Part shown: positions 1-49,823 of the stretch, in pieces
Numbering within the stretch: position 1 is the first letter of the stretch
Layout: each line of letters starts with the position of its first letter
Translations under genes and position numbers: made by a program
Notes under the pieces: model-generated
What the model saw: only the letters and a program-made list of their open reading frames with translations
What the model was told of the DNA's origin: nothing
The model's database searches: none
NCBI GenBank assembly: GCA_031178045.1
Contig: JAPSJT010000003.1
Coordinates: 1 to 49,823 of the forward strand
Direction of reading: 5' to 3'
Length of the DNA: 49,823 bases
Source: Agromyces sp.
Lineage (GTDB): Bacteria; Actinomycetota; Actinomycetes; Actinomycetales; Microbacteriaceae

Positions 1-611
1 GCGTTCGGCACGACGACATCGGGGGCGAGCCAGCGCCAGGAGCCCGGATCGTGGGCGTCGACGAGCACGTGGTGCGGTCGGGGCATCCGCTCGAACACGC
101 GCCGGAAGGCCGCGGTGAGCAGCTCGGAGCCGTAGTCGCTCACGACGAGCGCCGAGGATTCACCGAGTGCGGCGGCGGCCGTTTCGGCGAGGGCACGCTG
201 CAACGGCATCCGGTCGGCGGGTTCGAGTACGACCGGCGGCTCGTCGACTCGGACGAGGACCTGCTCGTCGGCGACGATCCGGGTCTTCGTCACGGTGCGC
301 ACGATCGGTGAGCGCACGACGCCCGTCACGTCGACCCCTGCGTCGGCGAGGAGCTCGAGCAGGCGGTCGCCGGCGGCATCCGTGCCGATGACGGCGGCGA
401 GGCGGACCTCGGCCCCGAGCGCGCGCAGGTTCATCGCGGTGTTCGCCGCACCGCCCGGGGCGTCGTGCTGCGTCGAGAGCTCGACGATCGGCGCGGGCGC
501 CTCGCGGCTCAGGCGGCGGCTACCGCCCATCCACCAGCGGTCGAGGATCGCATCTCCGACGACCGCCACGACCGGCCTGCCCTGACGGATGCGATGCGGA
601 AGCTCTTCCAT
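1..611 (-). CDS. PfkB-family sugar kinase, RfaE1/HldE kinase-domain-like (C-terminus beyond left window edge)
   Basis: Reverse translation reads MEELPHRIRQGRPVVAVVGDAILDRWWMGGSRRLSREAPAPIVELSTQHDAPGGAANTAMNLRALGAEVRLAAVIG..., with the RfaE1-type GD..LD and PGGAAN motifs. ATG at 611 (alternative GTG at 620). Not in the ORF track because it runs off the edge. Confidence 0.85.
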   Translation of the reverse strand, partial: MEELPHRIRQGRPVVAVVGDAILDRWWMGGSRRLSREAPAPIVELSTQHDAPGGAANTAMNLRALGAEVRLAAVIGTDAAGDRLLELLADAGVDVTGVVRSPIVRTVTKTRIVADEQVLVRVDEPPVVLEPADRMPLQRALAETAAAALGESSALVVSDYGSELLTAAFRRVFERMPRPHHVLVDAHDPGSWRWLAPDVVVPN

Positions 612-669
612 TCGCTGCACACCGGGACGGTACCCACCGCGCGGCCGGGATATGCATCATCTCGTGAAG

Positions 670-695
670 GTTTCGTCGTCGCGCCGATGGGGGAT
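670..695 (+). promoter_or_regulatory. Candidate second SigF-like promoter (GTTT-N16-GGGGAT) upstream of GT9
   Basis: gGTTTcgtcgtcgcgccgatgGGGGATgagg, one mismatch from GGGTAT, 37 nt before the GT9 ATG at 733. Confidence 0.35.
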
Positions 696-732
696 GAGGT
701 GAGGGACGTTCCCGCCGAAGCCTGGAGGACCG

Positions 733-1902
733 ATGCCGGCATTCGCGCCCCTGGAGAAGCCCTTCGACGACGTGCGTCGCATCGCGGTGCTCCGCGGCGG
801 CGGAATCGGCGACCTGCTCTTCGCGATCCCCGCGATCGAGGCGCTCGCGGCCGCGTATCCGGCGGCCGAGCTGGTACTGCTCGGCAGTCCGGTCCATGTC
901 GAGCTGCTCCGTGCACGCCCGTCGCCGGTCTCGCGGATCGAGGTGCTGCCGATCGCCCGCGGCATCCGGGAGGTTCCGGGGAAGCGACCGGACGAGCGGC
1001 TGATCGCCGCGTTCCGAGATCGGGTGAGGCGGTTCGGATCGATCGACCTCGGGGTGCAACTCCACGGCGGGGGTCGGAACTCGAATCCGTTCCTGCTGGC
1101 GCTCGAACCCAGGCACTCGGTGGGGGCGGCGACCGAGGATGCCGACCGGCTGGAGCGGACGCTCCGCTACGTCTACTACCAGCACGAGGTGGTGCGCGGC
1201 CTGGAGGTGGCGGGTCTCGCCGGGGCGGAACCGGTCGTCCTCGAACCGCGGATCACCGTCACGGCGGCGGAGCACCGCGCGATCGCAGGTCGGCTTCCCC
1301 ACGATGGGTCGCCCCTCGCCGTCGTGCACCCGGGGGCGACCGATCCCAGGCGTCGCTGGCCGGTGGAGCGGTTCGCGACGGTCATCGCCGCGCTGCTCGA
1401 CGACGGGGCATCCGTGGCGCTTATCGGCGATGCCACCGATCTCGACCTTCACGCACGCCTCACGCGGGAGGTTCGAGGGCTCCGGCCGGCTGCTGCCGGT
1501 CGGGTGACCGGCCTTGCCGGGGTGCTCGCGCTCGGCGAGACCGCCGCGCTGCTCGCCGCCGCCGATGTCGTCGTCGCGAACGACAGCGGGCCACGACACC
1601 TCGCTCAAGCGGTCGGTGCCCCGACCGTCGGCGTCTTCTGGTTCGGCAACGTCGTGAACGCCGCGCCCTTCGGGCGCGGAAGCCACCGGGTGCACCTCTC
1701 GTTCACGGTGCGGTGCCCCGTGTGCGCCGCCGACGTCACCCAGGTGGGATGGACGGCGGAGCGCTGCGAGCACGACGTCTCGTTCGTCGACGAGGTGTCG
1801 GCCGAGCCGGTGGTCGAGGACGCCCTCGAGCTCATGGCCATGAGCTCTCTTCGGAGTGGCTCACCACGAGCTCCCGGATCTCGCAGCCGTCGGGCTGGCT
1901 GA
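733..1902 (+). CDS. Glycosyltransferase family 9 (heptosyltransferase-like)
   Basis: IAVLRGGGIGDLLFAIPAIEAL N-terminus, VVHPGATDPRRRWP, NDSGPRHLAQAVGAPTVGVFW; GGAGG RBS before the ATG. Confidence 0.88.
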   Translation: MPAFAPLEKPFDDVRRIAVLRGGGIGDLLFAIPAIEALAAAYPAAELVLLGSPVHVELLRARPSPVSRIEVLPIARGIREVPGKRPDERLIAAFRDRVRRFGSIDLGVQLHGGGRNSNPFLLALEPRHSVGAATEDADRLERTLRYVYYQHEVVRGLEVAGLAGAEPVVLEPRITVTAAEHRAIAGRLPHDGSPLAVVHPGATDPRRRWPVERFATVIAALLDDGASVALIGDATDLDLHARLTREVRGLRPAAAGRVTGLAGVLALGETAALLAAADVVVANDSGPRHLAQAVGAPTVGVFWFGNVVNAAPFGRGSHRVHLSFTVRCPVCAADVTQVGWTAERCEHDVSFVDEVSAEPVVEDALELMAMSSLRSGSPRAPGSRSRRAG

Positions 1903-2569
1903 GGGCGAACACGACGGCCTGCGCGACGTGCTCGGGGGAGTTGAGCTTCGCGTCGGCGCCGGGGCGGTACTGCTCGTCCCGGTCGTCGAAGAAGTGGGTG
2001 CTCATGCCGCCCGGGATGAGGGTGGTCACTCCGACCCGTCCCTTCGTCTCGGCCGCGAGCGCCCGTGAGAATCCCAGCACGCCGAACTTCGAGGCGCAGT
2101 AGGCCGTGGCATCCGACACGCCCTTGACGGCGAGCGTCGATGCGACCGTGACGACCCGGCCGCCGGATGCCTCGAGGTGGGGCAGCGCCGCGCGCACGGC
2201 CGCGGCCGTGCCGAGCAGGTTCACTCGGATGACGCGCTCCCACTCCGTCCCGTCGACGTCCTCGAGCCGGCCGCAGCGGTCGATGCCCGCCGCGGTGACC
2301 ACGCCGTCGAGGCCGCCGTGCTCGTCGGCGAGACGTGCGATGAGGGACTCGAGTGCCCTCGTCTCGCTCACGTCGGCCTGATGCGTCTCATGGGCCGGTT
2401 CGTCGGGGACCGTGCGATCGAGCACGATGGGCGTGCCGCCTGCTCGGGCGACGGCGTCGGCGATCGCCGCTCCGAGGCCGGACGCTCCGCCGGTGATGAT
2501 GATCCGTCCGATCCGGCTGCGCGCCGGGTCGGCGATGCCGGAGGGAACGGTCGTGGTCGGTTCGGTCAT
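1832..2569 (-). CDS. Classical SDR family oxidoreductase
   Basis: TGGASGLG cofactor motif and YCASK active-site motif (YxxxK); 12 nt downstream of the hldE-like gene. Confidence 0.9.
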   Translation of the reverse strand: MTEPTTTVPSGIADPARSRIGRIIITGGASGLGAAIADAVARAGGTPIVLDRTVPDEPAHETHQADVSETRALESLIARLADEHGGLDGVVTAAGIDRCGRLEDVDGTEWERVIRVNLLGTAAAVRAALPHLEASGGRVVTVASTLAVKGVSDATAYCASKFGVLGFSRALAAETKGRVGVTTLIPGGMSTHFFDDRDEQYRPGADAKLNSPEHVAQAVVFALSQPDGCEIRELVVSHSEESSWP

Positions 2570-2581
2570 GACGGCGTCCTT

Positions 2582-3943
2582 TCAACTCACTGCGGCGAGT
2601 GCTGCCGCGAGGGCGGAGGTGGAACGGGCTGGATGATGCGGCACGGTCACGACCCGGCCGCCGGTCTCGGCGAGCGCGAGCGTCTCGGGCAGGTCGTCGG
2701 CGCGGTAGTCGCCGCCCTTCACCCAGAGGTCGGGTCGGAGCCGGCGGACTGCCTCGGTGGGAGTGTCCTCGTCGAAGACGAGCACGGCGTCGACGCACTC
2801 GAGCGCGAGCAGGAGGTCGATCCGGTCCGCCTCGGAGATGATCGGGCGGGCGGGTCCCTTCAGGCGGCGAACCGACTCGTCGGAGTTCAGGCAGACGATG
2901 AGGCAGTCGCCGAGCGAGCGCGCCGCCTGCAGGGTGCGGACGTGGCCCGCGTGCAGGAGGTCGAAGCATCCGCCGGTCGCGACGACCGTGCCGCCCGCGG
3001 CGCGGGTGTGCGCGGCGACCGCCACGGCACCGGCCGCGTGCCCCGGGATCGGCGCGGGCGGGGCGGGGAGCTCGAGGGATGCCACGCCGCCCGCCCTGAG
3101 GAACGCACTCGCGTCGTAGACCCCTCGGCGGACGGCATCGCGCACCTCCTCGCCGGTCGCGAGCGCGACCGCGGCCGAGGCCGCGAGCCGGTCTCCTGCG
3201 CCGCACGGATCGGCTGCGCTCACGTGCTGCGCCGGGATCACCACGGGCAGGGCGCCGTCGGCGCAGACCACGGCCCCGTCGCCGCCGAGGGTGACCGCGA
3301 TCGTCTCGGCGCGCCATCGTGCGCCGAGGATGCGCGCGGCATCGATCGCCTCGCCGAGGCCGCCGAGCGGTGCGCCGCTGAGCGCAGCGGCCTCCGATCG
3401 ATTCGGTGTCGCGAGGGTCACGCCGCCGACGGGTGCCGCACCTCGGACGTGAGGGTCCCAGACGATGGGAATGGCGCCGGCCCGGCGCTCGATCGCCGCC
3501 CGGACGAGCTCGTTCGCGAGCATGCCCCGCCCGTAGTCGGAGGCGACGACGGCGTCGGCCCGCTCGATGGCATCGAGCTGCGCGGGATCGACGTCGACCG
3601 GAGCGACCCCACCACCGCCCTCGTCGAGCCGTGCGATCGCGTGACCGTCCGCGCGTATCCGGGTCTTGACGGAAGTCGGTCCCGCGAGCTGCGCTTCGAC
3701 GAGGTGGATTCCCGGCAGTGCGTCGCGGAGGCGCTGGGCGGCGGCATCCCGGCCGAGCGCCGTCACGAGGGTCACGTCCACGCCGTCGCGAGCGAGCATC
3801 GTGGCGACGAGACCGGCGCCGCCCGCGCGATCGGCGGATCCCGTGATGTCGACCACGGGGACCGGCGCATCGGGACTCAGCCGCACGGCCGCGCCGGTGA
3901 CATCCACGTCGAGGAGGCAGTCGCCGATCACCGTCACCCTCAC
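2582..3943 (-). CDS. hldE: Bifunctional HldE-like protein: PfkB heptose-7-phosphate kinase plus RfaE2-type nucleotidyltransferase
   Basis: Kinase half VTVIGDCLLDVDVTG...DPCGAGDRLAA; nucleotidyltransferase half VVATGGCFDLLHAGHVRTLQAARSLGDCLIVCLNSD...WVKGGDY. GTG start at 3943 overlaps the gmhA stop. Confidence 0.87.
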   Translation of the reverse strand: MRVTVIGDCLLDVDVTGAAVRLSPDAPVPVVDITGSADRAGGAGLVATMLARDGVDVTLVTALGRDAAAQRLRDALPGIHLVEAQLAGPTSVKTRIRADGHAIARLDEGGGGVAPVDVDPAQLDAIERADAVVASDYGRGMLANELVRAAIERRAGAIPIVWDPHVRGAAPVGGVTLATPNRSEAAALSGAPLGGLGEAIDAARILGARWRAETIAVTLGGDGAVVCADGALPVVIPAQHVSAADPCGAGDRLAASAAVALATGEEVRDAVRRGVYDASAFLRAGGVASLELPAPPAPIPGHAAGAVAVAAHTRAAGGTVVATGGCFDLLHAGHVRTLQAARSLGDCLIVCLNSDESVRRLKGPARPIISEADRIDLLLALECVDAVLVFDEDTPTEAVRRLRPDLWVKGGDYRADDLPETLALAETGGRVVTVPHHPARSTSALAAALAAVS

Positions 3944-4569
3944 CGTCCCACCTCCTCGGCGCCGACCAGCGCGTCGAAGGCGACGCACAGGGCGTGCACC
4001 GCGACGAGCTCCGCCTCCTGCACGTTCGACGCCGCGCCCGGCAGCGCGATCGCGTCGTCGCAGGCACTCGCCAGCGGGTTCGGCGCCGGCCCCGTGATCG
4101 CCCAGCTCACCGCGCCCGACTCGGCGGCGGCTCGGGCGGCGGAGATCAGGTTGGCGCTCGCTCCGCTCGTCGAGAGCAGCAGCACGATGTCGCCGTGACG
4201 CGCGTGCGCGCGCACCTGTCTCGCGAAGATCTCATGGAAGCCGTAGTCGTTGCCGATGGCCGTGACCGCTGAGGAATCGGTGTTCAGGGCGATCGCCGAA
4301 TACGGCCGGCGCTCGCTGCAGAAGCGTCCGACGAACTCCGCGGCGAGGTGTTGCGCCTCGGCGGCCGATCCGCCGTTGCCCGCGACGAGCAGCCTGCCCC
4401 CGGCTTCGAGCCGCTCCGCGAGCCGGATGGCCCAGCCGGCCAGCCGGGCCGACTCGAGTTCGAGCGCGTGGAGCACCGGCGCGACGTTCCGCACGTGCTC
4501 GGCGACGGCGTGCACCGCCCACTCCGTCGCGACGGAGCGGGCCCGCTGCTTCGTGTCGTGCAGGGTCAT
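3940..4569 (-). CDS. gmhA: SIS-domain D-sedoheptulose-7-phosphate isomerase
   Basis: LLVAGNGGSAAEAQHLAAEFVGRF...ALNTDSSAVTAIGNDYGFHEIFARQV...LLLSTSGASANLISA, typical GmhA motifs. Confidence 0.9.
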   Translation of the reverse strand: MTLHDTKQRARSVATEWAVHAVAEHVRNVAPVLHALELESARLAGWAIRLAERLEAGGRLLVAGNGGSAAEAQHLAAEFVGRFCSERRPYSAIALNTDSSAVTAIGNDYGFHEIFARQVRAHARHGDIVLLLSTSGASANLISAARAAAESGAVSWAITGPAPNPLASACDDAIALPGAASNVQEAELVAVHALCVAFDALVGAEEVGR

Positions 4570-5810
4570 CGTGCCACTCCCTTCGCACGTCGGTTCATCG
4601 AGGGTGCTCCGCTCACGGCGGCGATCGTGGCGCGGTAGCTGCGCTCGCTGTCGGCGGCGATGCGGCTCCACGCGTAGCGGGCGGCCCGGCGACGGCCATT
4701 GGCGCCGTACTGCCGGCGGGTCGGCTCGTCGAGGAGCAGCGTGCGGATCGCCTCCGCGACGGCCGTGGCATCCCGTGGCGGGACGTGGCGCCCGGTGACG
4801 CCGTCGACGACGCTGTCGATGAGTCCCCCGACGGATGACGCGACCACGGGCACGCCGCACGCCATCGCCTCGAGCGGCACGATGCCGAAGGGCTCGTACC
4901 ACGGAGCGCACACCACGACGTCGGCCGAGCGGTACAGCTCGGGGAGCACCGCCTGCGGCAGCTGTCCGCGGAGCTCGATCCGATCCGGGGCGGCGGAGTG
5001 CCGTGCGATCTCCGCGAGGCGCTCGAGCTCGGGGTCGCGTCCGTCGCTCGTGTCGCCGCCTCCGACGATGACGAGCTCGACGTCGAGACCTTCGTCGGCC
5101 AAGGCGGCGACCGCCTCGATCGCCGTGCCGACGCCCTTGCGTGGCACGAGGCGTCCGACGCTGAGGACCCGGTGGCGGCGCGTCCGCTCGTCCCGTGGCC
5201 CCTGGGGAGTGAAATGGGCGAGATCCACGCCGCAGGGGATCACCGTGATGTTGCGAGAGGGCACGCCGAGCTTCTTCAGCTCGAACGCCTCGTCGGAACA
5301 GGTGGCGATCACGCCGGCGGCGCGGCGACCCACGTCGGGCTCGAGCCATTCTCGCTCGGCCGGACTCGTGTCGGCCGCGCCCTGATGACGCCGCTTCACG
5401 ACGCCGAGGGCGTGGAAGGTGTGCACGACGGGGGGTGGCGCCGCGAGCGTCGACACCGCGTCGAGGGCGGCGACGCCCGACATCCAGAAATGGCTGTGCA
5501 CGATGTCGGGCTCCCAGCCGCTCCAGTCGGCGGCCATTCCGGCGGCGAGGGCCGGCATGGCGGGAAGCATGTCGTCCTTCGGTACGTGCCGGGCGGGGCC
5601 CGCCGTCACGTGCACGACCTCGACGCCGGTCGCGAGCGGGACGCGTTCGGGCGCGTCGGGATCGTCACGGCGCGTGTAGACGCGAACCTCGTGGCCGCGT
5701 CGGGCGAGCTCGGTCGACAGCGCCGCGACGTGCACGTTCTGCCCGCCGGCATCCACACCACCGAGTGCGGCGAGCGGGCTCGCGTGTTCGGAGACCATGG
5801 CGATGCGCAT
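4566..5810 (-). CDS. Glycosyltransferase family 4 (MshA-like)
   Basis: MRIAMVSEHASPLAALGGVDAGGQNVHVAALSTELARRGHEV...SVGRLVPRKG...EPFGIVPLEAMACGVPVVASSVGG. Confidence 0.88.
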   Translation of the reverse strand: MRIAMVSEHASPLAALGGVDAGGQNVHVAALSTELARRGHEVRVYTRRDDPDAPERVPLATGVEVVHVTAGPARHVPKDDMLPAMPALAAGMAADWSGWEPDIVHSHFWMSGVAALDAVSTLAAPPPVVHTFHALGVVKRRHQGAADTSPAEREWLEPDVGRRAAGVIATCSDEAFELKKLGVPSRNITVIPCGVDLAHFTPQGPRDERTRRHRVLSVGRLVPRKGVGTAIEAVAALADEGLDVELVIVGGGDTSDGRDPELERLAEIARHSAAPDRIELRGQLPQAVLPELYRSADVVVCAPWYEPFGIVPLEAMACGVPVVASSVGGLIDSVVDGVTGRHVPPRDATAVAEAIRTLLLDEPTRRQYGANGRRRAARYAWSRIAADSERSYRATIAAVSGAPSMNRRAKGVAR

Positions 5811-5812
5811 CG

Positions 5813-6859
5813 TCACTCCTTCCATCCATGGGATTCGACGCCCGCCGTGCGGGCGGCCACCGCCGCGGCGGTGATCGGGCGGCCCTTCCGCCGGCGACGC
5901 TCGACGAGGTCGATGGCGAGCTCGTCCCAGTCCCGCAGGAAGCGGTCGAGGCCGTACCGCTCGACGACCGTTTCGCGTGCCGCGAGACCGAGCCGGGTTG
6001 CAGCGTCGCGGTCCTCCAGCAGCACCCGCGTCGCGGCGACGAGCTCGTCGATGTTCGTGGAGATGAAGCCCGCGCCCGGCGGCACGGCGCGCGCGGCCTC
6101 CGTCGCCTGCACCACCACGACCGGCACGCCGAGGTGCATGGTCTCGAGCAGGGTGAGCCCGAGCGACGTCCACCTTGCGAGGTGCAGGTACAGCCGGCGC
6201 TCGGCGATCGCCGCGTGCAGCTCCTTCGTGGCGAGCTCGCCGACGGGGGAGACCTGCACCGGGTCGAGGCCGAGCGCGGCCGGGAGCTCCGCGACGCCCA
6301 TGCCGAAGAGGTCGATGCCGCCCGCCGCAGCGAAGTCCGGCAGCAGGTCGCTGCCGACCATCCGCGAGCGGCGCACGGGTTCGTTCGCGACGAACGCGCT
6401 GCGCCCGATGCGGCCCGAATAGCGGTATCCGGGGTCTGGGATGCCGTGTTCGATGACGACGGTGGGCGCGTCGCCGTTGTCCCAGAACAGCCGGTTGAAG
6501 TGGGTGACGTGCACGATCGGGATGTCGGTGCGGTCGGCGAACGGATGCCGCGTGGTGACGGCAGCGGGCTTCGGTGTGTTGTGCTCGAGGAAGACGGCGG
6601 GAACCTCGGAGCCGAGTCGACGCCCGAGCATCGCCTCCGCGCGCTCGAACTCCTCGAGTCGCTGCAGGACGACGAGGTCGACGGGCTCGCCGCGCATGGT
6701 CGCCGGATCGATCTCGATCGCGCTCGTCGGCCAGTCGCGGCCGCCGCGCCCCAGCCCCCACGGCCCCCGCTCGGGAAGCGTCGGGAGGAGGTAGTCGTGC
6801 CCGCCCCGCACGAACGCGTCGGTCCAGCCGCCGTGCACATGCCAGAGCAGGATCCTCAC
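5813..6859 (-). CDS. Glycosyltransferase (GT-B like)
   Basis: MRILLWHVHGGWTDAFVRGGHDYLLP...FLEHNTPK...VVIEHGIPDPGYRYSG...LHLARWTSLGLTLLETMHLGVPVVVV. Confidence 0.8.
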   Translation of the reverse strand: MRILLWHVHGGWTDAFVRGGHDYLLPTLPERGPWGLGRGGRDWPTSAIEIDPATMRGEPVDLVVLQRLEEFERAEAMLGRRLGSEVPAVFLEHNTPKPAAVTTRHPFADRTDIPIVHVTHFNRLFWDNGDAPTVVIEHGIPDPGYRYSGRIGRSAFVANEPVRRSRMVGSDLLPDFAAAGGIDLFGMGVAELPAALGLDPVQVSPVGELATKELHAAIAERRLYLHLARWTSLGLTLLETMHLGVPVVVVQATEAARAVPPGAGFISTNIDELVAATRVLLEDRDAATRLGLAARETVVERYGLDRFLRDWDELAIDLVERRRRKGRPITAAAVAARTAGVESHGWKE

Positions 6860-7929
6860 GCCGGCACCGCCTCACGGGCAGCGAGTGTTCCGTCGTCCGA
6901 GTCGCCCCGCTCGGTCACGCGGCGGATCGCGCGAACGGCATCGACGACATCGCGAGCCTCGATCTCGCCGAGACACGGATGCCCCGGGATCGGACACTCC
7001 CTGGCCCTCGTGCCCGCGCACGCGATGTCGCGGCGCCCGAGCAGCACGGAGGCCACGCCGAACGGCCCCCAGCAGCGTTCGTCGACGACGGGGGCGAAGA
7101 GGCTCACGACGGGAGTGCCCACGGCTGCCGCGAGGTGGGCCGTCCCCGTGTTGCCGACGACGACGGCATCCGCGCGTGCGAGCACGCCGGCGAGCTCGGG
7201 GAGGGTCGTCCGTCCTCCGAGGTCGAGTGCGCGCTCGCCGGCCACCCGAGCGGTGAGACCGCGCTCCGACGGGGAGCCGGTCACGACGACGCGGAAGCCC
7301 GCCTGGGCGAGGGCGTGCACGAATTCGACGTGCCGCTCGAGCGGCGCCGCCCGCGCGGGCACCGCTGCCCCGGGATGGACCACCACGTACGGGTTCCGCC
7401 CGACGAGCGGTGCGGGGTCGGCGGCCCCGCTCACCGCAAGTCGCCCGGCGTCGCCGGGCGGGAGCGCGAAGCCCGCGGCAGCGGCGACGGTCAGGGCTCG
7501 AGTGACCTCGGACTGCGACTCGGGGAAGTCCTCGCCTGGTCGCAGTCGCACGTCGAGGAGACTCCCCGGGTAGTCGCCGGAGGCCCCGGTGATCCGGGGC
7601 ACTCCCGCCAGCCGGAGCAGCAGCGCGAGCGGAAGCGGACTCTGGTGGAACGACGTGAGGATGACGGCCTCGGACGCGTCCACCTCCGCGAGGATGCGCT
7701 CGAGCTCCGCGACCGAGGCCGGGGTGACCGACCGCGCCGGATTGCCGATCCACGGGCAGTCCCACTCGTGCACCCGGCGGACGCCGGGCAGCATCCGCCC
7801 GGCGGGGGCTCCGGTCGGGCTGCAGAGCAGGTGCACGGAGGCGGTGGCGGCGACGGCACGCACGGCAGGGCCGCAGAGCAGCACGTCCCCGACGCTGTCG
7901 AGGCGGGCCACGAGCACCCGCCGGCTCAC
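6856..7929 (-). CDS. Glycosyltransferase family 9
   Basis: VLVARLDSVGDVLLCGPAVRAVA, VVHPGAAVPARAAP, GNTGTAHLAAAVGTPVVSLFAPV. Confidence 0.88.
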   Translation of the reverse strand: MSRRVLVARLDSVGDVLLCGPAVRAVAATASVHLLCSPTGAPAGRMLPGVRRVHEWDCPWIGNPARSVTPASVAELERILAEVDASEAVILTSFHQSPLPLALLLRLAGVPRITGASGDYPGSLLDVRLRPGEDFPESQSEVTRALTVAAAAGFALPPGDAGRLAVSGAADPAPLVGRNPYVVVHPGAAVPARAAPLERHVEFVHALAQAGFRVVVTGSPSERGLTARVAGERALDLGGRTTLPELAGVLARADAVVVGNTGTAHLAAAVGTPVVSLFAPVVDERCWGPFGVASVLLGRRDIACAGTRARECPIPGHPCLGEIEARDVVDAVRAIRRVTERGDSDDGTLAAREAVPA

Positions 7930-8474
7930 GATGCCGCTCCCGGCGCCGGCTCGAGCGCGAGTGCGAGACCGACCGCCTCGAGCACCGTGGTCGCGACGGC
8001 GGGGGCGCCGTCCACCTCCTCGCGCAGCGTCAGCGAGGTGGGGACGAGCACCGCTCGGCTTCCCGCGGCCGTGGCGGCGGCCACGTCAGCGCCGATGTCG
8101 CCGATCACGACGACGTCGGCGGGGTGCACCCCGAGCGCCTGCGCGGCGTCGATGACGAGGCCGGGCGCCGGCTTGCGGCATCCGCACCCCTCGCCCGGCC
8201 CGTGCGGGCAGACCGCCCAGACGTCGAACGGACCGAGCAGCTCATCGACGCGGGCGTTGACCGCTGCGAGCTCCTCGACCGTCACGAGTCCGCGAGCGAT
8301 GCCCGACTGGTTCGTGACGACGCCGATCGCGATGTCCCGATCGCGCAACACCGAGAGCGCCTCGCGGACCGTCGGCATCGGTTCGACGAGGGCCGGGTCG
8401 GTGTTGTAGGGCACGTCCCTCACGAGGGTGCCGTCGCGGTCGAAGAGCACCGCGCGCGGGGATCGGATCGCCAT
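7926..8474 (-). CDS. gmhB: HAD-IIIA D-glycero-D-manno-heptose-1,7-bisphosphate 7-phosphatase
   Basis: VLFDRDGTLVRDVPYNTDPALVEPMP...GVVTNQSGIARG...CPHGPGEGCGCRKPAPGL...VVIGDIGADV; the Cys/His loop is typical of GmhB. Confidence 0.88.
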   Translation of the reverse strand: MAIRSPRAVLFDRDGTLVRDVPYNTDPALVEPMPTVREALSVLRDRDIAIGVVTNQSGIARGLVTVEELAAVNARVDELLGPFDVWAVCPHGPGEGCGCRKPAPGLVIDAAQALGVHPADVVVIGDIGADVAAATAAGSRAVLVPTSLTLREEVDGAPAVATTVLEAVGLALALEPAPGAAS

Positions 8475-8477
8475 ACC

Positions 8478-8509
8478 GAAGTGGATACCCACTTCTCCTG
8501 CTTCGAAAC
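8478..8509 (-). promoter_or_regulatory. Candidate SigF/SigB-type promoter of the heptose operon (GTTT-N15-GGGTAT), -10 embedded in an 18-nt inverted repeat
   Basis: Reverse strand reads cGTTTcgaagcaggagaagtGGGTATccacttcggtATG(gmhB). The inverted repeat GAAGTGG-atac-CCACTTC spans 8478-8495. Confidence 0.6.
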
Positions 8510-8558
8510 GTCGCCCCCGACCCTTCTCCCGCGGAGTACGATCTGCGAATCTGGGGAG

Positions 8559-9512
8559 ATGCCAGGCATGGACCCGCGTCCGACGATGCTCGTCCTGCGC
8601 GCCCTGAAGCTCGGTGACCTCCTGGTGGCGGTGCCCGCGCTCACGGCACTTCGCCGACACTGGCCCGGTCATCGCATCGTGCTCGCCACATCGGGGTGGC
8701 TCGCGCCGATCGTCGGGCTTCTCGGGAGTGTCGACGTGCTGCTGCCGGCGCCGGGACTGTCCCGTCCGCTCGAGATCCCGGCCGGGTCCGTGGACATCGC
8801 GGTGAACCTGCACGGACGCGGGCCCGAGAGCGGCAGGCTGCTCGACGCGGTCCGGCCCCACCGGCTCATTGCGCACGCTCCCGACGCCCCCGACGGTCCC
8901 GAGTGGGTCGACGGGCTGCTCGAGCGGGAACGCTGGGCCCGGCTCGTGCGCTCCGCGGGCGCGACGGCGGATGCCTCGGAGCTCGCGATCGCCGTTCCGG
9001 CCTCGCCGGCCGTGGTGGCCGGTGCGGCGGTGGTGCACGTCGGGGCGTTCTACGGCGCACGGCGCTGGCCGGCCGAGCGCTTCGCCGAGGTCGCTCGGGC
9101 GCTCACGGCTCGCGGCGAGCGAGTGGTCGTCACAGCCGGGGCCGAGGAGCGCGATCGCGCGCTCGACGTGGCCGCACGCGCGGCGCTTCCCGAGTCGGCA
9201 GTGCTCGCGGGGCGGCTCGATCTCGCGGAGTTCGCCGCCGTGATCGCGGCCGCCCGAGTGGTCGTGAGCGCCGACACCGGAGCAGCGCATCTCGCCTCCG
9301 CCTTCGGCATCCCGTCGGTCGTCATCTTCGGCCCCGCGCCGCCCGAGGAATGGGGACCGCCCGAGCGGGGTCCGCACATCGTGCTGACGGATGCCTCGGT
9401 CCGGCGGGGCGACGTCTTCGCGGACGAGCCCGATCCGGCCCTTCTGGCGGTGAGCACCGCCGATGTACTGGCCTCGCTCGACCGCCTGCCGCTGGGTCTC
9501 CAGGCCGGCTAG
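8559..9512 (+). CDS. Glycosyltransferase family 9
   Basis: MLVLRALKLGDLLVAVPALTALRRHWPGHRIVLAT...VVHVGAFYGARRWP...SADTGAAHLASAFGIPSVVIFGPAPPEEWGPP. Confidence 0.88.
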   Translation: MPGMDPRPTMLVLRALKLGDLLVAVPALTALRRHWPGHRIVLATSGWLAPIVGLLGSVDVLLPAPGLSRPLEIPAGSVDIAVNLHGRGPESGRLLDAVRPHRLIAHAPDAPDGPEWVDGLLERERWARLVRSAGATADASELAIAVPASPAVVAGAAVVHVGAFYGARRWPAERFAEVARALTARGERVVVTAGAEERDRALDVAARAALPESAVLAGRLDLAEFAAVIAAARVVVSADTGAAHLASAFGIPSVVIFGPAPPEEWGPPERGPHIVLTDASVRRGDVFADEPDPALLAVSTADVLASLDRLPLGLQAG

Positions 9513-10363
9513 GCGGTCCGGCGCGCCATCTGCGCGATGGTGCGCTCTTCGTCGCGACGATCCTCGAGGAGCCCCTCGAGGCGGCAGTGCAGCCGACCGA
9601 GGATCGCCGAGAGGAGCCGCGAGACCTGCATCTGCGTCACGCCGATCTCGTCGGCGATCTCGCGTTGCGTGCGTTCCTCGATGAATCGGAGGTACACGAT
9701 GCGCCGTTCCCGGGGAGTGAGCGTCGCGAGCGCGACGCGAAGGGAGAGGCGCAGGTCGGCGAGCTCCAGTCGCTGGTCGTTGTCGCCGATCGTCGCTCCG
9801 ATCGAGGTGTCGTCGTCGCCGACGCCCGCGTCGAGCGAGACGGGCTCCATGCTCGTCCTCGTGCCGACCGCCTCGGCGACGCCGGCCGGCGAGGTGTGGA
9901 GATACCCTGCGAGGTCCGCGACCGTCGGCTCCCGCCGCAGCGACTGCGCGAGGTCGGGGATGGCGCTCGAGACCGCCTGCCGGAGCTCCTGCACGCGCCT
10001 CGGCGGACGGATGAACCATCCGTTGTCCCGGAGGTAGCGTTTGATCTCGCCCGAGATCGTCGGCACGGCGTACGAGAGGAAGTTGTCACTGCGAACGGGA
10101 TCGAATCGGCGCACGGCATGCACGAGTCCGATGCATCCGACCTGGCGGAGGTCGCTCTGGTCCCGGTAGCCCGATGCGAGGTGGTGCACGAGTCCGTCGA
10201 CGAGATCGAGGTGGCGCAGGACGATGGCATCCTCGGCGACCCGCCTCGGGGCGCCGCGCAACGGTCGCAGCTCTCGGAATCGCGCCCTCGTCCACTGCTG
10301 ACGCGCGTCCCATTCCGCTCGTCGGCGGTCGTGCGCGGTGTGGGTCGTCGCGTCGTCGTCCAT
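9509..10363 (-). CDS. RNA polymerase sigma factor, SigF/SigB (group 3) family
   Basis: LVDGLVHHLASGYRDQSDLRQVGCIGLVHAVRRFDP...FLSYAVPTISGEIKRYLRDNGWFIRPPRRVQEL...LTPRERRIVYLRFIEERTQREIADEIGVTQMQVSRLL. Confidence 0.92.
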   Translation of the reverse strand: MDDDATTHTAHDRRRAEWDARQQWTRARFRELRPLRGAPRRVAEDAIVLRHLDLVDGLVHHLASGYRDQSDLRQVGCIGLVHAVRRFDPVRSDNFLSYAVPTISGEIKRYLRDNGWFIRPPRRVQELRQAVSSAIPDLAQSLRREPTVADLAGYLHTSPAGVAEAVGTRTSMEPVSLDAGVGDDDTSIGATIGDNDQRLELADLRLSLRVALATLTPRERRIVYLRFIEERTQREIADEIGVTQMQVSRLLSAILGRLHCRLEGLLEDRRDEERTIAQMARRTA

Positions 10364-10464
10364 GTCGAGCCTCCCTCCGGTGGGTCGGAACGCCGAGGGG
10401 CGCCGCTTCTCCGGAGTGAAGCACCGAGGCACAAGTCTCGAAAGGGAATTGCAACCGAGGAGGA

Positions 10465-10482
10465 GAAGCGTTATAACGCTTC
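10465..10482. promoter_or_regulatory. 18-bp perfect palindrome GAAGCGTTATAACGCTTC (operator or terminator)
   Basis: Read directly; lies between the hypothetical ORF stop (10491) and the sigma factor start (10363). Confidence 0.5.
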
Positions 10483-10490
10483 CCCCACGC

Positions 10491-11093
10491 TCACCCGTTC
10501 GCCGGCAGTGGATCGAACACGAGCGGCGGATGCGAGATCCTCGTGCTGAACCACGACCAGGACTCGCCGTCGGTCTGCTCGATCGCCGCCCAGGCACCGG
10601 CGGCGGCGGGGACGTTCCGCAGGATGACCGTGACCACTCGCTTCCCGCTGAAGCGGATGGCGCCGGGCGCATCGACCGTGCCACCGCCCGCGAAGCCCGT
10701 CGGCCGGAACTCGGACCGCGTGAACGCCTCGACCGCGAACGCGAAGACGTACGTGCCGACTCCGGTGATGCCGTACGCGGCCGGGGCGAAGTGCACCGAC
10801 AACGCCGGGTTGCGAGTGGGCGACTCGCGTCGGTCGAACCCCGCGTACGGCGTCGCGGCATCCGTCTGCAGGATCGTCGGCCGGATGAGGGTGAGGTTCG
10901 TGCGTCCCTTGCCCACGGTCCGAGTGGGCGCGAGCGTCTCGATCGGCGCCCAGAAGATCGGGCCGGTGACGAGATCGCCGACGCGGTACTTGGCCACCCA
11001 GTCCGCGGCGCTGAGGTCCGGCTCGAAGTCGGTGATGCTGACGCTGCGGTCATCGAACGCCTCGCCGAATGGGGATTCCTCGTCATTGAACAT
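10491..11093 (-). CDS. Hypothetical protein (200 aa, no recognised domain)
   Basis: Coherent ORF MFNDEESPFGEAFDDRSVSITDFEPDLSAADWVAKYRVGDLVTGPIFW...; unidentified family. Confidence 0.7.
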   Translation of the reverse strand: MFNDEESPFGEAFDDRSVSITDFEPDLSAADWVAKYRVGDLVTGPIFWAPIETLAPTRTVGKGRTNLTLIRPTILQTDAATPYAGFDRRESPTRNPALSVHFAPAAYGITGVGTYVFAFAVEAFTRSEFRPTGFAGGGTVDAPGAIRFSGKRVVTVILRNVPAAAGAWAAIEQTDGESWSWFSTRISHPPLVFDPLPANG

Positions 11094-11238
11094 GAGCGAA
11101 ACTCTAGAACTGTGACGGATGCTCCGCATCAGGGATGGCCCCGAACACCGACGCCCGGCGGCGTCGCGGGCGCGACCCGGGGCATCCGCCGACGACTACA
11201 GTTGAAGGGTTCGTTTCACGAGACAGGAGTGGATCCAG

Positions 11239-13176
11239 GTGGCTGACGGCTTCGAGCTCTTCACCGACCGGTCCGTTGTCGCCATGCGCGTCAACGGCGA
11301 GCTCAAGGACCTCGCCGCCACGGTGACGGACGACGACGTCGTCGAACCCGTGACGATCGACTCGCCCGACGGACTCGCGATCCTCCGGCACTCGACCGCG
11401 CACGTGCTCGCGCAGGCCGTCCAGGCCGTGAACCCCGAGGCGAAGCTCGGCATCGGCCCGCCCGTCACCGACGGCTTCTACTACGACTTCGATGTCGCCG
11501 AGCCGTTCACCCCCGAGAACCTGAAGGCGCTCGACAAGGAGATGGCCCGGATCGTGCGCGCCGGCCAGCGCTTCGTCCGGCGCGTCGTCTCCGATGACGA
11601 CGCCCGGGTGGAGCTCGCCGACGAGCCGTACAAGCTCGAGCTCATCGGCCTGAAGGGCGGTGCGGGCGAAAGCGACGAGAACGAGTCGGTCGAGGTCGGC
11701 GGCGCCGAGCTCACGATCTACGACAACGTCGATCCGAAGACCGGCGAGACCGTCTGGAAAGACCTCTGCCGCGGCCCGCACCTTCCGAACACGCGCATGA
11801 TCGGCAATGGCTGGGCGCTCTCGCGCGTGGCCGCCGCATACTGGCGCGGCTCGGAGAAGAACCCGCAGCTCCAGCGCATCTACGGCACCGCATGGCCGTC
11901 GAAAGACGAGCTGCGCGCATATCAGCACCGGCTCGAGGAGGCCGCTCGTCGCGATCATCGCAAGCTCGGCGCCGAGCTCGACCTCTTCTCCTTCCCCGAG
12001 GAGATCGGCTCGGGCCTGCCCGTCTTCCACCCCAAGGGCGGCATCATCAAGCGCGAGATGGAGGACTACGTCCGTCGTCGTCACATCGAGGAGGGCTTCC
12101 AGTACGTCTCGACCCCGCACATCACGAAGTCCCACGTCTTCGAGCTGTCGGGCCACCTGCCGTACTACAAGGACACGATGTTCCCGCCCATGGAGCTCGA
12201 GAACAGCGAGTACTACCTCAAGGCGATGAACTGCCCCATGCAGAACCTCATCTTCCGTTCGCGCGGCCGCTCGTACCGCGAGCTGCCGCTGCGGTTCTTC
12301 GAGTTCGGCACCGTCTACCGCTACGAGAAGTCGGGCGTCGTGCAGGGCCTCACGCGGGTGCGCGGACTCACGCAGGACGACTCGCACAGCTACGTCACCC
12401 CCGAGCAGGCACCGGCCGAGATCAAGCACCTGCTCGACTTCGTGCTCGGGCTGCTCCGCGACTTCGGCCTCGACGACTTCTACCTCGAGCTCTCGACGCG
12501 CGACGCGAACTCCGACAAGTTCAAGGGCACCGACGAGCAGTGGGAGGTCGCGACGAACGTACTGCGTGAGGTCGCCGAGGCGTCCGGCCTCGAGCTCGTG
12601 CCGGACCCCGGGGGCGCGGCCTTCTACGGGCCGAAGATCTCCGTGCAGGCGCGCGACGCGATCGGCCGCACCTGGCAGATGTCGACCATCCAGTACGACT
12701 TCAACCAGCCCGAGGGCTTCGGCCTCGAGTACACCGCGGCCGACGGCACCCACCAGCAGCCCGTGATGATCCACTCCGCGAAGTTCGGCTCGATCGAGCG
12801 CTTCTTCGGCGTGCTCATCGAGCACTACGCGGGTGCCTTCCCGGTGTGGCTCGCGCCCGTGCAGGTCGTCGGCATCCCCGTCGCCGACGAGTATGCCGAG
12901 TACCTCGGCGGCGTCGTCGACCAGTTGCGCCGGGCCGGCGTCCGGGCCGAGCTCGACACGAGCGACGACCGCATGCAGAAGAAGATCCGCACGCACACCA
13001 CCCAGAAGGTGCCGTTCCAGCTCATCGCCGGTGAGAACGACCGGGCGGGCGAGACGGTGAGCTTCCGCTTCCGCGACGGCAGCCAGGAGAACGGCGTCGC
13101 GATCGACGAGGCGGTTCGTCGCATCCGTGCCGCGATCGACGACCGCCGACAGGTCATCACGAGGGACGACCTCTGA
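11239..13176 (+). CDS. thrS: Threonine--tRNA ligase
   Basis: TGS domain, [73 protein letters not shown] start. Confidence 0.97.
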
Positions 13177-13177
13177 C

Positions 13178-13741
13178 GTGGGTGCCTACGAGGCCGACGA
13201 GTTCGACGGCATCCCGACGGATTCCGGCGCCGATCTCGCGGGCGTCCCCGACGCCTTCCAGCGGCTCTGGACGCCGCACCGGCTCGTCTACATCCAGCAC
13301 GGCCAGCAGCCCGACGAGCACACCTGTCCGTTCTGCCGCGCCCCCGAGTTGAGCGATGAGCAGTCGCTCATCGTCGCGCGCGGCCGGTTCGCCTTCGTGC
13401 TGCTGAACCTCTATCCCTACAACAGCGGGCACCTGCTCGTCTGTCCCTACCGCCACATCGCGACCTACGACGAGGCGTCGCCCGAGGAGGTCGCCGAGAT
13501 CGGCGAGCTCACCCAGATCGCGATGCGCGTCGTGAAGCGGGTCTCGAAGTGCGACGGGTTCAACATCGGCATGAATCAGGGGCGGATCGCCGGCGCCGGC
13601 ATCGCGGAGCACCTGCACCAGCACATCGTGCCGAGGTGGGCGCTCGACTCGAACTTCTTCCCGATCATCGCCGGAACGAAGGCGCTGCCCCGGCTGCTCG
13701 GCGAGGTCCGTCAGGAGATCGCCGAGGCGTGGCCCGTCTGA
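13178..13741 (+). CDS. HIT family protein
   Basis: CPFCRAPE...LLNLYPYNSGHLLVCPYRHI...FNIGMNQGRIAGAGIAEHLHQHIVPRW; HIT motif HLHQHIV; directly after thrS. Confidence 0.93.
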   Translation: MGAYEADEFDGIPTDSGADLAGVPDAFQRLWTPHRLVYIQHGQQPDEHTCPFCRAPELSDEQSLIVARGRFAFVLLNLYPYNSGHLLVCPYRHIATYDEASPEEVAEIGELTQIAMRVVKRVSKCDGFNIGMNQGRIAGAGIAEHLHQHIVPRWALDSNFFPIIAGTKALPRLLGEVRQEIAEAWPV

Positions 13742-13744
13742 CCC

Positions 13745-14596
13745 TCAGCGCACCTGGCGCACCGTGAACTGCATGCGCGGGTTCGCGTACGACTCCTGGG
13801 ATTCGACGAGCTGCAGCTCTCGCTCACCCGAGGCATGCGTTCGTTCGAGCAGGTCGAAGACGCTCGACGTCGTGCGGGCGAGGGCGTCAGCGGCGTCGCC
13901 GCTCGTCGTGTAGTGCGCGGTGAACAGCGCGGCGGTGACATCCCCCGAGCCGTTCGCCTTCAACGGGAGGAGCGGGGTCTGCACGATCCACGCCCCGGTG
14001 TCATCGACCGCGAGCATCTCGATGGTGCCCTCCTCGCGGTCGGGGCGCTCGACGCTCGTGACGAGCACGGTTCGCGGCCCGGTGGCGCGGATCAGCTCGA
14101 CGGACTCGAGGGTCGACTCGAGCGTGTCGGGCTCCGTGCCGGTGAGGAAGCCGAGCTCGAACTGATTCGGCGTGATGATGTCGGCCGCGGGCACGACTCG
14201 GTCGCGCAGCAGGATCGGGATCGCCGGCGCGACGAAGCATCCCGATTTCGCGTTGCCCATCACGGGATCGCACGCGTAGACCGCACGAGGATTCGCGGCC
14301 TTCACGCGAGCGACGGCATCGAGGATCACCTCGGCGATGCCCTCGCCGCCCTGGTAGCCCGAGAGCACGGCGTCGATCTGCGGGAACGCGCCGCGATCCT
14401 CGATGCCGGCGATCACCTCCCGAACGTCATCGGGGCTGATGAGCGGCCCGCGCCAGGCACCGTAACCGGTGTGGTTCGAGAAGTTCACGGTGTAGACGGG
14501 CAGCACCTCGACGCCGATCCGCTGGAGCGGGAAGACGGCAGCCGAGTTGCCGACGTGGCCGTACGCGACGGCGGACTGGATCGAGAGGATCTTCAC
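13745..14596 (-). CDS. pdxY: Pyridoxal kinase
   Basis: [50 protein letters not shown]...YQGG...DPVMGN...ANGSGDVTAALF. Confidence 0.93.
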   Translation of the reverse strand: MKILSIQSAVAYGHVGNSAAVFPLQRIGVEVLPVYTVNFSNHTGYGAWRGPLISPDDVREVIAGIEDRGAFPQIDAVLSGYQGGEGIAEVILDAVARVKAANPRAVYACDPVMGNAKSGCFVAPAIPILLRDRVVPAADIITPNQFELGFLTGTEPDTLESTLESVELIRATGPRTVLVTSVERPDREEGTIEMLAVDDTGAWIVQTPLLPLKANGSGDVTAALFTAHYTTSGDAADALARTTSSVFDLLERTHASGERELQLVESQESYANPRMQFTVRQVR

Positions 14597-15957
14597 CGTC
14601 CGATCATCCCATCCCCGGCGGTGACGAGCCGTCCACCCGCCGCGTGCACGGCAGCGGCGATGTCGCCGGCGAGCCGTTCGGCGTCGGCATCGCCGAGATC
14701 GTGCACCGTGAGCCGAAGCCGTCGCGCGGCCGGCGCATCGGCGAGGGCGAACTCGTCGCCGGCACGCGCGAGCCAGCCGCGTCGCATGAGCTGCTCCGAC
14801 ACGTCGCGCGCCGGTACCGGCAGTGCGACCCAGAGGTTGAGTCCGTCTCCGGCGGTCGCGGGCACGCCGAGCGCCGTCAGCCGCTCGGCGAAGGCGCGGT
14901 TCCGCGCCGCGTAGTGGGCGCCCGCCGCTTCGATGCGCGCGGCGACCTCGGGGTCGTCGACCAGCGCGAGCACGAGCCGCTGCAGGAGGTGGCTCACCCA
15001 GGTGGTTCCCGGGCTGAGCCGCATCGCGAGCCGCTCGGCGGTGTCGGGATCGGATGCGGTCACCGCGAGGCACATGTCGGGCCCCAGGAACTTCGACACC
15101 GAGCGCACGAGCGCCCAGCGCCGGTGCTCGGGTCCGATGAGCGAATGGAAGGGACGACGCGAGAGCATCGAGAAGTGATCGTCCTCGATGACGAGCACGT
15201 ACGGATGCGCCTGCAGCACGGCGCGCAGTTCGCGGGCGCGCCGCTCCGAGAGGCTCGCTCCGGTGGGGTTCTGCGCCCGCGGCGTGCAGACGACGGCGCG
15301 GACGCCCTGTTCGAGCGCGGAGCGCAGACCCTCCACGGTCATGCCCTCGTCGTCGACGGGGACCGGCACCGGCCGGTAGCCGCCCACGCGCACCGTGTGG
15401 ATGCTCGTCAGGAAGCAGGGGTCCTCGAGCGCCACGGCATCGTCGCGGACGAGCGCCAGCGCGAGGAGCCGCTCGACCGCGTCGGCCGCGCCGCTGGTGA
15501 CCGTCAGCCGGAGCTCGGTCGGGGCGAGATCCGCGCTCATCCAGGATCGGGCCCACTGCTCCAGTCCGGGATCGATCACCGGCTCCCCGTACAGCACGGG
15601 ACGGCCCGCCACTCTCGCGAGTGCGCGCGATGGGTCGGGGATGAGGTCGGGATCGGGGTTGCCCGTTGCGACGTCGCGCAGCACGCTGTCGGCCGCGAAT
15701 CCCTCCTGCGGGACCGAGGACCGATCGGCGACGTGCGTTCCGCCGCGGCCCCGTGTGACGACGACGCCCGCTTGCGTGAGCTGACGGTACGCCGCCACCG
15801 CAGTGTTGCGATTGATCCCCAGCGTCTCGGCGAGTGAGCGCACCGGGGGGAGCGGATCGCCCGGATCCAGGGCGCCACGCTCGATGAGCGCACGCACGCT
15901 GTCGGCGATGTCGGCGGCCGAGCGGCCGGAGATCTGGAGGGTCACGTCACGATCCAT
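14593..15957 (-). CDS. pdxR: PdxR-like MocR regulator (GntR wHTH plus aminotransferase class I domain)
   Basis: N-terminal GntR HTH ([43 protein letters not shown]), C-terminal fold-type I aminotransferase ([15 protein letters not shown]); overlaps pdxY and is divergent from pdxS. Confidence 0.88.
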
Positions 15958-15969
15958 GGTTGTTCCGAG

Positions 15970-16010
15970 TGTAGGACCGGTCCATGCTACCGTTTGGCCT
16001 AAGCCAATCA
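15970..16010. promoter_or_regulatory. Candidate PdxR operator in the divergent pdxR/pdxS intergenic region
   Basis: GGACCGGTCC palindrome at 15974-15983 and TTGGC-CTAA-GCCAA inverted repeat at 15994-16007. Confidence 0.5.
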
Positions 16011-16066
16011 ATTTCGTTGTTCGCCGTCCCCCGCGCGAGCGTCCGTCATCCTTTGGAGGAACCCCC

Positions 16067-16957
16067 ATGAGCACTGCCGAGACCGGCTCCAGCCGCGTGA
16101 AGCGCGGCCTCGCCGAGATGCTGAAGGGCGGCGTCATCATGGACGTCGTCACGCCCGAGCAGGCACGCATCGCCGAAGATGCCGGCGCGGTGGCGGTCAT
16201 GGCGCTCGAGCGGGTTCCCGCCGACATCCGCGCCCAGGGCGGAGTCGCCCGCATGAGCGACCCCGATCTCATCGAGGCGATCATCGCCGAGGTCTCCATC
16301 CCCGTCATGGCGAAGGCCCGCATCGGTCACTTCGTGGAGGCGCAGGTGCTGCAGGCGCTCGACGTGGACTACATCGACGAGTCCGAGGTGCTCTCGCCGG
16401 CCGACTACGTGAACCACATCGACAAGTGGGCCTTCAACACGCCCTTCGTCTGCGGAGCGACGAATCTCGGCGAAGCGCTGCGTCGCATCAACGAGGGCGC
16501 TGCGATGATCCGGTCGAAGGGGGAGGCCGGCACCGGCGACGTCTCGGAGGCGACGAAGCACATCCGCAAGATCACGAGCGAGATCAACATGCTCCGCTCG
16601 ATGACGAAGGACGAGCTCTACGTCGCCGCGAAGGAGCTGCAGGCGCCGTACGAGCTCGTCGCCGAGGTCGCCGAGACCGGCAAGCTGCCGGTCGTCCTCT
16701 TCACGGCGGGCGGCGTCGCGACGCCGGCGGATGCCGCGATGATGATGCAGCTCGGCGCCGACGGCGTGTTCGTGGGCTCGGGCATCTTCAAGTCCGGCAA
16801 TCCCCAGGCGCGCGCGGCCGCGGTCGTCAAGGCGACGACGTTCTACGACGACCCGTCGGTCATCGCCGATGTCTCTCGCGGGCTCGGCGAGGCGATGGTC
16901 GGCATCAACGTCGGCGACCTCGCGGCGCCGCACCGCCTCGCAGAGCGCGGCTGGTGA
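16067..16957 (+). CDS. pdxS: Pyridoxal 5'-phosphate synthase lyase subunit
   Basis: [56 protein letters not shown]... Confidence 0.97.
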
Positions 16958-17613
16958 ACACGAACCTCCGCAGCGAATCGCTCGGGCCCGCCGACGCGGC
17001 CTCGACCGGCCCACGAGTCGGCGTGCTCGCGCTCCAGGGGGATTTCCGCGAGCATGCGCGGGTGCTGTCGGGGCTCGGCGCCGACGTCTCGCTCGTGCGG
17101 CGGCCGAACGAGCTCGCCGCGCTCGACGGACTCGTGATCCCGGGGGGCGAGTCGACCGTCATGGACAAGCTCTCACGCGCCTACGGCCTCGCGGAGCCGC
17201 TCAAGGCCGCGATCGCCGACGGGCTCCCGGTGTACGGCACCTGTGCGGGGCTCATCATGCTCGCCGACACGCTGCTCGACGCGATCGCCGACCAGCAGAG
17301 TCTCGGAGGACTGGACGTGGTCGTGCGCCGCAACGCGTTCGGATCGCAGAACCAGTCCTTCGAGACCGACCTCGACGTTCCGGCCCTCGGCGGCGAGCCC
17401 GTGCACGCCGTCTTCATCCGTGGACCGGTCGTCGAGTCGGTCGGGCCGGCGGCGACGCCGCTGGCCTCGCTCGCCGACGGCCGCGTCGTCGCCGTCGAGC
17501 AGGGCAATCTGCTCGGCACGAGCTTCCACCCCGAGATCACGGGGGAGCACCGCTTCCACGAGTACTTCCTCGAGAAGGCGGGCCGGCGGGCCGCGGCGGC
17601 CCGGACGCCGTGA
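16954..17613 (+). CDS. pdxT: Pyridoxal 5'-phosphate synthase glutaminase subunit
   Basis: [17 protein letters not shown]...[14 protein letters not shown]...[10 protein letters not shown]...TSFHPEIT. Confidence 0.96.
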
Positions 17614-18140
17614 CGCCGTACATCGCGCTCCTGCGCGGCGTCAACGTCGGCGGCATCACGATCAGGTCGGCGGAGCTCGCCGCGCTCTTCGAAGAGCTCG
17701 GCTTCGAGCAGGTGCGCACGGTGCTCGCGAGCGGGAACGTCGCATTCGCGGCATCCGACACCTGGTCCAGGTCCGAGGTCAAACGGCGCATCGAGCAGGC
17801 ACTGCGCGAGCGGTTCGGCTACGAGGCGTGGATCGTGCTCATCACCCGCGCCGAGCTCGAGGCGGTCGTCGAGGCGTTCCCGTTCGACGAGGAACGCGAG
17901 GGCTGGCATCCGTACGTGCTGTTCGGATCGGACCGCGCGCATCTCGCCGAGCTCGCTGCCGATGTCGGCGAGCTGGACCCCGACGATGACCTCGTCGAGC
18001 CGGGCGACGGAGTGCTCTACTGGCACAACCGGCGGGCGAGCGGAGTCGGCAGCACGTTCGCGAAGCGCACGGCGAAGGCGAAGTACAAGCCGACCACCAC
18101 GAACCGCAACCTGAGAACGCTGCGCAAGCTCCTCGCCTGA
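17610..18140 (+). CDS. DUF1697 domain-containing protein
   Basis: YIALLRGVNVGGITIRSAELAALFEELGFEQVRTVLASGNVAF, characteristic DUF1697 N-terminus. Confidence 0.9.
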   Translation: MTPYIALLRGVNVGGITIRSAELAALFEELGFEQVRTVLASGNVAFAASDTWSRSEVKRRIEQALRERFGYEAWIVLITRAELEAVVEAFPFDEEREGWHPYVLFGSDRAHLAELAADVGELDPDDDLVEPGDGVLYWHNRRASGVGSTFAKRTAKAKYKPTTTNRNLRTLRKLLA

Positions 18141-18232
18141 CGGCCTCGCCGGTCGGTGCGGTGGAGGGGCTGCAATAGAATGGCCTCGCGCGTACGCCGA
18201 GACCGCGTGCGCACGACCGATTCAGGAGACGC

Positions 18233-18991
18233 ATGTCCGGGCATTCCAAGTGGGCGACGACCAAGCACAAGAAGGCCGTCATCGACGCACGACGAGCGAA
18301 GTCGTTCGCGAAGCTCATCAAGAACATCGAGGTCGCCGCCAAGATGGGCGGGGCCGACCTCTCGGGCAACCCGACGCTCGTCGACGCCGTGCAGAAGGCG
18401 AAGAAGACCTCCGTCCCGAACGACAACATCGATCGCGCCATCAAGCGCGGTGCGGGGCTCACCGGCGAGTCCATCGAGTACACGACGATCATGTACGAGG
18501 GCTACGGTCCGAACGGCGTCGCACTCCTCATCGAGTGCCTCACCGACAACAAGAACCGGGCCGCCGCCGAGGTGCGCACGCTGATGTCCCGCAACGGCGG
18601 CACCATGGCCGACCCCGGCAGCGTGGCGTACAACTTCGCCCGCAAGGGCGTGATCGTCGTCGGCAAGGCCGACGGCCTCACCGAAGACGACGTGCTCGCC
18701 GCGGTTCTCGACGCCGGTGCCGAGGAGGTCACCGACGAGGGCGACACCTTCGAGGTCATCACCGAGGCATCCGACATGGTGGGGGCTCGCACGGCCCTGC
18801 AGGAGGCGGGCATCGACTACGACTCCGCCGATGCGGCGTTCGTTCCGAACCTCAAGGTCGAAGTCGACGCCGAGACGGCCCGCAAGGTCTTCCGCCTCAT
18901 CGACGCCCTCGAAGACAGCGACGACGTGCAGAACATCTACTCGAACCTCGACCTGAGCCCTGAGGTGCAGGCCGAACTCGAGGCGGAGTAG
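18233..18991 (+). CDS. yebC: YebC/PmpR family probable transcriptional/translation regulator
   Basis: [43 protein letters not shown] -10-like box at 18176. Confidence 0.96.
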
Positions 18992-19000
18992 CCGATCGCC

Positions 19001-19609
19001 GTGCGCGTGCTCGGCATCGACCCGGGCCTGACGCGCTGCGGCGTCGGCGTGGTCGACGTCGAGCCGAACCGGACGGCGCGACTCGTCGACGTCGTCGTGC
19101 TGCGTTCGCCTGCCGAGCTCGACACGCCTCGCCGGCTCGCCCGCATCGCCGACGGGCTCGAGGCGATCTTCGAGGAGCACCGGCCGCACGCCGTCGCCCT
19201 CGAGCGGGTGTTCGCGCGCAGCGACGTGTCGACCATCATGGGCACCGCGCAGATCTCGGGCGTCGCGATGCTCATCGCCGCCCGGCGTTCGCTGCCGGTC
19301 GCCCTGCACACGCCGAGCGAGGTGAAGGCGGCGATCACCGGATACGGCCGGGCCGACAAGGCGCAGGTCGGTGCGATGGTCGCACGCATCCTCGGCCTCG
19401 ACGCGGTGCCGAAACCGGCGGATGCCGCCGACGCCCTGGCGCTGGCGATCTGCCACGCCTGGCGCACCGGGGGAGTGGCGGGTGCCGCGGTCGCGGACGC
19501 CAAGGCGCCGCTGCCCGAGGGCACGGTGCTGACGCCGGCGCAGCGCGCGTGGCACGCCGCGGAGCGTTCCGCTGCCGTGTCGGGCGCGGCCCGTAGGCTG
19601 AAGGAGTGA
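19001..19609 (+). CDS. ruvC: Crossover junction endodeoxyribonuclease RuvC
   Basis: [18 protein letters not shown]...; operon ruvC-ruvA-ruvB. Confidence 0.96.
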
Positions 19610-20229
19610 TCTCCTCTCTTCGTGGCCGCGTGCTCGGCGCGGCCGGCAGTTCCGTCGTGATCGAGGTCGGCGGGGTCGGCTTCCACGTGAACACGACGCC
19701 CGCGCTCGCCCTTGCGAGTCGGGAGGGCGAGGAGCTGGCCGTGCAGACGAGCCTCGTCGTGCGTGAAGACGCCCTGACGCTCTTCGGATTCGCGAGTCGT
19801 GCCGAGCTCGAGGTGTTCGAACTGCTCATCGGGGTGACCGGAGTGGGCCCGAAGTCCGCTCTCGGCGTGCTGTCGTCGCTCTCTCCCGAGCAGGTCGCCG
19901 CGGCGGTGCAGGCCGACGACGATGCGGTGTTCCGCAAGGTGAGCGGCATCGGACCGAAGACGGCGAAGCTCATCACCGTGTCGCTCGCCGGCAAGCTCGT
20001 CGCCACGGCTCCCGCGACCGCGCCCCAGGCGAGCGTCGTCACGGGCGGGGCCGCCGAGAACGTCCTCGCTGCGCTCACGGGGCTGGGCTGGTCGGAGCGG
20101 ATCGCCGCCGAGGCCGTCGACGAGACGATCGCTGCGGCATCCGACGCCGACGCGGCATCCGTGCCCGCATTGCTCCGCCTCACGCTCGCCCGGCTCGGGC
20201 CGGCGCAGCAGTCCGGGAGAACGCGGTGA
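19606..20229 (+). CDS. ruvA: Holliday junction branch migration protein RuvA
   Basis: [28 protein letters not shown]...[17 protein letters not shown]. Confidence 0.96.
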
Positions 20230-21302
20230 GTCGAGACGAGGCGCCGAGGGGTTCCGAGATCGAAGCCGACGGCATCGATCTCACCGACCCGGTGCTCGCC
20301 TCCGAGGCCGAGCTCGCGTTCGAGGGAGCGCTGCGGCCGCGCAGCCTCGCCGAGTTCGTCGGCCAGTCGCGGGTGCGCGGGCAGCTGCAGCTTCTGCTCA
20401 CGGCGGCGACGCTGCAGCAGCGAACGCCCGATCACATCCTGCTCGCGGGGCCGCCCGGCCTCGGCAAGACGACGCTCGCCATGATCGTCGCGTACGAGGG
20501 CGGGCGCCCGCTCCGCATGTCGAGCGGCCCGGCCATCCAGCACGCCGGAGACCTCGCCGCGATCCTCAGCTCGCTCGTGCCCGGTGAAGTGCTGTTCATC
20601 GACGAGATCCATCGGATGGCGCGTTCGGCTGAAGAGATGCTCTACCTCGCGATGGAGGACTTCCGCATCGACATCATGGTGGGCAAGGGGGCGGGTGCGA
20701 CCTCGGTGCCGCTCGACCTCGCGCCGTTCACGCTCGTCGGGGCGACGACACGAGCGGGGCTGCTGCCGAACCCTCTGCGCGACCGGTTCGGATTCACCGC
20801 GCACCTCGAGTTCTACGACGAAGCCGAGCTCGAGCAGGTGCTCGCGCGCGCGGCGTCGATGCTCGGCCTCGCCATCGACGGTGAGGCGCTGGCCGAGATC
20901 GCCGGGCGCTGCAGGGGAACGCCTCGCATCGCCAACCGCCTGCTGCGTCGAGTGCGCGACTACGCACTCGTGCACGGCGGGGGAGCCGGCGTCGGGGCGG
21001 TGCGCGCCGCGCTCGACCTCTACGACGTCGATGCCCTCGGGCTCGACCGGCTCGACCGCGCGGTCATGCAGACGATCCTCACCCGGTTCGGCGGCGGACC
21101 CGTCGGGCTCAACACGCTCGCCGTCTCGGTGGGTGAGGAGGCCGAGACGATCGAAGCGGTCGTCGAGCCGTTCCTCGTGCGAATCGGCCTCGTGACCCGG
21201 ACTCCGCGCGGCCGGATGGCGACGCCGTCGGCGTGGCGCCATTTCGGGCTCTCCGAGGGCGCCCCCGGCGCCGCAACGGCGCTTCCGATCGATGACCTAT
21301 AA
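20226..21302 (+). CDS. ruvB: Holliday junction branch migration DNA helicase RuvB
   Basis: [52 protein letters not shown]. Confidence 0.97.
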
Positions 21303-21303
21303 T
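21298..21303 (+). promoter_or_regulatory. Consensus TATAAT -10 hexamer overlapping the ruvB stop codon
   Basis: gatgaccTATAATcc; stop TAA is 21300-21302; yajC start 72 nt downstream. Confidence 0.5.
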
Positions 21304-21374
21304 CCAAAGAGGCTTCGTCCTCGCCGCCGTCGACTTCGTGCGGTTCCCCGCACACCGGAAGGTTCCCTCCCCTC

Positions 21375-21764
21375 ATGACGTTCGATCCGTTCACTCTCAT
21401 CATGCTCGCCGTCCTCGCGGTGCTGATCTTCTTCATGTTCCGCAACTCGCGCAAGCGTCAGACCGAGGCGCGTGAACTGCAGTCGAAGGTCCAGCCGGGC
21501 GCGAAGGTGATGACCAACTTCGGCGTCTTCGGCACGATCCTCTCGATCGACGACGAGGACAACCAGGTGCTCCTCGAGACCACCCCGGGCGTCGTGCTGA
21601 CCGTGCATCGCCAGACCGTCGCTCGCGTCGTCGAGCCGTCGGCGACCGACGAGAACGCCACCGCCACCGCCACCGCCGCCGTCGACGGCGACCCCGAGTT
21701 CGGCGAGCGCGTCGACGAGGCGCCGAACGACGAGGCCCCCGGCACCAAGAAGTCGGACGACTAA
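21375..21764 (+). CDS. yajC: Preprotein translocase subunit YajC
   Basis: MTFDPFTLIMLAVLAVLIFFMFRNSRKRQTEARELQSKVQPGAKVMTNFGVFGTI. Confidence 0.94.
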   Translation: MTFDPFTLIMLAVLAVLIFFMFRNSRKRQTEARELQSKVQPGAKVMTNFGVFGTILSIDDEDNQVLLETTPGVVLTVHRQTVARVVEPSATDENATATATAAVDGDPEFGERVDEAPNDEAPGTKKSDD

Positions 21765-21783
21765 GCTCCCATCCCGAGGCTCG

Positions 21784-21805
21784 GCCCGCGCGTCGTCGCG
21801 CGGGC
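21784..21805 (+). terminator. Strong hairpin between yajC and secD (possible attenuator)
   Basis: GCCCGCGCG-TCGT-CGCGCGGGC, perfect 9-bp stem, followed by TCTTG rather than a U-tract. Confidence 0.5.
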
Positions 21806-21827
21806 TCTTGCAGAGAAAGCAGAACAC

Positions 21828-23564
21828 GTGGCTGCACCAACCAAGCGGTCATCCCGGCCGACCCCCGTTCGCAAGGCATGGCGATCGCTGACCTGGCTCG
21901 GCGTGATCATCGTCGGACTGTTCGCGATCAACGCGGCCGGCGTCATCTGGGGTGGCGGCTCGTGGACGCCCAAGCTCGCGCTCGACCTCGAGGGCGGCAC
22001 GCAGATCATCCTCGAACCCAAGGTCGAGTCCGGTCAGTCCGTCTCCCAGGAGCAGCTCGACCAGGCCGTCTCGATCATCCGGCAGCGCGTCGACGCGTCG
22101 GGTGTCGCCGAGGCCGAGATCAACACCGAGGGCGACAACGTCGTGGTCCGTATCCCGGGCGAGCTCGACGACCAGACGCGAGCTCGCATCGAATCGTCGG
22201 CGAAGCTCGAACTGCGTGCGGTGCTGCTCGCCGACGCGGCCACGAACGAGTCGATCGACCCGAGCGCGAGTCCTGAGCCGACCGACGACGCGGCCGCCGA
22301 ACTCGAGTCGACGCCGACCGCCGAGCCGACCGACGGCAGCGACCCCGCCTGGATCACCCCGGCCCTGCAAGACGCATTCGACAAGTTCAACTGCTCCTCG
22401 CTCGACGAGGCCGAGACGAACGTCGCCCCCGCCGGCGAGCCCCTCGTCACGTGCGATGTGAATCGCACCGCGAAGTACCTCCTCGGTCCGGTCGAGGCGA
22501 GCGGCGAGAACATCGTCGACGCGACCAACGGCATGGTCACGACGCAGACGGGTGCGAGCACGGGTCAGTGGGCGGTCAACATCGTCTTCGACGACAAGGG
22601 CACGAAGGACTTCGCCGAGGTCAGCACGCGCCTCTTCGGTCTGCAGGGCCAGACCCCGCGAGACCAGTTCGCGTTCGTGCTCGACGGTGCGGTGCTGACG
22701 GCCCCGCAGATGAACGGCGCGATCACCGACGGCCGGCCGCAGATCACCGGCAGCTTCACGCAGGAGTCCTCGAAGTCGCTCGCCGACCAGCTGAAGTTCG
22801 GCGCACTGCCGATCAGCTTCACGGTGCAGTCCTCCGACACGATCTCGGCGACGCTCGGTACGGCGCAGCTGCAGTCGGGACTCATCGCCGGTCTCATCGG
22901 CCTCATCCTCGTCGTCGTCTACACGCTCTTCCAGTACCGAGCGCTCGGTTCGGTCACGATCGCCTCGCTCGTCATCGCGGCGCTGATCACCTACCTCATG
23001 ATCACGATCCTGTCGTGGCGCGAGGGGTACCGCCTCTCGCTCGCCGGCATCGCGGGCCTCATCGTCGCGATCGGCTTCACGGCCGACTCCTTCATCGTGT
23101 ACTTCGAACGCGTTCGCGACGAGTTGCGCGACGGGCGGCCACTGGTCGGTGCCGTCGAGGCCGGCTGGAAGCGTGCGTTCCGCACCGTGCTCGCGTCGAA
23201 GGGCGTGAACCTCCTCGCGGCGATCGTGCTCTTCGTGCTCGCGGTCGGCAGCGTGAAGGGCTTCGCGTACACCCTGGGACTCACGACGATCATCGACGTC
23301 GTCGTCGTCATCCTGTTCACCCACCCGATGCTCCAGCTGCTCGCGCAGACCAGGTTCTTCTCGAGTGGCAATCCCTGGTCGGGACTCGACCCGAATGCAC
23401 TCGGTGCGGTGTACCGCGGCCGAGCCGAGTTCCGCAAGCCCATCACGGTCCCCGCCAGCAAGGTCGCGTCGAGCTCGAAGGAAGCGGCGAAGCGCCAGAC
23501 GATCGCGGAGCGCAAGGCGACCGCCGGGGTCGGCAGCGGGACGAGCGAAGGCAAGGAGTCCTGA
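21828..23564 (+). CDS. secD: Protein translocase subunit SecD
   Basis: LALDLEGGTQIILEPK...IIRQRVDASGVAEAEINTEGDNVVVRIPG...TM domains FTADSFIVYFERVRDE. Confidence 0.96.
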   Translation: MAAPTKRSSRPTPVRKAWRSLTWLGVIIVGLFAINAAGVIWGGGSWTPKLALDLEGGTQIILEPKVESGQSVSQEQLDQAVSIIRQRVDASGVAEAEINTEGDNVVVRIPGELDDQTRARIESSAKLELRAVLLADAATNESIDPSASPEPTDDAAAELESTPTAEPTDGSDPAWITPALQDAFDKFNCSSLDEAETNVAPAGEPLVTCDVNRTAKYLLGPVEASGENIVDATNGMVTTQTGASTGQWAVNIVFDDKGTKDFAEVSTRLFGLQGQTPRDQFAFVLDGAVLTAPQMNGAITDGRPQITGSFTQESSKSLADQLKFGALPISFTVQSSDTISATLGTAQLQSGLIAGLIGLILVVVYTLFQYRALGSVTIASLVIAALITYLMITILSWREGYRLSLAGIAGLIVAIGFTADSFIVYFERVRDELRDGRPLVGAVEAGWKRAFRTVLASKGVNLLAAIVLFVLAVGSVKGFAYTLGLTTIIDVVVVILFTHPMLQLLAQTRFFSSGNPWSGLDPNALGAVYRGRAEFRKPITVPASKVASSSKEAAKRQTIAERKATAGVGSGTSEGKES

Positions 23565-24583
23565 TGGCCAACCGGCTCACGACATTCGGCAACGACCTCT
23601 ACACGGGCAAGCGCTCGTTCAACTTCGTCGGTGACCGCAAGAAGTGGTACGCGATCGCGGCGGTGCTGATCATCCTCTCGATCGCCGTTCCGGTGCTGCG
23701 GGGCATCAACTTCAGCATCGAGTTCCGGGGCGGCTCGCAGTTCCAGATCGCGGGCGTCGAGAACGCGGCTCCCGAGCCCGCGATCGAGGCAGTGGCATCC
23801 GTCGTCCCCGATGCCGACGCTCACGTGACGGTCGTCGGCGATGACGGCATCCGGGTGCAGACCGACCAGCTCGAGCAAGACGACTCCCGCGCCGTCACCA
23901 CGACACTCGCCGAGGCCTACAACGTCCCCGAGTCCGAGGTGACCTCCTCGTTCATCGGCCCGAGCTGGGGTGCGGATGTCACGAGGCAGGCGCTCGTCGG
24001 TCTCGTCGCATTCCTGCTGCTCGCGGGCATCATCATGGCGCTCTACTTCCGAACGTGGAAGATGTCGCTCGCTGCGATCCTCGCGCTCATCGCCGACCTC
24101 ATCGTCACGGTCGGCGCCTATGCGGCGGTCGGCTTCGAGATCAGCCCGGCCGCGACCATCGGCATCCTCACGATCCTCAGCTACTCGCTCTACGACACCG
24201 TCGTCGTCTTCGACAAGATCCGAGAGAACACGGCCGAAGACGGAGAGGAGTCCCGGCGCACCTTCGCCGAGTCGGTGAATCTCGCGGTCAACCAGACCCT
24301 CGTACGCTCGATCAACACGAGCGTCGTGGCGGCGCTGCCGGTGGCGGCGATCCTCTTCCTCGGTGCCGGCGTGCTCGGCGCCGACACCCTGCGCGACATC
24401 TCGCTCGCGCTGCTCATCGGCATCCTCGTCGGAACATGGTCCACCGTCTTCCTCGCCGCACCGCTCTACTCGCAGTTGCGGGAGGGAGAGCCGACGATCC
24501 GCCGGCACGACCAGAAGGTGCTGAAGGAACGCGAGCGAGCCGGATCCACGTCGGTGCCCGCCGAGGCCGTGCCGACGGCGTGA
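23564..24583 (+). CDS. secF: Protein translocase subunit SecF
   Basis: IEFRGGSQFQIAG...ILSYSLYDTVVVFDKIREN...NQTLVRSINTSVVAALPV; overlaps the secD stop (TGATG). Confidence 0.96.
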   Translation: MANRLTTFGNDLYTGKRSFNFVGDRKKWYAIAAVLIILSIAVPVLRGINFSIEFRGGSQFQIAGVENAAPEPAIEAVASVVPDADAHVTVVGDDGIRVQTDQLEQDDSRAVTTTLAEAYNVPESEVTSSFIGPSWGADVTRQALVGLVAFLLLAGIIMALYFRTWKMSLAAILALIADLIVTVGAYAAVGFEISPAATIGILTILSYSLYDTVVVFDKIRENTAEDGEESRRTFAESVNLAVNQTLVRSINTSVVAALPVAAILFLGAGVLGADTLRDISLALLIGILVGTWSTVFLAAPLYSQLREGEPTIRRHDQKVLKERERAGSTSVPAEAVPTA

Positions 24584-24654
24584 TGTTCGCCTGGGGCGAG
24601 AGCGGCACTGAGCACGGTTCGGAACGACGATAATTGAGTTCTGGAGGTGCGCGC

Positions 24655-26907
24655 ATGACTGAAGCGGGAATCAACTCGACCGCTTCGCTGCGCCGCCTCG
24701 TCCCCCGGATCTTCTCGAAGGCACAGCCGTCGGGCGCCGTCGACACCCTCATGCGCACGGTGCGGATGCATCATCCCAAGGCCGACCTCGGCCTCATCGA
24801 ACGCGCCTACACCGTCGCCGAGCGCGCGCACGAGGGCCAGAAGCGCAAGAGCGGCGAGCCCTACATCACGCATCCGATCGCCGTCGCGCAGATCCTCGCC
24901 GATCTCGGCATCGGGTCGAAGACCGTCGCGGCCGCGCTGTTGCACGACACGGTGGAGGACACCGCATACACGCTCGACCAGGTGCGCGCCGACTTCGGCG
25001 ACGAGATCGCGATGCTCGTCGACGGCGTGACGAAGCTCGACAAGGTGAAGTACGGCGACTCCACGCAGGCCGAGACGGTGCGCAAGATGATCGTCGCGAT
25101 GTCCAAAGACATCCGCGTACTCATCATCAAGCTCGCCGACCGCCTGCACAACGCGCGAACCTGGGGCTTCGTGCCCGCGGAGTCGGCGGCGCGCAAGGCC
25201 ACCGAGACCCTCGAGATCTACGCACCGCTCGCGCATCGTCTCGGCATCCAGGCGATCAAGTGGGAACTCGAGGACCTCTCGTTCGCCGTGCTGTACCCGA
25301 AGCTGTATGCCGAGATCGAGAGTCTCGTGAAGCAGCGCACCCCGCAGCGTGAGGAGTTCGTGCAGCGGGTCATCGACCTCGTGAGCGACGACCTGAAGAC
25401 GGCGAAGATCCGCGGCAAGGTCATGGGCCGGCCGAAACAGTACTACTCGATCTACCAGAAGATGATCGTGCGGGGTCGCGACTTCGACGAGATCTACGAC
25501 CTCGTCGGCATCCGGGTGCTGGTGAACTCCGTTCGCGACTGCTATGCCGTGCTCGGCGCCATCCACGCGCGGTGGACCCCGCTGCCCGGTCGCTTCAAGG
25601 ACTACATCGCGACCCCGAAGTTCAACCTGTACCAGTCGCTGCACACGACGGTGATCGGGCCGAAGGGCCGCGCGGTCGAGATCCAGATCCGCACGCATGA
25701 CATGCATCAGCGGGCCGAGTACGGTGTCGCCGCCCACTGGAAGTACAAGGAGCGGATGGCGTCGGGCCGTGCCGTCGACGGTGCGAGCGCGAACGAGACC
25801 GACATGGCGTGGCTCGCGCACATCTCGGACTGGCAGGCGGAGACCGCCGACCCGGGCGAGTTCCTGGATTCGCTCCGCTTCGAGATCGGGGCGAAGGAGG
25901 TCTACGTCTTCACCCCGAAGGGCCGTGTCATCGGCCTGCCGGCCGGCGCGACGCCGGTGGACTTCGCCTACGCCGTGCACACCGAGGTCGGCCATCGCAC
26001 GATGGGTGCGAAGGTGAACGGCCGTCTCGTCCCGCTCGAGAGCGAGCTCTCGAGCGGCGACGTCGTCGAGGTGTTCACGTCGAAGAACCCCGACTCCGGC
26101 CCGAGCAAGGACTGGCTCACATTCGTGAAGAGCCCGCGGGCGCGGAACAAGATCCGGCAGTGGTTCACGAAGGAACGACGCGACGAGGCGATCGAGCAGG
26201 GCCGCGACGCGATCGCGCGGGCGATGCGCAAGCAGAACCTGCCGCTCCAGAAGCTCATGAGCCAGGAGTCGTTCGCCGAGGTCGCCGCGCAGCTGCGCTA
26301 CGACGACGTCTCATCGCTGTACGCCGCGGTCGGCGAGGGTCACGTCTCGACCCAATCCGTGCTCGAGAAGGTGGTCGCGCTCGTGCGCGACGTCGACGAG
26401 GGCGACGAACCCGACCTGCCCATCCCGGTGCGGTCGCGCCCCCTCCCGCGCAATTCCGACTCGGGGGTGCTCGTGCGCGGCGCTCCCGACATCCTGGTGA
26501 AGCTCGCCCGCTGTTGCACGCCGGTTCCCGGCGACGAGATCGTCGGGTTCATCACCCGTGGCTCGGGCGTCTCGGTGCACCAGGCCAACTGTCACAACGT
26601 GCAGGGCCTCATGCGCGAGCCCGAGCGCATGATCGACGTCGAGTGGGCGCCGAGCTCGAAGAGCGTCTTCCTCGTGCAGATCCAGATCGAGGCGCTCGAC
26701 CGGGCGGGCCTGCTCTCGGACGTGACTCGCGTGCTCTCCGAGCACCACGTGAACATCCTCTCCGCCAACGTCTCGACGTCGACCGATCGCCTGGCACTCA
26801 GCCGCTTCGTCTTCGAGATGGGCGACACGACGCACCTCGACCGGGTGCTCAACGCCGTGCGCCGGATCGACGCCGTCTACGACGTCTACCGAGTGAGCGA
26901 CGGCTGA
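24655..26907 (+). CDS. relA: Bifunctional (p)ppGpp synthetase/hydrolase RelA/SpoT (Rsh)
   Basis: HD domain HPIAVAQILADLGIGSKTVAAALLHDTVEDT; synthetase region RGRDFDEIYDLVGIRVLV; TGS and ACT domains. Confidence 0.96.
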   Translation: MTEAGINSTASLRRLVPRIFSKAQPSGAVDTLMRTVRMHHPKADLGLIERAYTVAERAHEGQKRKSGEPYITHPIAVAQILADLGIGSKTVAAALLHDTVEDTAYTLDQVRADFGDEIAMLVDGVTKLDKVKYGDSTQAETVRKMIVAMSKDIRVLIIKLADRLHNARTWGFVPAESAARKATETLEIYAPLAHRLGIQAIKWELEDLSFAVLYPKLYAEIESLVKQRTPQREEFVQRVIDLVSDDLKTAKIRGKVMGRPKQYYSIYQKMIVRGRDFDEIYDLVGIRVLVNSVRDCYAVLGAIHARWTPLPGRFKDYIATPKFNLYQSLHTTVIGPKGRAVEIQIRTHDMHQRAEYGVAAHWKYKERMASGRAVDGASANETDMAWLAHISDWQAETADPGEFLDSLRFEIGAKEVYVFTPKGRVIGLPAGATPVDFAYAVHTEVGHRTMGAKVNGRLVPLESELSSGDVVEVFTSKNPDSGPSKDWLTFVKSPRARNKIRQWFTKERRDEAIEQGRDAIARAMRKQNLPLQKLMSQESFAEVAAQLRYDDVSSLYAAVGEGHVSTQSVLEKVVALVRDVDEGDEPDLPIPVRSRPLPRNSDSGVLVRGAPDILVKLARCCTPVPGDEIVGFITRGSGVSVHQANCHNVQGLMREPERMIDVEWAPSSKSVFLVQIQIEALDRAGLLSDVTRVLSEHHVNILSANVSTSTDRLALSRFVFEMGDTTHLDRVLNAVRRIDAVYDVYRVSDG

Positions 26908-27518
26908 GCCGCCGCATCGCGCCGGCGCACGCCCGCCGGGGTTCGGGCTGAGCCGATTCCCTCGGCGACCTCGAAGCGCGAGAGCGCCGTCGACCGGTGC
27001 GGCATCCTCGCGGCACCGCGAAGTCGTTCGCGAACGAGCTCGCCACGCTGCGGGTCATCAGCGAGCAGCGCGGTGACGACCCGGATGGACGTCTCGTCGT
27101 CGAGCGCGTGGTCACGCAGCAGATCGAATGCCGTTCGGACGACGGTCGTGCACGGCACTCCGCCGAATCTCACGACGTCGGCCTGGTCGATACGCACCTC
27201 GCGGATGACGCTCCCGGGGGCATCGACGAGCGCGACGCGCTCGGTCGACGGGACGCAGAACTGCGCGAGTCGCGGGGGAGCATCGAGGGCGCCGTGCACC
27301 CACGCCGCGGAGAGCCGCTCGACGATGAGGGTGCGCGGGGAACGGGATGCCACGACGGCGGCGCGGAACGACGGCAGGTCGGGCTCGTCGACCGGGGTCC
27401 ACGCATCGTCGATCGCGAACAGCTCGCCGTCGAGGCGCGCCGCGCACAGCTCTGCGAGCGGGAGATCGTCGGTGCCGAGCACCGTCGGAAGCTTGGCCAT
27501 CATGCCATCGTGCGTCAT
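26886..27518 (-). CDS. Type IV TA AbiEi-like antitoxin-family/hypothetical protein
   Basis: FGGVPCTTVVRTAFDLLRDHALDDETSIRVVTALL resembles the AbiEi/DUF559-type VxGxPVTSxxRTxxDLA signature; 3' end overlaps rsh by 22 bp. Confidence 0.55.
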   Translation of the reverse strand: MTHDGMMAKLPTVLGTDDLPLAELCAARLDGELFAIDDAWTPVDEPDLPSFRAAVVASRSPRTLIVERLSAAWVHGALDAPPRLAQFCVPSTERVALVDAPGSVIREVRIDQADVVRFGGVPCTTVVRTAFDLLRDHALDDETSIRVVTALLADDPQRGELVRERLRGAARMPHRSTALSRFEVAEGIGSARTPAGVRRRDAAAQPSLTR

Positions 27519-27550
27519 CCGCGGCCGTGACGGGCATCGATGGACAGGAC

Positions 27551-27588
27551 TGTGGACAACCGTCGCGCGTCGGAACGGTTGTGGACGG
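27551..27588. promoter_or_regulatory. Two DnaA-box-like 9-mers plus ACAACCGT/ACGGTTGT inverted repeat
   Basis: TGTGGACAA (27551-27559, reverse complement TTGTCCACA) and TGTGGACGG (27580-27588, reverse complement CCGTCCACA); inverted repeat arms 27556-27563 and 27575-27582. Confidence 0.5.
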
Positions 27589-27619
27589 GTGCGGGTGGCG
27601 GCTCGGCGAGCAGCAGGCG

Positions 27620-28852
27620 TCAGCCGCCGACGGCCTTCAGCCAGGCGCGACGCGCCTCGAGCGCCTCGCGAGCCTCGGCGGCCGCACGAGCGTCACCCGA
27701 CGCCTCGGCGGTGGCCAGGTCGGCCTCGAGCTTCGCGATCGCGTCCTGCAACTGGCCGAGCATGCCCTCCGAGCGGGCCTTCTTCTCGGGGTCCTCACGC
27801 TGCCAGTGCTCGTCCTCCAGCGACCGCACGTGCGTCTCGACCTTGCGGAGCCGGTCTTCGACCACTCGCACCTGATCGCGCGGGACGCGACCGATGTCGT
27901 CCCAGCTGCGCTGGATGCGGTTGAGGGAGGCGCGCGCCTGCTTCGGATCGCGTTCGCCGAGGAGCTTCTCGGCGTCTTCGAGGAGCGCGAGCTTCTCGGT
28001 GAGGTTCGCCCGGTACGCTTCATCCTCCTGCGCGTCGACCTCGGCCTTGGCCTGGAAGAGCACGTCGCCGGCTGCCTTGAACTTGGCCCACAGCGCGTCG
28101 TCGAGCTTCTTGCCGGCACGACCGGCCTGCTTCCACTCGTCGAGGAGGCTCCGGTAGTCGCCGACGGCGTCGGCACCGCGAGGTGCGAGCGCCTCGGCCC
28201 GCTCGATCAGTCGCTGCTTGCGTGAGCGGACGTCGCGGTGGGCGGCGTCGAGCTCGGCGAAGAACGCCTTGCGGTGCTGCTCGATGGTGGAACGCGCGGC
28301 CCGGAACCGCTTCCAGAGCTCGTTCGCCTCGTTCTTGGGAAGGCGCGGGCCCTCCTGCTGGTGCTGCTGCCAGCTCGCGAAGAGCGCGTCGAGCTCGGCG
28401 GTCGCCTGCTTCCATTGAGTCTTCGCGGGGTCCTGAGCGGCGAGCGCCTCGGCGCGCTCCACGATGCTCGTGCGCTCGACGATCGCCGCCTCGACGGCAG
28501 CCCTCGCCTCAGCCTGCTGCTGCTCGGTGAGCTCCTTCGTCGTGCCGGAGAGCGCCTCGAGGCGGCGGGCGAGGGCATCGAGGTCGCCGACGGCCTTCGC
28601 ACCGGCGACCGACTCGCGCAGCGCGGCGACGGCCTTCGCGACATCCGCTGCGGGTGCGCCCCGGCGGACGCGCTGCTCGAGCAGCCCGACCTGACCGGCG
28701 AGGTCGGCGTACTTCCGCTCGAAGTATGCGAGGGCCTCTTCAGGGGTTGCGTCGGGGTACTGGCCGACCTCACGCTCGCCGTCGCTCGTCCGCACGAAGA
28801 CGGTGCCCGTCTCGTCGACGCGGCCCCACGGTTGCTGCTCTGAATCGGTCAC
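27620..28852 (-). CDS. DUF349 domain-containing protein
   Basis: Repeated W-x-R/K helical modules: LWKRFRAARSTIEQHRKAFFAELD, LWAKFKAAGDVLFQ, SWDDIGRVPRDQVRVVEDRLRKVE. Confidence 0.92.
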   Translation of the reverse strand: MTDSEQQPWGRVDETGTVFVRTSDGEREVGQYPDATPEEALAYFERKYADLAGQVGLLEQRVRRGAPAADVAKAVAALRESVAGAKAVGDLDALARRLEALSGTTKELTEQQQAEARAAVEAAIVERTSIVERAEALAAQDPAKTQWKQATAELDALFASWQQHQQEGPRLPKNEANELWKRFRAARSTIEQHRKAFFAELDAAHRDVRSRKQRLIERAEALAPRGADAVGDYRSLLDEWKQAGRAGKKLDDALWAKFKAAGDVLFQAKAEVDAQEDEAYRANLTEKLALLEDAEKLLGERDPKQARASLNRIQRSWDDIGRVPRDQVRVVEDRLRKVETHVRSLEDEHWQREDPEKKARSEGMLGQLQDAIAKLEADLATAEASGDARAAAEAREALEARRAWLKAVGG

Positions 28853-28916
28853 GGCCTCTACCCTGTCGTGGTCGGATGCCGCCCACGGGGCGGCGGGACG
28901 GCATCAAGCCTATTGC

Positions 28917-28932
28917 ACCGCCCGAGGGCGGC
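28917..28932 (-). terminator. Hairpin after the cyclophilin gene
   Basis: CCGCCCGAGGGCGG; a second stem GCCGCCC-ACG-GGGCGGC lies at 28878-28894. Confidence 0.4.
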
Positions 28933-28940
28933 GCGGGTGC

Positions 28941-29726
28941 TCACTCGATCGTGAACGCGGTGATCGAGACCGGAACGGCCGGCGCGCCGTCGGTGGCGCC
29001 GTCGGCCGTGCCCGCGTCGGTGATGCCGGAGCGCAGGGCGTCGAGTCCGCTCGTCACGCGCCCCACGACGGTGTAGCCGCCGGCCTCGTCGGGGGTGAGG
29101 GTGGTGTCCTCGTAGACGATGAAGAACTGGCTGCCCTGGCTGTAGCCGTTCTGCTGCTGGCGCGCCATCGCGATCGTCCCGGCCGGGTACAGGTCGTCGG
29201 CGGGCGCGTTCTCGACGGGCCCGTAGCTGTACCCGGGTCCGCCAGTACCGTCGCCGGCCGGGTCGCCGCACTGCAGCACCCAGATGTTGTCCTTCGTGAG
29301 GCGATGGCAGCTCGTGCCGACGTAGAAGCCCGACTGGATGAGGCTGATCTCACTCGACACAGCCTGCGGCGCCGCGGCGCCGTCGAGCTGGACTCCGAGC
29401 GGGATGTCGTTGAGCGTGAGCGTGCCGGTCCAGGAGCGCCCCTCGGCGATCTCGGCCGACGGCACCTCGCCCTGGTTCTCTCCGGGGGGCGCGGTCGGCG
29501 TCGGCGTCGCGGTCGGCTCGGGTTCGGCGGCCGGGCTGCCCGGGCCCCCGTTGAAGTAGAAGAGCTGCGCAGCGGTCGCGAGCGTCAGCACGACGACGAG
29601 CGCGACGGCGGCGATGACGTTGTCGCGAGTGCGTCGTCGCTGCTTGCGGACGTGCACTTCCTGTCGGGCCTGGTACGTGCGGAGACGGGCGCGTTCCTCA
29701 CGCGCCTGACGGTCGTTCGTTGCCAC
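28941..29726 (-). CDS. Membrane-anchored cyclophilin-type peptidylprolyl isomerase
   Basis: Single TM (NVIAAVALVVVLTLATAAQLFYF) then cyclophilin core GYSQGSQFFIVYEDTTL...YTVVGRVTSGLD; GTG start at 29726. Confidence 0.9.
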   Translation of the reverse strand: MATNDRQAREERARLRTYQARQEVHVRKQRRRTRDNVIAAVALVVVLTLATAAQLFYFNGGPGSPAAEPEPTATPTPTAPPGENQGEVPSAEIAEGRSWTGTLTLNDIPLGVQLDGAAAPQAVSSEISLIQSGFYVGTSCHRLTKDNIWVLQCGDPAGDGTGGPGYSYGPVENAPADDLYPAGTIAMARQQQNGYSQGSQFFIVYEDTTLTPDEAGGYTVVGRVTSGLDALRSGITDAGTADGATDGAPAVPVSITAFTIE

Positions 29727-29886
29727 GCATGCTCCTTCTCGAGACTCCTGCGAGCCGACTCTACGCACCCCGCCGCGCTCGGCACCAATCGCGCGCACGT
29801 GCGCGGCGAAGACGGGGCGGGCGCGACGGTAGGCGAGGCCGGGTCGGGATCCGGGGGTGTCGGATGCCACGGCTACGCTGGATTCC

Positions 29887-31305
29887 ATGGTGGACTCCAG
29901 CCCGGGGCTGCGCTCCGGCGCGACGCCGCTCGCCGTGCGCATGCGCCCGACGAGTCTCGACGAGGTCGCGGGGCAGCGCCATCTCCTGACGCCCGGATCG
30001 CCGCTCGTCGCCCTCGCCGGCGACCGCACGGGAGAGAGCGGCTCAGTCTCGGTCATCCTGTGGGGGCCTCCGGGCACGGGCAAGACGACCCTCGCCCAGG
30101 CGATCGCCCGTTCCTCCGGTCGCAAGTTCGTGGAGCTGTCCGCCGTCACCGCCGGAGTGCGAGACGTGCGCCAGGTGATGGAGGAGGCGCGGGCGAGTCG
30201 CGACCTCTACGGCCTGTCCACGGTGCTGTTCCTCGACGAGATCCACCGGTTCACGAAGGCCCAGCAGGACGCGCTGCTGCCCGGTGTCGAGAACGGCTGG
30301 GTCATCCTCGTCGCCGCGACGACCGAGAACCCCTCGTTCTCGGTCATCTCCCCGCTCCTCTCGCGTTCGCTCCTGCTCACGCTCGAGCTGCTCACCGACG
30401 ACGACCTCGGCGTCCTCGTCGATCGTGCGGTCGCCGATTCCCGCGGTCTCGACGGCCGCGTCGAACTCGACCCCGAGGCGCGGGCGGCCATCATCCGGCT
30501 CGCCTCGGGCGACGCGCGTCGGGCGCTCACCGCCCTCGAGGCGGCAGCCGTCGCGGCGAGTCAGGCGATCGAGTCGGCGAGCCCGACCGACGGCGACGAT
30601 CGCGACGACGAGGGCACCGGCATCGAGGGCGAGGACGACGCGACGGATGCTGCCGCCCCATCGAAGCCCGTCATCACCGCCGAGGTCGTGGCTCGTGCCG
30701 TCGACCGGGCGCTGCTGCGCTACGACCGGAACGGCGACGAGCACTACGACGTGATCAGCGCGTTCATCAAATCGGTGAGGGGCAGCGACGTCGACGCGGC
30801 GCTTCACTACCTCGCGCGCATGATCGAGGCAGGGGAGGACCCCCGCTTCATCGCCCGGCGCATCATCGTGCTCGCCTCCGAAGACATCGGCATGGCCGAT
30901 CCCACCGCGCTCGGCGTGGCGGTCGCCGCGGCCGATGCCGTGCAGTACATCGGCATGCCCGAAGGGCGCATCCCGCTCGCACAGGCGGTCGTGCACCTCG
31001 CCACGGCGCCGAAGTCGAACGCCGCCTACCTCGGCATCGACCGGGCGATCTCCGACGTGCGCGAGGGCAAGGCGGGCCGGGTGCCGAAGCATCTGCGCGA
31101 CGCGCACTATCCCGGAGCCAAGCGGCTCGGACACGGGAAGGGCTACCGTTATCCGCACGACGACGCGATCGGCGTCGTACGCCAGGACTATCTGCCCGAC
31201 GAGCTTCGCGGCTCGACCTACTACGAGCCCACCGAGCACGGGAACGAGCGCGAGGTGGCGGCGCGGCTCGCGAAGCTCCGCCGCATCGTGCGGGGTGAGA
31301 GCTGA
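29887..31305 (+). CDS. rarA: Replication-associated recombination protein A (AAA ATPase)
   Basis: [70 protein letters not shown]. Confidence 0.95.
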
Positions 31306-31340
31306 CTGCGGCGCCCGCTCGTGGCGTGATAGGATATCCG

Positions 31341-31497
31341 CTGGCCTGAAGCCAGATTCTCGAGCGCGGCTGCGAGAGGATCATCGGCGAATGGGTGCGA
31401 TCTGTAGCCGATCGGCCCTTGGCGAATCCCTCTGACACAGACTTCCGGCGCACGATCGCGCCGCGAGTTCACTTGAGATTCTTCCGAAAGGACATTC
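31341..31497 (+). promoter_or_regulatory. Candidate structured rpsD 5' leader
   Basis: TAGGAT -10-like box at 31330, CTGGC-CTGAA-GCCAG hairpin at 31341-31355, GGCGC/GCGCC hairpin near 31447-31462, then GAAAGGA RBS before the GTG. Confidence 0.35.
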
Positions 31498-32121
31498 GTG
31501 TCGAACCAGTCACGCAGCAAGACCCGCCTCTCCCGCGCGCTCGGCGTCGCCCTCACCCCGAAGGCCGCCCGCTACCTCGAGAAGCGCCCCTACGCCCCCG
31601 GCGAGCACGGCCGCACCAAGCGCAAGGCCGACTCCGACTACGCCGTCCGCCTGCGTGAGAAGCAGCGCCTCCGCGCCCAGTACGGCATCCGCGAGAAGCA
31701 GCTCCGCATCGCGTTCAACGAGGCTCGTCGCACCGACGGTCTGACCGGTGAGAACCTCGTCGAGCTGCTCGAGATGCGCCTCGACGCCCTCGTGCTCCGC
31801 GCCGGCTTCGCCCGCACGATCTCGCAGGCGCGCCAGTTCGTCGTGCACCGCCACATCCTCGTCGACGGCCAGATCGTCGACCGCCCCTCCTTCCGCGTGA
31901 AGCCCGGCCAGACGATCGGCGTCAAGCAGCGTTCCGAGGGCACCGAGCCCTTCCAGGTCGCCGCTGCCGGTGGCCACGTCGACGTGCTCCCGAAGCTCCC
32001 CGGCTACCTCGAGGTCGAGCTCGACAAGCTCCAGGCGACGCTCGTGCGCCGCCCGAAGCGCGCCGAGGTTCCCGTCACCTGTGAAGTGCAGCTCGTCGTC
32101 GAGTACTACGCCCAGCGCTGA
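31498..32121 (+). CDS. rpsD: 30S ribosomal protein S4
   Basis: KTRLSRALGVALTPKAARYLEKRPYAPGEHG...LREKQRLRAQYGIREKQLR...; GTG start. Confidence 0.97.
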   Translation: MSNQSRSKTRLSRALGVALTPKAARYLEKRPYAPGEHGRTKRKADSDYAVRLREKQRLRAQYGIREKQLRIAFNEARRTDGLTGENLVELLEMRLDALVLRAGFARTISQARQFVVHRHILVDGQIVDRPSFRVKPGQTIGVKQRSEGTEPFQVAAAGGHVDVLPKLPGYLEVELDKLQATLVRRPKRAEVPVTCEVQLVVEYYAQR

Positions 32122-32136
32122 TCAGAAGCACATCGG

Positions 32137-32165
32137 CAGGGGTCGCGGGGTTCCCGCGGCCCCTG
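32137..32165 (+). terminator. Rho-independent-like terminator after rpsD
   Basis: CAGGGGTCGCGGG-GTT-CCCGCGGCCCCTG, 13-bp stem with one G-U pair. Confidence 0.7.
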
Positions 32166-32192
32166 TTGCCGTCTCACGACAGCCGCGCCCGT

Positions 32193-32198
32193 TAGAAT
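32193..32198 (+). promoter_or_regulatory. -10-like TAGAAT upstream of the small ORF/alaS
   Basis: cccgtTAGAATgaca 28 nt after the terminator; no clear -35 hexamer. Confidence 0.4.
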
Positions 32199-32256
32199 GA
32201 CAGGATGCGTGCCGGGCGGGCCTCGCGCGGCGGGAATCGGTCAGAGGGAGCACTTC

Positions 32257-32460
32257 GTGAAGAGCATTCTGTGGTTCGCCGTCGGCGTCGGAGCCGGCTT
32301 CGTCGCCGCGCACCAGCTGAACCAGACCAAGCAGGGTCGGGAGTTCTTCTCCTCGATCGATGCGAAGGCGCGAGCGTTCGGCAAGGCCATCGCCGAGGGG
32401 TACCACGAGCGCGACGCCGAACTGCGCGCCGAGGGCGACGGCTCCTCGTCCGCGCGCTGA
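32257..32460 (+). CDS. Small putative membrane-associated protein (67 aa)
   Basis: VKSILWFAVGVGAGFVAAHQLNQTKQGREFFSSIDAKARAFGKAIAEGYHERDAELRAEG; N-terminal TM; between rpsD and alaS. Confidence 0.8.
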   Translation: MKSILWFAVGVGAGFVAAHQLNQTKQGREFFSSIDAKARAFGKAIAEGYHERDAELRAEGDGSSSAR

Positions 32461-32527
32461 TCGTCATCCTGACGACGGCACCACGAACCCGCTCGGCGGA
32501 GCCGGGCAGCTGAACCAGAACGGAACC

Positions 32528-35185
32528 ATGCAGACTGCAGACATCCGCCAGCGCTGGCTGGACTTCTTCGCCGAGCGCGGCCACACCGTGGTGCCCTCGG
32601 CCTCGCTCGTGAGCGACGACCCCACGCTGCTCTTCACGGTCGCGGGCATGGTTCCATTCGTCCCGTACCTCACCGGTCTCGTGCCGGCGCCGTACCCGCG
32701 TGCGACGAGCGTGCAGAAGTGCATTCGCACCAATGACATCGAGGAAGTCGGCAAGACCCCTCGCCACGGCACGTTCTTCCAGATGAACGGCAACTTCTCC
32801 TTCGGCGACTACTTCAAGGAGGGCGCCATCACGATGGCGTGGGAGCTGCTCACCACGCCGGAGGCCGACGGCGGGCTCGGTTTCGAACCGAGCGACCTCT
32901 GGGTCACCGTCTACAAGGACGACGACGAGGCGATCGAACTCTGGAAGCGCATCGCGGGCCTGCCCGAGGAGCGCATCCAACGCCTCGACAAGGACACCAA
33001 CTACTGGCACACCGGCCAACCGGGCCCCGCCGGCCCCTGCTCCGAGATCTTCTTCGACCGTGGCCCCGCCTACGGCATCGACGGCGGTCCCGCGACCGAC
33101 GACGACCGTTACGTCGAGATCTGGAACCTCGTGTTCATGCAGTACCTCATCGACGACGTGAAGTCGAAGACCGACTTCCGCATCGTGAAGGAGCTGCCCA
33201 GGAAGAACATCGACACGGGCATGGGCCTCGAGCGCGTCGCCTTCATCAAGCAGGGCGTCGAGAACATGTACGAGATCGACCAGGTGCGCCCCGTGCTCGA
33301 TCGTGCGGCCGAGCTCTCGGGTCGCCGGTACGGCGCCGACCACGACGACGACGTGCGGATGCGTGTCATCGCCGACCACATCCGCTCCTCGCTCATGCTC
33401 ATGAGCGACGGCGTGAGCCCGTCGAACGAGGGACGCGGGTACATCCTGCGCCGGCTCCTTCGTCGGAGCATCCGGGCCATGCGGCTCCTCGGCGTCGAGG
33501 GCCCGACGTTCCGCGAGCTCTTCGCCGCCTCGCGCGATGCGATGAAGGCGGCCTACCCCGAGGTCGCTCGCGACTACTCGCACATCGAGCAACTCGCCCT
33601 CGGCGAGGAGGAGACGTTCCTGCGCACCCTCGCGGCGGGCACCTCGATCCTCGATGTCGCAGTCGCCGCGACCAAGGACTCGGGGAAGGCGGAGCTCGCG
33701 GGCGACACCGCCTTCCTCCTGCACGACACCTACGGCTTCCCGATCGAGCTCACGCTCGAGATGGCCGACGAGGCGGGCCTCGCCGTCGATCGCGGCGCCT
33801 TCGACGAGCTCATGACGGCGCAGCGCACCCGTGCGAAGGCCGATGCGAAGTCGAAGAAGAAGGTGCTCGCCGACCTGTCGGTCTACGGCGCGTTCCGCGC
33901 CAAGGGCGAGACGATCTTCACCGGCTACACCGATCTCACGACCGAGTCGACCGTGCTCGGTATCCTCGTCGACGGCCAGCCCGTGCCGGTCGCGACCACC
34001 GGTCAGACGGCGGAGGTCATCCTCGCCGAGACCTCGTTGTACGCCGAGTCCGGCGGCCAGGCGCCCGACCAGGGCCGGATCGTCGGTGACGGCTTCGAAC
34101 TCGAGGTCATCGACGTGCAGAAGCCCGTCAAGGGGCTCATCAGCCACACCGTGAAGGTCACCTCCGGCGAGGTCGGCCTCGGCGTGCCGGCGACGACGCT
34201 CGTCGACGAGGACTATCGGCGCGGCGCCACGCAGGCGCACTCGGGCACTCACGTCGTGCACGCGGCACTCCGCCAGGTGCTCGGGCCGAACGCACACCAG
34301 TCGGGCTCGTTCAACAAGGCCGGATACCTCCGCCTCGACTACGGCTGGAACTCGGCGCTGTCGCCCGAGACCCGCAGCGAGATCGAGGAGATCTCGAACA
34401 ACGCCATCCGCGACAACCTGCAGGTGGTCACCCGCGAGATGCCACTCGACGAGGCCAAGTCCCTCGGCGCCATGGCACTGTTCGGCGAGAAGTACGGCGA
34501 CGTCGTCCGCGTCGTCGACATCGGCGGGCCCTGGTCGCGCGAGCTGTGCGCCGGCACCCACGTCTCGACGAGCTCCGAGATCGGCATGATCAACATCGTG
34601 GGCGAGTCATCCGTCGGTGCGTCGAACCGCCGTGTCGAGTCGCTCGTCGGTCTCGACGCCTTCCGCCGATTCGCGGCGGAGCGCGCACTCGTCTCCGAGC
34701 TCAGCTCGAACCTGAAGACGCGGCCCGAGCAGCTCGTCGACCGCGTCGGCGAGCTCGTGGCGAGCCTCAAGGCCGCCGAGAAGCGCATCCAGCAGTTCGA
34801 GGCCAAGGCGTTGAACGACCGGGTTCCCGCGCTCGCGAGCGAGGCGGTCCGCAGTGGCGACGTGCTCCTCGTCGCGCAGCACGTCGGCGGTCTCGGTTCG
34901 GGCGACGAGCTGCGTTCGCTCGCGACCGCCGTGCGGGCGAAACTCGGCGACGCGGCATCCGTCGTCGCACTCACCGCCGAGGTCGCGGGCCGGCCCGTCG
35001 CAATCGTGGCGACCTCGCCGGCCGCTCGCGACGCGGGCGCCAACGCCGGAACGCTCGCCAAGACGATGGCCTCCGTGCTCGGGGGCGGTGGCGGCGGCAA
35101 GCCCGACCTCGCGCAGGGCGGCGGCAGCGACGTGTCGTCGATCCCGGCGGCGCTCGACGCCGTCCGGCGAGAGCTCGGCCGGTAG
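32528..35185 (+). CDS. alaS: Alanine--tRNA ligase
   Basis: MQTADIRQRWLDFFAERGHTVVPSASLVSDDPTLLFTVAGMVPFVPYLTG...HSGTHVVHAALRQVLG... Confidence 0.97.
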   Translation: MQTADIRQRWLDFFAERGHTVVPSASLVSDDPTLLFTVAGMVPFVPYLTGLVPAPYPRATSVQKCIRTNDIEEVGKTPRHGTFFQMNGNFSFGDYFKEGAITMAWELLTTPEADGGLGFEPSDLWVTVYKDDDEAIELWKRIAGLPEERIQRLDKDTNYWHTGQPGPAGPCSEIFFDRGPAYGIDGGPATDDDRYVEIWNLVFMQYLIDDVKSKTDFRIVKELPRKNIDTGMGLERVAFIKQGVENMYEIDQVRPVLDRAAELSGRRYGADHDDDVRMRVIADHIRSSLMLMSDGVSPSNEGRGYILRRLLRRSIRAMRLLGVEGPTFRELFAASRDAMKAAYPEVARDYSHIEQLALGEEETFLRTLAAGTSILDVAVAATKDSGKAELAGDTAFLLHDTYGFPIELTLEMADEAGLAVDRGAFDELMTAQRTRAKADAKSKKKVLADLSVYGAFRAKGETIFTGYTDLTTESTVLGILVDGQPVPVATTGQTAEVILAETSLYAESGGQAPDQGRIVGDGFELEVIDVQKPVKGLISHTVKVTSGEVGLGVPATTLVDEDYRRGATQAHSGTHVVHAALRQVLGPNAHQSGSFNKAGYLRLDYGWNSALSPETRSEIEEISNNAIRDNLQVVTREMPLDEAKSLGAMALFGEKYGDVVRVVDIGGPWSRELCAGTHVSTSSEIGMINIVGESSVGASNRRVESLVGLDAFRRFAAERALVSELSSNLKTRPEQLVDRVGELVASLKAAEKRIQQFEAKALNDRVPALASEAVRSGDVLLVAQHVGGLGSGDELRSLATAVRAKLGDAASVVALTAEVAGRPVAIVATSPAARDAGANAGTLAKTMASVLGGGGGGKPDLAQGGGSDVSSIPAALDAVRRELGR

Positions 35186-35190
35186 CGCGG

Positions 35191-35667
35191 ATGCGCTCGG
35201 GCGTGCGACTGGGCATCGATGTCGGGCGTGCCCGCATCGGGATCGCGCGATGCGACGCCGGCGCGCTCCTCGCCGTTCCCGTCGAGACAGTGCCTCGCGC
35301 GGGGGAGGGCGACGCCGACGTGCGTCGTGTGCTCGAGCTCGCCGAGGAGTTCGGCGCGTTCGAACTCGTCGTGGGGCATCCGCTCTCGCTGTCGGGGGCG
35401 CCGACTCCTTCGACCGACGACGCCGTCGCCTTCGCCGCGCGACTGCTTGCCGCTGGCGCCGCGGTGCGGCTCGTCGACGAGCGTCTCTCGACCGTGAGCG
35501 CCCAGCAGGCGCTGCGGGCATCGGGCCGATCGAGCCGAAGCCAGCGCCCCATCGTCGACCAAGTCGCGGCCGTTATCATTCTGCAACACGCCATCGACAC
35601 GGAGCGAGCGACGGGCATCGAGCCCGGGCGCTCGCTCACGACAGAGGAAGGGTCGTCCCCCCTGTGA
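35191..35667 (+). CDS. ruvX: Holliday junction resolvase-like protein RuvX/YqgF
   Basis: VRLGIDVGRARIGIARCDAGALLAVPVETV...LVVGHPLSLSG...VDERLSTVSAQQALRASGR. Confidence 0.93.
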   Translation: MRSGVRLGIDVGRARIGIARCDAGALLAVPVETVPRAGEGDADVRRVLELAEEFGAFELVVGHPLSLSGAPTPSTDDAVAFAARLLAAGAAVRLVDERLSTVSAQQALRASGRSSRSQRPIVDQVAAVIILQHAIDTERATGIEPGRSLTTEEGSSPL

Positions 35668-37025
35668 CCCAGCTTCCCCCCGATCCGCGCGGATCCGGTG
35701 ATCAGCCACCCGTCGACTGGCACGCGCTGCTCGCGGGCGAACGCGACGCGGACGCCGGCGGCGCGCCGGCCCGACGGGAGCCTGCGCCCGAGGCGGGCGG
35801 GGCCGCGGCATCCGAGCGCCCCATGACGCGCCGGGAGGCGCGGGAGGCCGAGCAGCGCCGGGTGGCGCTCGCGGAGCGCGAGGTCGTCGACACGCCCAAG
35901 CCCTCGCGGGCCGAGCGACGGGCCGCCGCCTCGGAGTACGACGACGGCACCGGACCGAAGCGCCGAGGACCATGGGGATGCCTCGTGGGCCTCGTCATCG
36001 TCGGCGCACTCGTCGCCGCGGCCTACTTCTTCCTGCAGGGGCCGATCAGCGCCGTCATCGAGCGGTTCACGCCGGCCGAGGACTTCGAGGGCGCCGGCAC
36101 GGGCGAGGTCGTGTTCATGATCAACGAAGGGGACACCGGGGCCGACATCGCGACGAACCTCGTCGACGAGGGCGTCACCGCCTCGTACGACGCGTTCTAC
36201 GACCTCCTGCTCGAGGAGTCGCCCGAGCCCGAATTCCACCCCGGCGCCTACCTGCTCGCCGAGCGGATGAGCGCCAGGGCGGCGCTCGACGCGCTCACCG
36301 ATCCGAGCACGAAACTCGAGAACACCTTCGTGATCCCCGAGGGCACGTGGGCGAAGGACGCACTCGCACTGGCGGCCGCCGGCTCTGCGATCCCGGTCGA
36401 GGAACTCCAGGCCGCCGCTGCGGATCCCCGGGCGCTCGGCCTCCCGCCCGAGGCCACGAGTGTCGAGGGCTTCCTCTTCCCGGCGACCTACACGTTCGCG
36501 CCCGGAGTGACGGCGGCCGAGCTCGTGAAGATGATGGTGGACCGCAGCCTGCAGGCGCTCGACGAGGCGGGCGTGGCCCCCGAGGACCGCTGGCGGACGA
36601 TCATCAAGGCGTCGCTCATCGAGCGCGAGGCCGGTCTCCGCGACGACTTCTATCGCGTCTCCCGAGTGATCGAGAACCGCCTCGACCCGGCGCAGTTCGA
36701 GAGCGGTCTGCTGCAGTTCGACTCGACCGTGCACTACGGCCTCGGCGACGACTCCGTCGTGACGACGACCGACGCCGAGCGAGCAGATCCGGCCAATCCG
36801 TACAACACGTACGTGCACCCGGGCCTGCCGCCCGGACCCATCGGCAACCCGGGCGACCTCGCGATCGATGCCGCCGTGCATCCGGCGGACGGGCCGTGGC
36901 TCTACTTCGTCACGGTGAACCTCGACACCGGCGAGACGGTCTTCTCCGCGACGCTGGAAGAGCACGAGGCCGCCGTCGAGCGGTTCCTCGCATGGCTCGA
37001 CGAGCACCCTGAATACGGTGGCTGA
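35664..37025 (+). CDS. mltG: Endolytic murein transglycosylase MltG
   Basis: TM segment then IPEGTW...VEGFLFPATYTFAPG...IKASLIEREAGLRDDFYRVSRVIENRL...LQFDSTVHYGLG...PYNTYVHPGLPPGPIGNPG. Confidence 0.95.
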   Translation: MTQLPPDPRGSGDQPPVDWHALLAGERDADAGGAPARREPAPEAGGAAASERPMTRREAREAEQRRVALAEREVVDTPKPSRAERRAAASEYDDGTGPKRRGPWGCLVGLVIVGALVAAAYFFLQGPISAVIERFTPAEDFEGAGTGEVVFMINEGDTGADIATNLVDEGVTASYDAFYDLLLEESPEPEFHPGAYLLAERMSARAALDALTDPSTKLENTFVIPEGTWAKDALALAAAGSAIPVEELQAAAADPRALGLPPEATSVEGFLFPATYTFAPGVTAAELVKMMVDRSLQALDEAGVAPEDRWRTIIKASLIEREAGLRDDFYRVSRVIENRLDPAQFESGLLQFDSTVHYGLGDDSVVTTTDAERADPANPYNTYVHPGLPPGPIGNPGDLAIDAAVHPADGPWLYFVTVNLDTGETVFSATLEEHEAAVERFLAWLDEHPEYGG

Positions 37026-37848
37026 ACGGATGCGCCGACTCGCGGTGCTGGGCTCGCCGATCGCCCACTCCAAGAGCCCGGCGCTGCACCGTGCCGCGTA
37101 CGCTCGCCTCGGACTGGACTGGGAGTACTCGGCCATCGAGATGACCGGCGATCACCTCGCCGACTTCGTCGACGGCCGGGACCCGTCGTGGCGCGGGCTG
37201 TCGCTCACGATGCCGCTGAAGCAGGATGTGCTGCCGCTCCTCGACGACCTCGACGAACCGGCGACGGTCACCGGCGCCGCGAACACCGTGCTCTTCGACG
37301 ACGGTGCGCGGCGGGGTTTCAACACCGACGTCGGGGGCATCGTGCGCACCATTCGTGAGGCCGGCATCGACCGTGTCGAGCGAGGCGTCCTCGTGGGAGG
37401 CGGCGCGACCGCCGCCTCGGCACTCGCCGCCATGGCCGAACTCGGCGCCGTCGAGGCGAGGGTGCTCGTCCGTCGGCCCGAGGCCGCGCAGCGCCTCGTC
37501 GAGCTCGGCGCCGCGCTCGGCGTCGACGCCCGACCCGGGGCGATCGCGGGCCTCGCGAGCCTCGCGCCCGCCGACCTGGTCGTCAGCACGGTGCCCGGGG
37601 GCACGGACCTCGGCGTGGCGGCATCCGACGCGCTCATCGGCACTGCCGCGCTGCTCGACGTGGCCTATTCGCCGTGGCCGACGCCGCTCGCGGCGCAGTG
37701 GCTCGCCGGGCGCGGCGTGGTCGTGCACGGCCTCGGCATGCTGCTCCATCAGGCGCTGCTGCAGGTGCGCATCTTCGTCGCGGGCGACCCGTCGATCGAG
37801 CTGCCCGATGAGCATGACGTGCTCTCCGTCATGCGCGAAGCGCTCTGA
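37018..37848 (+). CDS. aroE: Shikimate dehydrogenase
   Basis: [30 protein letters not shown]...SLTMPLKQ...ANTVLFDDG...GFNTDVGGI. Confidence 0.95.
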
Positions 37849-37871
37849 TCCGCCTGTGGAAGGATAGGAGC

Positions 37872-39092
37872 ATGCTCCGTTGGCTCACCGCCGGAGAGTC
37901 GCACGGCCCTGAGCTCGTCGCGATCCTCGAGGGTCTTCCCGCCGGTATCCCCGTTTCGCTCGACGCCATCCGCGCCGACCTCGCCCGCCGCAAGCTCGGC
38001 TACGGCCGGGGCGCTCGAATGAAGTTCGAGCAGGACGAACTGGCCATCTCGGGCGGCGTGCGGCACGGCGAGACGATCGGCAGCCCCATCGCCCTCCGCA
38101 TCGGCAACAGCGAATGGCCGAAGTGGCAGGAGGTCATGAGCGCCGAGCCCATCGACCCTGCCAAGCTCGGCCGGGGTCGAGGCGCGCCGCTCACGCGTCC
38201 CCGCCCGGGTCATGCCGATCTCGTCGGCATGCAGAAGTACGGCTTCGACGAGGCTCGTCCCGTGCTCGAGCGGGCGAGTGCGCGGGAGACCGCGGCTCGC
38301 GTCGCGCTCGGCGCCGTGGCCCGCGGCTTCCTCGGCGAGCTCGGGATCCGGCTCGTCTCGCACACGATCGCGATCGGACCGGTGCGAGTCCCCGAGGACC
38401 GCCCGCTCCCGAATCCGAACGACGTCGGCCGTCTCGATGCGGATCCACTGCGCTGCTTCGACGAGGAGACGTCGGCGCTCATGGTCGCCGAGGTCGATGC
38501 CGCCCACAAGGACGGCGACACGCTCGGCGGGGTCGTCGAGGTGCTCGCCTACGGTGTGCCGCCGGGGCTCGGCTCGTACGTGCACTGGGATCGCCGCCTC
38601 GACGCGCAGCTCGCCGCTGCGCTCATGGGCATCCAGGCGATCAAGGGCGTCGAGGTCGGCGACGGCTTCGTCACGACGACACGCCGTGGCTCGGCCGCGC
38701 ACGACGAGCTCCACCTCTCCGACGGGCGCATCGTGCGGGCGAGCGATCGGGCCGGCGGCACCGAGGGCGGGATGTCGACGGGCACCGTGCTGCGCGTCCG
38801 CGCCGGCATGAAGCCCATCGCCACGGTCCCGCACGCCCTTCCGACCGTCGATGTGGCGACCGGCGAAGCGGCGGTGGCCCATCACCAGCGGTCGGATGTC
38901 TGCGCCGTCCCGGCTGCCGGCGTCGTCGCCGAGGCCATGGTCGCGCTCACCCTCGCGAACGCCGTGCTCGAGAAGTTCGGGGGCGACTCCATCGAGGAGA
39001 CGCGCCGCAACCTCGAGACGTACCTCGCGGCCATCCCCGACTCGCTGCGCACCGAGGTCGCGGCGGCGGAGGTCGCCGGCGAACGTGCGTGA
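37872..39092 (+). CDS. aroC: Chorismate synthase
   Basis: [28 protein letters not shown]...[22 protein letters not shown]. Confidence 0.97.
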
Positions 39093-39603
39093 CGACGTCC
39101 GTCTCGAGCTTCCCGTCGTGCTCGTCGGGCCGATGGGCGCGGGCAAGTCGCGTGTCGGACAGCGGCTCGCGGCATCCGTCGGTGCTCCCTTCATCGACAC
39201 CGACGCGCGCATCGTCGAGCGGTACGGCCCGATCGAGCAGATCTTCGACCGCGAGGGCGAGGAGTACTTCCGCATCGTCGAGCGCGAGATCGTCGCCGAG
39301 GCCCTTCGCGAGGAGGCGGTGGTCTCGCTCGGCGGGGGAGCGGTGCTGCATCCCGACACGCGCGACGATCTCGCATCCCTCCCGGTGGTCTGGCTCCGAG
39401 TGAGCGCCGAGGCGGTCGCACCGCGACTCGCGGGAAGCAATCGACCGCTCATCGCCTCGGGCGGCATCGCGGCGTGGACGGCGATCCAAGAGGCGCGTAC
39501 GCCGATCTACGCCTCGCTCGCCGATTTCGACATCGACACGTCGCGCCGCTCGGTCGCACGGATCGTCGAGGACATCACCGAGCAGCTCGGAGGAACACGA
39601 TGA
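39085..39603 (+). CDS. aroK: Shikimate kinase
   Basis: [38 protein letters not shown]...[13 protein letters not shown] start overlaps the aroC stop. Confidence 0.95.
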
Positions 39604-40703
39604 CGGCAGGCGATGCGCCGGCGAACGGCACGGAGCGCACGAGCATCCGGGTGGGCGGAGAGTCGGGGTACGACGTCGTCGTCGGTCGCGGCGTCGTCGC
39701 GGAGCTCGGCGACGCGCTCGGCACGGCACCGCGCAAGGTGCTCGTCGTGCACCCGCCGACCCTCGGCGCTCGCGCCGCCGCGCTTCGCGAGCAGCTGCAG
39801 GACCGGTTCGAGGTGCTCCTCGCCGAGGTGCCCGACGCCGAGGCGGGCAAGCGCATCGAGGTCGCCGCGTTCTGCTGGCAGATCCTCGGCCAGGCCGACT
39901 TCACGCGCAGCGACGCGATCGTCGGGCTCGGCGGCGGAGCGATCACCGACCTCGCCGGTTTCGTCGCGGGCACGTGGCTGCGCGGGGTGCGGGTCGTGCA
40001 GGTGCCGACGACCGTTCTCGGCATGGTCGACGCGGCGGTCGGCGGCAAGACGGGCATCAACACGAACGAGGGCAAGAACCTCGTCGGCGTCTTCCACGCA
40101 CCGGCCGCCGTGCTGTGCGACCTCGAGCTGCTCGACACGCTCCCGCGCAACGAGATCCTCGCGGGTTTCGCCGAGATCGTGAAGGCCGGATTCATCCGCT
40201 ACCCCGAGATCCTCGACGTGATCGAGGCGGACGTCGACCGTGCGACCGACCCCTCGACGCCCGAGTTCCGCCGGGTCGTCGAGCTCGCCATCCGGATGAA
40301 GGCCGAGGTCGTGTCCGAGGACTTCACCGAGCAGGGCCTCCGCGAGATCCTGAACTACGGCCACACGCTCGGGCACGCGGTCGAGCACGCGGAGCGGTAC
40401 CAGTGGCGCCATGGCGCGGCGGTCGCGGTCGGCATGGCGTTCGCCGCCGAGCTCGGCCGGCTGTCGGGACGCCTCTCCGACGAGGTCGCCGACCGGCACA
40501 AGCGGGTGCTCGAGCTGCTCGGACTTCCGACGAGCTATCCGGCCGGGCGCTGGAACACGCTTCTCGCGACGATGCAGCGCGACAAGAAGGCGCGCGCCGG
40601 CCAGCTCCGCTTCATCGTGCTCGACGACCTCGCGAAGCCGACGGTCATGCAGGCGCCCGACCAGTCGCTGCTCTTCGCCGCGTACCAGGAGATCGGTTCC
40701 TGA
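39600..40703 (+). CDS. aroB: 3-dehydroquinate synthase
   Basis: GLGGGAITDLAGFVAGTWLRGVRVVQVPTTVLGMVDAAVGGKTGINTNEGKNLVG. Confidence 0.96.
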   Translation: MTAGDAPANGTERTSIRVGGESGYDVVVGRGVVAELGDALGTAPRKVLVVHPPTLGARAAALREQLQDRFEVLLAEVPDAEAGKRIEVAAFCWQILGQADFTRSDAIVGLGGGAITDLAGFVAGTWLRGVRVVQVPTTVLGMVDAAVGGKTGINTNEGKNLVGVFHAPAAVLCDLELLDTLPRNEILAGFAEIVKAGFIRYPEILDVIEADVDRATDPSTPEFRRVVELAIRMKAEVVSEDFTEQGLREILNYGHTLGHAVEHAERYQWRHGAAVAVGMAFAAELGRLSGRLSDEVADRHKRVLELLGLPTSYPAGRWNTLLATMQRDKKARAGQLRFIVLDDLAKPTVMQAPDQSLLFAAYQEIGS

Positions 40704-40714
40704 CCCGAGACGCG

Positions 40715-40748
40715 GAGGTGGGCGGATGCCGCGGCATCCGCCCACCTC
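40715..40748. terminator. 34-bp perfect palindrome between convergent genes (bidirectional terminator)
   Basis: GAGGTGGGCGGATGCCGCGGCATCCGCCCACCTC centred at 40731.5. Confidence 0.75.
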
Positions 40749-40766
40749 GTTCGCTGACGAGCGCGG

Positions 40767-43019
40767 TCAGCCGATCGCGGCGACGGCGACGTCGGGGTTG
40801 TCGCTGAAGAGGCCGTCGAGCCCCGCATCCAGGAACACGCGGATCTCACCGGCGAGGTCGCCGACGCCCGCGGGGTCGGTGCTCGAGCGGAACTCGGCCG
40901 GGAGGAACGCATTCTCGCGGCGGAACGTCCATCCGTGCACCTGCAGCCCGGCATCGTGCGCGTCGTCGATCACCGACGTCGGCGTGCCGAGGGTGCCATC
41001 CGCCTCGCGGGGGATCGCGATGGCCTTCTCGATGCCGATGCCGTCGGCGTAGGTCGCGATCTCGGCGAGGCCGGCGGGGGTCACGAGGTCCGCGTAGGTC
41101 CGCGTGTCGCCCGCGAGGGCGAGGTCGTACGGGCGCCCGCTCGAGTTCACGAGCTGCGCGAGCGCGACCTCCGTGAGCCCGTCGAGCTCTTGCAGGTTCG
41201 CGACCTCGAAGCTCTGCACGATGACCGGGGCGTCGGCGTGGTCGAGGCCGTTCGCGGCGAGTTCGGCGACGAGCGGCGCCTCGAGCGAGAGGCCGATCGA
41301 GTCGAAGTACGACGGATGCTTCGTCTCGGGGTAGACGCCGATCTGCTCGCCCTGGCAGCTCACCGAGTGGCGTGCCAGGTCGATGACCTCGTCGAGCGTG
41401 GGCACCTGGTAGAGCCCGTCGAATGCCGTGTTCTCGGGGCGGATCTGCGGGAGTCGCTCGATCGCGCGAAGGGTCTTCAGCTCGGCGAGCGTGAAGTCCT
41501 CGGTGAACCAGCCGGTGACGGCGGCGCCGTCGATGGACTTCGTCGTCTTCCGGTTCGCGAACTCGGGGCGGGACGCGACATCCGTGGTGCCGCTGATCTC
41601 GTTCTCGTGGCGGGCGACGAGCACGCCGTCCTTCGTGGCGACGACGTCGGGCTCGATGAAGTCGGCGCACTGCAGGATCGCGGTCTCGTAGGCCGCGAGG
41701 GTGTGCTCGGGTCGGTAGCCGCTCGCACCGCGGTGGCTGACGACGGTGATCTCCGAGGAGGGCACGCGTTCCTTCTCGAGGTCGATGAGGTCGAACTCCG
41801 TGTCGTCGGGCGTGCCCGGGATCCGCGCGTCGTTGCCGGGGTAGTTGTTGTCGTTGCCGATGAGGAGGCGGCCGTCGCGCAGCCTGACGACCGTCTCGAA
41901 CGACTGCACCGGAAGCGAGAACACCGCACCGGTGCCGTAGCCGTCGCCGGCGCCGAGCAGGTCGGGGTTCGCGATGCGCAGCGCATCGAGCACCAGCGTC
42001 TTCTCGACGTAGCCCTCGTCGTCGGTGCGCGACAGGTCGATCTCGTAGACGCGCTTCGTGACCGACTGCTCGCCCTCGAAGTCGTCACGCTCGACGAGGA
42101 GCAGCACGTCGCTGCGCACGGTGAAGGCATCGCCGATGACGTTGGCGTCCTGGTCGGTCTCGTAGTCCCAGGTGCGTCCGGTGTAGGCGCCGGTTCTCGT
42201 GTCGAACTCCAGCACCTCGCGCCGTCGCAGCTCGGGATCGTCGACGTATGCGCCCTCCAGGATGGGGTAGAGGTAGCGGCCGTTCGCCGAGCCGGCGAGC
42301 GCCTCGAACCCGCGGCTCGCGCGCACGCGCGGCGTCTCGCCCGACGCCAGGTAGGGGTTCTGCGGCGATTTGGCGCCGTCGGGAAGCGGCACGGGCTGCT
42401 CGAGCAGGGTGCCGTTCGCGTCGAAGTGCAGGAGGAAGGGGCCGAACTCCTCGCCGACCCAGAACGAGCCGTCCTTCGCCTGGACCACGGACTCGATGTC
42501 GAAGTCGGCACCCGTGAGGAGGCGCTCGGCGGTCGACTCGTTCACGATGGGGAAGTCGAGCACGTGGTTCGCGTCGTTGTACGAGATGAACCGCTCGATC
42601 GAGATCTCCCCGGATCCACCGGCAGCGGTCTCCCAGTCGGGACGGACGAGGTAGTTGCGCAGCAGGAAGTCGGCCGAATTCGCCTTGCTCCCGAAGCCGT
42701 TGTCGGGCTGTGCCCAGAACGTGCCGTCGCCGTTGTCGACCATGGCCGAGAAGCCGGGGATGACCTGGCCCGGGAACGGGCCGGAACGTCCGTTGGCCGG
42801 CGTCACGAGGGCGCCGGATGCCGGGCCGGGCGCGATGTGATCGGCCGACAGGGTCGCGCGGCCGACGAGCGTCGGCTCGACCGTCTTGGCGGACGGACCC
42901 TGCGGTTCTCCCTTCCCGGCCGCGAAGGCGGGGGAGGGGACGAGGATGACGGCAGCGGCGGCGGCCGCGGCGGCGATGGCGAGGATGCGCGTGTGCGCAT
43001 GTCTGATGCGATGTCCCAT
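40767..43019 (-). CDS. Secreted esterase-like/phytase-like domain fused to glycerophosphodiester phosphodiesterase
   Basis: Signal peptide (IAAAAAAAAVILVPSPAFA); N-half GQVIPGFSAMVDNGDGTFWAQPDNGFG...FDIESVVQAKDGSFWVGEEFGPFLLHFD; C-half VVSHRGASGYRPEHTLAAYETAILQCADFIEPDVVATKDGVLVARHENEISGTTDV (GDPD). Confidence 0.88.
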   Translation of the reverse strand: MGHRIRHAHTRILAIAAAAAAAAVILVPSPAFAAGKGEPQGPSAKTVEPTLVGRATLSADHIAPGPASGALVTPANGRSGPFPGQVIPGFSAMVDNGDGTFWAQPDNGFGSKANSADFLLRNYLVRPDWETAAGGSGEISIERFISYNDANHVLDFPIVNESTAERLLTGADFDIESVVQAKDGSFWVGEEFGPFLLHFDANGTLLEQPVPLPDGAKSPQNPYLASGETPRVRASRGFEALAGSANGRYLYPILEGAYVDDPELRRREVLEFDTRTGAYTGRTWDYETDQDANVIGDAFTVRSDVLLLVERDDFEGEQSVTKRVYEIDLSRTDDEGYVEKTLVLDALRIANPDLLGAGDGYGTGAVFSLPVQSFETVVRLRDGRLLIGNDNNYPGNDARIPGTPDDTEFDLIDLEKERVPSSEITVVSHRGASGYRPEHTLAAYETAILQCADFIEPDVVATKDGVLVARHENEISGTTDVASRPEFANRKTTKSIDGAAVTGWFTEDFTLAELKTLRAIERLPQIRPENTAFDGLYQVPTLDEVIDLARHSVSCQGEQIGVYPETKHPSYFDSIGLSLEAPLVAELAANGLDHADAPVIVQSFEVANLQELDGLTEVALAQLVNSSGRPYDLALAGDTRTYADLVTPAGLAEIATYADGIGIEKAIAIPREADGTLGTPTSVIDDAHDAGLQVHGWTFRRENAFLPAEFRSSTDPAGVGDLAGEIRVFLDAGLDGLFSDNPDVAVAAIG

Positions 43020-43154
43020 GGGAGCGAATCAAGCGCGTCAACCGCACGCGGGCATGTCCGACGCGGGACGCGATGCCGACGAACGGGTGAACGGAGGGTT
43101 CGGCGAAGGAGGCGAGGCGGGGTCTCCGCTCGCTCCCGTCGATAGGCTGGCCGG

Positions 43155-43598
43155 GTGACCACGACCATCCTCGTCCTGAACGGGCCGAACCTCGGCCGCC
43201 TCGGCACGCGCGAGCCCGAGGTGTACGGCAGCGAGACGCTCTCCGACATCGGAGCACGCCTCGAGGCATCCGTGCCCGACGACGTCGAGATCGACCTGCG
43301 CCAGACCGACGACGAGGCCGAGATCATCGGCTGGATCCACGAGGCGGTCGACCGGGGCCTTCCCGTGGTGCTGAACCCCGCCGCGTTCACTCACTACAGC
43401 TACGCGCTCCGGGACGCAGCGGCGCAATTGAAGCAGGCGGGGATCCCGCTCGTCGAGGTGCACCTCTCCAATCCGCACAGCCGAGAGGCGTTCCGGCACA
43501 CGAGCGTCATCTCGGGCGTCGCGACGGGCGTCATCGCGGGTTTCGGCGCGGACTCGTACCGGCTCGCAGTGGACTGGGTTCTGCGCTCGCTCGCGTGA
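43155..43598 (+). CDS. aroQ: Type II 3-dehydroquinate dehydratase
   Basis: ILVLNGPNLGRLGTREPEVYGSETL...NPAAFTHYSYALRDA...EVHLSNPHSREAFRHTSVIS. Confidence 0.96.
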   Translation: MTTTILVLNGPNLGRLGTREPEVYGSETLSDIGARLEASVPDDVEIDLRQTDDEAEIIGWIHEAVDRGLPVVLNPAAFTHYSYALRDAAAQLKQAGIPLVEVHLSNPHSREAFRHTSVISGVATGVIAGFGADSYRLAVDWVLRSLA

Positions 43599-43671
43599 GT
43601 CGACTACACTCGATCAGTCGCACGCGATCATGCGTGCCCTCTGACTTCCTCGATCGATCGGAACCTTCTCC

Positions 43672-44235
43672 ATGGCAAGCACCGCTGACATCAAGAACGG
43701 CGTCGTCCTCTCCATCGACGGCCAGCTCTGGAGCGTCATCGAGTTCCAGCACGTGAAGCCCGGCAAGGGCGGGGCGTTCGTGCGCACGAAGCTGAAGAAC
43801 GTCGTCACCGGCAAGGTCGTCGATCGCACCTACAACGCCGGCGCGAAGATCGACATCGAGAACGTCGACCGTCGCGATTTCACGTACCTCTACAACGACG
43901 GCGAAGCCTTCGTGTTCATGGACGCGACGGACTACGACCAGATCACGGTGCCCGCGACGGTGGTCGGCGACGCCGCCAACTTCATGCTCGAGAACCAGCC
44001 CGTCACCATCGCGCTGAACAACGGCAACCCCCTCTACGTCGACCTCCCCGCCTCGGTCGTGCTCGAGATCACGTACACCGAGCCGGGCCTCCAGGGTGAC
44101 CGCTCGACGGGCGGCACGAAGCCGGCGACCGTCGAGACCGGCTACGAGATCCAGGTGCCGCTCTTCCTCGAGACCGGCACGAAGGTCAAGGTCGATACCC
44201 GCACGGGCGACTACCTCGGCCGCGTGAACGACTAG
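43672..44235 (+). CDS. efp: Elongation factor P
   Basis: [57 protein letters not shown]. Confidence 0.97.
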
Positions 44236-44648
44236 TGAGCGCGCGTACGAAGGCGCGAAAGCGCGCCCTCGACATGCTCTACTCGGCCGACATGCGAGGC
44301 GTGCCGGTCGAGCAGGTGCTCGCCACCGAGGCCGAGCGGGCGGTCTCCGAGCCCGAGCGGCAGGCCTCGTGGCTGTACGCCCGCGAGATCGTCGACGGCA
44401 TCGTCGACCACCGCGAGGAGATCGACGAGCTCATCACGACGCACTCGCGGGGCTGGACGCTCGAACGGATGCCGGCCGTGGATCGCGCACTCCTGCGCAT
44501 CGGCGTGTGGGAGATCCTCTACAACGACGAGGTGCCCGACCCGGTCGCGATCTCCGAAGCCGTCGAGGCGGCCACGGTGCTCTCGACGGATGACTCCGCC
44601 GGCTTCGTGAACGGTCTCCTCGCGGCGATCTCGCACTCGAAGGCCTGA
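44235..44648 (+). CDS. nusB: Transcription antitermination factor NusB
   Basis: [22 protein letters not shown]...[51 protein letters not shown]. Confidence 0.95.
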   Translation: MSARTKARKRALDMLYSADMRGVPVEQVLATEAERAVSEPERQASWLYAREIVDGIVDHREEIDELITTHSRGWTLERMPAVDRALLRIGVWEILYNDEVPDPVAISEAVEAATVLSTDDSAGFVNGLLAAISHSKA

Positions 44649-44660
44649 CACCGCCGACCT

Positions 44661-44686
44661 CCATCCCAGTGCTGGCACCGGGATGG
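44661..44686 (+). terminator. Hairpin downstream of nusB
   Basis: CCATCCC-A-GTGC-TG-GCAC-C-GGGATGG. Confidence 0.55.
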
Positions 44687-44824
44687 AACGGGGTGGTATC
44701 CCTCGGCGGATTCCGGAGCACGCCCGGATCTGCGGGCGGGGCGATCTCGGTTCACTGGATGAAGTGCCGCACTGCGGCGCTCGCCCCATCACCCGTGAAC
44801 CCGCTCTGGAAGGAGCACTTCGTC

Positions 44825-45361
44825 ATGTCCTCGATCCCCGCCCCTACTCCCGGCCTGCAACCCGTCGGACCCCGTCCCGTGCCGGTCGTCTCGCTCGGAC
44901 TCGTCGATCGGCTCTCCGGTCTCGAGGCCGCGCTCAAGGCGCTCCTCGAGCGCTGGAGCGTCCCGCTCCTCCGTGTCGCTCTCGGCACCGTGTTCTTCGC
45001 GTTCGGCGTGCTGAAGTTCTTCCCGGGTGTGAGCCCCGTCGAATCGCTCGTGCAGTCCACCTGGGCCGTGCTGACCTTCGGCATCGTCGGGGGACAGCTC
45101 GCGCTCGTGCTCACGGCGATCCTCGAGACCGTCGCGGGCCTGGCGCTCATCTCGGGCCGATTCGCCCGTTTCGGCCTCGTCGTCCTCGCGATCGCGTTCG
45201 TCGGGATCTTCTCTCCGCTCGTCTTCTTCCCGGGCGAGCTCTTCTCCTCGGTGGGACCGACCCTCCTCGGCCAGTACGTGCTGAAGAACGTCGTACTCGT
45301 CGCGGCCGCGCTGGTGATCGCCTCGCGCGTGCTCCGCGGGCCTGTGCGGTCCTCGCGATGA
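44825..45361 (+). CDS. DoxX-like membrane protein
   Basis: WSVPLLRVALGTVFFAFGVLKFFPGVSP... four hydrophobic segments. Confidence 0.75.
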   Translation: MSSIPAPTPGLQPVGPRPVPVVSLGLVDRLSGLEAALKALLERWSVPLLRVALGTVFFAFGVLKFFPGVSPVESLVQSTWAVLTFGIVGGQLALVLTAILETVAGLALISGRFARFGLVVLAIAFVGIFSPLVFFPGELFSSVGPTLLGQYVLKNVVLVAAALVIASRVLRGPVRSSR

Positions 45362-45382
45362 ACCCTGGCAGGTCGGCCACCG

Positions 45383-45418
45383 TGAAGGGGCGAGGCGATC
45401 GATCGCCTCGTCCCTTCG
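45383..45418. terminator. Bidirectional terminator between convergent genes
   Basis: GAAGGGG-CGAGGCGATCGATCGCCTCG-TCCCTTC; inner 20-bp perfect palindrome plus paired flanks. Confidence 0.75.
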
Positions 45419-45445
45419 GTGTACACCCCGCCTGACCGGCGCGCG

Positions 45446-46096
45446 TCAGACGGCGTGCACGGCGGCCGAGTGGCGAGACGGTGCCGGAGCGTCGGCGCGA
45501 GGACCCCACGCCGCGATGGCGCACACCTCGATTCCGAGCCCGACGAGCGTGCCGTGCGGCCAGTACGTCAAGACGACGGTGGACGCCACGAGGATCGGCA
45601 GCGTCATGCCGAGCAGCAGGCGTTCCCACCGGGGCACCTCGGCGCGCCGCCCGGCGATGAGCGCGGCCACGAAGGCCCAGATCCCGATTCCGATGAGGAG
45701 GAACGCCTCCGCGCCCCAGAGGGCGTGCAGCGGCGCATCCTCGGCATGGTTGAGATAGCTGAGTGCGGTGATCGGCGCACCGAGCAGGAGCAGCGCGCCG
45801 AGCGCACGGCCCGGTGCCCCGAGCGTTGCCAACACCGGCCCCGCCGCGAACCACAACAGCACGAAGGAGAGCGACACGGCGGATCCGAACACGAGATACA
45901 GATCGGCCTGCCCGATCGACTGGAGCTGCAGTCGGATTCCGTCGTAGACGGGCAGCCGCTCGAGCACCATCAGCCACTCCGGAAGCGCGCCGCTTCCCGA
46001 CCACACCGCCTGCTGCGGCGGCAGCAGGAAGAACGCCCACAGCGCGGCAGCGAGTGCGGACGCCACGGAGACGGGTCGAGACGGGACCGTGCGCAT
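45446..46096 (-). CDS. Hypothetical multi-pass membrane protein
   Basis: MRTVPSRPVSVASALAAALWAFFLLPPQQAVWSG...; several hydrophobic helices. Confidence 0.75.
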   Translation of the reverse strand: MRTVPSRPVSVASALAAALWAFFLLPPQQAVWSGSGALPEWLMVLERLPVYDGIRLQLQSIGQADLYLVFGSAVSLSFVLLWFAAGPVLATLGAPGRALGALLLLGAPITALSYLNHAEDAPLHALWGAEAFLLIGIGIWAFVAALIAGRRAEVPRWERLLLGMTLPILVASTVVLTYWPHGTLVGLGIEVCAIAAWGPRADAPAPSRHSAAVHAV

Positions 46097-46182
46097 GCCT
46101 GCACGCTAGCGCGGAGGGCCGTCGCCCCGGCAGCCCTCGGTCGCGGGACAGACGCCCGGCGGCGAGCAGGTAGACTCGAGCG

Positions 46183-46226
46183 AGTTGACAACCTTTAAGG
46201 CCGTCCTGTGAGGCGGAGAAGGGAGT
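46183..46226 (+). promoter_or_regulatory. PyrR-binding RNA element overlapping the pyrR ribosome-binding region
   Basis: CCTTTAAGGCCGTCCTGTGAGGCGGAGAAGGGAG: conserved CUUUAA...UCC.GUGAGGC core with CCUU/AAGG and CCG/CGG pairing; TAGACT -10-like box at 46171-46176. Confidence 0.8.
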
Positions 46227-46232
46227 CGGTCC

Positions 46233-46775
46233 TTGGCACGTGCCGTGCTCACCCAGGCTGACATCTCGCGGGCGCTGACCCGCATCGCGCACGAGGTCCT
46301 CGAGTCCAATCGCGGAAGCTCCGATCTCGTCCTCCTCGGCATCCCGACGCGTGGCGTGGTCCTCGCCCGGCGCATCGCCGAGAACATCGCCCGCATCGAA
46401 CCCGATGCTCCCGCGGCGCTCGCGGGAGCGCTCGACGTCACGATGTATCGCGACGACCTCGGTCGCACCCGCACCCGCACTCCGGCCCCCACCGAGGTGC
46501 CGCCCGGCGGCATCGACGGCAAGACCGTCGTGCTCGTCGACGACGTGCTGTACTCGGGTCGTACGATCCGGGCCGCGTTCGACGCACTCGCGGATCTCGG
46601 TCGTGCACGCGCCGTTCGCCTCGCGGTGCTCGTCGATCGAGGCCACCGGGAGTTCCCGATCCGCGCCGACTTCGTCGGCAAGAACCTCCCGAGCTCCACC
46701 CGAGAGCGCATCAACGTGCGGCTCGCCGAGATCGACGGCGACGACGCCGTGACGATCGACGGGGGCGAGGCCTGA
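46233..46775 (+). CDS. pyrR: Bifunctional pyr operon regulator/uracil phosphoribosyltransferase PyrR
   Basis: [42 protein letters not shown]...[24 protein letters not shown] start. Confidence 0.95.
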
Positions 46776-47725
46776 TGCGGCACCTGCTGTCGACGAGATC
46801 GCTCGAGCGCGACGTCGCCATCGAGCTCCTCGACGTCGCCGAGGACATGGCCGCCGTGCAGGAGCGCGAGGTGAAGAAGCTGCCGACGCTTCGCGGCAAG
46901 ACCGTCGTGAACCTCTTCTTCGAGGATTCCACGCGCACCCGCATCTCGTTCGAGGCGGCGGCGAAGCGGCTCTCCGCCGATGTCATCAACTTCAGCGCGA
47001 AGGGATCGAGCGTCTCGAAGGGCGAGAGCCTGAAGGACACCGCGCAGACCCTCCACGCCATGGGCGCCGACGGTGTCGTGATCCGCCATCACGCGTCGGG
47101 TGCGCCGCAGACCCTCGCGGCGAGCGGGTGGATCGACGCGGGCATCGTGAACGCGGGCGACGGCACGCACGAACACCCGACGCAGGCCCTCCTCGACGCC
47201 TTCACGATCCGACGTCGCGTGCACGGCGCGGCATCCCGCGGCCGCGACCTCGACGGCGTGCACGTCCTGATCGTCGGCGACATCCTGCACTCCCGCGTCG
47301 CCCGGTCGAACGTCTGGCTGCTCACGACGCTCGGCGCCGAGGTCGAGCTCGTCGCGCCGCCCACCCTCGTCCCGGTCGATACGAGCGCGTGGCCCGCGGC
47401 GATCGGCTACGACCTCGACGCCGCGCTCGCGAGCGGACCCGATGTCGTCATGATGCTTCGGATCCAGGCCGAGCGGATGCACGCGGCGTTCTTCCCGAAC
47501 AGCCGCGAATACGCGCGCACGTGGGGCCTCGACGACGCCAGGTTCGACCGCCTGGCCCCGACTACGATGGTCATGCACCCTGGGCCGATGAACCGCGGGC
47601 TGGAGATCTCCGCCCGCGCCGCCGACTCGCCGCAGTCCACGGTGCGCGAGCAGGTCGCGAACGGAGTATCAGTGAGAATGGCCGCCCTCTATCTGCTGCT
47701 GTCGGGCGAGCGGGGTGAGGCCTGA
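46775..47725 (+). CDS. pyrB: Aspartate carbamoyltransferase catalytic subunit
   Basis: [50 protein letters not shown]. Confidence 0.97.
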
Positions 47726-49071
47726 TGTCCGAGCGGTACCTCATCGCCGGGGCGACCCTGCCCACGGGCGAGCGCGCCGACCTCCTGCTCGACGGCGGCC
47801 GCATCGCCGAGATCGGCCGGGTGACGGATGTCGCGGGCGCGACCGTCGTCGACGCCGACGGGCTCGTCGCGCTCCCGGGTCTCGTCGACCTGCACACGCA
47901 CCTCCGCGAGCCGGGCTACGAGCAGAGCGAGACGGTGCTCACCGGCACCCAGGCGGCGGCCGCGGGCGGCTTCACTGCCGTCTTCGCGATGGCCAACACG
48001 TTCCCGGTGGCCGATACCGCCGGCGTGGTCGAGCAGGAGGCGAGTCTCGGTCGCGCGGCCGGCTACGCGACCGTGCAGCCGATCGGTGCCGTGACGATCG
48101 GCCTCAAGGGCGAACAGCTCGCCGAGCTCGGTGCCATGGCGCGCTCCCGCGCGAACGTCCGAGTCTTCTCCGACGACGGATTCTGCGTCTCCGACCCGCT
48201 GCTCATGCGCCGGGCGCTCGAGTACGTGAAGGCCTTCGACGGCGTCATCGCCCAGCATGCGCAGGAGCCGCGCCTCACCCAGGGCGCCCAGATGAACGAG
48301 GGTGCGCTCTCGGGCGAGCTCGGACTCGTCGGCTGGCCCGCCGTCGCCGAGGAGTCGATCATCGCGCGTGACGTGCTCCTCGCCGAGCACGTCGGCAGCC
48401 GACTGCACGTCTGCCACGTCTCCACCGCCGGCTCCGTCGAGGTCATCCGCTGGGCGAAGGCCCGCGGCATCGACGTGACGGCCGAGGTCACGCCGCACCA
48501 CCTGCTCCTCACCGAGGACCTCGTCGCCGGATACGACCCCCGCTACAAGGTGAACCCGCCGCTGCGCCGGGCCGAAGACGTCGAGGCCCTGCGTGCCGCA
48601 CTCGCCGACGGCACGATCGACATCGTCGCGACCGACCACGCCCCTCACCCCGTCGAGGCGAAGGAGAGCGAATGGGATGCCGCCGCCAACGGCATGGTGG
48701 GGCTCGAATCCGCACTCGCCGTCGTGCATGAGGCCGTCGTCGAGACGGGACTCATGGACTGGGCGGATGTCGCACGCGTGCTCTCGACGGCGCCGGCCCG
48801 CATCGGCCGGCTGAGCGGGCACGGGCACCCGCTCGCGGCCGGCTCGGCAGCGGAGCTCGTGCTCTACGACCCTGCGGCGGCATCCGAGTTCGACCGAGCC
48901 CGCCTCGCGGGTCGGAGCGTGAACTCGCCCTATCTCGGGCTCCGCCTGCCGGGCCGGGTCGTGGCGACCTTCCACTCGGGCTACCCGACCGTGCTCGACG
49001 GCTCCGTCCGCCCCGCGGACGAGGTCGCTCACGCGGCGGCCGCACGATCGGGGGCGGGCGATGCGCACTGA
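47725..49071 (+). CDS. pyrC: Dihydroorotase
   Basis: ALPGLVDLHTHLREPGYEQSETVLTGTQAAAAGGFTAVFAMANTFPVAD...TDHAPHPVEAKE. Confidence 0.97.
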   Translation: MSERYLIAGATLPTGERADLLLDGGRIAEIGRVTDVAGATVVDADGLVALPGLVDLHTHLREPGYEQSETVLTGTQAAAAGGFTAVFAMANTFPVADTAGVVEQEASLGRAAGYATVQPIGAVTIGLKGEQLAELGAMARSRANVRVFSDDGFCVSDPLLMRRALEYVKAFDGVIAQHAQEPRLTQGAQMNEGALSGELGLVGWPAVAEESIIARDVLLAEHVGSRLHVCHVSTAGSVEVIRWAKARGIDVTAEVTPHHLLLTEDLVAGYDPRYKVNPPLRRAEDVEALRAALADGTIDIVATDHAPHPVEAKESEWDAAANGMVGLESALAVVHEAVVETGLMDWADVARVLSTAPARIGRLSGHGHPLAAGSAAELVLYDPAAASEFDRARLAGRSVNSPYLGLRLPGRVVATFHSGYPTVLDGSVRPADEVAHAAAARSGAGDAH

Positions 49072-49624
49072 GCAATGGATCGGGCTCATCGTCGCCGTGG
49101 TCGTGGTCGGCATGGCGGCGTGGCTCATGCGACGTTCCTGGATGCGCCGCACGAAGCGCGACGAGACGCTCTCGGCCTACGAGCTGCCGGCCGAGCACGG
49201 TGCGCCCGTGCTCGAGACCGAGGTGCTCTACGTCGCGACCACGCCCGCCGGCGAACCCCTCGAGCGACTCGCCGTGCCGGGGCTCGCGTTCCGCGGGGCG
49301 GCACGCATCGAAGTGCTTCCCGAGGGCGTCGTCTTACGGATCGCGGGCGAACCGGCGAACTTCCTGCCGGCCGACCGCATCGTCTCGGCAGGCACGGCGA
49401 GCTACGCCATCGACCGCGGCGTCGAACCCGACGGACTGATCGCCGTCACCTGGATCGTGCGGCTCGCCGACGCCGATGGCGCGGGCGTCCCGCCGCGCGT
49501 CGACAGCTACCTCAGGGCCCGGTTCCCGGGCGACACGGCGCGCATCATCGCCGCCGTCAACGACATCGCCGCGGCGCCGCAGGCGCAGCGGCCGGAACAG
49601 GAGAGCGAGGCCTCGGATGACTGA
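49061..49624 (+). CDS. Single-TM PH-like domain protein, conserved between pyrC and carA
   Basis: [27 protein letters not shown]... TM then a beta-rich domain; same position as Rv1382 in the M. tuberculosis pyr operon. Confidence 0.8.
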
Positions 49625-49823
49625 GACCCCCACCCGCACGATCGAGCCGGCGGTGCTCGTGCTCGAGGACGGGCGCCGCTACGACGGGCGCGCCTACGGC
49701 GCGCGCGGACGCACACTCGGCGAGGCGGTGTTCGCGACGGGCATGACCGGCTACCAGGAGACCCTCACCGACCCCTCCTACGCCGGGCAGATCGTCATGA
49801 TGACCGCACCGCACATCGGCAAC
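49617..49823 (+). CDS. carA: Carbamoyl-phosphate synthase small subunit (truncated by window edge)
   Basis: [58 protein letters not shown]. Confidence 0.95.

Follow-up and report, generated by a model that had tools for sequence, protein, structure and literature searches.

A cluster of heptose and glycosyltransferase genes with a SigB/SigF-type promoter motif in Agromyces, a probable Micrococcales form of the cwg operon

Gene content and heptose-supply enzymes

The window analyzed here is a stretch of 49,823 nucleotides from Agromyces sp. (contig JAPSJT010000003.1). Its first 9,512 nucleotides encode GmhA, GmhB, an HldE fusion, three GT9 proteins, two GT4-like glycosyltransferases, and an SDR-family oxidoreductase (Table 1). 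Heptose, a sugar with seven carbons, is familiar chiefly from the outer membranes of Gram-negative bacteria. A sequence-only reading had listed the heptose genes and the glycosyltransferase set in this segment, and profile searches located each of them at about the position given; the SDR has to be added to that inventory as a further cluster member. The neighborhood comparison suggested at the time recovered the same gene order in dozens of loci, which excludes a chance arrangement. In Micrococcales, this order is GT9c / GmhB-GT9b-GTx-GT4-GmhA-HldE-A-SDR / GT9a / (ALDH)-HldE-B-(GT2). The ALDH gene, common beside HldE-B in relatives, is absent from the window, where GT9a directly adjoins HldE-B. 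It is likewise missing between these two genes in Agromyces salentinus (L044). Genes for a flippase, a polymerase, a lipid-carrier primase, or a wall ligase are absent from the core cluster. A hydropathy scan gave 19-residue maxima of 1.0-1.9 and only suggests that membrane proteins are lacking, because this requires the high maxima to be read as Rossmann-core segments.

Table 1. Features at the left end of the window
Feature	Position	Strand	Evidence
HldE-B, N-terminal kinase part of second HldE fusion	3..605 (about 605)	-	TIGR02198 E=3.8e-40, residues 12-192
GT9a, heptosyltransferase-family glycosyltransferase	733..1902	+	PF01075 E=3.1e-24
SDR-family oxidoreductase, classical YxxxK, not HldD	1832..2569	-	PF00106 E=1.5e-38
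HldE-A, putative heptose-7-phosphate kinase / heptose-1-phosphate nucleotidyltransferase fusion; cwgI counterpart	2582..3928	-	NF008454 E=1.9e-78, PfkB + CTP_transf_like
GmhA, putative sedoheptulose-7-phosphate isomerase (cwgH)	3940..4569	-	TIGR00441 E=5.8e-42; SIS_2 E=1.6e-22
GT4, MshA/sucrose-phosphate-synthase-like glycosyltransferase (cwgG)	4566..5810	-	6kih E=1.7e-60; 3c4q MshA E=2.3e-54
GTx, divergent GT4-like (GT-B) glycosyltransferase (cwgF)	5813..6859	-	PF00534 E=1.5e-8
GT9b, heptosyltransferase-family glycosyltransferase (cwgE)	6856..7929	-	PF01075 E=1.1e-21
GmhB, putative heptose-1,7-bisphosphate 7-phosphatase, HAD-IIIA (cwgD)	7926..8474	-	NF006506 E=2e-32
SigB/SigF-type promoter GTTT-N15-GGGTAT	8485..8509	-	directly upstream of gmhB
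GT9c, heptosyltransferase-family glycosyltransferase (cwgJ)	8559..9512	+	PF01075 E=1.3e-25
SigB/SigF/SigG-family sigma factor, probable regulator	9509..10363	-	TIGR02980 E=6.2e-65, 219 bits (cut-off 234)

The placement of GmhA, HldE, and GmhB in these families was borne out by profile search, with active-site motifs intact and with scores that all fell under the NCBIfam equivalog cut-offs, as expected because these are distant homologues. Against the PDB, all 15 matches of GmhA were phosphoheptose isomerases or the related DiaA (E=2.9e-36), and its QH...E and QE......H motifs were present in 78/78 relatives. GmhB carries DRDG and CPHGPGEGCGCRKP motifs, and its family has a Cys/His motif ahead of CRKP (62/62), while GAGD was found in 83/84 members of the HldE-A family. 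The isomerase, kinase, phosphatase, and nucleotidyltransferase of an NDP-heptose route are thereby all present, with active sites intact at the sequence level.

What had been described as a second RfaE1-like kinase does possess the kinase domain, but it is really the N-terminal portion of a second, complete HldE fusion (55% identity to the copy at locus L024), cut short by the contig end at which the window starts; relatives have a full kinase+nucleotidyltransferase of ~500 aa at the same place. A search for the C-terminal half in the rest of the assembly, which is ~90% complete, did not recover it. A nucleotidyltransferase on contig C12 was considered and rejected, being a glycerol-phosphate-cytidylyltransferase-like gene of an unrelated polysaccharide cluster. 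In a tree of which only the named HldE-A, HldE-B, and Gram-negative rows were used, HldE-A and HldE-B are, as judged from their sequences, two anciently separate proteins lying side by side in the cluster; some order-level search rows were long wrong-frame ORFs that formed a spurious clade in it and were disregarded.

The HldE-A motif of the window, HHPARSTS, resembles that of the STTR5-type heptose nucleotidyltransferases, (F/L)XXGRSTT, whose arginine has been linked to ADP/CDP/UDP promiscuity and to CDP-/UDP-heptose synthesis (Tang et al. 2024). The arginine at the fifth position was shared by 69 of the 75 readable HldE-A family members, whereas at the first residue most carry Y (the window protein has H) instead of F/L, and STS/STT variants occur. 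With this arginine in HldE-A, the ADP-heptose supply originally proposed seems too narrow a description, although an NDP-heptose route as such is still predicted.

The SDR is kept beside HldE-A in relatives (YxASK in 73/79). It was discarded as a candidate HldD, since profile search of the genome gave no HldD match over the cut-off, only sub-threshold SDR matches. Searches with working controls also found neither LpxC nor a Kdo-transferase domain in the genome, and the locus is therefore not an LPS locus, in agreement with the initial view of heptosyltransferase-like enzymes and an NDP-heptose route in a host without LPS. The GmhA, HldE, GmhB, and GT9 families are common to the window and the ADP-heptose/LPS inner-core pathway (GmhA-HldE-GmhB-HldD, WaaC/WaaF), but these three absences and the Gram-positive host set them apart.

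Glycosyltransferases and stress promoter

GT9a, GT9b, and GT9c all exceeded the PF01075 cut-off and were the sole GT9 proteins of the whole genome in profile searches. The GD and DSGPRH motifs of GT9a were invariant (49/49). GTx, with at least 581 relatives, is the best marker of the cluster; the fold search with its AlphaFold model (pLDDT 84.5) returned a generic GT-B/BshA-like match that is uninformative on substrate. The nearest solved relatives of GT4 are cyanobacterial sucrose-phosphate synthase and MshA, with which it shares the GT4 fold, the catalytic residues, and equivalents of the phosphate-binding K78 and R154. Its donor residues R231, K236, E316, and E324 together with R154 were invariant in 94/94 sequences, and K78 was kept in 91/94. 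Two of what we take, from the MshA structure, to be the phosphate-site positions (K78, Y110, T134, and R154) are nevertheless replaced, Y110F in 93/94 and T134A in 94/94, and GT4 further differs from both enzymes in being placed in a heptose cluster.

The consensus GTTT-N15/16-GGG(T/A)A is the established actinobacterial SigF/SigB promoter type and was the pattern sought. GTTT-N15-GGGTAT before gmhB was its sole match in the window, with 0.05 expected. Among deduplicated loci, the motif preceded gmhB in 26/52 (shuffle mean 0.065, maximum 2) and GT9a in 14/40, with none before GT9c, HldE-A, SDR, GT4, ALDH, HldE-B, GT2, or SigB. A SigB/SigF-family sigma gene often lies beside the cluster in Micrococcales (no more than 4.2 kb from gmhB in 23 of 47 loci), and the pseudonocardial versions are flanked by RsbW-like ATPase, STAS, and CBS proteins.

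Relation to the cwg operon and distribution

The locus had been put forward as an undescribed system, but a known relative had been missed. It is probably the form that the cwg (cell-wall-glycan) cluster takes in Micrococcales, a variant of the Streptomyces coelicolor operon SCO6179-SCO6190. This 12-gene operon (cwgA-L), responsive to sigma-E and vancomycin, is predicted to act in cell-wall glycan synthesis (PMC6767563, PMC5839063). Its induction by both has been reported (PMC6767563), as has that of cwgA by salt (PMC13011467). It has been on record since 2002 without a defined product.

The two were compared by way of the published gene names and a Streptomyces plasmid copy of 12 genes that agrees with S. 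coelicolor cwgA-L in order and annotation. Seven window proteins matched this copy at 45-63% identity, among them GT9b (58% to cwgE) and GT9c (45% to cwgJ). GmhB, GT9b, GTx, GT4, GmhA, HldE, GT9c, and stress control are common to both, and the core order GmhB-GT9-GTx-GT4-GmhA-HldE-GT9 is kept in the window except for GT9c, which is divergent and upstream. However, the window has no homologues of cwgA, B, C, K, and L, which comprise a nucleotide-sugar dehydratase/epimerase, a carbamoyltransferase (B), and extra glycosyltransferases, while it adds the SDR, GT9a, and the second HldE; a search of the genome for the carbamoyltransferase C-domain was negative. The promoters differ as well, SigB/SigF-type in the window and sigma-E in the cwg operon. 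The sigE-cseABC system has been reported as Streptomyces-specific, and no sigma-E-like promoter turned up ahead of the Streptomyces operons in a simple pattern search.

Heptose enzymes have been documented across bacteria (PMC11573728, PMC11461863). The cluster has a patchy but wide distribution in Actinomycetota, and the large actinomycete versions include a carbamoyltransferase and sugar-modifying enzymes. On Burkholderia chromids, most of the set is found without GmhA/HldE. The chromid clusters of Burkholderia multivorans and Paraburkholderia sprentiae (L160 and L202) have homologues of cwgA, B, C, D, E, F, G, J, and K/L, together with a PIG-L deacetylase and an ABC transporter that carries a fused receiver domain; this fused exporter is conserved beside the same glycosyltransferase set in Burkholderiales. 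The Burkholderiales species lacking GmhA/HldE in the cluster have a separate supply of heptose for their LPS.

Proposed function and alternatives

Taking gene content, motifs, synteny, and the promoter motif as the basis on which to infer the enzyme activities, the sugar, control by the neighboring sigma factor, and the destination, we consider the likely function to be the synthesis, induced by stress, of an oligosaccharide that contains heptose and is most likely destined for the envelope. The HldE proteins would supply nucleotide-activated heptose (ADP, perhaps CDP/UDP for HldE-A), and GT4, GTx, and as many as three GT9 enzymes would assemble a short hetero-oligosaccharide with D,D-heptose in it; in the absence of HldD, formation of the L,D-epimer is not anticipated. 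The SDR probably modifies a sugar. A general-stress sigma factor of the SigB/SigF type, probably that of the adjacent gene, would drive transcription of the gmhB-hldE-SDR operon. The product of the pathway, most likely a glycoconjugate that is exported or belongs to the envelope, may help against osmotic or envelope stress. Because the core lacks flippase, polymerase, primase, and ligase, the envelope destination rests on the cwg literature and the Burkholderiales exporter. The small soluble phosphorylated acceptors used by the nearest solved relatives of GT4 speak against it.

Those relatives, with the conserved donor residues, R154, and K78, would also fit a soluble cytoplasmic heptosyl-oligosaccharide, a stress protectant or secondary metabolite that GT4 starts on inositol phosphate or a sugar phosphate instead of a lipid carrier. 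The core without lipid-linked polysaccharide machinery, the stress sigma promoter, and the salt induction of cwgA agree with this, but the two replaced MshA phosphate contacts, the conserved Burkholderiales exporter, and the position of the Streptomyces version within an envelope-stress regulon make it unlikely. Protein O-heptosylation, in which at least one GT9 moves heptose onto a secreted or cytosolic protein, has a precedent in autotransporter heptosylation as a known non-LPS use of ADP-heptose (PMC11461863) and would likewise suit a core without lipid-linked machinery; we regard it as improbable, as the presence of at least five glycosyltransferases in each cluster indicates an oligosaccharide and no target protein is conserved alongside the cluster. 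ADP-heptose is also used by Streptomyces in making septacidin (PMC11461863), and a septacidin-like specialized-metabolite pathway would accord with the patchy distribution and with the carbamoyltransferase and sugar-modifying enzymes of the large versions. This is about as improbable given a core without scaffold-building enzymes, and the order strongly conserved over many families and the stress-sigma promoter better fit a physiological role. Least probable of all is that the GmhA/HldE/GmhB homologues, with their sub-cut-off scores, act on other sugars and make no heptose, since the genes for every step of one pathway lie together with those of heptosyltransferase-family proteins, all 78 relatives retain the H, E, Q, and H motif residues of GmhA, and Burkholderiales, which make their own LPS heptose, have the same glycosyltransferases without GmhA/HldE.

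We propose, tentatively, a non-LPS heptose oligosaccharide system under stress-sigma control that Gram-positive actinobacteria and Gram-negative Burkholderiales have in common, in which one protein of the distinct Micrococcales HldE pair would supply ADP-heptose and the other, of R5 type, CDP- or UDP-heptose. If true, the two-HldE reading would give CDP-/UDP-heptose its first physiological role. NDP-heptoses are potent ALPK1 agonists mainly seen as Gram-negative signals, and recent reviews pose their roles outside LPS as an open question, which a conserved, apparently stress-regulated cluster in many LPS-less actinobacteria makes testable. New here are the SigB/SigF-family sigma gene and gmhB promoter at the cluster in Micrococcales, the paired HldE proteins, with the arginine motif tied to CDP-/UDP-heptose in HldE-A, and the retention by GT4 of MshA/sucrose-phosphate synthase phosphate-binding residues. 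The cwg counterpart sits in the genetically tractable S. coelicolor, and the locus could give a cell-wall-stress operon of 2002 a chemical identity.

The B. multivorans cluster also contains BON/DUF2795/DUF892 genes, and its likeness in gene content to the published lxa low-oxygen locus offers a lead that the two may be linked.

Gene content of the heptose locus

The heptose and heptosyltransferase-like locus picked out by the sequence-only reading is real and conserved, as judged by gene set, gene order, intact motifs and relatives. It lies on a single contig (C182), whose end coincides with window position 1, of a 2.94-Mb assembly of 325 contigs that is ca. 90% complete. GmhB through SDR, seven genes on the minus strand, overlap or are separated by gaps of ≤12 nt, which is consistent with a single operon. 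Profile searches upheld the assignment of GmhA, HldE and GmhB to their families at the domain level, as for the locus proteins generally, with scores below the NCBIfam equivalog cutoffs; catalytic motifs are preserved in the window proteins and their relatives. The three GT9 genes of the genome are all in this locus. The 212-aa ORF located between the sigma gene and thrS had no match in Pfam or NCBIfam.

Coordinates of the heptose locus and related features
Feature	Sequence	Position	Strand	Remark
HldE-B	window	3-605	-	truncated (contig end)
GT9a	window	733-1902	+	
SDR	window	1832-2569	-	
HldE-A	window	2582-3928	-	
GmhA	window	3940-4569	-	
GT4	window	4566-5810	-	
GTx	window	5813-6859	-	
GT9b	window	6856-7929	-	
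GmhB	window	7926-8474	-	
GT9c	window	8559-9512	+	
Sigma gene	window	9509-10363	-	SigB/SigF family
ORF	window	10491-11129	-	212 aa
cwg-type operon	NZ_CP071045.1 (L161)	6796-19226		Streptomyces plasmid
GTx-like gene	plasmid pCCa (L162)	14001-14942		Clavibacter californiensis
ABC exporter + response-regulator receiver	NZ_CP143553.1 (L160)	4210-6954		Burkholderia multivorans
ABC exporter + response-regulator receiver	NZ_CP017563.2 (L202)	3655-6345		Paraburkholderia sprentiae
DUF2795 gene	L024	3314-3508		
DUF2795 gene	L160	25918-26217		

LpxC and the Kdo-transferase N-domain, both detected in E. coli and other Gram-negative controls, were not found in the genome, and nothing exceeded the model cutoff for HldD, in line with the proposed LPS-free host. 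Given this gene content, the locus does not serve LPS synthesis.

A variant of the cwg operon and its distribution

In Streptomyces coelicolor, the operon cwgA-L (SCO6179-6190) includes a phosphoheptose isomerase (SCO6186) and a bifunctional synthase/transferase (SCO6187), surrounded by transferases (PMC6767563, PMC5839063). Its gene cwgA responds to salt (PMC13011467), and no product of the operon was reported in the literature found. A Streptomyces plasmid, typed as mobilizable, carries a complete 12-gene operon of this type (epimerase, carbamoyltransferase, GT, HAD, GT9, GTx, GT4, SIS/GmhA, HldE, GT9, GT, GT). This run fits cwgA-L in gene order, number and annotation, on which the identification rests since the comparison was with the published gene names. 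Identities between the window and plasmid proteins were 55% (GmhB), 58% (GT9b), 52% (GTx), 51% (GT4), 63% (GmhA), 46% (HldE-A) and 45% (GT9c). The locus, although interesting, is a variant of an already named operon and not the undescribed system first proposed. As far as literature searches show, four elements are new: reading the Micrococcales form as a heptose locus, the stress-sigma promoter of that form, its pair of HldE proteins and a counterpart in Burkholderiales. Loci of Streptomyces and other actinomycetes have extra genes for a carbamoyltransferase, a nucleotide-sugar epimerase/dehydratase and GT2 enzymes.

The suggested comparison across the Microbacteriaceae recovered HldE matches (E ≤ 1e-20) in 24 of 150 genomes. 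Most of these 24 hold the cluster seen in the window, where two HldE fusions usually lie a few kilobases from each other. The locus is patchy, as none of the six congeners listed in an order-level search matched; in Agromyces salentinus the cluster occurs together with the same sigma gene, and thrS is close by. Carriage of a cwg-type operon on a plasmid typed as mobilizable may help explain this spread. The best marker of the cluster is GTx, a divergent GT4-like protein with a predicted GT-B fold and no informative neighbors in a fold search; among 397 genomes sampled from the phylum, 39 have it. In GTDB contigs its relatives number at least 581, and the best 80 of them include Arthrobacter, Agromyces, Clavibacter, Curtobacterium, Amycolatopsis, Saccharomonospora, Micromonospora, Streptomyces, Blastococcus and Pseudonocardia.

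A solitary GTx-like gene (45%) on plasmid pCCa, also typed as mobilizable, adjoins a gene of the aminoglycoside-phosphotransferase family and is accompanied by a sigma-70 gene and an epimerase. Small DUF2795 genes lie close to the cluster in L024, nine other Microbacteriaceae loci and B. multivorans, a recurrence spanning Actinomycetota and Burkholderia.

Paired HldE proteins, the Burkholderiales counterpart and GT4

HldE-B grouped with Gram-negative HldE (support 99/95) and HldE-A with Streptomyces CwgI; given these separate branches, the two are old paralogues. Of 75 readable HldE-A members, 69 have arginine as the fifth residue of the STTR5-type motif; the residue there in HldE-B is usually H (31), R (17) or Q (6). 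Arginine here reportedly permits CDP-/UDP-heptose synthesis by heptose nucleotidyltransferases (PMC11573728, PMC11461863). However, a strict split by nucleotide is weakened by four loci (L065, L045, L113 and L041) in which HldE-A has lost its nucleotidyltransferase domain, leaving the kinase alone, while HldE-B is complete in the same cluster, which suggests that both feed one shared pathway.

Chromids of B. multivorans and P. sprentiae carry homologues of cwgA, B, C, D, E, F, G, J and K/L, those of P. sprentiae being assigned by annotation and order, and also by sequence for the UXS-like and GT2 genes. Identities in B. multivorans were 49% (UXS-like), 45% (carbamoyltransferase), 44% (GT4) and 37% (GTx). 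Neither cluster has GmhA or HldE beside it; these species should supply heptose from their own LPS pathway. Each also encodes a PIG-L deacetylase, along with an ABC transporter to which a response-regulator receiver domain is fused, an unusual domain combination; the two transporters are 56% identical. This transporter, to which the actinobacterial loci gave a single weak partial match (L123), is a hint of export and the sole one across the clusters.

The best structural matches of GT4 were sucrose-phosphate synthase (6kih, E = 1.7e-60) and MshA (E = 2.3e-54). Its family keeps the equivalents of MshA N25, K78, H133, R154, R231, K236, E316 and E324, but differs at Y110 (F) and T134 (A). These residues would allow a phosphorylated soluble starter, the main reason for retaining a soluble oligosaccharide as a less probable alternative product.

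Putative stress-sigma promoter

In the window, the motif GTTT-N15-GGGTAT precedes the start codon of gmhB by ca. 11 nt and is the sole match to GTTTN(14-17)GGGTA in 49.8 kb (0.05 expected). Across deduplicated loci, GTTT-N15/16-GGG(T/A)A preceded gmhB in 26 of 52 (shuffle mean, 0.065) and GT9a in 14 of 40 (0.06). In 23 of the 47 named loci with enough flank, a SigB-family gene lay no more than 4.2 kb from gmhB. As related loci have common ancestry, none of these counts represents independent events. The motif was absent before all other eight gene classes tested, and the gmhB matches listed were all from Micrococcales. Because of this match to the promoter consensus, we infer that the adjacent SigB/SigF-family sigma factor probably controls the locus. 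Pseudonocardial versions are flanked by RsbW-like ATPase, STAS and CBS proteins.
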